Shown one piece after another: positions 1-64,000 of a DNA stretch of 64,000 nucleotides (position 1 is its first letter; each line of letters opens with the position of its first letter). This DNA comes from Mesostigma viride. Taxonomy: Eukaryota; Streptophyta; Mesostigmatophyceae; Mesostigmatales; Mesostigmataceae. The notes under the pieces were generated by a model. The model ran no database searches. It saw nothing but the letters and a program-made list of their open reading frames with translations, and was not told the origin of the DNA. The position numbers were made by a program, and so were the translations under genes. The stretch lies in the NCBI GenBank assembly GCA_009746045.1, contig RPFO01000034.1:1-64000 (forward strand), in the 5' to 3' direction.

Positions 1-620
1 CTCCCTTGATAAGGTACAAGCATGCCCCCACCTTAACTACCTTCCTCCTTGCAATCCCTCCTTGACATGGAACAACCATGTGTCACATTCCTACTCCACG
101 CCCCCCTCCTTTGACAAGGAACAAGCATGTGCACTCATCTACCGTGTGCATCCCTCCCTTGACAAGGAACAAGCAAGCCCACCACCTACCCTACCTGCAT
201 CCCTCCCTTGACATGAAACAAGCACGTGCACATGCCTACCCCACATGCATGCCTCCCTTGACAAGGAACGAGCACGTGCACCCACTGTGTGCACCCCTCC
301 TTTGACAAGGAACAAGCACATGAATCACCTACACTACGTGCGTCCCTCCCTTGACAAGGAATAAGCACGTGCACATGCCTACCCCACATCCATGCCTCCC
401 CTGACCAGTAACAAGCACGTGCACTCACCTACCCTACGTATGTGCCTCTTGACAAGGACCAAGCTCGTGCACCCACCTACCATACGTGAATCCCTCCCTT
501 GACAAGGTACACGCATGCCCACAACCACCTACCTACGTGGGCCCCCTCTTGATAAGGTACAAGCATGACCAGCCACCTACCCCGCGAGCCTCCCTACTTT
601 TGACAAGGAACAAGCACGTG
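1..620. repeat. Minisatellite, about 49-bp unit, 12-13 copies
   Basis: A core close to CTCCCTTGACAAGGAACAAG recurs at positions 5, 62, 111, 159, 208, 258, 302, 351, 401, 449, 499, 549 and 600, a spacing of 44-57 bases, mostly 48-50. Copies are degenerate. Short ORFs across it on both strands are repeat translations. The array starts before the window. Confidence 0.9.
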
Positions 621-1660
621 GGCCCGCTAGCATGCAGCAAGGAAGACATTACCCTAACATGGCATGGCCAAAGCAAAAGAGACAGAGAAGTCAATGGAGA
701 GAGAGCTCCTAAGAACTCCTAGTAAAATTGGAAACCATGGAGGGCAAAAAACGTTCAACAACTTACGATGGGCATCGGCACATACAGAGAAGCCGCAGGT
801 GTGCCAGGTGTAAAATAAGCCGAGATTGAAGTGTCGCCTACCTCGTGGGAGACTTTTGGTATCTGGTAAACAATGAAAGCGAGTGGAAAGATGGACAACG
901 TGAAAAATAACATACAATCCACTGCAATGCATGCAAAGAGGACAGAATCAGTAATATAAGCGCGCTGCATTCAGGCAGCGCTGAGCAATTGAACGGTGAA
1001 CAATTTAATCCGGAACGCATTGTCTACGCGACTCGATGCGACTAAACGTGGCATGCATACGCGGTCGCTGACTGAAGACATTGTGTACCTGGCTCAGCAA
1101 GGTGCGCTTGCAGCCGCTTTCTTAAATATGCCGCAGGCGCACGATGTAACGAATTGAAGTTTGCATGTAGTAACAAAGGCAAGAAAAAGCGGTGTAGCTG
1201 GCTACCGACTACGCCATAGTAAGCTGTATCGGAGTTGGCGTTGCCGATGGCTGGAAACGGATGACCGAATCATGCTAAACTGGGGCTCCAAAAGGGCTTG
1301 TCATGCATCCTAGTGCGCCTTTTGCTTTTTTTTCTTCAAGCATCGTGAGCATGCGGGTTTAGGGGGGCGCTTATTCTTGCACCACTATTCAGTCGGCTGG
1401 ACTGCAATCGGCATAGCCAGCGCAAGGTGATGCAAGGGCAGGCAAACTTTACCAGCTCGTTCAAGGCTCGTTGATGAAATTCAAACATCTAGGCGGCGCG
1501 TCTGCAACGGCTCATCGCAATTCGAATTCGCAAGCAGAACCCTCGTTACACGTGGCGCATGCAGAGATCTGCTTCGGGCGGCTTGGCGTATCTCACTGCG
1601 TTCGTGACTCGTGACTCGAGTACATAGTCAGCCTAGTTAGTACTCTGGGGGCCTCGAGTT
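621..1660. other. Unassigned single-copy stretch
   Basis: No convincing ORF, RNA gene or repeat was recognised. The only longer frames are short ORFs on the minus strand around 654-1020 without a recognisable domain. Confidence 0.5.
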
Positions 1661-2110
1661 CGGCAGTCCCCTATTCGGAAATCCCGGATCATATGTACTC
1701 CACACTATGTACTCTTGGAGTACATAGTGTGCCACCCTATGTACTCTTGGAGTACATAGTGTGGATTACATAGGTAGTCACTCCTTCCTATGTAATACGG
1801 GCGTGTCTCACCGCGTCGGCAGTCCCCTATTCGGAAATCCCGGATCATATGTACTCCACACTATGTACTCTTGGAGTACATAGTGTGCCACCCTATGTAC
1901 TCTTGGAGTACATAGTGTGGAGTACATAGTCACTCCTTCCTATGTAATACGGGCGTGTCTCACCGCGTCGGCAGTCCCCTATTCGGAAATCGGAAATCCC
2001 GGATCATATGTACTCCACACTATGTACTCCAAGAGTACATAGTGTGCCACCCTATGTACTCTTGGAGTACATAGGGTGGAGTACATAGTCACTCCTTCCT
2101 ATGTAATACC
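1661..2110. repeat. Satellite of three ~155-bp units built from palindromes
   Basis: Units begin at 1661, 1817 and 1969 with CGGCAGTCCCCTATTCGG and end in CTCCTTCCTATGTAATAC. Each unit contains two or more copies of an inverted repeat in which CACACTATGTACTC is followed by its complement GAGTACATAGTGTG, so every unit can fold into serial hairpins. The third unit carries an inverted spacer (CCAAGAG instead of CTTGGAG) and an extra CGGAAAT. Confidence 0.9.
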
Positions 2111-2112
2111 GG

Positions 2113-2208
2113 TGTAATCATGCGTAATCATGCGTAATCATGCGTAATCATGCGTAATCATGCGTAATCATCAGAGTAATCATCAGAGTAATCATCAGAG
2201 TAATCATC
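2113..2208. repeat. Short tandem array, GTAATCATGC then GTAATCATCAGA
   Basis: About six 10-bp units GTAATCATGC are followed by three 12-bp units GTAATCATCAGA, directly after the palindromic satellite. The change in unit length within one array points to slippage or unequal exchange. Confidence 0.9.
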
Positions 2209-2238
2209 GTCCAGACAAGCTGCACTGCCCCTAAGACC

Positions 2239-2694
2239 CTAACTTACACAAGATGGCGATGGTCGTCGCCGGCAGCTCGACAAGTTCAGGGCAGCACGAA
2301 ATAAGACAGGCAAGCCGACGCTGGCGCTCATCCCAATGAGGCCATTCATCCGAAGCAGCCTCCATAACCTGGCCGCTCTTAGGGTGGCGAATCGGGGCGT
2401 CGTTGTCGTTGCGGAGCTCAGCACGCTTGTCACAGCGGCGTCATTGTAGGCGAGGAAGGTATCGATGTCTGCCAGGCTCAAACGCTGGCCTGGCATGTAG
2501 AATGAGGAAGAAATGGCGTCCGGCAAGGAGGTTTCAGCAGCTATCGGAGTTGCTTCCGAAGTTGCTTCCGAAGTCTTGGATCGCTTGTTAGCGGCGTTCT
2601 TGGCGACGACAATGTCGTGGGCGATTTTGTTTGCAGCAATCTGGGCATCAATAGAATCGGCGGCAAGAGCTGAAGACGATGCGGGGACCTCCAT
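2239..2694 (-). CDS. Possible gene or first exon, unknown function
   Basis: An ATG at 2694 opens a frame of about 151 codons to a stop at 2239. The N-terminal third is Ala/Ser/Thr-rich. The middle part reads YMPGQRLSLADIDTFLAY, which resembles the 'G..lSlADi..f..l' signature of GST-C-type helical domains seen in some tRNA synthetases and EF1-beta; this is weak evidence. The last ~50 residues look like read-through, so a splice donor may lie inside. The ~90 bp starting about 120 bp upstream of the ATG (2816-2908) recurs upstream of another minus-strand ORF at 49518. It could also be a chance frame. Confidence 0.3.
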   Translation of the reverse strand: MEVPASSSALAADSIDAQIAANKIAHDIVVAKNAANKRSKTSEATSEATPIAAETSLPDAISSSFYMPGQRLSLADIDTFLAYNDAAVTSVLSSATTTTPRFATLRAARLWRLLRMNGLIGMSASVGLPVLFRAALNLSSCRRRPSPSCVS

Positions 2695-2910
2695 AGCTAC
2701 GTTTAATAGCACCTAGACGAGGGCAGGGGGCGCAGGCACACTGATCACGTGCGTGGTGCCGCCATAATGTGCAGAAAAATAGCGAGATCTGCTGGGCAGG
2801 CCGCTGGCGATAACTTAAGAAACCCTGGGCGATGGCTGCCAAAAATTAGATCGGCGTGTTCGTATCAAAAGGCGAGTCTATTGCAATTTACCCGACCAAA
2901 TTTCATCATG

Positions 2911-3190
2911 GAGGGAGGGAGGGAGGGAGGGAGGGAGGGAGGGAGGAGGGAGGGAGGAGGGAGGGAGGGAGGGAGGGAGGGAGGGAGGGAGGAGGGAGGG
3001 AGGGAGGGAGGGAGGAGGGAGGGAGGGAGGGAGGGAGGGAGGAGGGAGGGAGGAGGGAGGGAGGGAGGGAGGAGGGAGGGAGGGAGGGAGGGAGGGAGGG
3101 AGGGAGGGAGGAGGAGGGAGGGGGGAGGGAGGATGGATGGATGGATGGATGTTCTTAATTAATTAATTAATTAATTAATTAATTAATGGT
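2911..3190. repeat. (GGGA)n, (GATG)n and (TTAA)n microsatellites
   Basis: GGGA/GGAGGGA repeats run from 2911 to about 3131, followed by five GATG units and a (TTAA)n run at 3153-3186. Frames through the array encode only Gly-Arg-Glu repeats and are not genes. Confidence 0.95.
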
Positions 3191-3400
3191 CAAATTAAAG
3201 GCAATCATGGTACATGAAGCGAGACAAATCATGCCTGGACGCATGGCGATGTAAGAGCCCCCCCTCCCCCACGCCAGGAGGAAGGGGTGCGTGACTGAGT
3301 AGAGTAGTTAGGATTTTGTAGAGAGACAACTTTGTATATTATCAAGGAGACAACTTTGTATATAAGATTAGAGTGAGATCAGCTAGTCTTCGCGGCTTAG
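3191..3400. other. Unassigned, with a short local duplication
   Basis: GAGACAACTTTGTATAT occurs twice (about 3323-3361). Otherwise nothing was recognised here. Confidence 0.4.
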
Positions 3401-4110
3401 TTCTAATGCACCCACCCCCATCAGTCCATGGAATACGTGCTCCTGCTCCAGATCCTTAATTAAGGCCAAAATGAGTCCCTTCCAAACAACGTTTGCACTT
3501 AGATAGTTAGACGAATTATGCCCGACGAAGCTGGAACTTAACAGCCACAATGAATTACGGTTGTTCAGACCTTGTACAACGCCTCAGGGCATTTGGAGCC
3601 CTGAATGGTAACAAATGCTAACAAGGTAGTGTTGCTATCAATAATGATTTTAAAAATTAATATGATGTCATTAATTAATTAATTAGTTATCAACATCACT
3701 CCGTTGGGAGTAAATGTAGCACATATCCCTGAGAAGGGGCATATGGCTTTTAATACATTCTATGCTACTTCATGCAAGGGTGGGAATGTAAGCTACCCCT
3801 GCTCTAGGTGCACCAGGGCACCTGCACCACCATGTCATATTACAACCAAAACTGGTCGTCATCATGCAAGCATCTGAAGCATGGTCGCAAAACTTCGTGT
3901 GCAAAATCTCATGTCATAAGGAGCCCAACATTATGACAATTGCCAGGCTTTGTAAAGATTTTTGATTTAACGATGACTACAGCACAAACAGTGAGCGAAA
4001 CCCTGGTGCATGTGAATGCCTGAGTGGCGACTGTTCCTAACAGAATGCAAGATGTAAGGTAGACATTGCGAGTATGCCACAAATGTGTGATGTGCAGTGC
4101 ACATGCATGT

Positions 4111-4167
4111 GAGCTACCATGGTCCGGATTCTCCCGATTTCTGGCCTGCGCTGGTTGTCTCCTTGAT
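4111..4167. repeat. 57-bp repeat identical to 12017-12073
   Basis: The 57 bases beginning GAGCTACCATGGTCCGG and ending GGTTGTCTCCTTGAT occur again without a mismatch at 12017-12073. The segmental-duplicate partner near 8090 lacks the block, and here it is flanked by ATGT on both sides, so it behaves like a tiny insertion with a 4-bp target duplication. Confidence 0.8.
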
Positions 4168-5257
4168 GTATACCCCATGACACCATACTTCTAAACTACT
4201 TAAGAACCTTGGCACATTGCAAAATGGGAAAGAAAGCTGAACAATACATGCAACATCACTCACTAACACAGCCATGTGATTGCTACCAACACGTACCATG
4301 TACATCCTGTGTGAAATTATTGGCAACGACACGCCAAGCAAACGCCAAGGTATAGTATAACTGCGACAGGCTGGCACATGTCACCTGGCATCCACGTATG
4401 CTCACCCCAAGGCATTGGCATATCCCCATGTCTATATCCGTTGCCCTTTGTGCGTACCGAGTCACCCATGCAGTCACCCACCCATGCATCCACCTGGCCC
4501 ACCCACACAAGTACTCATACACTTGCGCACCTGAGTACCCAGCCACCCACTGGTCCACCCACCCGGTGACCCAGCCAGCCAGCCACGCACCTACTAAACC
4601 AACCTATCTAACCACTCGTGCACCCAGGCACCCAGCCACATACCCACCCACTGGGACATCCACCCACCCAGCTAGCCACATATGCAATCTACCCACCTAG
4701 GCAATAAGGAGGCATTCACCCATCCTTTTATCCAGGCACCCATTACTAAAACCACGCAGCCACCTAACCACCCAGCCAGCTGGCCCCATGTGTGCCCACC
4801 AGGCCGCCCACCCCTGACCCACCCACGCCCCTTCCCACTCGACCACTCTTTCCCCCCATACCCTTATACCCACCGACCTGCACCCACTCACCCTCACACA
4901 TCCACATCCTCTCAGCCAGTCACCCACCCATCTCACCCCTAACATGCACAGCCCTCCACCCGCGCTAGGTGAGTCGATCCCAACTACAAAACCACCCACC
5001 CACCCATATCCGTGCACCCACCCACCCATCTACCTTCCCCATCGCTCACCCCACCCACTTCTAATCACAGCTACACATCCACCCGCCACAAACCAACGGT
5101 GCAAATCCTCCAGCCCATGCAACAGTTTCACTCAGGCATCCAACAATGCACCCACCTAGGAGTTCCCAAACCCCGTCGATCCCCCAGCCACCTGGCGATT
5201 CACTTATAAGCAACCACCCTTGCACCCATCCACCCACCATAACCACCCACCCACCCG

Positions 5258-5426
5258 CCCTCCCTCCCTCCCTCCCTCCCTCCCTCCCTCCTCCCTCCCT
5301 CCCTCCCTCCTCCCTCCCTCCCTCCCTCCCTCCCTCCCTCCCTCCCTCCCTCCCTCCCTCCCTCCCTCCCTCCCTCCCTCCCTCCCTCCCTCCCTCCCTC
5401 CCTCCCTCCCTCCCTCCCTCCCTCCC
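5258..5426. repeat. (CCCT)n microsatellite
   Basis: An almost pure array of CCCT units, about 169 bp, lying inside copy 1 of the segmental duplication and absent from copy 2. Frames across it encode only Pro-Ser-Leu or Gly-Arg-Glu repeats. Confidence 0.95.
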
Positions 5427-5560
5427 GCCACCCCACCCACCCACCCTCTCCAACTGCATGTGGACTGCCTCTCCCAGCGACTCGGCCAGCCGTTTGAGTG
5501 TGTTTGGGCCATATGCTGATGCCCATGGATATTACGCGCGCCATCAACCAGGCAACACCA

Positions 5561-6770
5561 GTGACACTTGAGCTCCTTGTTATCCTTCTCATCGGATGTA
5601 CTGACGACACCCTGCACAATTACAGCTCACAAGGCAACTAACATGCTGGAGGAACGCATCCGCCGCAGTGGACGTCAGTAACGGATGTTGCAATGTTGCT
5701 GGAGGGAGGTCAATCGACCGCACCCGTACATACAAGGGGCAATTATTGATGCGTCATACCCAAAACAGGAAGAAAATGTGGCACAACTAACCTTGCCATC
5801 AACATGGATGGACGGAGTTGGAGACCAACTGCAGCGCGGCATTCGCAAGGGCACAGGCTGTGTTGTTCAGCAGGTCCACCGCTGGACTGCCCGATGCCGA
5901 GTCCAGGTTCTTCCTTACACAAACTCTCCACAAGCGTGATTGTCGCGTCCTTGGCTGCCAACTGCGGAAAGGAGGCCAGTGCTCGCTTCAGCAGGAACTC
6001 GGCAATTGCAATCACGGTGGGCCCTGGCACGATTTGCAGGCCTACACATGCTTGCCCCGCATGTGCCTCCCCCACGTGTGCATCCACCGCAGTTGACGTG
6101 CTCGCTCGCAGCTCCCACTACCGCTGGCTTCGTTGCCATGTTCCTCCACCCGTTGCCTCTTGCATCTTAGCTGTTCCTCGCGCTTCTCCGCAGCCTCTCT
6201 TTCCCTCTCTTCCTCTCTCTTTTCTGCTGCCGTTCATGCCTTGCTCCAGATATAGATGTGGCTGCTTAGGCGTTCAATCTGCATCACAGAATTGGACGAT
6301 ATGCACGTCAAAGGAAAGCCAACCAAGCAGCAACATTACCAACAATGTAGCGGGAGGGTCAGTGCAGAGGCCAGCAACATAACTGCCTTAGTCTTGTACT
6401 CCTACCATACACATTAGGGAAGACTGCTGGCATGGCAGCCTGCATCACAGCAATGAATTGCCGCCAACTAAAATAAGAGAGTGACTCACCGCTACTCTTC
6501 CCTGAAGCCGACTGGTCACACCTCCATTGTGGCGTTGTTTTACCACTTTAACGCTCTTCCACAGCGTGCGATTTTGTTGATGCCATTTTCTCAATTCCTG
6601 TAGCATATATTTTGCCCCCGCCGCACGCTTCCATGGGTTGCCATGTACATCATACTTTGCTGATGCTGCAGAGAAGTCAAGCGGTTCTTTGCATTCCCTC
6701 ACCTGTATTCAACGGCAACGCCAAAACGGAATGCCAACGAATGCGGAGCGGGGGAACAAGGCATAAAGCA
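5561..6770. other. Unassigned stretch with weak coding signal on minus strand
   Basis: Between about 6250 and 5743 on the minus strand there are open frames. One reads as a charged Glu/Arg coiled-coil-like run (around 6245-6140) and the next, 6087-5743, as an Ala/Leu-rich segment. No family is recognised and no start or splice sites can be defended. Confidence 0.25.
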
Positions 6771-7335
6771 ACGCATGGTGAACCGGCAGATGCTGAGGCA
6801 GACACGACAATGCACTGGGTGCATGGCAACCATGTGAACACTGATGGTAGCACTCACATGCCTAACAAGCATTTTCTTTGTTTCCCCTGGGTTAGAGTGT
6901 AAGGCCTATGCCAACCAAGGTAAACAACAAAACAACACATCCTAAACTGCCCTAACTGACATGGGCAACAAACATGGCCAATGGAGGACAAGGAACCAAG
7001 TAGGATCATCCAACAGGATCATGGTATTATGGCAGCTTGCATGCAGTAAATTACATCAAGCATGGTTGGCTCAGCACATTGAAGTATTGTCACATCATTA
7101 GAACAAGGGAAAGTCAGAAATCAACGCATGGTGAACCGGCAGATGATGAGGCAGACACGACAATGCACTTGGTGCATGGCAACTATGTGAACACTGATGG
7201 TAGCATTCACATGCCTAACAAGCATTTTCTCTGTTTCCCCTGGGTTAGAGTGTAAGGCCTATGCCAACCCAGCTAAACAACAAAACAACACATCCTAAAC
7301 TGCGCTAACTGACATGGGCAACAAACATGGCCAAT
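6771..7335. repeat. Direct repeat of ~213 bp, offset 352 bp
   Basis: The block starting AACGCATGGTGAACCGGCAG at about 6771 recurs at about 7123. Both copies run through TGGGTTAGAGTGTAAGGCCT to ACAAACATGGCCAATGGA with few differences. Unique sequence of ~140 bp separates them. Confidence 0.85.
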
Positions 7336-7419
7336 GGACACAACACCTTGAAATGGCCTTTTTTTTACATAAATTATGGCCCATGGCAAGTTTATTGTCC
7401 GATTGACCTAGGATTGGAT

Positions 7420-9340
7420 CCCACCACTCCCCGGGATGTGTCTGGCTAGTGGTGGAGTAGTTGAGTCAAAATGTTAAGTTTACATGGTACTCCCTGCTTA
7501 AGTTAACTCCAGATCCAAGGCCAAAACTGGCCACCTAAACCACTTGCACTTGCATAGAAACAATAGTTGATCTCAGATTATGCTGTAACTTTGCAGTGGT
7601 GATGAATAATAGTTGTTCTGACCTTGTACAAAGTTCTACGCCATTTGGAGCCCTAGTTGGTGACAAATGCTAGCAAAATTTTGCTAGCATTTGTCATTAA
7701 TGGCCATTTAAAATCAATATTTAACCCAAATAATGTCAGAATGCCACCAAAACTTATTGCCATCATGCCAGCACCTGAAGCAAGGTCTCAACAAGTCATG
7801 AGCAGAAATTCAGATCATGCAGAGCCCAAAATGGTGACATTTGCCAGCAATTGTCACCATTTTTTGCTTTTTTACCCACAATTTTAACAACATTACCCAC
7901 CAAAACATTCTCCAAGCTGGGGCGCATCATTTAAATCTTTGCAGGCAACTCAAGAATGACTAGTACAAACAGTGTGCAAAACCTTGGTGCATGTGAATGC
8001 CTGAGTGGTGACCATTGCTAGCAGAATCCATCATGTAAGGTAGGCATTGCCAGTATGCCACAAAGCTGTGATGTGCAGTGCATGTCCATATGTATACCCC
8101 ATGACACCGTGCCTCTAAACTACTTGGCACATTGCAAAATGGGAAGGAAAGGTGAATAATACATGCCACATCACTAACACAGCCATTTGAATGCTACCAA
8201 CACGCACCATGCATGATATACACTGCGTGTACAGTAATACATGTCGAGAATATGCCGAGCGAGCATATCAAGGTGCAGTGACCCCAACGCTGGCACATGT
8301 CACCTGGCATCCACGTATGCTCACATGATATGGCATTGGCATATCCCATGTCTCCATCTCTTGCACTTTGTGCGCACCAAGCCACCCATGCAGTCGCCCA
8401 CCCATGCAGCCACCTGGCCACCCACCCACACAACTGCTCACACACTCGCGCGCCCGTGCACCCAGACAGCCACCTGTCCTCCCACCCAGTGACCCACCCA
8501 CCAAGCCAGCCGCGCACGTGCTTACCCAACTTATACAACCATGCGTGCACCTAGGCACCCAACCACCTACCAACCCACTTGGACATCCACCCACCCACCA
8601 AGGCACCTGCGCAACCCACACACCAACTAGGTAATAAGCAGGCATTCCCCCATCCAATGAGCCAACCACCCAACCACCCAACCACCTAAACACCCAGCCA
8701 GCTGGCCCCATATGCACCCGTCCGGCCACCCACAGTTGACCCACCCACGCACCTACCCACTCAACCATTCACTGCCCCCACACCCTTATACCCACTGACC
8801 CACCCACTGACCCACCCACACATGCATTTTCTCAGCCAGCACCCCGGCACCTACCTCACCCCAAACCTGCACAGCCCTTCACCCGTGATAGGTGAGTCGG
8901 TCCCAACCATAAACCCATCCACGCATCCATATCTGTGCGCCCACCCGTCCATCTACCCGTCCCTTCGCCCACCCACCCACATCTAGTCATCTACACATCC
9001 ACCAGCCACCAGCCACCAATGGCCCACCCACCAACCCACACACACACATACATCCCTAACCAACCAACCACCAACACACCACCCTCAAAAACGTGCAGTT
9101 GTTTCACTCATGCATCCAACAACCCACCCACTTCAAAGTCCCCAAAGCCTATCATCACCCAGCCACCTGGGCATCTGCCAATAACCGACCGCCCTTGCAC
9201 TCATCCACCCACCATGACCAGCCAGCCAGCCACCCACCCTCTCCAACTGCCTGTGCTCCCACCTACGCAGCCAGCCATTTACCAAAGCATCCACCTATCA
9301 GCCACCCACCTGCCATTGAACCCACCCACGCCTAGGCATC
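7420..9340. repeat. Segmental duplication, copy 2, with CCCA-rich tract
   Basis: Partner of 3400-5560. The order of blocks is the same: the CCAGATCCAAGGCCAAAA region, the GTGACACCGTGCCTCTAAACTACTT region, then a CCCACCCA-rich tract from about 8390 onward. It lacks the (CCCT)n array and the 57-bp insert. The CCCA tract frays out to about 9640 with ACCACCTAACCACC-like units. Confidence 0.8.
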
Positions 9341-9640
9341 CCTTGAAGCATCTATAGCCCAAGCCTCCCACCCAAGGCTCTCTGGGCAATCAAACAACCA
9401 AACAACCAATCACCCAGCTATACAACCACCTAACCACCTAACCACTCAACAACACAATCACCGAACCACCTAACTACCCAACACCCAAACCAGCCAGGCA
9501 TGTGCCCGCCTCGCATGCCCTCACCATTGCAACACCCCATACACGCCCCGCTCACCTAGCCAGCCACACACCCAGCCAGTCTCCTGCTCAACTCACGCAT
9601 GAAGGCAATATCAGCCATGCATGGCCTCACCTTGCATCAC

Positions 9641-10470
9641 TTGCATTGCCTGGTTAATTTGCATGAGACAGCTTCCATCTCATTGTCAGCAACTGAAAAG
9701 GCTCTTTCTTCACAGTTATGAATAAGCTACAACGTTGGAAACGTTCTCCCATCCCTCTTTAAAACAGTCTTTAAATCAGAAAGACAAGGGCAAATCTCTG
9801 GACAAGGTGGCAATAACCACTGCACCATGCTCTTGAGAAAGTCTTAACAACCCAGCTTTCTACCCTTTTAGAAGCTGCCTTGCGTTAGCAACGATTCTGG
9901 GCCCTCTGGCTCGCTCACCTGGCTTAATCTGCGCTTCTTTATGGCTGCCGGGATATGCGAAGCTTGGGCCGAGGGTGTCGTGGCGAGGTCGTCTGCCCGA
10001 CTCATCACTTCTCGAAACCGCACTGCCGACTAATAAAAACGATGCCCCCCTTTGCCTTTTGTATCTGGCGTCAAAAGAACAATGAACTCGCTTGGAAACA
10101 CTGTCGCAAAGAGCTTCCTACAGGCATTATAAGCAATTTTCGCAGCTTTTACCGCACTTACTGCACATCCGGAAGACCATTAGCGGCCTTCGCGCGGAAT
10201 CTTGGGCACGCCATATCTTCTGCTGGCTCATTGCCGCAGGCTGGCAGTATAGGAAGGTCGGGCATAGCCTAAAGAGCTGATTATCTGACGACAAAGATAT
10301 GCATTGCATGAAGCAAGAAACAGACGGATTTCGCACCCCCATATTTATTCACGTCAATGCCGGACAATTAAAAGCGAAACTCAAAAAACGAAAACACTAA
10401 CGTTTTCGGGAATATTATAACGAACAAGCTGAGCTGCCAGCTATGTCGCGGTTTACGATCCAGTTAACGA
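9641..10470. other. Unassigned stretch
   Basis: No gene or repeat recognised. The frame 9955-10272 on the plus strand has no domain signature and is probably chance. Confidence 0.4.
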
Positions 10471-10479
10471 TAACGGCTC

Positions 10480-10770
10480 CGTAACCACCCCAGTGCCTAA
10501 TATTGGGGCAGCTATGGCGCCGTAACCACTACCTGACCCGTCCCGTATACCCCAACGTAACCTGAACCGAAGCCGTTCACGCCCCCGTAAACATGACCGG
10601 CCCAGTTACTGGGCCGTACCGAATCTCGGGGCCAATATTCCGAATGGTACCGTAACCGGTCCGGTAACCCAAACCGCCAACGAATACGGACCCGTAACCT
10701 GGCCCGTCGAAGTTACCGGGCAGGTTACGGGGGCGTCGAAGTTACCGGACAGGTTACGGGGGCTTCAAAT
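10480..10770. repeat. Cluster of CCGTAACC / GGTTACGG motifs
   Basis: The 8-mer CCGTAACC, its complement GGTTACGG and one-base variants recur many times on both strands across ~290 bp. The cluster ends in two near-identical ~32-bp direct units (GAAGTTACCGG.CAGGTTACGG) at about 10707-10768. The density and the mixed orientation look like a subterminal-repeat or protein-binding-site cluster rather than coding DNA. Confidence 0.6.
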
Positions 10771-10789
10771 TAACTCCTAGTGAGGTCGT

Positions 10790-12880
10790 GGTGCGCGTGA
10801 AACGTACGTACCTATGCCCTTTGTCGGTAGGTGCCGTTGGGGTCGAATTGGGTGCCGCCAAAATCGGGCCGACGCGTCAATAGACTGAGGCCGTCGATGA
10901 GTGCCATCATGCGGCTTGGGTCACTTCTGTTGGAGAACTTCAGCTAAGTTAACTTAACGCAAACCACTGGTCGCCCGCGTCGGGAGTTAACGCCAAGCGC
11001 ATTGGCGTGATCCTGATTCGGCATATCTCTGCGATTCCAGCGGCACCGGAACGAGTTCATTCCGACAAGTATCAAGAAAGTTATGGCGTTCCGACTTCCC
11101 GGTCGCGCGCGAGCGCGAGCCGGCTGTTCTTCTAAGTCGGATGTGAATATTTGCCGACGACATATGGGGTCGACAGTAATTCCTGGGCTGACAGGAATTA
11201 GGTGCTGTACCTACGACGGTATTGGATTAATACGTCGTACGCAGGAAATAGGAACCTTAACCTGTGGTCTGTTGGTACCGCAGGCTTAGTCCTGGACTTC
11301 TAGGTGCAGATGCAATAGTCACTGTGGACTGCGCTCTGTGGTCACTGTGCCTGTATGGCAGACCTACTGTATAGGAACTGGGCGCTGTACAGGTAGTGAA
11401 TACTGTACCGGGGGTGTTATTACTGAGCATACCTCTTAGGTTGCTCAGGACTAGCAAGCACAGTGCACAAGTATATAAACAATAGGCCAGTGCCATTTGG
11501 GCAGATCTCTTGCGAGCCCGCCTCACGTGTTGTGCCTTGACTTGGCAAGCGCGTGTACAAGCCTCCTGAAGTGTGTGAGCGCTGTAACATTATCCAATTT
11601 AACAAAGCTCCGTTTCCAACCATATTCACACATTGCTGCATTGCAACCATATCCTTCACATTGCGTTTGCTAAGAACGTTAACTTCGGGAACCGGCCCAA
11701 CGGCTCTCCCGCAACAGAAAATTACGCGGCATACTGCATAAGTCGTCGGATGGTTACATTTCGACGGTCAAGATTTCATGATGAGGTTTGCGTTCAATTT
11801 GCCGCAGTTTGCCGCCCAGAGAAAGTAGTTGTTGGACTCGTTGCCCACGATGAAACACAATCAAGCAAGCCGTTTCCGGCCCCACCGTGTAGGTCATGTA
11901 GTCGCTCTTCACGTCAGCCAGCCGTAATTTCAATGCACAAGGCTACACATTTCCATCTCCATTCATATTCATAATCCTGCACGACTCGAAAACGCGGACA
12001 AGATAACGGCAGGCTCGAGCTACCATGGTCCGGATTCTCCCGATTTCTGGCCTGCGCTGGTTGTCTCCTTGATATTGGCAACTCTCTCCGGTAAGAGATT
12101 TTCCGCAGTTTGGCTGTTTCGAAACGTTAATTAAGTGAGATGCCTTCGGATCAGGAGACTCACACAGCCGCGAAATCATGCCAAAGGTCATATGTTCGAT
12201 CCCTTGCTGGTAGCTTCTGAGCTTTCTTATTTTCTGTGTTCCGCGGAATCTCAGATTTGGGCCGCTAGCGTTTTCACGTTTGTTGCTTTCTGATCCGACG
12301 ACAACGTTGTGCCTTGCTCGTGTGACATCTGGCGCATGGTGTGATTCATGTGTATGGTGCTGCCTTGCCACATGGGGCTGCTTTGCCATAAGAGTGAGTG
12401 TTGGGTTCTACACATTTGCTGCATGGACCGTTAGGTGCTGGTGAGCTCTTCCTTGTAGAACGCTTACATCTATGTCAAGGATCTGATTTCTTTTCCTCTT
12501 GCGTATATTGTGTCGGTTTGTTTATTTCTTGCAGGGACCACGAGAGTAAAATGCAAGCGGTTCCACTTTCAAGTCAGCATGTGACGCCCTGTCGACCGGC
12601 CCGCTTTGTTAGCTAGCTACCATATAGTATTTGATGATAGGCATTGAATGCGGAAGATGTCATAACGCCATAACAGACTGTGTTGAACAGGCATATTTGA
12701 ATGCCGAAGATGTACATAACGCCATAACAGTGTTGAATAGTTGAATCAACGGGTTCTTGCAGCTGTAAACATTAAAATTATTCAAACATTTAATGAAAAA
12801 ATCATTATTGTTCGTGCTGTTTTGAACAGCGGTTGTTACTGGCACTGCATGCATGTGTCTGCTGCCAGCATATTGCATTA
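10790..12880. other. Unassigned stretch
   Basis: No supportable gene. The only repeat recognised is the second copy of the 57-bp block at 12017-12073. The minus-strand frame 12389-11943 has no recognised domain. A TGTTCGATCCC string at 12189 resembles a Pol III B box, but no tRNA fold was found around it. Confidence 0.4.
12017..12073. repeat. 57-bp repeat, second copy
   Basis: Identical to 4111-4167. Flanking sequence is unrelated to that of the first copy, so the block itself moved or was copied. Confidence 0.8.
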
Positions 12881-12904
12881 TGGGTGTGTTTTTCAGCGCT
12901 GTGT

Positions 12905-13222
12905 TTTCTCACTTTTCTCACGTCCTGTTTTTCTCACTTTTCTCACTTTTCTCACGTCCTGATTTTCTCACTTTTCTCACGTTTCACACCTCCCGTTTTT
13001 CTCACTTATCTCACGTCCTGTTTTTTGAGATTTTTCTCACGTTTTTCCCCTTTTTTCACCTTTTTGGGGCAATCTCACCCGGGTGAGATTGCCCTTTTCT
13101 CACCCATTCTCACCCATTTCTCACCCTATTTTCTCACTTTTCTCACCCATTCTCACCCATTTCTCACCCTTTTTCTCACCCATCTCACCCTTTTTCTCAC
13201 CTTTTCTCACCCATTCTCAAAG
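12905..13222. repeat. TTCTCAC pyrimidine array with a 28-bp perfect palindrome
   Basis: Units such as TTTTCTCACTTTTCTCACG and CACCCATTTCTCACCC repeat for ~320 bp, giving a strand that is almost all pyrimidine. In the middle, 13067-13094 is a perfect 28-bp palindrome centred on CCCGGG, formed from TCTCACCC and its complement GGGTGAGA. The array therefore changes orientation locally at one point. Confidence 0.85.
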
Positions 13223-13237
13223 CCGAGTTCCTAGTGC

Positions 13238-13997
13238 CCATCGTGGGCGGCCAGGGTGGAGCTTATGGTTCTCGTGCAGTAAAATGTCATAACCCCATTC
13301 TGCCGTGTACTCGTAAAGACATTTGCTGATCCTAGACATCCCCTTGGTCAGGGTCCAGCCAAATTCCAGGGGGTCCAATGGTAAAGTATCCAATCTCGTA
13401 TTGCCTATGTACGTGTAACCAAGTGATGGCCTCCGCCGGGGTCGTGGGGTCCGGCTGGAACATGCAGGACCTTGATACTAACCACGGGCCGGGACCATCC
13501 GGATACGGTGACATTGGTGGGCTGGAAGACAGACACATAATGTCGCCAACTGATTGAGGCAACCATTGTGGCCTGGAAGGGTGTCGGCCACTTGGACTTG
13601 AATTCCGGCCGGAGGTAACACTCCCCGGACCAGACCTTTGCATGTGGATGTGATCCCGTCTGGGTAAAAACTGATCCAATCACCCACTTGGAGGGCCTTG
13701 CGTGGTGGGGCCATCATCAGAGCATGCCATGTAGCTGGGATGGCCTGGATGAGGGTGTTCCAAGCGTGTAGCGATGGCATGTTTTGCACCCAAGCATTAA
13801 CTTCAGTGTATGCCCGTAACCGATATCTGTCCCCCTGCCACGCGTAGAGATCGAGCACTCTCAGAACAGGGGGTGATGCGCACAGGAAGCCAGCATAAGG
13901 GTTGTGCCCATGTAACGTGCCCAAGGGCTTGCGCGCATTGTCCACAATCAAATCATTGAAATAAAGAATCTGTCGTGCAACCTCCTCACGAGTGGTG
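13238..13997 (-). pseudogene. LINE 3' fragment (same family as the 45.9-54 kb LINE)
   Basis: On the minus strand the frame 13951-13478 reads PLGTLHGHNP, SPPVLRVLDLY and MPSLHAWNTL. These match the LINE C-terminal frame at 46848-46501 (PLGTLHGHNP, SPPIVRVLDLY, TPSLQAWQTR). Nucleotide similarity continues downstream to about 13238, matching 45949 onward. No RT motifs are present, so this is a 5'-truncated, dead copy. Confidence 0.85.
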
Positions 13998-14022
13998 GGA
14001 AAATTTCAGTTCAGTTCCATTT

Positions 14023-14865
14023 TTTCGGGGAAATGGGTATATTTTTTATTAGCCAATTATGGACCAAAGAGGTGAGAGGGGAAATGAGTATCAGCGAATC
14101 CTAAATGAGATGGTCACACACGGGTGTGAAGGTGACAGGTGAAGGGCTAATAGGGCGCGTTATTTGACCAGGGAAGCCAGTGGACCCGAGTCATGTCGCC
14201 GTGGGGCATAATGGTGAACTAGTGTCACCCGCTGGCTTCGCCCAGCCAAAAAAAGCACTTCAGGGCCTGCCCGCTGCCCGCTCACTGCGTAGTATGTGGT
14301 CCTTCACTGCGCTCCGGAGAGGGGAACAGTACGGTGCTCGCTTCGCTGGCGGATTGGTGCGCAGTACGGTTCCCGCTGCCCGCTGGAATAGTACGGTGCT
14401 CGCTTCGCTGGCGGATTGGTGCGCAGTACGCTGCCCGCTGCCCGCTGGAATAGTACGGTGCTCGCTTCGCTCGCGGATTGGTGCGCAGTACGCTGCCCGC
14501 TGCCCGCTGGAATAGTACGGTGCTCGCTTCGCTCGCGGATTGGTGCGCAGTACGGTGCTCGCTCGCTTCGCTCGCTCGCCGCGTGCAGCGCACAGCTCGC
14601 TGCGCTCGCCGTGCGCTGCGCGCAGGCCGCTTTCAGCGGCCGCTCGCTCGCTTCGCTCGCTCGCTGGGATTGGTGGTTAGTGATTCCGGTTGTTTTGGAT
14701 TGGCGGGGAAGTTGCGATGCCCTGGATAGTGCGGGATTACCTTACATTGCTAAATTAATATATAGGATACCTGGTTACGGCCTAGTAGATCATGAAAAGC
14801 TGGAGCGGGCTGGGTTTGTCGTTATTGGGCCCTGGGTCCCACACCCTGCCTGAGTGTGTTGTTCC
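14023..14865 (-). mobile_element. LINE 3'-UTR-like repeat, copy 1, split by a satellite
   Basis: 14023-14221 and 14767-14865 align with a continuous stretch at 15530-15835 (shared strings include TTCGGGGAAATGGGTAT, GACCAGGGAAGCCAGTGG and ATACCTGGTTACGGCC). Copy 2 runs directly into a minus-strand LINE C-terminal coding fragment, so the repeat is probably that LINE's 3' untranslated region. The 545 bp between the two halves here are an insertion. Confidence 0.65.
14328..14560. repeat. 62-bp tandem repeat, about 4 copies
   Basis: Units start AGTACGGTGCTCGCTTCGCT at about 14328, 14390, 14452 and 14514. GCTCGCTTCGCTCGC-type palindromic runs follow to ~14660. The array sits inside an insertion absent from the sister repeat copy at 15530-15835. 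The plus-strand frames across it are repeat translations. Confidence 0.9.
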
Positions 14866-14868
14866 TGA

Positions 14869-15172
14869 GTTCAGTTCCATTTGGATCCCACGCCGGTCAT
14901 AGCTGGATGACTAGCCCGACAGAGCTACACGTATCAGTCACTAGAGATTTCAAGCTCGAACTTCCATGCCGGTTACAGCGGACAACTACTTTTGACGAGC
15001 TACGTACGGCATACCGTTCAGACCTGCATGAGGTCACCTGGAATCTAACATGGACCCAGGATGGTTACTGCCGTTCCGCGGCCAGGCGGAGGCCGGGGGC
15101 CACGTCGATGTGCATCCGGGAAGTACAGTTGTTGTTGTTGTTGTTGTTGTTGTTTCCCACGCCAGGTTCAAC
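14869..15172 (+). mobile_element. Dispersed ~300-bp repeat ending in (GTT)n, copy 1
   Basis: Starts GTTCAGTTCCATTTGGATCC and ends in CGGGAAGTACA followed by (GTT)n. A second copy, ~90 percent similar by eye and with small indels, lies at 54504-54796 with the same (GTT)n tail. The size and the microsatellite tail suggest a SINE-like element, but a clear Pol III A/B box pair was not found. Its last ~50 bp also match, inverted, a LINE region at about 55645-55690. Confidence 0.7.
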
Positions 15173-15529
15173 AGGAGGAAAAAGTACTTTGGACTTAAGA
15201 CTTAGGTTTTTTGCAAAACTTAGACTAGCCCTTACCGGGAGAAGACTGAAGTGTCCAGCACGGAAAATCGTACTCTGGCGTATGTTTCGCGACGGAGGAA
15301 AAAATGGTTTTGACTTAGGACTTTGAGTTTTTTTGCAAAACTTAGCCCTAACCAGGAGAAGACAAGTCTGCGGGGGCTGAGATTAAATAAGAGGTACCTT
15401 GAAATTAAATAAGAGGCCTGACTCTATGAATATATAGTTTTGGAGGCGAGTTTCTGTTGGCATTAAGTCGTAGTATTGTACGATTGATAGATTGGTAGTG
15501 CATTGGTGGTACTGAATACAACCAAAAAA
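15173..15529. other. Unassigned stretch
   Basis: Contains a diverged internal duplication (GGAGGAAAAAGTACTTTGGACTTA-like text at about 15174 and again at about 15294), each followed by TTTTTTGCAAAACTTAG. No gene recognised. Confidence 0.4.
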
Positions 15530-16245
15530 TTTCGGGGAAATGGGTATATTTTTATTAGCCAATTATGGACCAAAGAGGTGAGAGGGGAAAAGAGTATCAG
15601 CGAATCTAGGTAATTGAAGGTGGGCACACACACGTGTGGACGGAGGTGACAGGTGAAAGGCTAATAGTGCGCGTTATTTGACCAGGGAAGCCAGTGGACC
15701 CGAGTCATGTCGCCGTGGGGCATAATGGTGAATACCTGGTTACGGCCCAGTAGATCAGGAAAAAGCTGGAGTGGGCTGGGCTTGTCGTTATTGGGCCCTG
15801 GGTCCCATGTGACCCTCATGTGTTGTTCCTGAGCCAACAGCCAGTACGTGTCGGCGCATAGCTGCATTCCATAGGTATATAAAGCGCCGGACTACGCCGC
15901 CGCGGGTATACTCCTCGCGGACCTTAAAGACTGTCTCGTTGCGTATGGTCCTGATCGCGTATAGCATAGTAGTGCGCAACCATATCCATTCTGCTTGGGA
16001 ATCTGAAAGCTCGGCCCCTGGTGTGCCAACAATACCGAAAATGATGGTACCCACGCTAATTGAGAGAGTGGGTGGCGATGCCGTCCATGTGGCCCAGATG
16101 TTAATGAGCCACTTCCAAACCCCTTGGAGATAATACAGAAAAGGAACCGGTGCTCAATGGTTTCGCTAGGGTGCGTGCACAGGCATGATGCATCATGACC
16201 AAAACGCTCGTGGAGCGTAGCGCAGACCCCTATTGCCCTATGCAT
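15530..16245 (-). pseudogene. LINE C-terminal (zf-RVT) fragment with 3' UTR
   Basis: Minus-strand frames read a zinc-binding stretch CLCTHPSETIEHRFLFC, the C..C....ET..H....C pattern of the zf-RVT region found after RT in many LINEs. A frameshift leads into the frame ending at 15788. Below 15835 comes the 3'-UTR-like repeat shared with 14023-14865. The fragment meets the plus-strand LINE head to head near 16245. It is truncated and frameshifted, hence dead. Confidence 0.7.
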
Positions 16246-16890
16246 CAGAAGATTTTTGCTGATTTGCTTACGACATGCGATTTGGTCACTGCCAACACCC
16301 GCTTTCCACATAGTCCAGATGCTTTGGTCACACACACCTCGCCAACTGGCACTGAACGCTGCATTGACTATGTTGTAATGCGCAAGCGTCATCAAGGATC
16401 TGTACTAGCTGCTCGCTCGCATGTGATCCCCCTGGTGCGCTCCGATCATCGCATCGTCACCGCCCGCATCCGCCTGCGATTCGCCTCGCCCTTTCGTAAG
16501 CACGTGGCACCACCTGATTTGCGCACACTTCAGTTGCTTGAGAAATCTGACGACGCTTTGGAGGACTTCCCTGAAAAACGCGCCCACAAGCGCGCGGCAG
16601 AGGCGTTCGTCGACGCGCTGGACATCCCGGCCAGCCACGCCCAGCTGTTCGCTCCGGCCCGGCATCGGCCCTTCGGCACCTCGCTGACAAGCTGCCCGCG
16701 GCCGGGGCCCTGCTGCCCCCCCGCCGCCCGCCCCGCTTCACCAGCCTGCACCGGCTCTCCGCCGTCATCCAGGCCCGGCAAGCCCTGCGCGACAACAGCG
16801 ACCCCGCCCGCTACGCGCCCGCCTCAAAGCCGATTACCACTCGGCCATCCGGCAGGCGACCAAGGAGCAGGAGGACCTTCATGTCCGCCA
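16240..16890 (+). pseudogene. LINE endonuclease C-terminal part
   Basis: The frame contains FADLLTTCDLVTANTRF, then ERCIDYVVMRK and VRSDHRIVTARIRL. This is the 'IDYi ... SDH..v' signature that closes an AP-endonuclease-like (EEP) domain of LINE ORF2. The N-terminal half with the N and E active-site residues is missing. After ~16700 the frame turns into Pro/Arg-rich text, suggesting a frameshift; another frame reads DYHSAIRQATKEQEDLHVRQ up to 16888. Confidence 0.75.
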
Positions 16891-18510
16891 GTGTAAAATC
16901 ATACGCCGTATAATACGGTATAATACGGTATAATACGGTATAATACGTAATACGCTGGCTTTGAGCGTATGATTTTTCATACGTAATACGTTTTAGCGCA
17001 TAATGACGTATTATACCGTATTATACCGTATAATGCCGTGTTTTCCGCGTTTTTTTTACGTTTTGCGCGGCTAGGATGCCAGAACGACAGGGCAACGATT
17101 TGAAGCAACAGATTTCGTATCTCTACTAAGTACTGACCCGTCTGAACTTTCACAATTCGACGCGATCTTATTTTGAGATTGTGGTGCACAGTGCGCGCAC
17201 CGTGCGGAGGTGGCCATGGCGACGTGCGTTCCGTTAAAATATGGCTAATCCGGCGGGCGACAGGCGAAAAAATTAAGCCGATGGTTAAAAGTGATGTTCT
17301 ATTATGATGTTTCATAGCAAGATCTGCACTATTTGCAAATTCGCTGCCTTTGTTGGTACAGATTTGCACGGGGGTCTCATCCAACAATTTCGCCGCGATG
17401 AATAATCTAGCATGTGTGCCTGCGACGGTAGAACTCGATATTCGTGGGTTATTTTGATGCAGCAAGAGCCGTTTAGTAACGGACACCATGAAAATAACCT
17501 AAGCATCTTCGATCTGCGGCCATTTCCTGTCATTTCTAAAATGATTTCGTTCAGGCCTGCGCGATCCGCGGTTAATCCATCCATGGCTGGCTGGCTTTTC
17601 TTGCGCGCCTGGGTAGGAAATAATGCCGGCCGTGGTACGTTGATTTGCCGCATGTCACCGCCCAGTCTGTTTGCGCTCTTAATGAACCTGGCATGAAACT
17701 TTTTGCGCCGTTTCTGGGTTTTTCTTGCTATTTTGTTCTCCACTTGTTGCAGTTGTGCTATCAGATTTTCCGCAGCTTTCAATGGTTTTCCTTACGCTGC
17801 GTATGCCATGCTTCCTAAAGCTACCCAGAATTGATCGGGCAGTTATCTGGCTTTGCTACGCTTCCTGTATGGAGGTTTTCACACGGTAGACATTCTATAT
17901 TGCGTAGTCAAGGACCCTAGCTGCCTGGGAGCGGCATCACCGTTGCAAGGAGCTGGCGAGCTCATGGACGCCTGTCATGCTCTTCAGCCTGCTGGAAAAC
18001 AAGGTTGTTGTATGGAAGGTGAGAATATGTGAGTTACTTATTATCACATCCCCACCTGTTTAGCCATGTTTAACATGTTGGCCCCTTGCTGGCCCACTGC
18101 ACGGTCCCCTAGTTATTGCTGGCCTTTTTACCATATATAATTACTTGCATCAAAGTGAAGGCACCCAAGTAAACATAACCAATATAAAGCCACATATATA
18201 CAGTTATACACATACACACAATTATGCATGCGCACGTTTACATTCTCAGTATTACATGCAATATATCGATCGTGTCCACAATATCCACCGTATAGAGTAT
18301 AGCCGAGGGTAGGGCAACCTTGGATTATGTCCAAAACAGCGTTAAAAACATGTGGATTGATGGTGGGTGTCTTAAAATGTGTAAAATCAGAGTATTCTGA
18401 GTGTGTCCGTACGAAAACGTATAATACCGTATTATACCGTATTATACCGTATTATACATTATACTCCACCGTGACCGTATAACGCGTATAACGTACGATT
18501 GCACTCTGAT
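16889..18510. mobile_element. Insertion with CCGTATAATACGG-type subterminal repeats
   Basis: The LINE frame breaks at about 16889 (HVRQ) and resumes at about 18505 (HSDVREYF). The insert begins GTGTAAAATCATACGCCG and ends in the complement of GTGCAATCGTACG, an imperfect terminal inverted repeat. Just inside both ends are arrays of CCGTATAATA/TATTATACGG (16903-16950, 17007-17037, 18421-18460). Two overlapping minus-strand frames (17782-17312, basic and coiled-coil-like at its start, and 17489-16977) are not recognised. Superfamily not assigned; a non-autonomous DNA transposon is likely. Confidence 0.6.
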
Positions 18511-20054
18511 GTCCGCGAGTACTTCGCCCACCTCAAGGACCAGCACGGCAAGTACGCCTGGACCCGCCTGCGTCACGCCCAACGGCCCGCCGGCGGCGCG
18601 CATGCAGCCGGCGCCGCGGACGCTCTCTGGCTCACCGCAGCAGCAGCTCGACCAGTGGTATTCCTCCCAGTCCCGGCTGCTCGGCGCCCCCCCGCCGCCT
18701 CCGCCGCTTGGCCCTCTGGCGGCCGCACGCCTGGCAGTAGCGCCTGCGGACGTCCCTGCGCCGCCCACGCCGCCCGCCGCTGAGCAGGACTACACGTACC
18801 CAGCCCTGACGGATCGAACCCCTGGCCGACCCCAACCAGCTCCCGCCGTTCACCGAGCTCGAGCTGAGCACCGCCGCCAAGCAACTCCGCTTCTATGCCG
18901 CCGTTGGACCTGACCAGCTCCCAGCCCCGGTGATTAAGCTGACAGCGCTCACGGGGTTCCTGCTTGACGTCTGCAACCGGATCCTGCTTGCCGACGCGCC
19001 GCCGATTCCTGAGTGGCAGCACAGCTACCGTATTATGCTGTACAAAAACAAAGGTTCCCCTGACGACCCCGCCAACTACAGAGGAGTCTGCATCCAGAGC
19101 GCCGCACTTAAGTTGTTCATGCGCATGATCCTCAACCGCCTTCGTTCTGCTCTCGACTGTCACCTTGGGGAAAGTCAAATGGGCTTCCGTCCTGGGCGCA
19201 ACACCGTCATGGCCATCTTCGTCGCGGGTCGCCTCTTCGAGGAAATCGCGGCAGACTCCTGCAACCTAGTGAGTTTCCCGCCATCCTGATCTTCGTCGGC
19301 TTCATCAAGGCTTTTGATTCTGTCCTCTGGGACGCTCTATGGGCTGTACTTGCTCGCGCTCGCGTCCCCACTCCCCTGATTACCGTCATCCGCACGCTGT
19401 ATGAGGGGTCGACCACTTCGGTGCGCACTCAACACGGCTTTACCCCGCCATGCCCACTGCAGACCGGCATCTGGCAGGGTTGCGTCCTGTCGCCGTACCT
19501 GTTTATTATTGTAGTGGATTATGTTATGCGCCAGGCACGTGCTCGCTTTGCTAGCATTGCAGGCCGTGCCCCTGGCCTAGCGATCACGAACGAGCATGGA
19601 GAAGGGGGGCCGACTAACCAGCAGAATTTACTAGCTGACCTCATTTATGCCGACGACATCACGCTCATCGAGAAGCCCGAGTCTGCCCAACTTTGGCTGG
19701 ACTGCCTGGCGCTCGAGGCTCGGGCGGTTGGTCTAGAAATCAGCCCCAAAACGGAGGCCCTGGCCCTCGGCATGGCAGGGCCCCCACCCACACTCCGCCT
19801 CTTAGACGATGCCGAGGTCAACTACCCTCCTTCAGGCCGCTTCAAGCTGCTCGGCAGTTGGCTTCCCGACTGCGAGGACGCCCTGACGACACGGATCGGC
19901 ATGGCGTGGGCGCACCTCCATGACCACCGCCGCTGGTGGAGCAACCCCGCCCTACATGCTGTACCCAGGATCGTCAAGCGTGACCTCTTCAAGGTCGTCA
20001 TTCTGACGATCCTGACCTAGTAACGGCGCCGAGACGTGGGCACTGACGCAGGAG
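18511..20054 (+). pseudogene. LINE reverse transcriptase, catalytically broken
   Basis: Motifs in order: GPDQLPAPVIK (about 18904), YKNKGSPDDPANYRGVC (about 19042), MGFRPGRNT (about 19179), then after a frameshift near 19265 FVGFIKAFDSVLWD (about 19294), QGCVLSPYLF (about 19475) and LIYADDITLI (about 19643). Motif A should read (V/L)DFxKAFD; here the catalytic Asp is replaced by Gly (VGFIKAFD), while YADD is intact. With the frameshift this marks a dead copy. A stop at 20018-20020 ends the main frame; the LTR element begins 35 bp later. Confidence 0.85.
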
Positions 20055-20673
20055 TTGTGAGAGAGTTGCCCTGAATTCCGCCATGGTTCTTGCAGGAATG
20101 TTGCCTTTATTAAGAATAAGGAACACCGACGTAAGTCACGTCACTTCCAAGACTGCACGCAGCACAGGCGACAGGGTCGCAGTGCCAAGAGAACGTGCAC
20201 GCAAGAACTAGCGTCCCGGTGCTACCAAGTCACACATATAGGTTTGCTAGGGACGCGTCCAAGTAATCAGCTGCACTGTCACAGCTGAACTGTCAATCAA
20301 TTGATTACACAGACTCTGGCACGCCTTTGGCGCGCAGATCTATCGATCAATTGTCCATACGGCTAGTCCTGTGGACCTATCCGTACACTACTCAGCATCA
20401 ATTGTCTCATAGGTCCTGGCGCGCTACAGCACGCCTACCTATCAATTGACCATCAAGTCCTGTACAAGTCCTGTCAACGTCCTGCGGACTATCAAAGTGA
20501 CACTTGTACATCCTGTGTCCGTACGCGCCCACAACGTGGCGCGCCGGGTACTGTCGGCACAGCCTAGGAAACGTCATAACTTTTACGTTCCTTAACCAAA
20601 TGAGGCGTTCAAGGTGCCGTTGGAAAGAGCGTAACAATCTCTATCCATCTAACGTAAATCCTTTACGTTAACT
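20055..20673 (-). repeat. LTR (3') of the Copia-type element
   Basis: Runs from TTGTGAGAGAGTTGCC to CTTTACGTTAACT. It matches 33876-34488 with two visible small deletions (TCGA in ATCGATC, and ACG near GCGCCCACA) and a single substitution, so the copy is fairly young. On the minus strand it is preceded by a purine-rich run (about 20675-20700) suitable as a polypurine tract. Termini are not a clear TG...CA. Confidence 0.8.
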
Positions 20674-20806
20674 CCAATCCCTTCTTTTCTTTAGGGATCA
20701 CATCCCCTGCCAGGGACCCTTGAAGTAGCTTGAAATGTCCTTCACTCCAGCTTGAAGCTTGAACAGATGTCTTTAATGGCCAATGCCATTCCCCCAGCCT
20801 TTTCTT

Positions 20807-22503
20807 TTAACCCCTAAATGGTCTGAGATCCTGCCGATAAATCGGCTGGATCTTCACAATTTTGCAAACCAGATGCCATCCAACCTACCCATATCCAATG
20901 GCTGTCCTTGGGGGCCAAGCATGTCCATGAGTTGCCCTTCGGGTTGGTATATCACAACCTCACATATATGCAGGGTAGGCCATATATAACTGCCGTCAAA
21001 GTCAGGGGGGTCAAGACGCGCGTTTTCATTTTTGGTAGAATGTGCATTTTGAATTATGTTATAAGACCTAGGCACCTACCACTTCAGGGATGATAAAAAA
21101 TTAGTTCCTGAACAGTTTGAGCCATTGGGGTCATCATTTGGGTGGGTATACCAGCAGTTACACTCAGTACAGCCCATAGGGGTACCGTTGGTAAAAAGCA
21201 ACCAAGGGGGTAGGGGTGGGCATACTACCTACTAATATGGCCACCAACCATGCCAAACAATACATTTCCCTTCCACAATGATGGGGAAACATAACTGCAT
21301 CATCACACTGCCCTTACATGGCACCTATGTGCAGGTGCCACCTTGTCCATGCACGTAGGTAACGTGGTACGGATACCCTACGCAAGGCATGCATTCTAGG
21401 AGGCAGCCACCAACAAACTAGTGATGTTGAGCCTATTTCAGCCTGCCCTAGCAAGGATAAACTAGGCCTAAGCTGCTATAGCTTGCCAGGTGATGGCCAG
21501 CACACCTGGTGGCACATGCTGTCAATGGGAAGCTTTTACTCACCAGTTACGTGCTTGATGATGCCACAGAGACCAGCCAACTGCCTCACACTCATGCAAT
21601 ATGTGTATGGGAAATGTATAACAAACATATATGGAGGTATTCAAACCCATACAGCCTCTAAAACTTATCACCATCACCCTGTGGCAGGTCAACTGACTGA
21701 GGGAAGCATCTAAGAAGGGTGTTTTAGAAAGGGGCCAGGCCAGGGTCAAGAAAGAGCATGAATAATGCAAAAAGAATGTGCTACACAAGCTAGAACGTAT
21801 ATATAAACGTCAAACATCGATAGGAAAACGATGATTAAGCTTTACCAGGCATGGATGGCGTTACCTTGGCCCAGGCGGTGGCCGCAAAATGGCGCATTTC
21901 GGCACACCAAAGTTGTGCAGCATGGTCGCTGGATTCGGCGATTTCTGGCCACCCTTGCACGCTTACGACTACTATGTATCATAACAAGTACAAAGAAACC
22001 AATGTATCCTTTAAAATACGCCGGAAAGGTATTGCTGTCAACGTTTCTATCGTCCGGCCTGATCGCAGTTTTTTCCAGCAAGAACGCTGCCGACACCAAT
22101 CAAATGGCATTCCTGCGAACCAAAAATTGGCCTGTATGATCTTTAGGACGTATAAAATCAATTTCGTAAGTTTGGACAGAAAATTCGAACGCAAACGTAA
22201 ATGCCATGCGTGGGCGCAAGCCGCCATGGCCAGGTCGTCGTTTTCCGGAATGCACGTTGTACGTGAAAAAGTACCCTGACCCCTTGTACTTTGACCGGCC
22301 AGAACACCTCTATAACTTTGTCAAAAGTATGCAAACCCTAGTACCATGCTGTGAAGGATTTTATAAACTTTCGATCTTCTCAGCTAAACTTTTCCTAATT
22401 CTCAATAGATTTCGCGGCATCTGGTCCCCCGAGAAGGGGCCGATGCATCGGCTGGAACTCGATTTTTGGCGGAAAATCGGCAGCAAGACCATTTAGGGGT
22501 TAA
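20807..22503 (+). mobile_element. TTAA-flanked element (piggyBac-like), copy 1
   Basis: Bounded by TTAA at 20807-20810 and 22500-22503, with terminal inverted repeat CCCCTAAATGG just inside and palindromic CCGATnnATCGG-type motifs subterminal. TTAA duplication with a CCC-starting TIR is the hallmark of piggyBac-type elements. It lies between the Copia RT and its 3' LTR. A TATATATAAA box at ~21798 precedes an ATG at 21851 opening a 142-codon frame shared by all three copies in the window. No transposase was seen; the element is probably non-autonomous. Confidence 0.85.
21851..22279 (+). CDS. Conserved ORF of TTAA element copy 1, unknown
   Basis: Codes for ~142 residues starting MDGVTLAQAVAAKWRIS, basic and Cys/Arg-rich in its second half, with no recognised domain. 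It follows a TATA-like box by ~45 bp and the ATG is in good context (AGGCATGG). Equivalent frames occur at 26413-25985 (minus) and 60477-60893, differing by scattered substitutions. Copies are too similar for conservation to prove coding; it may be a leader region. Confidence 0.35.
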   Translation: MDGVTLAQAVAAKWRISAHQSCAAWSLDSAISGHPCTLTTTMYHNKYKETNVSFKIRRKGIAVNVSIVRPDRSFFQQERCRHQSNGIPANQKLACMIFRTYKINFVSLDRKFERKRKCHAWAQAAMARSSFSGMHVVREKVP

Positions 22504-23327
22504 GGAGCTGGAAAAGAAAACAGATCTGCCACAGGGAAAACCATTTCATGAGAAATTGAGAAAACCTATGGAAGTGGCATTACAGAGTACCACCAGATAT
22601 TAGAAACACACAAAATTAAATACATACAGGTTAATTCTATGAGGTCTTCTCCAGGAATTAATCCCATCACCTCGGTAGAGCCTCCAGTGCAATGACCTTC
22701 TGGCGGTGAGTTACATTAATCCCAGATACTAATCCCATAAAACCCAGTACATATTCCGAATATAAGTACAATAAATCCATGACAATTAAAATACCACTTG
22801 ACAAAGTAAGGCGTATTACAATAGTTTGCCTGTCATTCTCTCAACAGGGGTCTATTGGCGCCCGTCTTACGGCGCCCGTCTACTTGCCAGATGGTAAACT
22901 GCCACAGCAAACAAATGACAAAATGAAACATATAGGCAACAATTAAATCCTGCCCTGGGGAACTAGGGAAGTCTGAACAGGCAAACACCTGAACAGGCCA
23001 GCTTGTAGAAACATAATACCAGGGAATCGAACCCCGCCCTATAAACCCCAGTATGATGGTTCCCAGACCATTGTGAGAAGTATGTACAAATATACATTTC
23101 TTTTAAAATAGAATACATGGTCTGTAATGGACCTGTCAACCTTGTGTAGTCAACAGCATGAACCCCAGCCAAATCCTGGCTGTATCCTGAATAAAATCAG
23201 AGTGAGTGTACCATGGTCCATGAGCCTTAGTACAGACTAAAATACAGGTATTATGCCAGTCACAATGCTGACACTACGGTCACTACCACACAATCTGCTC
23301 TCCAATGCCCTATAACCAGGCACCAGC
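22504..23327 (-). other. 3' untranslated region of the Copia element
   Basis: No ORF. Contains GGCGCCCGTCTTACGGCGCCCGTCT at 22858-22882, a short motif that also occurs at the gag start (about 32939-32955). On the minus strand at about 23040-23019 there is a perfect Pol III B-box string GGTTCGATTCC, but no tRNA cloverleaf or matching A box could be built. Confidence 0.5.
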
Positions 23328-24857
23328 TTAGACAGCTTGCTGAGATGGGTCCATCAGAGACTGAAGAACCTTGTATTGCACTGCTGCCTTCTGCACTAGC
23401 TTGGTCAAAGCATCAGCAGGATTGTCAACCCCAGGGATATGCTCAATATTGGCCAAGGAGGATAATTCCTTAAGAAGGAGATAATCCAAGTCCCTACTTC
23501 TGGCCATCTGCCTGTGCACAAACTGCACCATCCCCATGGAGTCTGTTTTTAGAAGAGTGGTAACCTGAAGTGGCCAAGGAGTGTTAGAAGTCATCTGATG
23601 AAGCAACTCCTTCAGATAAAGGCTTGTGTGAATGCCTTCACAAATAGCCCTGCATTCTGCCACATCACTGCTGACAGCCACCCGTTTGTGCAGGCGACTA
23701 AACCAGCTCACCAAACTCCCCAGGCCTTCCTGTCTGAGCACAAAGAGCCCTGCAGCCCTGCCCCTGACCTTGGAGACCTGCCTGCTGTCCATTGAGCTAT
23801 CCACATACAGCTCCATGCAAATGGGTTGTGATAAATCCACTGCAGACAACAGAATGCCAGACGAAGCCCTGACCTGATCAGCCACCTTGGCAGACCCTAG
23901 CTCCATCAGCATGTCATCAGGCAACCTGGCTATGACCATAAGGTCTGGCCTGGAAATGCCTGCCACCCAAGCAACCATGCCCCTGACCATAGGACACAGT
24001 GCCTGTGTGATGGTTGGAGGAAGCTTGCTTATGAGGGTCTCTTGATAGTCATTGCCCCCCACCAGCAGCATACGCCACTCCCCCCCCTTCTTCACCAGTG
24101 TGGCCTCCATGCCCACAAACAGCAGAGGCTCATTCTCCACCTGCCATTGCTCCCTTCCCAGAGGAAACTTGGACTTAATGATGGAGATCAGCTCCTTAAG
24201 CCACGACGTGGGAGCCAGCATGTGCAGGTCGTCCCCGTGCAGCGAAGCATACACTGGTAGGCCTTCCCATTGCCCCAGAAACAGACAGGGGTCTACAGGA
24301 GAGACCTTCAAGTTGCAATGCTCCTTCAGGAAACGGTTGAGAGTCTCCCTCCAGATTATTGGACTTGACCTCAGGCCCTCCAGGCCCTTGAGGATTTTAA
24401 GGAACTCAGTGTGAATGTCCCTTTTCCATACAGCAGGCACCCTGACATAGAAAGGCGTCTTGCCCTCCCACTTTTCCTGTGCCACATCTGCATCCCCCTC
24501 CAGAAATGCCCTCTTGAAGTCTACCACCACTGAGCCATAGTCCAAGCCCTTGTTGAGAAGGCCTAGAAACACACACAGCAGCAGCCTCCAAGTGTCATGC
24601 AGCATGCCAGGGGTATACAACTCCTCAGCAGTGCACTCACCAGTACCCTTGAACTCATTCAGCACTGGCCTGACATGTGGTACCTTGACCCCGTCCACCT
24701 CCTTCATCTTGATGACAAACTTGAGCTTGAGTAGACGCCGTGCAGGAGGCAGGTCATTGACAGGTTCCACGCACTTCTTGGAGATCCAGTCCTCCCCAGA
24801 TTTAATCAGACCCAGTGTGACCTGGGGACACATAATGGGAGAGGACATAAGCTTCAC
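23328..24857 (-). CDS. Copia reverse transcriptase-RNase H
   Basis: 509 codons from an ATG at 24857 to a stop at 23328. RT motif A is VVVDFKRAFLEGD (Asp113). Motif C reads SLHGDDLHML (Asp209, Asp210) where Copia elements usually have YVDD, a rare change of the two residues before the Asp pair. RNase H residues are Asp353 (YVDSS), Glu401 (SDVAECRA) and Asp439 (LKTDS), and it closes with IEHIPGVDNPADALTK (about 471-486), typical of Copia. The frame is intact. The protease frame ends 24 bp upstream in another frame, so translation must shift or RT belongs to a separate product. Confidence 0.9.
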   Translation of the reverse strand: MKLMSSPIMCPQVTLGLIKSGEDWISKKCVEPVNDLPPARRLLKLKFVIKMKEVDGVKVPHVRPVLNEFKGTGECTAEELYTPGMLHDTWRLLLCVFLGLLNKGLDYGSVVVDFKRAFLEGDADVAQEKWEGKTPFYVRVPAVWKRDIHTEFLKILKGLEGLRSSPIIWRETLNRFLKEHCNLKVSPVDPCLFLGQWEGLPVYASLHGDDLHMLAPTSWLKELISIIKSKFPLGREQWQVENEPLLFVGMEATLVKKGGEWRMLLVGGNDYQETLISKLPPTITQALCPMVRGMVAWVAGISRPDLMVIARLPDDMLMELGSAKVADQVRASSGILLSAVDLSQPICMELYVDSSMDSRQVSKVRGRAAGLFVLRQEGLGSLVSWFSRLHKRVAVSSDVAECRAICEGIHTSLYLKELLHQMTSNTPWPLQVTTLLKTDSMGMVQFVHRQMARSRDLDYLLLKELSSLANIEHIPGVDNPADALTKLVQKAAVQYKVLQSLMDPSQQAV

Positions 24858-24880
24858 CAGGCCTTGGTAGTTGATAGGGC

Positions 24881-25727
24881 TCAGTGTCCAGCAAGTGAGT
24901 GAGGACCAATGCCCAAACTGCTTGGATGACTAGCAGCTGGCAATATGAGGTCATCAACCAAGGGCTCCTGCCCCTGGCACACTTGCACACGCTTAACCGA
25001 CCTGGTTACTGCACGTGATAGGTGAGTGGTCCTGAAATTAATCAGTGGGACGTGACTAGCCCCTTCCTTAGTCAGGAGAGAGGACGTGATCACTACCCCA
25101 TCCTGGCATAGAAAATTCTGCCCCAAAAGAGCAGGTCCTTGATAGCCCTCCAAAACACAAAATGCAGTGTCCTGTCCAAGGATAGGAATAGATACCTCAC
25201 CCAGTACCTTCACGTGTACCCCGCCACTGAAGTCAGACACAAACTGATAGCTGGGTTCAGTCATGCTGTACCCTGCTGCAGCTCTGGTCCCAATGATGGA
25301 AACCTGAGAATTAGTGTCTACCTCTAAGGCAGTGTCCAGCCCCAGATTGCCATGCCACCTGAGCTTGGCTACGTTGGGCTGCTTCTTGGCTCTTTGTAGA
25401 GCCCCTATCAATCCAGCCAAACTTGTCCCCCTGGGCTTGGTTAGAGCCTTGGGCTTGACAGTTGACTCCCCAGCTGTTGACCTTGCAGCCTGTTCAACAG
25501 GTACCTCTGCAACCTGGCCAGGGCTGACAGATTCCCCTGCAACAGATGTGGTCGTTGCGTCAGTGATGTCACCTGGGACCTGAAAATCCTGCAGATCCTG
25601 TGAGCCTTGTGCCTGACTGCCCTCATTCATCAGGTTAGGCTTGACATATGACCAACTCAGCCGGTGTACATGCTTTGGTTCGTCCTCCATGCTGACCAAG
25701 CATGCGTGGCTAGCTTCATCAACCTGG
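24881..25727 (-). CDS. Copia protease segment, downstream of integrase
   Basis: Open frame of ~280 codons. It carries EVDTNSQVSII (residues 126-136 counted from 25699), matching the retropepsin D[TS][GN][AS] active site with Asn at the usual Gly, followed ~60 residues later by GPALLGQNFL, the second conserved retropepsin strand. The frame is open up to the insertion point of the gag-only element at 25727/30601. Removing that element and one TSD joins it in frame with the integrase C-terminus (SPGVVT then QVDEASHACLV). Protease thus lies after integrase, not after gag. Confidence 0.8.
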
Positions 25728-25760
25728 GTAACTGTCAGGATTCCAGACTGGTGGCAAGGC

Positions 25761-27468
25761 TTAACCCCTAAATGGTCTGGCTGCCGATTTTCCGCCTAAA
25801 ACTGAGTTACAGCCGACACGTCGGCCCCTTCTCGGGGGACCAAATGCCGCGAAAACTATTGAGAATTAGGAAACGTTTAGCTGAGAAGATCGAAAGTTTA
25901 TAATTTTCCTCACAGCATGGTACTAGGGTTTGCATACTTCTGACAAAGTTATAGAGGTGTTCTGGCCGGTCAAAGTACAAGGGGTCAGGGTACTTTTTCA
26001 CGTAGAACGTGCATTCCGGAAAACGACGACCTGGCCATGGCGGCTTGCGCACACGCATGGCATTTACGTTTTCGTTCGAATTTTCTGACCAAACTCAGGA
26101 AATTGATTTTATACGTCCTAAAGATGATACAGGCCAATTTTTGGTTCGCGGGAATGCCATTTGATAGGTGTCGGCAGCGTTCTTGCTGGAAAAAACTGCG
26201 ATCAGGCCGGACGATAGAAACGTTGACAGCAATAACTTTCCGGCGTATTTTAAGGGATATATCGGTTTCTTTGTACTTTTTATGGTGATTTGTAGTCGTA
26301 AACGTGCAAGGGGGGCCAGAAATCGTCGAATCTAGCGACCATGCTGCACAACTTTGGTGTGCCGAAATGCGCCATTTTGCGGCCACCGCCTGGGCAAAGG
26401 TAATGCCAGCCATGCCAGGTAAAGCTGAGTTATCGTTTTCTTGTCGATGTTTGACGTTTATATATACGTTCTAGCTTGTGTAGCACATTCTTTCTTCATT
26501 ATTCATGCTCTTTCTTGACCATGGCCTGGCCCCTTCCTAAAACACCATTCTTAGATGCTTCCCTCAGTCAGTTGACCTGCCATAGTGTGATGGTGATAAG
26601 TTTTAGAGGCTGTATGGGTTTGAATACCTCCATATATGTTTGTTATACATTTCCCACACACATATTGCATGAGTGTGAGGCAGTTGGCTGGTCTCTAAGG
26701 CATCATCAAGCATGTACCCGGTGAGTAGAAGCTTCCCATTGTCAGCATGTGCCACCAGGTGTGCTGGCCATCACCTGGCAAGCTATAGCAGCTTAGGCCT
26801 AGTTTATCCTTGCTAGGGCAAGCTGAAATAGGCTTAAAATCACTAGTTTGTTGGTGGCTGCCTCCTAGAATGCATGCCTTGCGTAGGGTATCCGTACCAC
26901 GTTACCTACGTGCATGGACAAGGTGGCACCTGCACATAGGTGCCATGTAAGGGCAGTGTGATGATGCAGTTATGTTTCCCCATCATTGTGGAAGGGAAAT
27001 GTATTGTGTGGCATGGTTGGGGGACATTTTTAGTAGGTATTAGTAGGTAGTATGCCCACCCCTACCCCCTTGGTTGCTTTTTACCAACGGTACCCCTATG
27101 GGCTGTACTGGGTGTAACTGCTGGTATACCCACCCAAATGATGAACCCAATGGCTCAAACTGTTCAGCAACTAATTGTTTATCATCCCTGAAGTGGTAGG
27201 TGCCTAGCTCTTACAACATAATTCAAAATGCACATTCTACCAAAAATGAAAACGCTCGTCTTGACCCCCCTGACTTTGACGGCAGTTATACATGGCCTAC
27301 CCTGCATATATGTAAGGTTGTGATATACCAACCCGAAGGGCAACTCATGGACATGCTTGGCCCCCAAGGACAGCCATTGGATATGGGTGGGTTGGATGGC
27401 ATCTGGTTTGCAAAATTGTGAAGTTACAGCCGATGCATCGGCAGTATTTCTGCCCATTTAGGGGTTAA
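25761..27468 (-). mobile_element. TTAA-flanked element (piggyBac-like), copy 2
   Basis: Same element as 20807-22503 in reverse orientation, with TTAA at 25761-25764 and 27465-27468. The host LTR reads GGCAAGGC-TTAA-AGATCAAATG in its uninterrupted sister copy (30043-30062), so the insertion site, the single target TTAA and its duplication can be read directly. The TATA-like box is at about 26455-26470 and the shared ORF at 26413-25985. Confidence 0.95.
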
Positions 27469-28013
27469 AGATCAAATGTATATTGCTTTACTGATTTAAT
27501 AATATTGACTTTGTATCTGCGACCACAACGGTGCTGCGACAAAGGAGCATCCGAGGCTAAATGGAAAGCACTTTGCAAGGGCAAAGGTGGCGGCTCAATA
27601 TTGGCCGTTGATGCACATCATTCACCACGTGATTCTAGTCTAAGACAGGTACTCTAACATGTATGTCTGTTTTCTTTCCCTGACTTGTAAAGAGACCAGA
27701 ATTAATAGCTCAACTTCAAGTGTCGCCAGACACTGCAGGTTATTACCCCACAGCGGTACACAGTATGTCTGACGCATAATTCAGTCCCACATTAATGCTG
27801 TCCACTGTGGGCCATAACTACACAAATGGTCATATCTTTTCAACCAGTTGTCAGAATGAGAAAATTCCACTTGTAAAGTTGATCAGCTCAACGAGCCTGA
27901 TCCAACCATGATGTCAAATGTAGCAGAAAGTAATCATATAAGTTCCGGTATACCCGAAGCTAGCACACTCAATAATAAAACTGTCAGGCATATTGGGGCA
28001 TATCCTGACACCC

Positions 28014-29192
28014 CCCTTGCATACAATGTGCCTGTTCCCCCCTTGCTCAGAGAGACCTATAGTTAGTGAGGGTATAGCCGGGTACACTCCCCTGGCACCC
28101 CCCGGGTGGTCCCACGCGGAATGGGGTAGATTTTTGCAAGAAAAAAACGCTAGTTTCAATCGTCCGGAAAAACGGACATTGCGCCGAAATTCTTGCCGAA
28201 AAATTTGCAGCCGAGCGAATTTTCCGCCGGCCGGAAAGGGTCTCTCTGCAGCTAGACCCTTCGCAAATCGTGCGAAATCGCGCAAAATTTGCTGAAATTG
28301 ACCAAAACCAGGCCAAAAAAGTGTAAAATCATGCGAAATCTTGAAAATTTTGCTGAAATTGACCGAAACCCGACCAAAAAAGTGCGAATTCATGCAAAAA
28401 AGTTCGATTGTAAAAAAATTACGACATGTAAAAAATGCGTGAATTCATGCGAAAATTTTCAAAGGGTCTCTCTGCAGCTAGACCCCGTTCGTGTAAAATT
28501 ATGCCAAATCCTGTGAAATCGTGTGAAATCGTGTGAAATTGTGTGAAATTGTGCGAAAATCGTGCGAAAATCACGCGAAATTGTGCAAAATTTTGCGGGC
28601 GTTCTCAAATCGCCAGAAAAAATTTCGAAACGGAAAGTCGAAAACAGCGTTTTTTTCTTGCAAAATGCGCAAAAAACTACCCCATTCGGCGTGGGACCAC
28701 CCCCCCTTACACGGCTATCTGGTTAGTGCTGAGAGGAGACTTGATGACTGTAGCCCCCAGGTGTCCCTGGGAGTGCGCCACAGTGGCTGTCGCGTGGAGA
28801 ATGCCGGTGACCCTAAAAAAACCTTCTGGGGCCTGGTCGTTGCTGCTGTTGCTGGGAAAAATGCTGGGACCCTTGAAAGACATCCGGTGGCCCCCAGGTA
28901 TCCCTGGGAGTGCGCCACAGGAGAAAAGAACACAGGTTGACTGGTTGATGCTGGTACTGCAGTACTGGTCACTGCTGGCTGCTGGCATGAAGACCTGTCG
29001 CCTGTCACGTCTGGCAGGGCGGGCTACTAGCCGCTAGCGATGCAGGAGGGCCAGGGGACGGGTTGGGGGGGCTGGCTGCTGTCGCCTGCTTCAGTGCAGG
29101 GTGAAAAGCTCCAGGGCCCACGTCTGGTGCTACCTGGGCCCAGCTGGCTGCTACCCCTTGTTCCCGGTCCCGGGGGGAGCTGGATAAGGCGT
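28014..29192. other. 3' part of gag-only element with foldback insertion
   Basis: Between gag and the 3' LTR there is no enzyme ORF. GCCCCCAGGT(G/A)TCCCTGGGAG occurs twice (about 28752 and 28889). The block 28104-28706 is a separate inverted-repeat insertion. Confidence 0.6.
28104..28706. mobile_element. Foldback/MITE-like insertion, ~600 bp
   Basis: Ends are inverted repeats: GGGTGGTCCCACGCGGAATG at about 28104 and, reading inward from about 28706 on the other strand, GGGTGGTCCCACGCCGAATG. Similarity continues through GGGGTAG and a TTTTTGCAAGAAAAAAACGCT-like stretch (~50 bp in all). The interior is AT-rich and made of degenerate TGCGAAAATCATGCGAAATT-type units. GGGTCTCTCTGCAGCTAGACCC occurs twice inside (about 28238 and 28465). 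No ORF of its own. A C-run flanks both ends, so the target duplication is unclear. Confidence 0.75.
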
Positions 29193-29993
29193 TTAGAAGC
29201 AGAAACCGGGGGGGAGGTCCGGGGCCTCCTGGGCGGGCGCCGGGGTGTCGGTGGTGTGGTGGACACCGGCGTTGCCACGATTGTTGCGCAGGTGAGGGTA
29301 CTTCCACCAGCAGGTCGCCTCCTGATGAGAGGGGCGACCGCAGTGGGTGCAGCTGGGCCGCTGGGCCCCGCCATTGTGACCGCCACGCCCCCTGCCACGG
29401 CCGGTGCCACGGCCACCGCGTCCAGAGTGGGGGGTATGATACACCCCGGTGGCCTCCTTGGAATCTTTGTCACCGTGCACCAGGTCCCATGCCTTAAGAA
29501 GGGCCGCCTTAGTTTCCTGTAGGGTGATACCGTCCCCGAGGTTTAATTGGGCGAGGGACGGGAGCAAATCCTCGGTCACGCCGGCGAGCAGATTCTCGGC
29601 CAGATCCTCGGGTGCCATTTTGGCGCCGGTGGCAATCAGGTCGTTATAAGTTAATTCCCCGTCGGTTATATATTGCCGCATTGTGACGCCGTGTTCCAGC
29701 TTCATTCGATTGAGCTTGCGGCGTAGTGCGCGCCGGTTGCTCATCTGCAGTTTGAGGTGCTCATATTCTTCACAGATACGGAGATATGCCACGCTGCCAG
29801 TTTTCTGAGTAACACTGTTTGCCACTTTGAGTGCCGGGCCGATGAGGCACTGGCAGAGGGCCGCAAAAAGAATCAAGTCGCGTTCCTCATTAACCTCAGT
29901 GCCAAGCAGGACAGGCAGCATCCCGAATGCTGTCACTACGGCCAGAAAAGGAATCTTCGTGTTATCCCACTTTACTGGGTCGAGGCCGTCGAA
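29193..29993 (-). CDS. Copia-type Gag with zinc knuckle
   Basis: The frame is open from just after the primer site (text FDGLDPVKWDNTKIPFLAVV, about 29984-29925) to a stop at 29193. No ATG was found upstream of FGMLPVLLG, so the start is uncertain (spliced leader, non-AUG start or a lost ATG). Helical capsid-like region, then RGGRGTGRGRGRGG and a CCHC knuckle CTHCGRPSHQEATC (residues 196-209 counted from 29936). Binds and packages element RNA in the known family role. It is the only protein this element encodes. Confidence 0.8.
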   Translation of the reverse strand, partial: FDGLDPVKWDNTKIPFLAVVTAFGMLPVLLGTEVNEERDLILFAALCQCLIGPALKVANSVTQKTGSVAYLRICEEYEHLKLQMSNRRALRRKLNRMKLEHGVTMRQYITDGELTYNDLIATGAKMAPEDLAENLLAGVTEDLLPSLAQLNLGDGITLQETKAALLKAWDLVHGDKDSKEATGVYHTPHSGRGGRGTGRGRGRGGHNGGAQRPSCTHCGRPSHQEATCWWKYPHLRNNRGNAGVHHTTDTPAPAQEAPDLPPGFCF

Positions 29994-30600
29994 CTGTGTA
30001 ATATTCTTGCCTCCGATACCATGTCAGGATTCCAGACTGGTGGCAAGGCTTAAAGATCAAATGTATATTGCTTTACTGATTTAATAATATTGACTTTGTA
30101 TCTGCGACCACAACGGTGCTGCGACAAAGGAGCATCCGAGGCTAAATGGAAAGCACTTTGCAAGGGCAAAGGTGGCGGCTCAATATTGGCCGTTGATGCA
30201 CATCATTCACCACGTGATTCTAGTCTAAGACAGGTACTCTAACATGTATGTCTGTTTTCTTTCCCTGACTTGTAAAGAGACCAGAATTAATAGCTCAACT
30301 TCAAGTGTCGCCAGACACTGCAGGTTATTACCCCACAGCGGTACACAGTATGTCTGACGCATAATTCAGTCCCACATTAATGCTGTCCACTGTGGGCCAT
30401 AACTACACAAATGGTCATATCTTTTCAACCAGTTGTCAGAATGAGAAAATTCCACTTGTAAAGTTGATCAGCTCAACGAGCCTGATCCAACCATGATGTC
30501 AAATGTAGCAGAAAGTAATCATATAAGTTCCGGTATACCCGAAGCTAGCACACTCAATAATAAAACTGTCAGGCATATTGGGGCATATCCTGACAGTAAC

Positions 30601-31700
30601 CACCCCAGGACTCCAGCTACCACGTTTGCCATAAAGGCTAGGTTCCTTCCAAGCTAGGACCTTCTGACCCACTTGTGGCTCCAGCATCTTCCAACCCCGG
30701 TCCTTCTCCCTCAGCTTGGCAAAGGTGACATGTGCAGCATGTTTCCAGCCCTCCAGCACATGTGGTGGGCACAGGCCATGATTATTATAGACCCATTGGG
30801 CTGACAGCAACTCCATCATAGTAGAAATTGACCCTGCTGTTCAGCTGCTGCTCCACGTTCCTCAGCCATGCACTTCTGACAAGTGCAGGTGCAGACAAGG
30901 GTACCCAGTCTTCAGAGATGATCAATTTCTTGACCTCCTGGATTGCCCTCTCGATAGCACCCTGCTGCCCATGAGCCTCCCTAGGTGTAACCAGCAACTC
31001 AGGAAGGGTGGGATCACCCTTGAGATGCTGAAACTGCATATCCACCTGGATCCTTGTGGTAGGAAACTTGGCTCTTACATTCTGCAGGGCAGCCAGCAAG
31101 TAGCTGTTCTTCATAGAAGGTAAATGCTCTAGCACCTTGTACTTTGTGTACCTGTCCACGCACACCAACAGTTGCATGCCCCTGATGTGTTGGATATCAC
31201 ACTGCAGATCACCAATGCTCTGAGGTAGAGCTTTGGCATGTGATTTCCTGGGCAGTTGTCCTGGGCTTGTGCCAGGACAACTGGCACTTACACCGTGAGG
31301 CAGCTTGCTGGCACGCCTTGAGAAGGGGTGCCCTGCCCATACGGAAGGCAAAGTTGTTTGACAGAGAAGTGGCATGCCCAAACATGTTGTGGATTCGGGC
31401 ACCCAACTCCTGGTACACGGAGGAAGCAGTCCCTGGCACAGTCAGGACTGTGCTGTCAGGTTGTCCAGCATCACCATGCTGACTTCCATCCTGTTCTGAC
31501 TCAGAGCCTGAGTCACCCTGCTCATGCCCAACACCTGGACCGCCAGCAGGGACCACATGCATACCACCAGAGGCCTTCACACCCCTCTGTGGTTGTACAT
31601 TGGTTTCTCTCAAAATGAGAGGTCCACCCTCGTGCCCAGCACGAGGATGCATGGGGTCAGACATTCTTACAGCTGCACCAGCTGTCAAGGACGTCTTCAT
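30601..31700 (-). CDS. Copia integrase segment
   Basis: Overlapping frames 31700-31209, 31402-30785 and 30819-30601. A zinc-binding start is seen as IHNMFGH ... RCKCQLSWH. Core residues fit D-D-E: LQCDIQHIRG, IQVDMQFQHL and GQQGAIERAIQEVKKL. The second and third frames overlap with a shift, so it is frameshifted at least once (near 31300 and near 30800), or read by slippage. It lies directly after gag, with no protease between. Confidence 0.75.
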
Positions 31701-31841
31701 AGGAACCTGTACCTCTCCAGGTGACCTGGGGCCACCCTGAACCTGGAGATCACCCTCTTGTTGCCCAGATATAAAATCTGCATTGGAGCACCTGGCCTCC
31801 CCTTTGGGTGAATTAAGGTGTGTAGGGGTTACCTCAGACAG

Positions 31842-32957
31842 TCACTGCTCCTTGTTGTCTTCTTGTTGACTGCCCTTTGAAGGCTGGCCTGCCTGGGACT
31901 TGTTGTTGTTCTTGTTGTTGTTTTTGTTGTTATTCTTGTTGCTGCCCTGGCCCTGGGTCTTCTTGAAGCTGGGACACTCCTTCTTGATGTGCCCCCACCC
32001 CTTGCACAAGTAGCATTGTATCTTTGACTTGCCCTGGCCACTGCCCCCGTTGTCAGATGCGTTGCCCTGCTTGGGCTGACCACCCACCCGCCTGAACACC
32101 GACTTGGAGTGTGACCTCCCGTCAGGGTCGGGTGAATGATTGGCCTTCCGCTTGTTGTGGTTGCCCCTACGCCCTCCTTGGCTTCTGTCAGCCTCAGACG
32201 ATATGGAGCCCCCCTGGGTACGCCCACCTGCCTGGGTAGCCTTCACTGCTGGCACTCCACCCTCAAACAGCTCCTCTGCCTCGAGTGCTTGTTTGATTAT
32301 GACCTTGTAGGCCTTGAGGGTTGAGTGTGGGGCACACATGACCTTTAAAGAGCCACGTGTAGCCTTATCCAGCCCAGAGACCTTCAACCAGTTGGTCAGG
32401 GCTATGTTATCTGCCACGTTGAAACCGTGGGCCCTGCCTTCCTCAACCATTTTGCAATAGCTAAGGAAATTCTGGATGAGATCCCCCTTGACCTCCCACC
32501 CTTGATACTTGTCTTGCCAATGGATGCCGACCTTCTTTCGCTGGTCTTCAAGCAACTCCTTCAGCTCAGCTACATACACTGCCCAGGCCTTGTTGGCCTT
32601 CTTGCATTCTCTGGTTAGGTCCTTGATCTGATCAGTGCACTTGCCAAACGTGCTGCTGCCTATCCAGATCTGATAGTAGTTGGTACCCCCGTACAAACTA
32701 GGAAACCCTTCCAGCCCTTCTACAAACTCTTCAGCCTGCTTGGGCTTGGAGTCTGATGTGACAGGTTGCAGCTGATTAACAATTAATAAGCCCTGAGTGG
32801 TAAGGTCAAAACCATGAACAGCTTGTGTATTATTGTTGTGATGTACATTGGTAATTTCCCCGGTGACACCCACGTCATCTACGTGAGCTGTCCCACTACC
32901 AGCACCACCATTATTCCCACTGGCTGGGGCACCCTTGCTACGGCGCCCGTCTGCCAT
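31842..32957 (-). CDS. Copia Gag with zinc knuckle
   Basis: 371 codons from ATG at 32957. Lys/Arg-rich helical middle part. CCHC zinc knuckle CYLCKGWGHIKKEC with Cys315, Cys318, His323, Cys328, then an Asn-Lys repeat (NNNKNNNK, about 340-353) encoded by a TTG/TTC microsatellite. Gag of the autonomous Copia-type element. Stop at 31842 is followed after ~140 bp by the integrase frame, so a frameshift or reinitiation would be needed. Confidence 0.85.
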   Translation of the reverse strand: MADGRRSKGAPASGNNGGAGSGTAHVDDVGVTGEITNVHHNNNTQAVHGFDLTTQGLLIVNQLQPVTSDSKPKQAEEFVEGLEGFPSLYGGTNYYQIWIGSSTFGKCTDQIKDLTRECKKANKAWAVYVAELKELLEDQRKKVGIHWQDKYQGWEVKGDLIQNFLSYCKMVEEGRAHGFNVADNIALTNWLKVSGLDKATRGSLKVMCAPHSTLKAYKVIIKQALEAEELFEGGVPAVKATQAGGRTQGGSISSEADRSQGGRRGNHNKRKANHSPDPDGRSHSKSVFRRVGGQPKQGNASDNGGSGQGKSKIQCYLCKGWGHIKKECPSFKKTQGQGSNKNNNKNNNKNNNKSQAGQPSKGSQQEDNKEQ

Positions 32958-33129
32958 GATGCACTACAAGCTGTCCAAAACAACAAACACCTGGGCAAAG
33001 CAGCAAAACGAGGTATGTACAAAACTGTCACAATTGCCGCCTGCGCCGGTGTCGCCGCCGCCCACCGCGAAACGCCGCTGAAAAATCGACTAAACGTCGA
33101 CGAGCACTGGAAAAAAAAAATTGGCCGAC

Positions 33130-33849
33130 TCAGTAGTCGAGGCCCCGGAAATCGCAGTACTCGTAGGTAAACTCAGGATCCTCCATTTCCGGCGTGTGTG
33201 CCGGACCTGCACCGGTATGAATCAAAACCGGTGTGTTCGCCGGCGCGAAAGTTGCAATTCGCCGACGCGCGACGAGGCGCAGAGGATGAGTAAAAATTGA
33301 AAGCAACTCCCAGCCTGCGGGAATCCACTCGCGCAAGGCTGCGAGAAATGCGACCAGGTTGATGAGGACCTGTCGCTCTCGACTGCGCACGCCGCGTGTA
33401 AGCAGCGACAGCAATGCGAGGTCTTGAAATAAATTTGTTGTGACCACCGGCGCGCCCCCCGTGCGCGTCGATGCCCAGTTTTGCAAATTCCGCTGGTATC
33501 CGGTCAGCGAGGAAATGGCGTTGTCCAGCTCCTCGATGGCAGTAGTGACTTCAGTCACCGACCGCAAGCCGCCACGGACCTGGACCGTAAATTGCGAAAG
33601 AATGTTTCGAATTTGGTCCAACGGCGCTCGAACAGCCGGCACCAGCTGCGGCAGACGGGGGTCCTCAGGAAAATCCCCGAGCAATGGGAGTGCGGCTCTC
33701 TGACGACGATGGAGTTCGTCAAGCGAAACCGTGACTTCGTCAAGAAGTTGTTGCCACGATGGCGCAGCCGGCCTTGGCGGTAATGGATCAGCCGGCGGAG
33801 CAGCTATCTCCTCGTCGGTGGGGATGCGGAACTCCTCAGAATTGGGCAT
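33130..33849 (-). CDS. Unknown 239-aa ORF next to the 5' LTR
   Basis: Starts at an ATG 27 bp inside the upper LTR and ends at 33130. Pro-rich N-terminus, then mostly helical text with Leu-rich runs (LFQDLALLSLLTRG, INLVAFLAALREW). No zinc knuckle and no recognised family. Its GC content is visibly higher than that of the gag-pol part. It could be an extra element protein, a capsid of an older non-autonomous element into which the Copia genes were placed, or a captured host exon. The position immediately after the LTR supports an element-encoded product. Confidence 0.55.
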   Translation of the reverse strand: MPNSEEFRIPTDEEIAAPPADPLPPRPAAPSWQQLLDEVTVSLDELHRRQRAALPLLGDFPEDPRLPQLVPAVRAPLDQIRNILSQFTVQVRGGLRSVTEVTTAIEELDNAISSLTGYQRNLQNWASTRTGGAPVVTTNLFQDLALLSLLTRGVRSRERQVLINLVAFLAALREWIPAGWELLSIFTHPLRLVARRRIATFAPANTPVLIHTGAGPAHTPEMEDPEFTYEYCDFRGLDY

Positions 33850-33875
33850 GGTAGCGAAAAGGCGAGTAATACGAG

Positions 33876-34488
33876 TTGTGAGAGAGTTGCCCTGAATTCC
33901 GCCATGGTTCTTGCAGGAATGTTGCCTTTATTAAGAATAAGGAACACCGACGTAAGTCACGTCACTTCCAAGACTGCACGCAGCACAGGCGACAGGGTCG
34001 CAGTGCCAAGAGAACGTGCACGCAAGAACTAGCGTCCCGGTGCTACCAAGTCACACATATAGGTTTGCTAGGGACGCGTCCAAGTAATCAGCTGCACTGT
34101 CACAGCTGAACTGTCAATCAATTGATTACACAGACTCTGGCACGCCTTTGGCGCGCAGATCTATCAATTGTCCATACCGCTAGTCCTGTGGACCTATCCG
34201 TACACTACTCAGCATCAATTGTCTCATAGGTCCTGGCGCGCTACAGCACGCCTACCTATCAATTGACCATCAAGTCCTGTACAAGTCCTGTCAACGTCCT
34301 GCGGACTATCAAAGTGACACTTGTACATCCTGTGTCCGTACGCGCCCACAGTGGCGCGCCGGGTACTGTCGGCACAGCCTAGGAAACGTCATAACTTTTA
34401 CGTTCCTTAACCAAATGAGGCGTTCAAGGTGCCGTTGGAAAGAGCGTAACAATCTCTATCCATCTAACGTAAATCCTTTACGTTAACT
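33876..34488 (-). repeat. LTR (5') of the Copia-type element
   Basis: Partner of 20055-20673; see there. The outer end abuts target duplicate GCAGGAG and the resumed LINE frame. The inner end is followed on the minus strand by CGTATTACTCGCC, which is not a recognised tRNA primer site. Confidence 0.8.
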
Positions 34489-35112
34489 GCAGGAGCTGGA
34501 GCAACGACTCGACGGCGCCGTCACCAAGATGCTGCGCAAGGCCCTTGACATCCCCTTTGGTTTGCACTCATTAGTAATGAGGATTTGTACGCTGATTTGC
34601 CCTATGTTTCCCACATTATTAGGCACAGGCGCCTGGGCCTAGCCGGGCACCTGGCCCGCATAGATCAGGTAGATACCTCAGATAGACTAGCTGGCATGCC
34701 AAGCCCGCCCAGCCTGGGCGATATGTCCTAACCTGGCGTGCCCCCGGCCGCGCGCGGCAGGGCCGCCACCCGTGGACATTTCGTGATAGACTCGGCATGG
34801 ACATGTGCTACACTAGACGTGACGAGCTCACCCCCGGGCAGCCTCCTGGTTTGTCTGTAATATGGAGGCAGATGGTGCGCAAGGATAGATGGCAAGTAGT
34901 GATGAAGGAGACCACCCCCAAGCCTGTGGGGGCTCCGCGTGTGACCAAGTATGGCATTCATAGCGATTCGGGCCGCGGTGCCCACACCCCTGTAACTAGG
35001 ACCTAGATAGCTTATACCATCCATTCCATCCCATGTTCCCCTCCCACTGAGGACTTATGCTCGTGAACGTGACGCAGTCACGTGTCTATTGATTAATTAA
35101 TTAATTAATCAG
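34489..35112 (+). pseudogene. LINE post-RT region and (ATTA)n tail
   Basis: The frame resumes as ELEQRLDGAVTKMLRKAL and, in shifted frames, RRLGLAGHLARIDQVD, the 'RR..l.GH..R' block that follows RT in several LINE families. The 3' UTR ends in GATTAATTAATTAATTAATC (35092-35111). A related minus-strand copy at 55190-55590 carries the same block and the same kind of tail at 55007-55027. Confidence 0.75.
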
Positions 35113-35157
35113 AAGATGTTGTACATCAGTGGCCCTGCGGTCCACGAGACTCAGGGT

Positions 35158-35300
35158 GTCGCGTCTGCGTGCCACAATCTCCGGCGCCACCATGGCGGCT
35201 GGCCACTCAGCTTAATTTGGTAAAACCCAAATGAGCTGAGCTGATGTGCCTGCCTTAACTGCATGCCCTGTGGGGTGGGCGAGGACCTGTCCCATGATTC
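35158..35300 (-). repeat. B2 repeat, outer 3' terminus of the Ty3-type element
   Basis: 143 bp, GTCGCGTCTGCG to CCCATGATTC on the plus strand, matching 36440-36582. Holds a hairpin at 35206-35240 (CTCAGCT...AATTTGG, loop, CCAAAT...AGCTGAG). It abuts the AGGGT target copy at 35153-35157. Confidence 0.85.
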
Positions 35301-36436
35301 AAAGAAAGGAGGGCTCTCAGCCGAGGACAAGGAACTGTCCCTCGTGCCTGATAACCACCTTATTGCCTCCCCTGCTATAGAATAATGCTTTCAAAACACA
35401 TACTTTGCACAGTCTGATGATGAAGCCGCACATGCGGAGTTTATTGAGAAAGTTTATACAATTACAACACGTTGATAGTCTCAATATCGATGCACTCCAT
35501 GCTCACGAGCCCGCAGTTAGGCAGCGCTCCATGACATGCTACCGGCCTTGCTCCCAAGGAAAGGGAGAAACACGAAGGCCACTAACGAGAGACTCGAAGA
35601 GACTACACGCTGCGTGAGAGTCCTCTTCGACTATGAACCAAACCATTCGTCATGCCACACGCATGACACACGCCACACTTGTCAGTCCAGCCAGGAATGC
35701 CAAAACTATCTTGCTGCCTGAACCATGCGAATAGAAACCGCATTCCAGTTGCCGTCCTGGCTTTCTACCACACATGCCAACAAAAGCAGGAAGGCATCCC
35801 GACAAATCTAAATTGCTACCCTGTTGCCGATCTCATCTCCTAGAGGCTCCGGCATTTCTGTCCCTGGGAATGTCCGACATTGAGTCACGTCCAGCAAGGT
35901 CGAAGCATAATATCCTTCAGACAATCTGCACGCTCACACCTTGCGTGTGAGTGGCCCAGCAAACATTGCGTCTAATCGTTCCTTTCTAGAAGAAATCCCT
36001 TTTTAGGGCTGCCAGCGATTTCGCATTCATTCCAGCGATCTGGCTCCGCACCGCAAATTGTCCTTTTCCATTTTCTGTCCAGTCCTCATAACGTTGACCC
36101 GCTATTCTACACCACAAAGACACCTGGCCTGTCAATAGCCTCGGCGCTGTTGAAGTCCAGCAGTCCAGCTTCAGCTCCAGCTGTCCACTAACACGCGTAT
36201 GATCCTCTCGACGCTGCACACTTGTGCTGCCGTCCGCTCAAGTCAGTGCTGCGCGCCCAGCTGTGCCTGGCCCGGCGCGCGTGCACGTACACTTTCGTCC
36301 GCTCTTATGCTGCAAGTGCTAGTGTCCCCCCCGGTCACTAGCCTTTGTCGAAAATGCGTAGAAGACAAATTCCTTGCGCACGTCACCGGTCTTGTGCATA
36401 GTGGGCGCCCGGATGACATAGCGCGCGTCCGTGACA
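35301..36436 (-). repeat. A2 repeat (3' LTR-like)
   Basis: Plus-strand text from AAAGAAAGGAGGGCTCTC to GCGCGCGTCCGTGACA. Read on the minus strand it starts TGTCACGG. The other end (CTTTCTTT) is not CA. Differences from A1 include CATACTT/CACACTT, GTTTATAC/GTTAATAC, GCAGTCC/GCAGTAC and one base in a C-run. Short frames on it are not genes. Confidence 0.9.
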
Positions 36437-36439
36437 GCT

Positions 36440-36582
36440 GTCGCGTCTGCGTGCCACAATCTCCGGCGCCACCATGGCGGCTGGCCACTCAGCTTAATTT
36501 GGTAAAACCCAAATGAGCTGAGCTGATGTGCCTGCCTTAACTGCATGCCCTGTGGGGTGGGCGAGGACCTGTCCCATGATTC
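36440..36582 (-). repeat. B1 repeat, internal copy
   Basis: Matches 35158-35300 throughout. Lies 25 bp after the pol stop codon on the minus strand and is separated from A2 by only GCT (36437-36439). Contains the same hairpin at 36488-36522. Confidence 0.85.
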
Positions 36583-36607
36583 CCCCCCTCGCTGGCGACC
36601 GGCCCCA

Positions 36608-39600
36608 TCACGAAGACAGCGATCGTACCAAGACAAGGGCAGCGGTGACCGCAGTCAAGCTGCGGGAGGTAAACTGCGCAGCGGTGCACACTGGACAAAA
36701 CCAATCCCCCTCCGGAATGCTGGTGACCACGGGCTGCAAGCACTGCATGTGCCAACCACAGTTACACTGATCACACAATAACATGGACTCCGCCTGATCG
36801 ACCCGGTGACAAACCTGACACTGGGCGTCCTTGACTCGGCGAGATGTGTGCGGTTGGAGGTCGTGGACCAAATTGGGCAGTGAGCAGGGACTGAGATTGC
36901 TGAGGTTGTCTGTCGTACGGCTCCCGTCGGCGCCCTCCAAAATTGCCACTCCCGATGGTTTGATAGCCACAATGCGCAAAATGGTGGGCCCCGCCTCCAC
37001 ATCCAAAGTGTGCTTCAGCTGAGTGCGCAGGAAAACATACTGCCCTGGCCTAAACCGCAGCTGGCGAGCCATGTATGCGCCCCCCCGGCGCTGAGCGTAA
37101 CGCAGGGAGTCCCTGTGCTGAGCAATGAACAAGTTGTTCATCGCGATGGGCATGACCTTCTTAAAAGTCTCTGCCCTGGCCAGCACCTCAACCAAAAATT
37201 GCTGAGCGTTGTCGAAGGCCATGGGTTCGGGGTGCGCAACCTGTGCCTCCGTAGGCAAAAGAGGATTACGCCCGAACAGAAGGAAATACGGGGAGAAGGT
37301 AGCGAGAGACTCCTGGGGAGACATGCGATAACCCATGGCAATCCATGCCAACTCGCGATCCCACCTGGCCGACTCCGGCACCTGCAGGCTCCACTTGCGC
37401 AGCGCCTGCTTGACGGTCTGCACCAATCTCTCAGCCAAACCATTGGCCTGAGGATGCTCCCGAGAAGTGCGACGGTGATCAATAAGACATCCATCCAGCA
37501 ACTCCTGGAACTCACCCCTGAACTCACCACCCTGGTCCGTGACTACCTCCGCGGGAGCCCCAAACCTGGTGATGATGTCTGCAAAATGCTTCGCTGTGGT
37601 AGCGGCATGCTTGTCAGCAATGGGGATCAACTCAACCCATTTGCTAAAGCTCTCCACGCATACCATGACATAGAGGTTGCCGTCAGGGCTCTCCTGAAAC
37701 GGCCCGCACAGATCGACGTGCCAGCGATAAAACAAGCCCTTGATGGGAAGCGACATCAGCTCCTTGGCACCATGATCTGCGCTAAAGTTAGCCTTGGTTC
37801 GAGCACACGGGACACAGCTGGCCACTACCTGGGCCACTGTGTGTCGCATGTTATTCCACCAATAGCTGGTCCGTACGAGGCTGAGCGTGCGATTGCCACC
37901 CAAGTGACCATACCGCTCGTGGTACGCCTGCACTATAGCAACGCGCTTGTCAGGCGGTGGGACGACCACCCTACGCTTGCCCAACAGCTTGTACAAAACC
38001 CCATCTTCCCAACCATAGGTTGCAGCCCTGTGCTGCACCCTGTTCAACTCCGTCGCCTTCTGAGCAGGAGTCCAATCGACTGGAGTAGGAGTCAAGACAG
38101 CACCCTGCACTTGCTCCAAAACTCGACCATCTAGCCAGATATCAGCGGTGTAGCAATCAGCAAGAGAGCTACGCGCTAAGAGAGCCTGCACAGCGATCAG
38201 CTGCTGCAGAGAAGGATCAATGTCAAAGGACAGAGACCTACCCTCTTCCATAGCGCACACAGCTTTGGATGGCGTGAATGGCGACGGCCGCACCGGGTCG
38301 TCGCTGATGCCGAAGTCCGCCACAGAGTACTCGACACTGCGCCACCACGCCTCCTCCTCATCGTCGGCCGCATACCCAGCAGCGTTCACAAAGACCACAG
38401 AACCCGACGAGCCCTCGGCACCCATGGCCCGGGCTCCAGTGTGGTCAACAGTGGTAGGCATGGCGTATCGGGATAGCACATCGGCGTTGACATGGTCCTT
38501 GCCGGCCCGATGCACAATGGTCATGTGGTACTCCTGGATAATCATGGCCCATCGGGCGAGCTTACCCGTCAGGTTGGTGTTGGTCATTAGCCACTGAAGC
38601 GGCTGGTGGTCTGTCACCAGAGTAAACACGCGCCCAACTAAATACGGGCGAAAGTGCTTGATGGCCCACACCACAGCCAGTGCCTCCCCCTCATAGGAAG
38701 AATACCGGCTCTCCGCTGGGTTGTTGCTGCGACTAGCATAAGCAATAACGTGCTCGCGCCCATCACCATCCTTTTGCGCCAAGACCGCACCCAGTCCTAC
38801 CTTGGACCAGTCGGTATATAACACAAACGGCAAAGCATAGTCAGGGGCGCGCAGAATCGGGGCCGACGTGAGCTCCTGCTTGATTGTCTCGATGGCGCGT
38901 TGCTGTGCGGGACCCCACGCCCACACGCACCCCTTCTTGAGTAACTCGGTCAAGGGCTTCACCTTGCTGCTGAAGTTCTCAATGTAACCTCGGTAATAGC
39001 CAGCCAAACCCAAATACGCCCGCACCCCTGAGACATCCGTGGGTACGGCGGCCTGCACAATGGATTCGACCTTGGCGGCATCAGGCGTCCGGCCACCCGG
39101 CACAATCTGATGACCAAGGAATGAGAGGGTCCGCTGGGCGAACTTGCACTTCTCAGGGTGCAGCCGCATATTATGCTCCTCGAGAGCCAAGCGAACCTGC
39201 TCCAAGTGCGCCAGGTGCTCCTCAAATGTCGCGCTAAAGACGATTACATCATCAATGTAACAAGCGGCGAAAGGAAGACCTGCAAGCACTTTGTCCATAG
39301 CTCGTTGGAAAACAGCACTAGCGTTGCGGTGCCCAAAGGGCATGCGCACCCACTCATACAAATTGCCGCCCCCCCAGAATGCAAGCTTCCGCTGATCCTC
39401 CGGCGCAACTGCGATCTGATGAAAGCCGCTACGCAGGTCCAGCGAGGACACAAACTTCACATGAGGAGATATCTTATCCAGGACATCATCCACACGTGGC
39501 ATGGGGTAACGGTCCACGGGTGTGTGTGCATTCAGCAACCGCAGATCGGTGGCCATGCGCATACCCGTCCATGCCCCGGTGATAGCGTCCTTCTTGGGCG

Positions 39601-42600
39601 CAACGACAACGGCAGCGGCATAGCTGGAGGAAGATTGCCTGATGATACCGGCATCCTCTAACTCCTTGCATTGCTCGGCTACAAAATCCAACTCGGCCTG
39701 ACTCAGGCGATGCTGGCGTCGGAACAAAGGGGTGTCAGTGTCCAATGGAACACGCATGGTCCCACCATTGAAACACCCCAGTTCATCACTTGTGAAAGCG
39801 AAGGCCCCCCTTGCAGTGCCTAGCCACTTTAGCATGGCTGAGCGCTGCGCATCAGAAAGGTGTTCGCCAATAGCCCAGGGGTGCGTATCCGCGGGATCAC
39901 CCACAGCTACCGCATGTGCCTCAAGATGCGGCGCCCTAGCCGCATCGTCGTGGAACAAGGAAAAGGCTGCCACGCCTGGTGTGACACCCACCGCCGGAGC
40001 CTCGCGTGCCGCACGGTGTATTACCCGATGCAGCGTGGGCTCGCCGGCCAGCACGGTGCTGGTCAGCAGGGCGGTCATGAGAATGATAGTCCACACCTGT
40101 CGCAGACGCCACCCCCATGCTGATGAAGTCCCCGTCGCTGCAGGGCGCTTCAGTTTGGCTGCGCGCGCCTCAACCTGCTGAGGCGGATTGGCTGGGGACG
40201 CCCCCCCAGACTGGCGCACGGCAACCGATGCAAGCAGCACATACCCGACCTGCAACACCGACATAGCCTGGCCTATCAAAGACCAGCGCTCACTCTCGAG
40301 CACGCCCGGCAGCGCCGAGGCCCCGACATGAAAACCCATGCTGGCCTCACGAAATTCTGCGGGTGGCTGCACCAACAGACCGGTGGTAGTGTCCCAAACG
40401 AGACCCTTACCCCGATCACGGTATGCTGTCGACCCTTGGTAACTGACCAGGGTCGGCAGTGCACACATGGGGCTCCCGACCCGGTTGACGCGTGCATACG
40501 GTGGGCGATCCTCGCTATCCACCTTCTGCGTGACTAGGTGGGAAGGCAATGCTACCTCCGCAGACACACTCGGATGCTGCCTTGCTACGGCCCCCAAGAC
40601 CGCCTGCACATCGGTCGCACACGCCACGTTGGTCCAATAGGCACGCAAACGATGCGTGAGCCCACCCAGCCCTGCGTTGTCACACACGATGGGCTCCCCC
40701 AGGAGTGCCACGATTGTAGCCCAGTCCTCCCGCACCGCCTGATGTGGGCTGTCACCCGCCACAACGTTCTCAAACAGATACGCAGGCGGATGGGGCTGAC
40801 GCGACTGCAACAGTCCCACCACACGCAACAGTTCCCAGAACAGCGCGCTACGCGGATCGGCTAGCCCCCGCCCTTGCCCTGCCTGGCTCAGGCCCTGGCA
40901 CTCCCAACCCGCAATTACCAAGTCGATGGCATGATGCCTGCGCAACAACTGCTGCACCTGCACCTCACCGATGGCTCGGATATCTTGAGGACATTCCCCA
41001 AACGGGTCACGCCATGCTGATGGCGGAAACTGCGCGGGATACTCTCGCGACAACACGCCACAGTGACTGAAGTACACCTGACGCGCCTTGTGCGATGGCT
41101 CTACCGCGATGAGTTTACGGCACACGCCGCCTGCGGCCAAAAAGCCTGCAATGCCCCCTCCGATCCCCGCAAACAGTTCCAACACTACCGCACCCTTGGC
41201 AAAATCAGGGGCCTGCGGTAAGATTGCAGCAGAAAAATTACCTTGGGCCTCCGAGACACCCGGTTGCAGCAAAGTGAGGCCATGGCTGGCCATCTGAGGA
41301 ATGGTGATGACGGCTTCAGTTACCCGCTTGCGCATAGCCAGCTGCCGCGTGGACGTCACAGCATCCAGCGACCACTGCGTGCGCATCTTGGCAATGCTCG
41401 CCGTTGGCTGGGGCAGCACCGTCCGATGCTTGTCCCACGCCGATGAGCCCGCCGCCCGTACCTCCACCATGCTGACCTCCACCACGCCCGCAGCCGCGGA
41501 AGGGTTGAGGCGTGCAGCCCCGGCTGAAGAACTGAAGCATGAGACCGGCACGCTGGCCCGCTTCAGGCCAGCCCCATCCCAATCAGGGATGTAAGATGCC
41601 TCCTCCGCCCTATAGTCCACCTGAACCATGGCGCGAGCAAGGACATCCACCCCGAGTAGTGCGGAATATCCACACTTGTTGACCACCAGCGCATACGCGG
41701 ACACGGTGGTCATGCTAGAGGCGCGCAACGGATTGAAAATCACGTTGACTTTAACCGCCGTCATAGCGTACGGCTTACTAGCCGGACCCTGCCAACCTGA
41801 CACAGACACGGGGCTTTCCACTAAGCCACCGTTCTCGTAGGTCAGGTTCAGCATGGTGGCCAAGTCCGTGCTGATGACTAGCGGCTGAGCACCGCTATCA
41901 AGCTTGACTGCGCCAACCAACGGACATGTCACCATGTCGCTCCATACATCTCCACAGGCTCCAACTGCTTGGAACGCCATGGACGGCTCACCATTGGGGT
42001 ATGGAACCACCGTGGGAACCTGGGGGACTGCACTAGTGCGCTGCTGGCTACTTGTGCTGACCACTCCCGCTTGCACCACGGGCACTGCGGCTTCTACCGG
42101 CTGGCGCCCGTAGGTGACGGACTCAGAATTGCGCAAGGTGCGCACATCATGCCCATCTGCGAACAACTGGATCTCGGACACAACCGACCCCAGCCACTCA
42201 ACCCCCTTCTGCCCGAAGGTGTCGACCACCTGCCGTGCTGAAAACATGGGTACGTCCACAATGAACGGCATTGGGTACACAGGCGCCAATCGCCTACGCT
42301 GCTCCAGCCCAGCAGGGTTCGCATGCTCAAAAGCAGATTGCACCCCAGCCAGCGGCATGGAAAAGGACGCGGGCAACTGCCCGGCAGGCAACATGGGTGC
42401 CTGCTGAAAAGAAAGCGGGCTGCGTGCCTGCTTGCCTTTGGTAGCCTCCGCAGCGTTGATCTCGACGTCACCCGGCATGGGCGCCCAGAATGGGTCCTCC
42501 CGGTACACCGTCTCGAATTGGTTGGGGGGCGCCGTCGCCTCCTCACCATGCTTGATGGCAGCCACCTGGGCTTCCATCGAGTCGGTCTTGCCCGCCATCT

Positions 42601-42646
42601 CGGCGAAGTGGACCGTCTTGATGCCCGCGGCTGGACACTTGTTCAT
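36608..42646 (-). CDS. Pol polyprotein: PR, C5-methyltransferase, RT, RNase H, integrase, PHD finger
   Basis: 2012 codons. Retropepsin-like: LDSGAQP 249-255 and ALLGVDV 329-335. C5-cytosine methyltransferase ~485-810: motif I LELFAGIGGG, motif IV AGWECQGLSQAG with catalytic Cys583, motif VI ENV 626-628, motif VIII THRLRAYWTN 664-673, motifs IX-X near 767-797. A hydrophobic segment lies at ~850-868. RT: Asp1070 in SSLDLRSGFHQ and YIDD 1130-1133. RNase H: Asp1279, Asp1346. Integrase: His1576, His1581, Cys1611, Cys1614, then Asp1645, Asp1704, Glu1739, and a GPY/F-like module near 1886. PHD finger 1943-1987 (C4HC3, Trp1982). All key residues are present, so it may be active. The frame extends upstream through a zinc knuckle to ~42789. 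Confidence 0.95.
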   Translation of the reverse strand: MNKCPAAGIKTVHFAEMAGKTDSMEAQVAAIKHGEEATAPPNQFETVYREDPFWAPMPGDVEINAAEATKGKQARSPLSFQQAPMLPAGQLPASFSMPLAGVQSAFEHANPAGLEQRRRLAPVYPMPFIVDVPMFSARQVVDTFGQKGVEWLGSVVSEIQLFADGHDVRTLRNSESVTYGRQPVEAAVPVVQAGVVSTSSQQRTSAVPQVPTVVPYPNGEPSMAFQAVGACGDVWSDMVTCPLVGAVKLDSGAQPLVISTDLATMLNLTYENGGLVESPVSVSGWQGPASKPYAMTAVKVNVIFNPLRASSMTTVSAYALVVNKCGYSALLGVDVLARAMVQVDYRAEEASYIPDWDGAGLKRASVPVSCFSSSAGAARLNPSAAAGVVEVSMVEVRAAGSSAWDKHRTVLPQPTASIAKMRTQWSLDAVTSTRQLAMRKRVTEAVITIPQMASHGLTLLQPGVSEAQGNFSAAILPQAPDFAKGAVVLELFAGIGGGIAGFLAAGGVCRKLIAVEPSHKARQVYFSHCGVLSREYPAQFPPSAWRDPFGECPQDIRAIGEVQVQQLLRRHHAIDLVIAGWECQGLSQAGQGRGLADPRSALFWELLRVVGLLQSRQPHPPAYLFENVVAGDSPHQAVREDWATIVALLGEPIVCDNAGLGGLTHRLRAYWTNVACATDVQAVLGAVARQHPSVSAEVALPSHLVTQKVDSEDRPPYARVNRVGSPMCALPTLVSYQGSTAYRDRGKGLVWDTTTGLLVQPPAEFREASMGFHVGASALPGVLESERWSLIGQAMSVLQVGYVLLASVAVRQSGGASPANPPQQVEARAAKLKRPAATGTSSAWGWRLRQVWTIILMTALLTSTVLAGEPTLHRVIHRAAREAPAVGVTPGVAAFSLFHDDAARAPHLEAHAVAVGDPADTHPWAIGEHLSDAQRSAMLKWLGTARGAFAFTSDELGCFNGGTMRVPLDTDTPLFRRQHRLSQAELDFVAEQCKELEDAGIIRQSSSSYAAAVVVAPKKDAITGAWTGMRMATDLRLLNAHTPVDRYPMPRVDDVLDKISPHVKFVSSLDLRSGFHQIAVAPEDQRKLAFWGGGNLYEWVRMPFGHRNASAVFQRAMDKVLAGLPFAACYIDDVIVFSATFEEHLAHLEQVRLALEEHNMRLHPEKCKFAQRTLSFLGHQIVPGGRTPDAAKVESIVQAAVPTDVSGVRAYLGLAGYYRGYIENFSSKVKPLTELLKKGCVWAWGPAQQRAIETIKQELTSAPILRAPDYALPFVLYTDWSKVGLGAVLAQKDGDGREHVIAYASRSNNPAESRYSSYEGEALAVVWAIKHFRPYLVGRVFTLVTDHQPLQWLMTNTNLTGKLARWAMIIQEYHMTIVHRAGKDHVNADVLSRYAMPTTVDHTGARAMGAEGSSGSVVFVNAAGYAADDEEEAWWRSVEYSVADFGISDDPVRPSPFTPSKAVCAMEEGRSLSFDIDPSLQQLIAVQALLARSSLADCYTADIWLDGRVLEQVQGAVLTPTPVDWTPAQKATELNRVQHRAATYGWEDGVLYKLLGKRRVVVPPPDKRVAIVQAYHERYGHLGGNRTLSLVRTSYWWNNMRHTVAQVVASCVPCARTKANFSADHGAKELMSLPIKGLFYRWHVDLCGPFQESPDGNLYVMVCVESFSKWVELIPIADKHAATTAKHFADIITRFGAPAEVVTDQGGEFRGEFQELLDGCLIDHRRTSREHPQANGLAERLVQTVKQALRKWSLQVPESARWDRELAWIAMGYRMSPQESLATFSPYFLLFGRNPLLPTEAQVAHPEPMAFDNAQQFLVEVLARAETFKKVMPIAMNNLFIAQHRDSLRYAQRRGGAYMARQLRFRPGQYVFLRTQLKHTLDVEAGPTILRIVAIKPSGVAILEGADGSRTTDNLSNLSPCSLPNLVHDLQPHTSRRVKDAQCQVCHRVDQAESMLLCDQCNCGWHMQCLQPVVTSIPEGDWFCPVCTAAQFTSRSLTAVTAALVLVRSLSS

Positions 42647-44481
42647 CAGGTGCCACTTCGTGTCTGCCCCATGCGGCTTCGTGCAGCGGCTTGGACACTC
42701 GCGACTAAGGTGCCCATCCTTGTCGCAAAGGAAGCAGCCCGATTTGCGCGCATCCGTCCTAGTACCCGTCTGTGAGGACGTGCCCCCCCAGCTCGCGTCG
42801 GGGCGGCAGCGTCTTTGTTGCCGCCAGCGGCGTTACCCTGGGTTGCATCATGCGATGAGGCGTTGCGAGACCCCCCTTGGTTCCTGCTAGCACCGTGGCC
42901 GCCTTGCGGGCGCGCTTGTCTTGTGGCAGACGACTCACCCGACTTGGCCTTGGTCAGCGCGTCGACCTTGGCCTGCAGCTCGGCCACCACCGTGCTTACC
43001 GAGATCCGGCCTTGCGCGTGTCGTCGCATCATGGCCCTGACCTCAATGCACAGTGACCGCAATCGCCACGGCTGGCCGTTGGGCGGCGTGGGCAGCTCCA
43101 TCTCCTTGGAGCCTAGCGCTTGCAGCCATTTCTGACACGCCAGCTTTTCGGACCAGTCCTCCACTTCGCCGGCGAACTCCATGAGGCGCTCGTAAGATTG
43201 CTCCGGGGTTTCACCCTCGGCTATCTTGAAACTGCGCCACTCACGCTCTGCCTTGATGGTCTCCACCGGGTATTCCTGGCGAAGGAGGCCCCACAGTTCC
43301 TCGGCAGGGTCGACACCATACATGATGTTGTCATAGTCGGGCTGGCCACGCCCGTCGAAGCCGAACCACACGTCCGTGTGACGCGTGTACAGCGAGACCT
43401 CTCTCCACTGCTCCACCAGCCTAGCCACTCGCCTCAGCGTAAGGCCGTGAAAGAAAAAATGCATGTTGTTCATCACAAACTCATGCATTACAGCGCCTTG
43501 CGTAGTCATGTATTGCAGATCAATCCATGACTTGTACGCGTTGTAGGCCTGCGCCAGCGTGGCCAGATTGCCGGTTGTGGAGAACTTCTCGCGCATGTCC
43601 ACCCGTGGTAGGGTGGGCATCTTCGCGCCTTCCGGTATGAGGCGCACCCTTTGCGGGTACTGCACCCCATCGGCATCCTCCGGCGGTCGCTGAGCTGCGC
43701 GTCCCTGCGCCAGCGTGCTTGGTCGTGCTGCCTCCCGTACTCGGAAAGCCAGCGGCGTGGTTATGTCCTCCATGGGCGGAATGCGCCCGATTGGCACACT
43801 TGACCACCGTGCAGTCGACCCGCCGGTCAGCGCCCCACCGCCTCGCCCAAACGGAATTGAGGCCCCGCCTGGCAGCATGCGTCCTGGTGCACCCCTGTGT
43901 GGGTCCATCGCGCGCGCCAGCCCTGCCCCGTTCTCCTCGTGCAATCCGTCTCGCGCTTGATCGAAAGGCAGGCGCCTGGGCGCCAGCGTATACTCGCCCC
44001 GTGGCTGACCATCCGCCTCACCAAGCAAGTCGTGTTGGGTTAGCGACCCAGCCAAAACCCCCGGTTCCATCGAAGCCCTTCCCGCCGCATTACCTGAGGT
44101 TGGCGGCTGGTCCCGCTCCCTCGGCTCCGCGGCAACACCACTGGGGCCCGGCATCGATGCCTGCCCGTCCCATGGTGTGGACTGCAGATGACGACCCTCT
44201 ACGGCCACCAATCTGTCGGTCACTTCCCGCATCTGCAGCGCCAATTGCTGCTGCAACTGTTGCGACTGTTGCTGCATCTGCGCTTGCATCTGCGCGAACA
44301 GCGCCACCATACTCAGCGGCGCTTCTTGGTCGCGACTCTCACCCACTGCGGGTACGGCGGGAGGAATCCCGCCATTCGACCCCGGAGCGGACGTGTCGGC
44401 ATCTGCTCTATTTGCATCTGCCATGGCTCGAGTCTGCGCTCGCGTCAGTGGCATGCACCAGCTGACCGATGGGCAAAACAA
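42646..44481 (-). CDS. Ty3-type Gag
   Basis: 611 codons from 44481; a better start may be the Met at 44451 (MPLTRAQTRAMADAN). Gln-rich coiled-coil stretch (MQAQMQQQSQQLQQQLALQM), then a capsid-like region with WIDLQYMTTQGAVMHEFVMNN and LWGLLRQEYPVETIKAEREW, then a basic tail. The usual CCHC knuckle is not in this frame: CFLCDKDGHLSREC is read in the pol frame between 42789 and 42646. The two frames switch at a run of seven C (G on the coding strand) at 42783-42789, where slipping back one base joins Gag to Pol. Confidence 0.85.
   Translation of the reverse strand: MFCPSVSWCMPLTRAQTRAMADANRADADTSAPGSNGGIPPAVPAVGESRDQEAPLSMVALFAQMQAQMQQQSQQLQQQLALQMREVTDRLVAVEGRHLQSTPWDGQASMPGPSGVAAEPRERDQPPTSGNAAGRASMEPGVLAGSLTQHDLLGEADGQPRGEYTLAPRRLPFDQARDGLHEENGAGLARAMDPHRGAPGRMLPGGASIPFGRGGGALTGGSTARWSSVPIGRIPPMEDITTPLAFRVREAARPSTLAQGRAAQRPPEDADGVQYPQRVRLIPEGAKMPTLPRVDMREKFSTTGNLATLAQAYNAYKSWIDLQYMTTQGAVMHEFVMNNMHFFFHGLTLRRVARLVEQWREVSLYTRHTDVWFGFDGRGQPDYDNIMYGVDPAEELWGLLRQEYPVETIKAEREWRSFKIAEGETPEQSYERLMEFAGEVEDWSEKLACQKWLQALGSKEMELPTPPNGQPWRLRSLCIEVRAMMRRHAQGRISVSTVVAELQAKVDALTKAKSGESSATRQARPQGGHGASRNQGGSRNASSHDATQGNAAGGNKDAAAPTRAGGARPHRRVLGRMRANRAASFATRMGTLVASVQAAARSRMGQTRSGT
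42783..42789 (-). promoter_or_regulatory. Putative -1 frameshift site between gag and pol
   Basis: Coding-strand GCT GGG GGG GCA. Re-reading one G moves the ribosome from the gag frame into the frame that carries the zinc knuckle and then pol without a stop. It could equally be a one-base deletion or sequencing error in a homopolymer; both readings are open. Confidence 0.45.
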
Positions 44482-44750
44482 GAACCAACAAGCCTAGGTT
44501 TCGCTGAGAAGAAGCAACAACCAAAGGCTTTATAACAGGTGTCAAGGATAACGACTCGACTAGCCTGCCAGAAAAAGACAAGAGCCAGCAAATTCTGGCT
44601 AGTTCTATTTTCTTAAAATCTGTCTCAAGACACTTCCTTTACAAACTGTCAGCCAGGCCGTTCCCTGTACTGCTGATGGTTGCTAAACACTAAAGCCAAC
44701 GTCTTGGCTTCGAACAGAAGGAAGCAGACTACCGGGTAGTCTCTTCGAGT
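44482..44750 (-). promoter_or_regulatory. Leader between A1 and gag
   Basis: No ORF. Directly inside A1 on the minus strand lies ACTCGAAGAGACTACCCGGTAGTCT, whose AGACTACC/GGTAGTCT halves form a perfect stem. No clear tRNA-complementary primer site is seen, so priming may be unusual. Confidence 0.45.
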
Positions 44751-45887
44751 AAAGAAAGGAGGGCTCTCAGCCGAGGACAAGGAACTGTCCCTCGTGCCTG
44801 ATAACCACCTTATTGCCTCCCCTGCTATAGAATAATGCTTTCAAAACACACACTTTGCACAGTCTGATGATGAAGCCGCACATGCGGAGTTTATTGAGAA
44901 AGTTAATACAATTACAACACGTTGATAGTCTCAATATCGATGCACTCCATGCTCACGAGCCCGCAGTTAGGCAGCGCTCCATGACATGCTACCGGCCTTG
45001 CTCCCAAGGAAAGGGAGAAACACGAAGGCCACTAACGAGAGACTCGAAGAGACTACACGCTGCGTGAGAGTCCTCTTCGACTATGAACCAAACCATTCGT
45101 CATGCCACACGCATGACACACGCCACACTTGTCAGTCCAGCCAGGAATGCCAAAACTATCTTGCTGCCTGAACCATGCGAATAGAAACCGCATTCCAGTT
45201 GCCGTCCTGGCTTTCTACCACACATGCCAACAAAAGCAGGAAGGCATCCCGACAAATCTAAATTGCTACCCTGTTGCCGATCTCATCTCCTAGAGGCTCC
45301 GGCATTTCTGTCCCTGGGAATGTCCGACATTGAGTCACGTCCAGCAAGGTCGAAGCATAATATCCTTCAGACAATCTGCACGCTCACACCTTGCGTGTGA
45401 GTGGCCCAGCAAACATTGCGTCTAATCGTTCCTTTCTAGAAGAAATCCCTTTTTAGGGCTGCCAGCGATTTCGCATTCATTCCAGCGATCTGGCTCCGCA
45501 CCGCAAATTGTCCTTTTCCATTTTCTGTCCAGTCCTCATAACGTTGACCCGCTATTCTACACCACAAAGACACCTGGCCTGTCAATAGCCTCGGCGCTGT
45601 TGAAGTCCAGCAGTACAGCTTCAGCTCCAGCTGTCCACTAACACGCGTATGATCCTCTCGACGCTGCACACTTGTGCTGCCGTCCGCTCAAGTCAGTGCT
45701 GCGCGCCCAGCTGTGCCTGGCCCGGCGCGCGTGCACGTACACTTTCGTCCGCTCTTATGCTGCAAGTGCTAGTGTCCCCCCCCGGTCACTAGCCTTTGTC
45801 GAAAATGCGTAGAAGACAAATTCCTTGCGCACGTCACCGGTCTTGTGCATAGTGGGCGCCCGGATGACATAGCGCGCGTCCGTGACA
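44751..45887 (-). repeat. A1 repeat (5' LTR-like), outer 5' terminus
   Basis: Partner of 35301-36436. The outer end, TGTCACGG on the minus strand, abuts AGGGT at 45888-45892. It is expected to contain the promoter on the minus strand; no TATA box was confidently placed. Confidence 0.9.
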
Positions 45888-46129
45888 AGGGTGGTTTACC
45901 GCCAGGGTAATCAGCTTGACCCAAGTGTAGCCTGGCCATTGTATTCCCCATCGTCGGGCTCGTCCCGGATGGGGTTGATGGTACTTACGCAACAAGATAT
46001 CATAACCCCAATCTGCGGTGTACTCAAAGATACATCTGCTGGTTCTGATGTCCCCCTTGGTTAAGACCCATCCAAATTCAACCGGGTCCAGATGTAGTAA
46101 ATCGAGCCGTGTGTTGCCCACGTGTAGCC

Positions 46130-46307
46130 ATGTAATGCTCCCAAAATGTCCGTCCTATAGTCAGCGAAAGTTGGTGCGAGAGGTCCCCAGTTCGATTCCG
46201 GTCGGATTCATTTGCAGATCGCGTTTTTCCGCGTTTTCCGCGGCCCGGCACTGAACGCAAATGGTTTTCACCTTTGCGGAGTGCCTGATCAGAATGTAAT
46301 GCTCCCA
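46130..46307 (+). mobile_element. tRNA-derived SINE inside the LINE 3' UTR
   Basis: A 150-bp insert (46144-46293) flanked by the perfect 14-bp duplication ATGTAATGCTCCCA (46130-46143, 46294-46307). The related LINE fragment at 13.4 kb lacks it. The head resembles a tRNA: TCCGTCC at 46148 pairs with GGTCGGA at about 46200 with one mismatch, an A-box-like TAGTCAGCGAAAGTTGG and a B box AGTTCGATTCC lie between, and the anticodon arm is shortened. The tail has no poly(A). Confidence 0.8.
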
Positions 46308-46500
46308 ACCGGGGATAATGGGTCCGGCTGGATCATGCAAGATCTTGGCACAGACCATGGGGCTACGCGTATGCGGTGACACTGGGAAGATGGCGTGTAC
46401 GCATATAAGGTGGATAGTTGATACAGACACCCATTGTGGCCAGGAATAGCTTCCATGCAGCAGTTGTAGTTGGAGCCCGTCATGTGGCAGAACCGTCACG

Positions 46501-47310
46501 TCAGACTAAACCTTTGCACGCAGGCGTGACTCCATCGGCGTAGAAGCTAACCCAGTCGCCGGTTATAATTGGCTTGCGTGGGGCAGTCATCAATGCATGC
46601 CACGCCGCTGGTATCGCACGGGTTTGCCACGCCTGCAGGGAGGGCGTGTGAGGGACCCAAGTGCTGAACTCGTCGTAGCTGAGCCGTCGATACGTAGCGC
46701 CGTGCCCCAGGTAGAGGTCCAGCACCCTGACAATCGGCGGTGACGCGCGCAGAAAGCCATCATACGGGTTGTGTCCGTGGAGAGTGCCGAGGGGCTTGTT
46801 AGTAGCGTCAGTGATCAAGTCATTAAAAAAGAGTGGCTGTCGTGCCACCTCCTCACGGGTAGTAGGGAAGACCAGGCGACCTGGCTTGAGCTTATTGTAA
46901 CCCGTCCATATGCGCTGCCAGTACCATGCATGGGAGTCCTTTGTACGAAATAATTAAGGGTGCTGCACAGTATTCCCGTCCCCAGTTGCCACGAGGTGCC
47001 ACTGGCATGGGTGGAAAGAGAGGCTAGCGTTTCACGAGCAAGCATGCAGCCAGGGTGTGTGTTGACTCCCATAAAAACAGATATCACTTGTTTAGCATAT
47101 AGCGACCACAAACGCCATTGTATGTTGTGGTGGAGCCCTAGGCCCGGCCCCGTGCAACCATGACATCTCTCTGTTGATCCATCCGTGTACCGTTTGGGAG
47201 ATTAAGCCTTTCTGTTTCCAGACAAAATTGCTGCCAATCCGTTGTATGAGCTGTGTGGTGGCGTCATTGGGTGGGTGTGCTTGGCAATAGTACAGAACCT
47301 TAGAGAACAA
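46501..47310 (-). pseudogene. LINE ORF2 post-RT region
   Basis: Broken frames read SKVLYYCQAHPPNDATTQLI and IGSNFVWKQKG (connection region after RT), then a frame starting ARQPLFFNDLITDATNKPLG with TLHGHNPYDGFL, which matches the 13.5 kb fragment. At least two frameshifts. Confidence 0.75.
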
Positions 47311-47345
47311 CAGTTGGTTGACGATCAGGGTTCACCCGCGTAGGC

Positions 47346-48498
47346 TCATGCGGTGGACGGCCCCCCAGCGCCCTGCCGGGTAAGGAGAACGCCTGCAAGT
47401 TTGCCCACGTGGTTGGTTTCATCATACAGGAACGAATGTTGTTCAGCCAAGCGTCCCTCGGGCGTGCATCCGATGGGACAATTGTGCAAAAGGTGGTGAT
47501 CCCCCGGCTTGACCCAGGTCACAGCCAGGTTGGGGAGGGCGGAGCGTAGGTTGTTGGTTTTGCCGATGTGCAGTCCCGTGGACTTGAGCACATTGCATCG
47601 TTGTTGTGTGGCAACAGAATAGGTAGTGATATTTTCCATGACAGCATGCACTTCAGGCAATGAGATACAAACATTTGTTGTGTCATCCACATAAGCCGTT
47701 TGGAATATACCTTTGCCGTTACCTGTCGGGAAGCCCCGAATGCGTGGATCGTTCTGGTGTAGCCAGTAGAGTCCTGCGTGGGCCAAGAGAAATAGAATAG
47801 GGGACATGCAATCTCCTTGTGGGAGCGATCGTGAACTAGCGCCGTTCGCTGACTTGTGTCCATCTATTAGTAAATACCATGCAAGTGATTTGATCATACC
47901 CATAATGACGGTCATGAGTTGTGGGCCAAATCCTAGTGCGGTTAGAATGTGTTCGAGGTATTCCCAGCACATACGGTCAAAGGCTTTTTCGAAATCCCAG
48001 AACAATAAGAAGCCCTCTATATCGTCGCGCCATGCTTTGTCCACAATGTCCATCCATGATGAGGGTGATGCTGTCGTTGATGTGAAGATTGGCCCTAAAG
48101 CCCACTTGCTCCGGACCAATGAGGAAGTCTAGGACGGTGTATAAGCGTCGTTGGATTATTTTACTGATGATTTTGTACGCTACCGTGAGGCCTCCGGAGA
48201 CGGATTGGGCGGTAGTTTTTCCATAGGGTCTTGTCTCCCTTTTTGTACAGTAAGATAAGCGCAGATTCAGCCCAACTGCCGCTTACCTTACCGTGCCGCC
48301 AAATTTCAATAATACATTCATAAAAGTCTATGTGTAGGAGGGACCAGAACGTTTTCCAGAATTCAATAGGCAGACCGTCGACCCCGGGGGCGCGACCGGT
48401 TTTGATGTGTTCCATAGCTGTGGTGGCCTCTTCCATGGAAGGGATTTGATCGAGTTCCTGCTGTTGAGAGCTGGTGTAAGACGACGGGGAATTGCATG
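47346..48498 (-). pseudogene. LINE ORF2 reverse transcriptase
   Basis: Starts QQQELDQIPSMEEATTAMEH then KTGRAPGVDGLPIEFWK and LLYKKGDKTLWKNYRPI. After a frameshift near 48170 it continues with LLFWDFEKAFDRMCWEYL (motif A), SLPQGDCMSPILFLL (motif B) and AYVDDTTNV (motif C, YVDD). Catalytic residues remain, but the shift and the large insertion upstream of the domain break ORF2. Confidence 0.85.
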
Positions 48499-48794
48499 GA
48501 GTTGGTGGCCGTAAGTTTACTCAGTTGGACAAGGATTCAAGTGAGCAAACTTTCGGCGCGCAACGCGCGGCTTGTTCAGGAAGTACGGCAAATCGAAAAA
48601 TGCCTAGGCACTTTTCGATTCTACTAGGCTTTTTTTTTTCAGGACTAGTCGGTCGCAACTACCGTAGTAGCGAGGCATTTTATGCGTGCTCGACTGCTCG
48701 GCATTTTGGGTTTAACGGACTGCACTGCACGTCGAATTTGAATGAAAGCAACTGTTGCACACGTTTAGAGCTCGGTGGGTGAGAACAAGCGGAA

Positions 48795-49284
48795 ATGGCT
48801 GCCAAAATGGGCACCGAAACCATGCAATTATGCGGGGGTGGTTGCGGAAACATGACTGGCTCAGTCCACAAGTGCACATGCGGCAAGTGGATGCATGTTT
48901 TTTGTGGCGTCGGCGTGGGAGAAGAAGGTTTTGGACAGAAAATTCTGTGCAAGGAATGCTGCGGCGATACGAAGGAGCCGAAACTTAGTCGCTCCGGATG
49001 ACCTGGGCAATCAGCTTCATAGCGCGAAAGGCATTGACAAGAGGGCTGCTAATGATAAAGAAGCCCACTCTGATGGGGAAGAAGATGAACAGCGGGATGC
49101 TGAGGACAGGGCCCTTCTAGCACGCGACATGGCCAGATTGGAAGTTGACCTTGACGAAGTGGACCATGCCGTTTTAAGTGGGCAAATGAAGGCCATGGCA
49201 GCTAAGCAGCAAGCTGGGACGGCGACCAATGTATTCAAGGGCACCAGAAAGCAGGTACAGGGCGAAGTATTTTTGAAATCATGA
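48795..49284 (+). CDS. Zinc-finger ORF, frameshifted or spliced
   Basis: An ATG at 48795 begins MAAKMGTETMQLCGGGCGNM; residues 13-56 have C...C...HKCTCGKWMHVFC...C..CC, a binuclear-type zinc finger pattern. The frame stops at 49001. The frame beginning before 48990 continues it with an acidic, probably coiled-coil tail (NDKEAHSDGEEDEQRDAEDR, MARLEVDLDEVDHAVL) to 49284. A one-base shift or a tiny intron near 48985-48995 would join them. No family named; similar Cys/His fingers occur in DNA-transposon accessory proteins (inference). Confidence 0.5.
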
Positions 49285-49334
49285 CAGGCTGCCTGCTGCG
49301 GACTTTCGTTTTGCGGTATATAGCGGTCATGCAT

Positions 49335-49520
49335 TCAGTTTAAGCCGTCTTTAGCGGTCATGCGGTCTGCTTGGAGGAGGCGGTACCTAATGGCTGCCGC
49401 GTTGGCCGGTGGCTGTGTCGCAATGGTGTCCACAGCGTCGACTAGTTGCGTAATGGTGTGAGGCGCTGAGTCCTCCCCATCGGCGGGGGAATGGGAGGCG
49501 GCTGACGGTGATTCCGCCAT
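49335..49520 (-). CDS. Short ORF, possible first exon
   Basis: An ATG at 49520 in good context (CTAGCCATGG) opens 61 codons starting MAESPSAASHSPADGEDS, with a helical second half (TITQLVDAVDTIATQPPANA). No family recognised. The sequence 50-145 bp upstream (49575-49664) is similar to 2816-2908, which likewise lies upstream of a minus-strand ORF (ATG at 2694). Confidence 0.3.
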   Translation of the reverse strand: MAESPSAASHSPADGEDSAPHTITQLVDAVDTIATQPPANAAAIRYRLLQADRMTAKDGLN

Positions 49521-49722
49521 GGCTAGTTTCCGGAAAATACGAACCCTGCCTGTGCTGCGTTTTATGATATTGCGCTAAATCTTGGGCGATGGCGGCCGCA
49601 AATTATATCATCGTGTTCGTCATCAAAAAGCGCGTCTACTGCAATTTACCCGACCAAATTTCATGCCCGGATGTAAAAGTTATGAGCATTCTCGGCATCC
49701 ATAGCTCGTCACACCGTAAACC

Positions 49723-49725
<3 letters not shown>

Positions 49726-49759
<34 letters not shown>

Positions 49760-50325
49760 GCTATGGATGGCATGGGCATGGGCGGTGGCATGGGCATGGG
49801 CGGTGGCATGGGCATGGGGCTGGGCATGGGCCGGGCTGGCATGGGCGGCGGTGGGATGGGCATGGACGGTGGCATGGGCGGTGGCATGGGTAGCGCTGGC
49901 ATGGGCATGGGCGGTGGCATGAGCGGTGGCATGGGCGGCGCTTGCATGGGCGGCACTGGCATGTAATTTGGGCATGGGCGGTGGCATGGGCATGGGCATG
50001 GGCATGGGCATGGTTGGTGGCATGGGCATGGGCATGGGCGGTGGCATGGGCATGGGCATGGGCGGTGGCATGGGCATGGGCATGGGCATGGCTGGCATGG
50101 GCGGTGGCATGGGCATGGGGCTGGGAATGGGCATGGCTGGCATGGGCGGCTGTGGGATGGGCATGGGGCTGGGCGGCGGTGGCATGGGCGGCGGCATGGG
50201 CATGGGCATGCATGGCTGGCATGGGCGGTGGTGGCATGGGCATGGGCGGCGGCATGGGCATGGCTGGCATGGCTGGCATGGGTGGTGGCATAGGCATGGG
50301 CATGGGCATAGGCGGAATGGGAGGC
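49726..50325. repeat. (GGGCAT)n hexamer array
   Basis: About 600 bp of GGGCAT/GGCGGT-type units. Both strands are open in all three frames (Met-Gly, His-Gly-Trp, Pro-Met, Ala-His repeats), which is a property of the repeat, so no CDS is called. A plus-strand frame from 49589 begins with non-repetitive MAAANYIIVFVIKKRVYCN before entering the array, so a Met/Gly-rich protein cannot be excluded. Confidence 0.9.
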
Positions 50326-50698
50326 ACAGCCGAGCCTAGCTTGAACCTTAATTGCCTTGTTGAGCTTCATTGCATGGGCATTCTTCGTTAGATTGTGACA
50401 TTGGTATTGTAACGACTAAAAGTAACGTAGTGGAGCTGCGGTCTTAATGAACTTTCATGATTTTTAGTGGAACTGACGTCTTAACGATTTATTATTATTA
50501 TGGTGCATGTCATGACTACAATTTGCATCGTTTTTCTGTGGAAACTACATGTCAAAGCTTCGTGCACAAGTGGCTAGAAACCATACCTGGCTAGGGTGAG
50601 GCAGCGTGGGGGGCAGGAGGGAGGGGGGGGGGGGGGGCGACACTTTACTTTGGGGAACACTTGCGGGGAGGTACGTGATATTATTCCATTGATTTCAC
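50326..50698. other. Unassigned part of the TIR element
   Basis: No ORF. Includes a G-run of about 16 bases at 50622-50637 and an imperfect repeat of TGGAGCTGCGGTCTTAATGAACTT / TGGAACTGACGTCTTAACGA near 50430-50490. Confidence 0.4.
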
Positions 50699-50878
50699 AC
50701 TAAGTTGGAATACTGGCTGTCAAGTGAGCAAACTCTTGGCCAACTGAGCAAACTCTAGGCCACCAACTCATGTAGGATTTTTTGCATGGCGGTAGATGAG
50801 TCAGGATGGGGCTCGTTTTGAAAGAGAGCTGAGTAGTAGCGGTGACCGCTTTGTAGTATGGAGGTGATGTCCCGGTGG

Positions 50879-52204
50879 CTACCGTGTTCGTCTTGGATTT
50901 CCGTGATTATAAGAGGAGTGAGCTTTAGGGGTAGGGATCAGAGCAAAAAACTCTTTGGTCATTCGTTCTCCTACCTGGTGCCACCACAGATTTTCTGAGT
51001 CTAGTGCTAGAGTGTGACGCTCGAAACGAAGTTTGTCTAGTTCGGTCTGGGCTCTTTGAAGTTTTGTTAGTTCCGAGTGGTATAGGGTAGGCTTCGCTTG
51101 GAGTTTATTCACTATACGTTGGTAGTACCGATAGTCCTGTCCTTTCTGGCGGCGGATACTTTTTGTGAATACAGTTGGGAAAATTCTAGAATGTTGGCTA
51201 GTAGGCCCTCCTGCATCCAACTGCAGCAGTCGGTGTAGCTACCCTTACTTGCTCTCCACGACTGCCAGCGTGTCATGATCTCAAAGTAGTACTTATCGTC
51301 CGCGAGTAGGTGTTTGTTTAGGCGGGGAATGCCGGGGCCCCGGGCGGAGTTGGTGTGATGGGCCAGGGTAACGATGAGTGGGTAGTGATCAGAAAAATTA
51401 ACAGAACGGTCGACCGATGCGTAGCAAACCAGGTCGGACGCCCATGTGGGAGTGATGTAGATTTTATCAAGACGACGAGTAGTGCGTACATTTAATCGTG
51501 TGGCCAGCCAAGTGGGCCCGTGGTCTCGTGAGCGGATGACATCCTGTAAGTTCAGGTCCAGGATCTGTCTACTGAAGGCCGCTGTGCGCATGGGGGGGTG
51601 TTCATCCAGATCGATATTGAAATCGCCCATCAACACAATTTCGAACCCCTGCAGGAATAGGGTTATCTCACATGTGAGATAAGGTCAGCGACCATTTTGA
51701 AAAGGGAAGGGTAGAAGGAGGCTTGATCCGCTGGCTCCGTTGGGGCATATACGCTGATAATGTATCCCTTATTTCCTGCCCATGTACTGTAATAGACTGT
51801 CGCGTCCAGCGGCCTTGCCAGCTAGCCGCCGCTGTGTCTGTAGCTTCAGCCCAGTCCTGGCATGTCAGCGTAGGGTTGGGAGGTTTACGATATTGAATGA
51901 GGGCAGTGCCCCCTTGTGTACCTCGTGCCCATGCCCATCGGTGAACTGTCCGGCTGGGTGCAAGTGCTCTAGCGGCCCTGAGAGCTGTGCGTGTGGCAGC
52001 TTCTTGGATTTTATGTTCCTGCAGGCCTATCCAAATGTCATGTGAGGGGCCCACGTAACGCTCGAGCAAGTTGTGCAACGCATTCGCTAGCTCTCGGGTG
52101 CTGGGTATACGTTGTCCCTGCCCTGCTGTGTTTGTTCCGTATGTGTTCAGCCCCCTGACATTCCACGTTACTAGTGTGAGCTGACTCATGGCTATGATAT
52201 ACAT
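50879..52204 (-). pseudogene. LINE ORF2 endonuclease and linker
   Basis: Starts near 52189 with SQLTLVTWNVRGLN, the N-terminal strand and Asn of AP-endonuclease-like domains, then IWIGLQEHK with the catalytic Glu. After a frameshift near 51670 it continues GDFNIDLDEHPPM, TRRLDKIYITP and SVNFSDHYPLIVTL (SDH). The linker frame 51220-50879 (ELTKLQRAQTELDKLRFERH) is helical. Two frameshifts. Confidence 0.85.
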
Positions 52205-52210
52205 AGGGAA

Positions 52211-53829
52211 TTAGAGGGGGGACAAGGGCGGAAGCAGGCGTACCTGGCTGGCGTCGGGGTGAGGGCGCTTGCCTTTCACTGCTGATGCCGCGCCCACTGT
52301 CGCAGAGGTGCCGAGTTCCGCATCAGTGAGGTCGAGGTCCGATGGCAGGCTGTCCGAGTCCTGGTCTGCTGCCCGCATGCCCCTGGGATCGGGGTCGCTG
52401 GTGGGTGGGGCTGAGACTGAAGGCGTTGGCGCGCCCGTCGAGTGGCGGGTCAGGGACCTAAACTGGTCGATGTCGATGCCCGACACGGCCAGCGCTTTGG
52501 CCAGTTCCACCGGGGCCCAGCGGCAGCCGGTAAGGGGCAGCGCGGCACCCCTCGTGTGAGTGGTCGTGCAGGGGATAATGATCTGGATGGTGTGCCAACG
52601 GGTGGTGGCATTAATTGGGCTCAATGGCCCGCATACGCAGGGACGTCGTGGCGGCTGTCCACCGTCACGATCTCGCTCATGCCCATGTCCCGCAGCTTCG
52701 TGGTGGCGTTCGCAAACATGTCTAATGGCATGGCCGTGCCGCGTCTGACGATAGCCCCCGTGGGTGACCACCTGAGAAGAAATGGTTCCTGCGCCTCATT
52801 GAGAGGGCACAGGACGGTCCCCTGTTCCGCCGGGTAGGAAATCAGCATGATCACTTCCAAACCAAGCTGGGCGGTGCGCGGAAGCTCCAATGCAGCGACC
52901 GCGTTCCATGGGGCCAGGGCGGTGAGAAGCCAAGCCGTGATGGTCTTAGCGCGGTCGTTGACGGGGGTGCGATTGTCGCCTATAAGGAGGCTGTACCGGT
53001 GGCGTCGGCGTAACGCTTCTGTTTGGTGATGGCTGCGCGAGAGCGCTCCGGGCATTCTTTGCTGACGTGTTCCCTCGTGGCAAAGCAGCTAACGCAGACG
53101 GGATCCTCGTAATTCACTTGAGTGGTGATGAAGTTAATACCCCTGGCATTGGCGTACTTCTGATCGAGGTACTGTGATGATGTCGGGGATGCAGCGGGGG
53201 GCGTTGCCGGAGTAGCCGCCTGGCATGCCAATAATGTGGTCAGCACCCTTGTCCTTGACTCCCATGTCCGGGTCGAAGTGGGGGGTGTAACCCATGACGG
53301 CTGTCTGTACGCGCCGTGTGTCGCTGCCGGCAGTCCTATGCAGGGGTGTGTCGGTATCTTCTATGATTACGATGTTGGAAGCTGTCCCCCACGTCCCGAC
53401 GACGAGTCGAAGCATATGCTCCTGCCTGTAGAGCGCTGAAACATTGTATAAGGTTAAGGTGTAGGCTGCCGGCAGGTCTTCTGGCATGATCAAGCGACGG
53501 AGTCGGAGTGCCTTGCCCGCCACCGTGACGAACGCCTCTTGCTCAGTTCCCCGCTTCCGTGTGCTTGGTAAGTGCTGCTGTGGCATCCGCTGCTGTAGGA
53601 AATTTGACATGGATGTTGGGCTGGTTCTTGACCCCCCCACAGATGGCGCCCCCTATTTGGCTCATGGTCTGCTCGACGGCGCGCCGTTCAGGTCCGGACA
53701 CGTCGCGGCCATGGATGAGGACGACCAGGAGTCTCTGCTGCATTGATTTTGCCAGTTCATCCATGGCCGGGCTCCATCTGACCCTGCCGGATACTTTATC
53801 TGCAGTCGTAGGTTCTGTGTAGGTCCCCA
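52211..53829 (-). pseudogene. LINE ORF1 remains with zinc knuckle
   Basis: Probable start MGTYTEPTTADKVSGRV at 53829, then four shifted frames. A knuckle CVSCFATREHVSKEC (C-x2-C-x5-H-x4-C) lies near 53105-53060. The last frame ends at 52211, seven bases before ORF2 begins. ORF1 proteins bind element RNA. The frame breaks near 53560, 53190, 53000 and 52700 show decay. Confidence 0.7.
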
Positions 53830-53840
53830 TGGCGAGGTGA

Positions 53841-54503
53841 GGTTGGACCTGCGAAAGGTGCAAGACAGGGCGCAACAAGAACAGGGCGTGGGCGTGAGAT
53901 AGTCGTTAAAAGAAGAGAGGCCTACTGTGCAGTGTGCTATGAGAAGAACCAAAGCGATTGGAAAGGCTGCATTACACCCACGTCTGGGTAATGGCAGCAG
54001 GTATTGAAAAAATTCGTTATGAGGGTATCTCGGTGATAGCGGATCACCAGGTGTGGCGATAACTATTCCATATAGTCATTGCGCCTGTGAAAGGGAAACC
54101 GAGGGTACAGGAGGTCAGGCTCCGTGGAGACTACTTGCCCACCCAGATGGAGGGGCCCAGGCCAAGTCCATCCTGCCAATGGGTTTTCGAATCCGAGCCG
54201 TGGCTCACTGACCGAATGCCATAGTGGGGTAGCCGTCACTAGAAACAGTGAGGCGAAGGGCGGACTTACGATTTTCGTAAGGCCTGCTCCTTACACCCAC
54301 ACGTTTCAAGTGACGGCTAGCGTTTCCGCCCCTCAAGAGAGGTGTCTAGACGTACCTTTTCGTGCTGAATCCGAAAAGTTGTTTCGCGTTTAGATTACTA
54401 CGTAAGGTGCAATCCCGTCCGCCGTCAGGGCCACCATATAGCCAGGTCCCGTCCAATACGACAAAAAAAATTCAATTCAGCGCGGGAATACTCAACTCAA
54501 GTT
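53841..54503. other. Possible LINE 5' UTR, otherwise unassigned
   Basis: No coding frame with a recognised domain. Position immediately upstream of ORF1 and moderate GC suggest 5' UTR or promoter of the minus-strand LINE. No ribozyme core was recognised by eye. Confidence 0.35.
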
Positions 54504-54796
54504 CAGTTCAGTTCCATTGGATCCCACGCCGGTCATAGCTGGACACTAGCCCGACAGAGCTACACGTATCACTAGAGAGTTCAAGCTCGAACTTCCATGA
54601 CGGTTACAGCGGACAACTATACCGACTTTTGACGAGCTACGTAGGGCATACCGTTCAGACCTGAGGTCACCTGGAATCTAACATGGACCCAGGATGGTTA
54701 CTGCCGTTCCGCGGCCAGGCGGAGGCCGGGGGCCACGTCGATGTGCATCCGGGAAGTACAGTTGTTGTTGTTGTTGTTGTTGTTGTTTCCCACGCC
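54504..54796 (+). mobile_element. Dispersed ~300-bp repeat ending in (GTT)n, copy 2
   Basis: Second copy of the 14869-15172 repeat, with the same order GGATCCCACGCCGGTCATAG ... CATGGACCCAGGATGG ... (GTT)n at about 54762-54787. Confidence 0.75.
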
Positions 54797-55189
54797 GCCC
54801 AAGGGCAGCAGAGATCTATAGTGGCCGAGGGCCGGATATATTTAGTATCGGTGGTACTATCGGGGCACTGGGACATGGACGGTTGCATCATCGGATACCT
54901 ATGCGTGAATTCACAGCAAGATGTATCCTGGCAATCGATCTCATGCCAAGCTAGTAGCCTCGATGGAGTGGCATAGGGGGATAGCACATTACCAGATACG
55001 ACGTGGATTAATTAATTAATTAATTAGACTCGTGCTCCCGTTGGGGAGTCACGGAGCATTAACCCCGATGGATGGATGGGTGGGTGCAAACAGTCCTACC
55101 GGTCTAAGCTATCTACATGATTCAGCTACCTACGTCATCTATCTAACAGCAACTAACTACAACATCTATCTATACAGCCTCACGTGGCC
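54797..55189. repeat. Repeat remnants and (TTAA)n tail
   Basis: 54820-54910 (AGTATCGGTGGTACTATCGG and neighbours) recurs inverted at about 56610-56690. (ATTA)n at 55007-55027 is probably the 3' tail of the minus-strand LINE fragment that starts at 55190. Microsatellite-like GATGGATGGGTGGGTG follows at ~55067. Confidence 0.6.
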
Positions 55190-55690
55190 CTAGGGGAGCT
55201 GTCTGGCATGCCTCCCGTGGGTTTGCACACGCGGGCGCTTCCCCATAGGGGGGGGCTCGTTGTCCTCTATAACCTGGGCCCACTTGGCCTTGTCCATCAT
55301 CTTCTTCCAAATCACGGAGAGGCCTAGGCCCCCCATGTCCTCTACTAGCTCTTCTTTGAAGGTGCGGGCCTTGCGGCGTCTAACGTCAGGGGGCCCGGCC
55401 CACGTCAGGAGGTGCCGGCCAGGCTGAGCTGGTCGCAGTCCTGCGGGGGGGCCACGTGAGGTGTCTACATGGTTCAATGGTGCGAGCAAGGTGCCCTACT
55501 AGTTGCAGGCGCCGCTGCTTAATGGTGCTGGTGATATATGGCATGCCCTGGTACAGGTCCTCCGTCATTGCGGACATGAGCAGCATATCCTACTCTGAAA
55601 ATGGAACGCAGCGTGTTGGTGACCGCGCCGTCCAGCTTGACGTGGATACTTCCCGGGTGCACGTCGACGTGGCCCCCGCCCCGCGCCTAG
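55190..55690 (-). pseudogene. LINE 3' fragment related to the plus-strand LINE
   Basis: Minus-strand frames read KQRRLQLVGHLARTIEP and RKARTFKEELVEDMGGLG, corresponding to RRLGLAGHLAR and the end of the plus-strand LINE at 34.6-35.0 kb. The stretch CTGGACGGCGCGGTCACCAA near 55640 matches CGACGGCGCCGTCACCAAG at about 34510. Truncated and shifted. Confidence 0.7.
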
Positions 55691-55967
55691 CCGGACTCGC
55701 AACACGGAGCAGCGGTAGTCTCCTCGAGGGGTTGGTGCAGGATGTATGGACCTGGGCGTGTGGGGTGGGCCGGGGGGGCCATGGGTCTGTTTGGTGGCAT
55801 GTGGTCGTGGTCAGTCAGGTCGGTCACAGCTAGTGCATCGCTAGAACGGGTAAGTACAGTAGCCATGCCGTATCTGGTAAATGTGCTCTCCGGGATTTCT
55901 TATTCCGGCGCCCAATGGCCTCCAGGACAGGCGCGCCGCGCCAGACTCGCCTGCCTTTTGGCGCATA

Positions 55968-56055
55968 CTAGCCGTTTGCAACTAATTCAACTAGCCGTTT
56001 GCACCTAATTCAACTAGCCGTTTGCACATAATTCAACTAGCCGTTTGCTGGAAAT
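55968..56055. repeat. 23-bp tandem repeat, 4 copies
   Basis: Units of AACTAGCCGTTTGCA(A/C)(C/A)TAATTC at about 23-bp spacing; the last is partial. Confidence 0.9.
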
Positions 56056-56600
56056 TCGGTTGATGGTCTAGGTACTCGCCGGTTGAAGTTTCCCAAAAAA
56101 CTGGACCTTTTTCTACTGACCGTACCACTACAGCCGCAGATGCAAAAACATTAAACAAAGATCCACCGTCGGCTAAGTTTTGTCCAATGGCGGGTAACGC
56201 GGCTAATCGTGCATCCCCCTTCCCACGCACCTCTCCAACTAAATTGGCTTCGCCCTTTCTTCGAACCTTTGGTTCTTCCGAAAATGGGCTCCGCCGGATC
56301 ATCAAGCATGTTTGATGTTGGATGCCTGAGACTATTGTAGCATCTGCTGGCGTCAGCGGCTAGTGCCGGCGGCCGGCCAGGCCCCGGCGGCCGACCGGTA
56401 CTGGTACCTAGCTGTGCGGCAAACGGCTGGCCGGGACGCCGGCTGCTGCCCGGCATAAGCCGGCTGCCGGCGTCATAATTATTTTGCCGGCGTGGCGCCG
56501 GCCGTACAGTTAAAAAAAGTCAAAAATAATCCCTGGACCCTGCCTGGACGGAGTGTGCTGTTTTGGCTGGATGTCCCCCCTCCTGGATACGCCACGTTGA
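56056..56600. other. GCCGGC-rich stretch, no gene
   Basis: 56360-56510 is dense in GCCGGC and overlapping palindromes. The minus-strand frames 56305-56033 and 56456-56151 lack recognisable domains. Confidence 0.4.
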
Positions 56601-57427
56601 GCCACGTTGTGAGCTCACGCGAGGGTATCCGATGATGCAACCGTCCATGTCACAATGCCCCGATAGTACCACCGATTCAAAATAGATCTGTAACTATAAA
56701 GATCTGTAACTTTACAGATCTGTAACTTTACAGATCTGTAAAGTTAGGTTATATCCGGCCCTCGGCCACTGCCCACAACAGTATAGATATAGATATAGAT
56801 TCTCTGCTACCCATGTGCGGCGTTGAGTTGAGTTGAGTTGAGCTTATTCCCGCGTGTGGGCGGGAATACTGCGGGAATAACGTGCCCATGTGCGGTGTGG
56901 GACACAGCAACAACAAAAGCAACAACAACAGCAACAACAACAACATCGGTTTTCCTGATCAAAATCGGATTATTTTGTCAGATTGATGTCGTGTTGCCGT
57001 CTCGTGGACCCCCCCCCTTGAATAATAATAATCTCGACGAATGCCGGCGCCCTCGGCAGTCGGCCGTTAGAATCTGCTACGCTATAGAATCAGCTACGCT
57101 AGAATCTGCGTTAGAATCTGCTACGCTAAGCTCCGGCCCTATAGACTCTGCTGCCCATGTGGGGCGTGGGATAGCTATGCTGCGTAAGATACGGCCCTCG
57201 GCCAATTTTAGACTAGGCGAATTGCGGCCCTAAAGACCTGGCCACCTGGGTACAACAAGCTCTTGTGTAGCGATTATGGAGGGTGGGATCCAACAACAAC
57301 AAACTCGGACGCAAAAGCTACGATTGGGAAGCATGGATGCCGATTGAGGAGCTGAGACGTACAAAATGCACTGAATGTGGCATACTTACGATCGACTTAG
57401 TGTTACGTTCTCGTGTAGTCAGTAGCA
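56601..57427. repeat. Short tandem arrays and inverted repeat remnant
   Basis: Inverted copy of 54820-54910 at ~56610-56690, then AGATCTGTAACTTTAC repeats (56684-56744), TATAGA repeats (~56781), GTTGA repeats (~56823), CAA-rich run (56908-56945) and several GAATC(A/T)GC(T/G)ACGCTA units (57070-57130). No gene was identified; the upstream exon or promoter of the 57.4 kb gene could lie here. Confidence 0.6.
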
Positions 57428-57769
57428 ATGATTTCGAGCGGCAAGGGGATAGTAACTCCGCGATGGGTCAATCACTACCCATTTAATTTTCTCATTTACT
57501 TTTGCCTACTTAATCAGTACGTTACAACGTTGTTGTTCGTTACGGGGGAAATCGAGGCTGTATCCTGTCCATGCGAGATCTGCCCCTGTTATTGTCCTTG
57601 CACAGACCGCAGGGCTTCTCAATTTGCCATCGTAGGGCATGCCGATTTCATATCTGTTCAGAGTTATAAATCCGACGGCATCACGGGTATAGGGTTCCAG
57701 CTGTTCAGCGGTGCTAGCAAGGCTGCTCGAGACAGGGACTTGCAGCTGTCTGTTTATCGCCCGTTCTCG
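57428..57769 (+). CDS. Exon 1 of the binding-protein-like gene
   Basis: Open from ATG 57428, 114 codons to donor GTACGC at 57770. Contains the first beta strand and helix of the PBP fold. An alternative 5' boundary is an acceptor CAG ending at 57517. Confidence 0.6.
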
Positions 57770-60700
57770 GTACGCGACGCGTTCGCGTGTTAACGTTTAA
57801 GTGCTTCCTTTGAAAGGGGAGGGTCATATGGCATCCCTGTATGGCGTTCAGGCAGTGTGTGTATGTGTTCGTAGGGACTGTCTTCAAGCGGGTTTGTAAT
57901 GAACAGTTAAGAGGGAAGTACTTCAGGTCGTTGGCTGATATTGCTGTGCGTAAACCTACATTACCTTGCGTTTGTCAGCACGATACACGACCTCAACCCG
58001 CTTTTTGAACAAAAAATCGAGGCATCCTAACAAGCAGTTTGGGTTTCTCCTATGTGTTGTGCTTCATGGATGCCACCGCAACAATTGCTGCTGCGATCTT
58101 GCAGGCGGAGGATGCCTCTAGGCTTCTTCAAGCACTGGTCAGGGAAGCATCAGTGAATGGGATGGTGGCGACCTTGTACAATGAGATGGTGCGTATTTTG
58201 CCCACAAGCTGGCGGCACCAGCTCATGTATTATGTACTTATACAGTGGTACCTCCTATATTAGGTCATATGTTCATGAGCAACTGCGCTCGCGATGAAAA
58301 AGGGTGCCTTTTCTGCTGCCCAGGTCAGTACCAGATTATAATGCAGTACACGGCTACCATCTGCATGCAAGTGTGACAGGCACGGAAGTATTGTTGATAG
58401 CAGCTTGTGGAAATTCTGTACATATTTCCTGCCTTTCTGGCATTGTTATATTTTTTTGACATGTTTTCTTACGAGTACGAAATTGCTGGCAGCTGCATGT
58501 GATCTATATAATATACCACTATAAAAAGCGCGGAAGGGTACCGTTGGTCTTTAAAGTCATGATGCGAAATTCAAGGCTTGGAGGATACTACCCGCGTGAC
58601 GCGCATGGCGCGCCGGCAGGTGCACGGCCCACCTCCGGAGCACAGGGAAAGAGCGCGGTTCCTAATTTTCCCTCCGGAGCAAATCATTTGAAGGAGCGCG
58701 GTACTATGAGCTACGGGATAGGGACAAGGGATGGAAGGAATTTCAGTGGTGACAGGCGACGGGCAACTAGCCATGGGCAATGTCAGCGAGGGACGTTGGA
58801 AGCTAGCTATTGCAGCAGCGAGCCACGGGCCACTAGCCACGCTCCACTAGCCACGGTCAACTAGCCACGGGTCACTAGCCACAGGCAGTTTCAGCGAAGG
58901 GACGGAAGGAATTTCGGCATCGACTGGCCGCGGGCAACTAGCCACGTGTCACTACTAACTACTAACAGGCAACTAGCCACAGTGAGTGACGGAAGTATGA
59001 AGGAAACTCAATGGGCCGCTATGTAGCCAGTCGGGCAACTAACCACGGGCATCAGGCACCGAAGGTCACCGGGACGGGAAAAATCTCATGGGCACCGCGC
59101 CACGGGCGACGGGAATTTAGATTGCACGCGGACTTGATTTGGAGTCTCGAATAGAAATAGGGGCTTGACCCTATCTGGTCTTATTGTGTGCAGATAAATG
59201 GAATAAGAGCACTAGTCAGTGTCCTGTGGCAAGATCCTATGAATAATCCTCAACGGCATTATCCAATCTTATGCCAGGGGAATTTATGCATTATCGCTCC
59301 GTGCTATCAAACTAGGAATGTACTATCCCTGTATGAAGAAAGGTATTGGTAAGTATGTAGTATGAGCGAATCATGTCTGCATGATTTTTGCAAAAGTATA
59401 AAACTTCTTAGTCCTTAACCCCTAAATGGGCAGAAATACTGCCGATGCATCGGCTGTAACTTCACAATTTTGCAAACCAGATGCCTGCCCATATCCAATG
59501 GCTGTCCTTGGGGGCCAAGCATGTCCATGAGTTGCCCTTCGGGTTGATACATTACAACCTTACATATATGCAGGGTAGGCCATGTATAACTACCATCAAA
59601 GTCAGGGGGATCAAGACGCGCGTTTTCATTTTTGGTAGAATGTGCATTTTGAATTATGCTATAAGAGCTGGGCACCTACCACTTCAGGGATGATAAACAA
59701 TTAGTTGCTGAACAGTTTGAGACATTGGGGTCATCGTTTGGTTGGGTATGCCAGCAGTTACACCCAGTACAGCCCATAGGGGTACTGTTGGTAAAAAGCA
59801 ACCAAGGGGGTAGGGGTGGGCATACTACCTACTAATAAGGCCACCAACCATGTCATTCAATACATTTCCCTTCCACAATGATGGGGAAACATAACTGCAT
59901 CATCACACTGCCCTTACATGGCACCTATGTGCAGGTGCCACCTTGTCCATGCACGTAGGTATTAACGTGGTACGGATACCCTACGCAAGGCATGCATTCT
60001 AGGAGGCAGCCACCAACAAACTAGTGATGTTAAGCCTATTTCAGCCTGCCCTAGCAAGGATAGACTAGGCCTAGGCTGCTATAGCTTGCCAGGTGATGGC
60101 CAGCACACCTGGTGGCACATGCTGACAATGGGAAGCTTCTACTCACCGGTTACATGCTTGATGATGCCACAGAGACCAGCCAACTGCCTCACACTCATGC
60201 AATATGTGTGTGGAAAATGTATAACAAACATATATGGAGGTATTCAAACCCATACAGCCTCTAAAACTTATCACCATCGCACTATGGCAGGTCAACTGAT
60301 CGCACTATGGCAGGTCAACTGACTGAGGGAAGCATCTAAGAATGGTGTTTTAGGAAGGGGCCAGGCCATGGTCAAAAAAGAGCATGAATAGTGCAAAAAG
60401 AATGTGCTACACAAGCTAGAACGTATATATAAACGTCAAACATCGATAGGAAAACGATGATTAAGCTTTACCAGGCATGGATGGCGTTACCTTGGCCCAG
60501 GCGGTGGCCGCAAAATTGCGCATTGCGGCACACCAAAGTTGTGCAGCATGGTCGCTAGATTCGGCGATTTCTGGCCACCCTTGCACGTTTACGACTACAA
60601 TTCATCATAAAACGTACAAAGAAACTGATGTATCCTGTAAAATACGCCGGAAAGGTATTGCTGTCAACGTTTCTATAGTCCGGCCTGATCGCAGTTTTTT

Positions 60701-63000
60701 CCAGCAAGAACGCTGCCGACACCTATCAAATGGCATTCCCGCGAACCAAAAATTGGCCTGTATCATCTTTAGGACGTATAAAATCAATTTCCTGAGTTTG
60801 GTCAGAAAATTCGAACGAAAACGTAAATGCCATGCGTGGGCGCAAGCCGCAATTGGCCAGGTCGTCGTTTTCCGGAATGCACGTTGTACGTGAAAAAGTA
60901 CCCTGACCCCTTGTACTTTGACCGGCCAGAACACCTCTATAACTTTGTCAGAAGTATGCAAACCCTAGTACCATGCTGTGAGGAAAAGTATAAACTTTCG
61001 ATCTTCTCAGCTAAACTTTTCCTAATTCTCAATAGTTTTCGTGGCATTTGGTCCCCCGAGAAGGGGCCGACGCGTCGGCTGTAACTCAGTTTTAGGCGAA
61101 AAATCGGCAGCCAGACCATTTAGGGGTTAAGAGTATATAAGTCCTGATATCATGCCGCTGCCTGCATAAGGCTGGATTATATACCGAATAGGTACAGGAT
61201 TATTGTTGCAATCAATGCTTCAACAGGGACATTCACATCTGGCATAGTTAAGCATCATGCTTAAAATTTACTGCTTACTGCGGATCGCAGTGAGGCATGT
61301 CACTCACAATCAGGCTATTCATGTCAGCGTTCAGGCACTCCATGAGCACATTGCTGTAGGAACTTTTTCTTTAAAAACCGTCAATACAATTCTATCCAAT
61401 ATATCAATACCTATGTAAGCTGTGACAGTATTTTATGACGCTATCCACAATGCCATGTAGCGCACTATCTCCTGCTTAGTGTGAGACCTTTGCATCAACT
61501 CATGATGGCAGTAACAATGCCCATGGCAGGGAGTTGCCATCAATTGCCATTTTCCTGTACCCATTCAGCTACTGACGTAGTAGTACATAGACAGCACCCT
61601 ACCGCCTACGGGCTTTCTACTGAAGCTCATGTGTATGCTGATGACGTCGGTGCATTATTTATTTATTTTAACTCATTTATACGTCTTTCTGCAATTTTTT
61701 TCCTGATGGATTGGATTACCATTATTGTTGGTTTATACTATATGTCCAGTTTATGGCAGTGCTGGTGGAGGCCACGTTGCGAGGCATCCCGGTCTACATT
61801 GTGGGCAGCACTTCGGCACCCTTGCTGGGCCTGGTACGGCAACGTGCTGCGCAAGCAGCGGCAGCAAGGGAGTCATCAAACGGTGATAGCAACGCCGCTG
61901 CCCCGTCTACACTGCGCCATATAGGGCAGACCATGGAGGCCATGGCAAGCCAGCTAGCCGAGCGGCTTATATCCATTGGCATCCGGCGCATGGATTGCAT
62001 CTACACTAACCCTGAAAACGTGGCCTTCCTGCAGCGGTGTGAGGCGTTGGTGGCGCATTTCCACGCGGCAGGGCTCATCGGCGTGACCCACTTCAACGTC
62101 CGCTTAGTGTGGCCACTTGTCGCGACCTTGGAGGAGATCTCATCGGATATCGCAGCTGGCACAGTGGCAGAGAATCTTACAGCATTAGTTTTGCCGGATG
62201 CGCCCATGTACCAGCTATTCAACGATGCCCGTGGGGCGCGTGGCCGGTTGAGAACGGCCCACGTGGCCGTCTTTGAGTCGTCGTCAGAACTCCTGGAGGA
62301 TATCCGTGAGGGGAAACCCATCACCGTGGTGGACCAGGCATCCTATTCGGAGGCGTACGCTGCGGTGGCCCTGGCTGCATACGAGCTGCAGGTTGGCGAG
62401 GCGCTGACGTCAGACCTGGCACCGAGTGTGCGGCTATTGTCCAACGGAGAGGTAGGCCAATCAGCAATCGCCTAGCTAGTGCAAGGTGCACTGCAATACA
62501 GTGCTGTCATCTGCTGTAAAACTTTGTAGCTAAAATCCAGCTGCGTGAAGGATCGTCAGGGTTTGAAGAGGCTAGCTGCCACTGCGTTTGAGCTCCATGA
62601 TTTTGTCGTTTGCGATTAAAAGTACGTAGCTGCCTTTGAGGGCCTGTCGCTATTTATGCATTTTACCCATTGCAATGCCTGCTGCTTGATGATGAGAAAT
62701 ATTTGGACGTTGGGCATGCCATTGCATGCAGGTAACGGATGCTGACATGATGCGTGTGCTGTGCCGCGAGGAAGGCTACCCGGTGTGCGGGGACCCTGGC
62801 GTCCCAGAAGTCACGCCGCGAGGGTGCCCGTGCTTTGACCGCACGAGCACGCGGTTAGAAGTATTGTCAACTGTGCCGCGTGCTGCCGAAGTTCACCACA
62901 AGTCGGCAGCGGGCTTGAGGGATGGCGAGCGTGATTTCCCCGGCACACAATCTCGATGGTGAGATCATCATGGGAGGTCCTGACACAGGAAGTCTTTTGT
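57428..63000 (+). CDS. Host gene with a type I periplasmic-binding-protein-like domain (partial)
   Basis: Exons read as 57428-57769, 58105-58188, 61750-62451, 62732 to about 62860-62960, and probably 63909 onward past the window. Introns begin GT and end AG, and the first three exon junctions are phase 0. Exon 1 has a hydrophobic stretch (FNFLIYFCLL), then Cys-rich CPCEICPCYCPC and FAIVGHADF ... FQLFSGASKAARDRDL. Exon 2 gives EDASRLLQALVREASVNGMV. Exon 3 gives VEATLRGIPVYIVGST, VAVFESSSELLEDIREG and ITVVDQASYSEAYAAVALAA. This order of strands and helices fits sugar-binding-type (Peripla_BP_4) folds. A secreted or receptor ectodomain is likely (inference). The start is uncertain; earlier exons may exist. 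Confidence 0.7.
58105..58188 (+). CDS. Exon 2 of the binding-protein-like gene
   Basis: Acceptor TTGCAG ends at 58104 and donor GTGCGT starts at 58189; 84 nt, 28 codons, phase 0 at both ends. Supplies the second helix and third strand of the fold. Confidence 0.6.
58189..61749 (+). other. Intron 2, with TTAA element and degenerate CTAGCCAC repeats
   Basis: Besides copy 3 of the TTAA element, 58765-58985 holds many degenerate ACTAGCCACGGGC units and short GGGACGGAAGGAATTTC repeats. No other gene seen. Confidence 0.6.
59415..61130 (+). mobile_element. TTAA-flanked element (piggyBac-like), copy 3, in intron 2
   Basis: TTAA at 59415-59418 and 61127-61130 with CCCCTAAATGG inverted ends; same orientation and content as 20807-22503. 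TATA-like box at 60425-60433, shared ORF from 60477. A small local duplication (CGCACTATGGCAGGTCAACTGA) at ~60280-60322 is unique to this copy. It sits in the 3.6 kb intron between exons 2 and 3 and should be spliced out. Confidence 0.9.
61750..62451 (+). CDS. Exon 3 of the binding-protein-like gene
   Basis: Acceptor GTCCAG ends at 61749, donor GTAGGC starts at 62452; 702 nt, 234 codons, phase 0 at both ends. Holds most of the two-lobed domain, ending RLLSNGE. Exon 4 continues VTDADMMRVL in frame. Confidence 0.75.
62732..62962 (+). CDS. Exon 4 of the binding-protein-like gene, 3' end uncertain
   Basis: Acceptor ATGCAG ends at 62731. Reads VTDADMMRVLCREEGYPVCG and then a Cys/Pro-rich part. 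A donor near 62861 (GTATTG) or 62872 (GTGCCG) is likely, because the frame otherwise stops at 62962 in low-quality text. Confidence 0.55.
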   Translation, partial: VTDADMMRVLCREEGYPVCGDPGVPEVTPRGCPCFDRTSTRLEVLSTVPRAAEVHHKSAAGLRDGERDFPGTQSRW

Positions 63001-63908
63001 CACTTAGAACTGTTGCTATTGTAATCTTTGTAACTATGTACTAATAGTTTTTAAAAATTTTCCCAAACAATCATAACGTGAGGAGACAAGGTGGGGAAGG
63101 CTGTAGGACTTGAAGCCAACGCAGCTGGGAACCTTGGATTAAGAGTGTGTGATTACATGACTTGCAAGACAGGCTTGCCACTTACACCAGGAAATCAGCT
63201 GCACGCACACGAGCCAGCTATTGCACAGCCACTTCTTGTGCCCATCAGGTCAGCTGGTCATGCGAAAGCTCCTCATGGATGTTCTATCAGTATGCTAGGC
63301 ATCTCCATTGGTGTAGCACAAACTTGTGTGCAGTGATGGATGTATTTGATTGCCAAACGTTTTGCTCATTATGCTGCTTTAAGAAGCCCCGCCTCCCACA
63401 GCTAAAGTGCTGTGAACCATAGCAAGTCTTTTTCATGCCTCTTGCTTTGGAATTCAAGGACCCATCCATGGCCTACAGTAGAAAAAGTCAGGCTTATCCT
63501 TCCTCGAGCTTCTTCGCATGCACAACTCCACATTCAGGATGTTTCATCACTTTGTGTCATGGCTTAAAAAAGCCTGCATTATGTAATTTGTAGTTGACTT
63601 ATTTTATCTGAGTAGGTAATAGATGATAGTTAAGCACAAATTTTAACATAATTATCAACCTCGTCTTTGACATGGCACTACCAAATCCCAATATCATGTG
63701 TCATGAATGTCAGATTCTATACTCGACATTGTAGAATAATTTATTACCTAATCACACATAATCAGTTCATGAAAGCACCAATTGTAACCTAAATATCAAC
63801 ACAACTTTGTAACCGCATTATCAAATTTTAATTACATGTGTCCTCCCGGCCCGTTCCATTCCTTCTGTATCTTCATCGTCCTCTTTGTTGTGCCTTGACT
63901 ACTCGCAG
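62963..63908. other. Probable intron 4, nothing else seen
   Basis: AT-richer than the exons, no coding signal. Ends with a pyrimidine-rich stretch and CTCGCAG. Confidence 0.5.
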
Positions 63909-64000
63909 GGAGATGAAGGGGGACGCTATGTTCAGTGTCGCGCTGGCACTCCAGGCGGTCACCGCGGCGCTGGCAAACGCTACATGGACGGCTATGGTGA
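63909..64000 (+). CDS. Possible exon 5, runs off the window
   Basis: After CTCGCAG an open frame reads EMKGDAMFSVALALQAVTAA LANA, alpha-helical and amphipathic to hydrophobic, plausible as a membrane-proximal or transmembrane part. Assignment to the same gene is inference from strand and spacing. Confidence 0.4.

What the first reader, a model, noticed from the sequence alone, without database searches (positions are those of the whole stretch)
36608..42646. A complete C5-cytosine DNA methyltransferase inside a Ty3 polyprotein
Seen: between the protease and RT, residues ~485-810 hold motif I (FAGIGG), motif IV with Cys583, ENV, the RLR of motif VIII and motifs IX-X in canonical order. Known: retrotransposon-borne DNMTs have been reported in a charophyte alga and in dinoflagellates, but they are rare. 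Motif IV reads GWECQG, not the usual PPCQ or SPCN, and motif VIII (HRLRAYWTN) is closer to Dnmt3-like forms. Inference: the element may methylate its own or other copies, or shield itself; an intact frame and near-identical repeats suggest recent activity.
Basis: partly seen in the sequence, partly recalled or inferred. Interest (0 to 1): 0.9.

Follow-up and report, generated by a model that had tools for sequence, protein, structure and literature searches.

The report
Retrotransposon with its own DNA methyltransferase
A young, intact retrotransposon carries a DNA-methylating enzyme domain and a histone-reading finger inside the protein it uses to copy itself; closely similar elements are already known from one green alga, so it is a new member of a rare known kind, with unusual ends that hint at how it inserts itself.

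The parts
44751..45887 (-). Repeat A1 (5' end of element, begins TGTCACGG)
   Evidence: 99.65% to A2
45042..45056 (-). 15-nt self-primer sequence in A1 (nt 832-846; inferred RNA 5' end)
   Evidence: exact reverse complement of the 15 nt after A1; 0 of 300 shuffles as long
44736..44750 (-). Primer-binding site directly after A1, complementary to the self-primer
42646..44454 (-). gag ORF (first in-frame ATG; mechanical TTG start at 44481)
   Evidence: no Pfam hit
42695..42736 (-). CCHC zinc knuckle CFLCDKDGHLSREC, in the pol frame upstream of the pol ATG, overlapping gag (-1 frame)
   Evidence: translation; pol frame open to 42832; found by eye, no HMM hit
36608..42646 (-). pol ORF, 2012 aa, intact
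41633..41905 (-). Aspartyl protease region (DSGA, LLGVDVL)
   Evidence: weak Pfam E 0.1, motifs
40202..41194 (-). Dnmt3-type C5-cytosine methyltransferase domain, aa about 485-815
40892..40909 (-). Motif IV GWECQG with catalytic Cys583; Glu582 in place of Pro
39104..39598 (-). Reverse transcriptase (YIDD)
   Evidence: Pfam RVT_1 1.6e-27; nearest solved: Ty3
38528..38917 (-). RNase H
   Evidence: Pfam
37451..37960 (-). Integrase H2C2 and DDE core
   Evidence: Pfam
36686..36820 (-). PHD finger C-terminal to integrase
   Evidence: Pfam 1e-8; BAZ2B 7.8e-16
36580..36590 (-). Polypurine tract GAGGGGGGGAA across the internal/B1 border (last 3 nt in B1), longest purine run of the element
36439..36582 (-). 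Repeat B1 (144 bp, ends GCGACA)
   Evidence: identical to B2
36437..36438 (-). GC dinucleotide between B1 and A2, making GACA-GC-TGTC
35301..36436 (-). Repeat A2
35157..35300 (-). Repeat B2 (3' end of element)
45888..45891 (-). Candidate target duplication CCCT (left; ACCCT if 5 bp)
   Evidence: chance 0.0045 for 4 bp, 0.0011 for 5 bp
35153..35156 (-). Candidate target duplication CCCT (right)

Best explanation
An intact, recently inserted Ty3/gypsy retrotransposon (35157-45887) of the KnitGypsy-Dnmt3 kind. Its Pol carries a Dnmt3-type methyltransferase domain and ends in a PHD chromatin reader. Shown by sequence: domains, repeat layout, self-primer, polypurine tract, termini. Inferred: the RNA starts about 830 nt into A, folds back to prime its own reverse transcription, and is copied into DNA with B-A repeats at both ends; this is circularised and cut by integrase at the internal GACA-GC-TGTC junction, giving A-coding-B-A-B in the genome. 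Inferred: the methyltransferase, packaged with RT and integrase, methylates cytosines (most likely CpG) of the new cDNA so that it is not treated as foreign or is held quiet after insertion, and the PHD finger steers integration to chromatin with unmodified H3K4.
Against: Glu582 replaces a Pro found in 47 of 47 compared enzymes, and the tested K. nitens Gypsy DNMT gave no activity in yeast, judged inconclusive by its authors. Model residues 220-277 have pLDDT under 50 and HhaI is tied with DNMT3A. CpG is not depleted (0.85 in the element, 0.73 in the flanks), so there is no footprint of methylation, though the copy is young. One copy was seen, so neither selection on the domain nor family-wide layout could be tested. 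gag and pol are in different frames. The two-repeat-circle model also predicts A-B-A-coding-B copies, which could not be looked for. The short target duplication alone could be chance (0.0045 for 4 bp).
Confidence: 0.6

Rival explanations
1. The methyltransferase is catalytically dead or altered and serves another purpose, for example as a DNA-binding or dimerising module, or as a decoy for host silencing. (The rivals listed are not all exclusive of one another.)
For: Pro-to-Glu next to the catalytic Cys, Tyr776 to Ala, and a gap where the others have a conserved Glu; no activity for the K. nitens enzyme in yeast.
Against: Cys583, Gln584, ENV, both Arg of motif VIII, motif I and a late Gly all kept; frame intact over 2012 codons. 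The Tyr and Glu departures lie in a poorly aligned part.
Confidence: 0.25
2. The domain was captured from a phage, giant-virus or bacterial Dnmt3-like enzyme rather than from a eukaryotic Dnmt3 gene.
For: Identity to viral-contig enzymes is up to 31%, above DNMT3A at 25% (NtDRM motifs I-V: 29% over 105 columns); PHROG_116 4e-18; tblastn hits in 299 phage records at E 0.01, none covering 80%.
Against: The element sits on a very long branch (7 changes per column) whose place is unsure, and its letter make-up is biased; Foldseek ranks DNMT3A/3B first; the set holds only four eukaryotic enzymes, so it is lopsided; the K. nitens kin are called Dnmt3-related in print, though in a more divergent clade.
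Confidence: 0.25
3. The domain protects the host against DNA viruses, as proposed in print for transposon-borne methylases.
For: Proposed by Morozov et al. (PMC6338049, passages).
Against: No sign of domestication: the element looks young and complete.
Confidence: 0.05
4. The A-B-A-B ends are an accident of this one copy (for example integration of a circular by-product), not the family's normal layout.
For: Only one copy could be read: no further Pol in the window, and the genome search did not complete.
Against: The same layout is described for KnitGypsy-Dnmt3 (figure legend).
Confidence: 0.12

Closest known systems
KnitGypsy-Dnmt3, Klebsormidium nitens (de Mendoza et al. 2018, PMC5890265; parts 1-4 of 7 and passages read)
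   Same: LTR Gypsy Pol with a Dnmt3-related, intronless DNMT in the Pol ORF; repeat structure 'the same as that of a DIRS retrotransposon' with Gypsy domains
   Different: No sequence of it was at hand, so identity could not be measured; a find in the main text gave 0 hits for PHD; the parts read speak of no self-primer or target duplication for it; the figure itself was not seen
SymbioDIRS-Dnmt3 and SymbioLINE-Dnmt of Symbiodinium (same paper)
   Same: Retrotransposons with a cytosine DNMT in or beside Pol; SymbioDIRS also A-coding-B-A-B
   Different: DIRS with tyrosine recombinase, or LINE; here a DDE integrase and Ty3 RT
Tf1/Sushi and Tcn1 chromoviruses (PMC6317226 and PMC2864245, passages)
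   Same: Self-priming at a site just after the 5' repeat that is derived from the repeat itself
   Different: PHD finger instead of chromodomain; split repeats; DNMT. Clade not tested by an RT tree
REM1 of Chlamydomonas (recalled; the paper was not found in the library)
   Same: Algal Ty3 element with a PHD finger (recalled)
   Different: As recalled, its PHD lies in a separate reverse-oriented ORF and it has no DNMT
Ectocarpus Gypsy families with chromodomain or Tudor domain (PMC12477816, passages)
   Same: Chromatin reader at the Pol C-terminus, acquired more than once
   Different: Other reader types; no C5-DNMT mentioned for them in the passages seen

Membership tests
C5-cytosine DNA methyltransferase | Motifs I, IV (Cys), VI (ENV), VIII (RxR), X in order | tested here: met
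C5-cytosine DNA methyltransferase | SAM-binding MTase fold | tested here: met
C5-cytosine DNA methyltransferase (active) | Pro before the catalytic Cys (strongly conserved; not what the family is filed by) | tested here: not met
   Glu582; Pro in 47 of 47 others. Hence filed as a domain of this family, not as a proven enzyme
C5-cytosine DNA methyltransferase (active) | Methylates DNA | not testable with these tools
   -
Dnmt3 family | Groups with DNMT3 in a tree | tested here: inconclusive
   On the Dnmt3/DRM/viral side of a 99/94 branch, but long branch, place within unresolved, bootstrap not settled
Dnmt3 family | Motif VIII without GxPQxR, of HRxRxxW type | tested here: met
Ty3/gypsy (by Pol) | Order PR-RT-RNaseH-IN with H2C2 and DDE core; RT nearest Ty3 | tested here: met
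   (protease weak, E 0.1)
Ty3/gypsy (usual ends) | Two simple LTRs bounding the element | tested here: not met
   A-coding-B-A-B, as also reported for KnitGypsy-Dnmt3
KnitGypsy-Dnmt3 kind | Gypsy Pol, Dnmt3-type DNMT in it, DIRS-like repeats | tested here: met
   description
KnitGypsy-Dnmt3 itself | Sequence kinship with the K. nitens copies | not tested
Chromovirus | Chromodomain after integrase | tested here: not met
   PHD finger there; no chromodomain among Pfam hits up to E 1
DIRS | Tyrosine recombinase instead of DDE integrase | tested here: not met
   rve core in Pol

The most novel reading that the evidence does not exclude
A Ty3 element whose replicated repeat (B-GC-A, from polypurine tract to self-primed binding site) is not the unit that integrates: its integrase opens a circular intermediate at an internal GACA-GC-TGTC site, so genomic copies are circular permutations of the cDNA. 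The element has also rebuilt, within one polyprotein, the DNMT3 pairing of a de novo methyltransferase and a reader of unmodified H3K4, to place and premark its own copies.
Probability: 0.3. Interest if true: 0.78.

Novelty: new member of a known kind. Interest (0 to 1): 0.5.

Why it matters
It adds an intact, young copy to the very few known Ty3 elements with a Dnmt3-type methyltransferase, so whether an element methylates its own DNA can be tested on it. Its exact boundaries (self-primer, polypurine tract, termini) make the replication and integration route of an A-coding-B-A-B Gypsy element directly testable. If the Glu next to the catalytic Cys proves family-wide, it is also a natural test of what that Pro is for.

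Tried and rejected
Assembly chimera of a host DNMT gene and a Ty3 element: rejected, one intact ORF with the DNMT between PR and RT and similar GC3 along it. tRNA primer: the first TGG lies 53 nt after A1; the self-primer fits instead. Protein database search: switched off. Tree: long branches, bootstrap not settled; not used to place the element inside Dnmt3. The VIA-align list (50 entries shown) did not show DRM2; that is not evidence against kinship.

Full report
What is there. On the minus strand, 35157-45887 is one element of about 10.7 kb: repeat A1 (45887-44751), gag ORF, pol ORF (42646-36608, 2012 aa), repeat B1 (36582-36439), GC, repeat A2 (36436-35301), repeat B2 (35300-35157). A1 and A2 differ by three substitutions and one one-base indel; B1 and B2 are identical. 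Low divergence and an open 2012-codon frame point to a recent insertion. No second copy of Pol lies in the window (tblastn, E 1e-3).

Catalytic state. Of 19 columns conserved in at least 95% of the 47 other rows, the element keeps 16, among them motif I Phe and Gly, Glu516, Asp575, Gly580, Cys583, Gln584, Ser587, ENV, both Arg of motif VIII and Gly792. It departs at Pro582 (Glu; Pro in 47 of 47), at Tyr776 (Ala) and at a Glu where the alignment has a gap. It lies next to the nucleophile, so activity cannot be assumed. One copy does not tell whether the change is the family's or this copy's.

Which family. Motif VIII lacks the GxPQxR run of HhaI (and its DNMT1 counterpart) and reads HRLRAYWTN, like DNMT3A HRARYFWGN. 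In the tree, HhaI, an Oenococcus phage enzyme, DNMT1 and DNMT2 fall on one side of a 99/94 branch and the other 44 rows, with the element, DNMT3A, DRM and the viral Dnmt3-like enzymes, on the other; where the element belongs inside that side is not settled, its branch is 7 changes per column long, and the bootstrap had not settled. Identity runs against a simple host-Dnmt3 reading: 31% to the best viral row, 29% to DRM motifs I-V (105 columns), 25% to DNMT3A, though the set holds only four eukaryotic enzymes.

The rest of Pol. RT-RNase H is nearest Ty3 among solved structures (217 bits). After the integrase comes a PHD finger whose best solved relatives are BAZ2B (7.8e-16), Lid, CHD4 and BAZ2A. 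From recalled knowledge, BAZ2 and KDM5 first PHD fingers read unmodified H3K4, and the cage Trp that H3K4me3 readers such as BPTF have two residues before the Zn-binding His is Gly here; this is inference from recalled sequences. DNMT3 enzymes carry a PHD-like ADD reader of unmodified H3K4 (recalled), so the element holds both functions, though presumably cleaved apart. A CCHC knuckle, seen by eye, ends 16 codons upstream of the pol ATG in the pol frame, inside the gag overlap; gag to pol is a -1 step with a run of G in the overlap. Whether this is programmed frameshifting or an indel of this copy is open.

Ends and replication. The 15 nt right after A1 are the exact reverse complement of A1 nt 832-846; the longest such match in 300 shuffles never reached 15 (mean 7.4), none of 5000 random pieces of the window outside the element holds the 15-mer, and in the minimum-energy fold of the 366-nt leader the bracket ends show 13 of these 15 nt closing onto the RNA 5' end. 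This is the arrangement of self-primed elements of the Tf1/Sushi and Tcn1 groups (PMC6317226 and PMC2864245, passages). The longest purine run of the element, GAGGGGGGGAA, straddles the internal/B1 border. Classical replication would thus make DNA with the repeat B-GC-A at both ends. Yet the genomic copy begins with A (TGTCACGG) and ends with B (GCGACA), has TG...CA termini and a CCCT (or ACCCT) duplication (chance 0.0045 and 0.0011), and carries the ends joined as GACA-GC-TGTC at B1/A2. The simplest reading is that a circular form is opened by integrase at that junction. The objection is that a two-repeat circle could also be opened in the other repeat, giving A-B-A-coding-B, which I could not look for.

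Comparison with what is known. De Mendoza et al. 2018 (PMC5890265; parts 1-4 of 7 read, and passages) describe KnitGypsy-Dnmt3: Dnmt3-related DNMTs, in a clade more divergent than the host gene, in the Pol ORF of an LTR Gypsy element with repeats laid out as in DIRS elements, under purifying selection (Ka/Ks under 0.2), with copies silent and carrying CHH and CHG methylation, and without activity in a yeast test that the authors call inconclusive. The three structural traits recur here. I therefore file this as a new member of that kind and cannot exclude that it is that very family, since no sequence could be compared and the host is unknown. Morozov et al. (PMC6338049, passages) cite the Ty3 and DIRS cases. 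Searches of the held library for PHD finger with integrase and gypsy (2 papers listed, none opened), split direct repeats with gypsy and DIRS (20 of 104 listed, none opened) and self-priming with circles (one listed, 2 opened for passages) showed no title that joins these features to a DNMT element; that is a weak test of absence.

Likely function. Most likely the enzyme methylates the element's own cDNA; de Mendoza et al. discuss avoidance of foreign-DNA recognition, protection from deamination, or self-restraint. CpG observed/expected is 0.85 in the element and 0.73 in the flanks, so no deamination footprint is seen, which for a young copy argues neither way.

Noticed in passing
window 20052-20673 and 33873-34488: Near-identical 0.6-kb direct repeats (98.9%) flank weak copia-like pieces (RVT_2, rve and zinc knuckle, each below Pfam's cut-off) on the - strand, probably one copia element broken up by later insertions.
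   Followed up: partly
window 27462-28010 and 30047-30595: A second pair of 0.55-kb direct repeats (99.8%) flanks a copia-type gag ORF (29193-29936), perhaps a gag-only element nested in the first.
   Followed up: partly
window 20806-22504, 25760-27469, 59412-61131: Three copies (93-94%) of a 1.7-kb repeat in both orientations, with no family assigned.
   Followed up: no
window 42646-42832: The pol frame is open upstream of its ATG through a CCHC knuckle inside the gag overlap; gag to pol is a -1 step near a run of G.
   Followed up: partly
window 40043-40096: Hydrophobic stretch VWTIILMTALLTSTVLAG in Pol (aa 851-868) between the methyltransferase and RT, like a membrane segment; unexplained (seen in the translation).
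   Followed up: no
window 47346-48119: Reverse transcriptase ORF, - strand (RVT_1 2.8e-10), probably of a LINE.
   Followed up: no
window 49700-50333: Long GGCATG-type simple repeat array.
   Followed up: no
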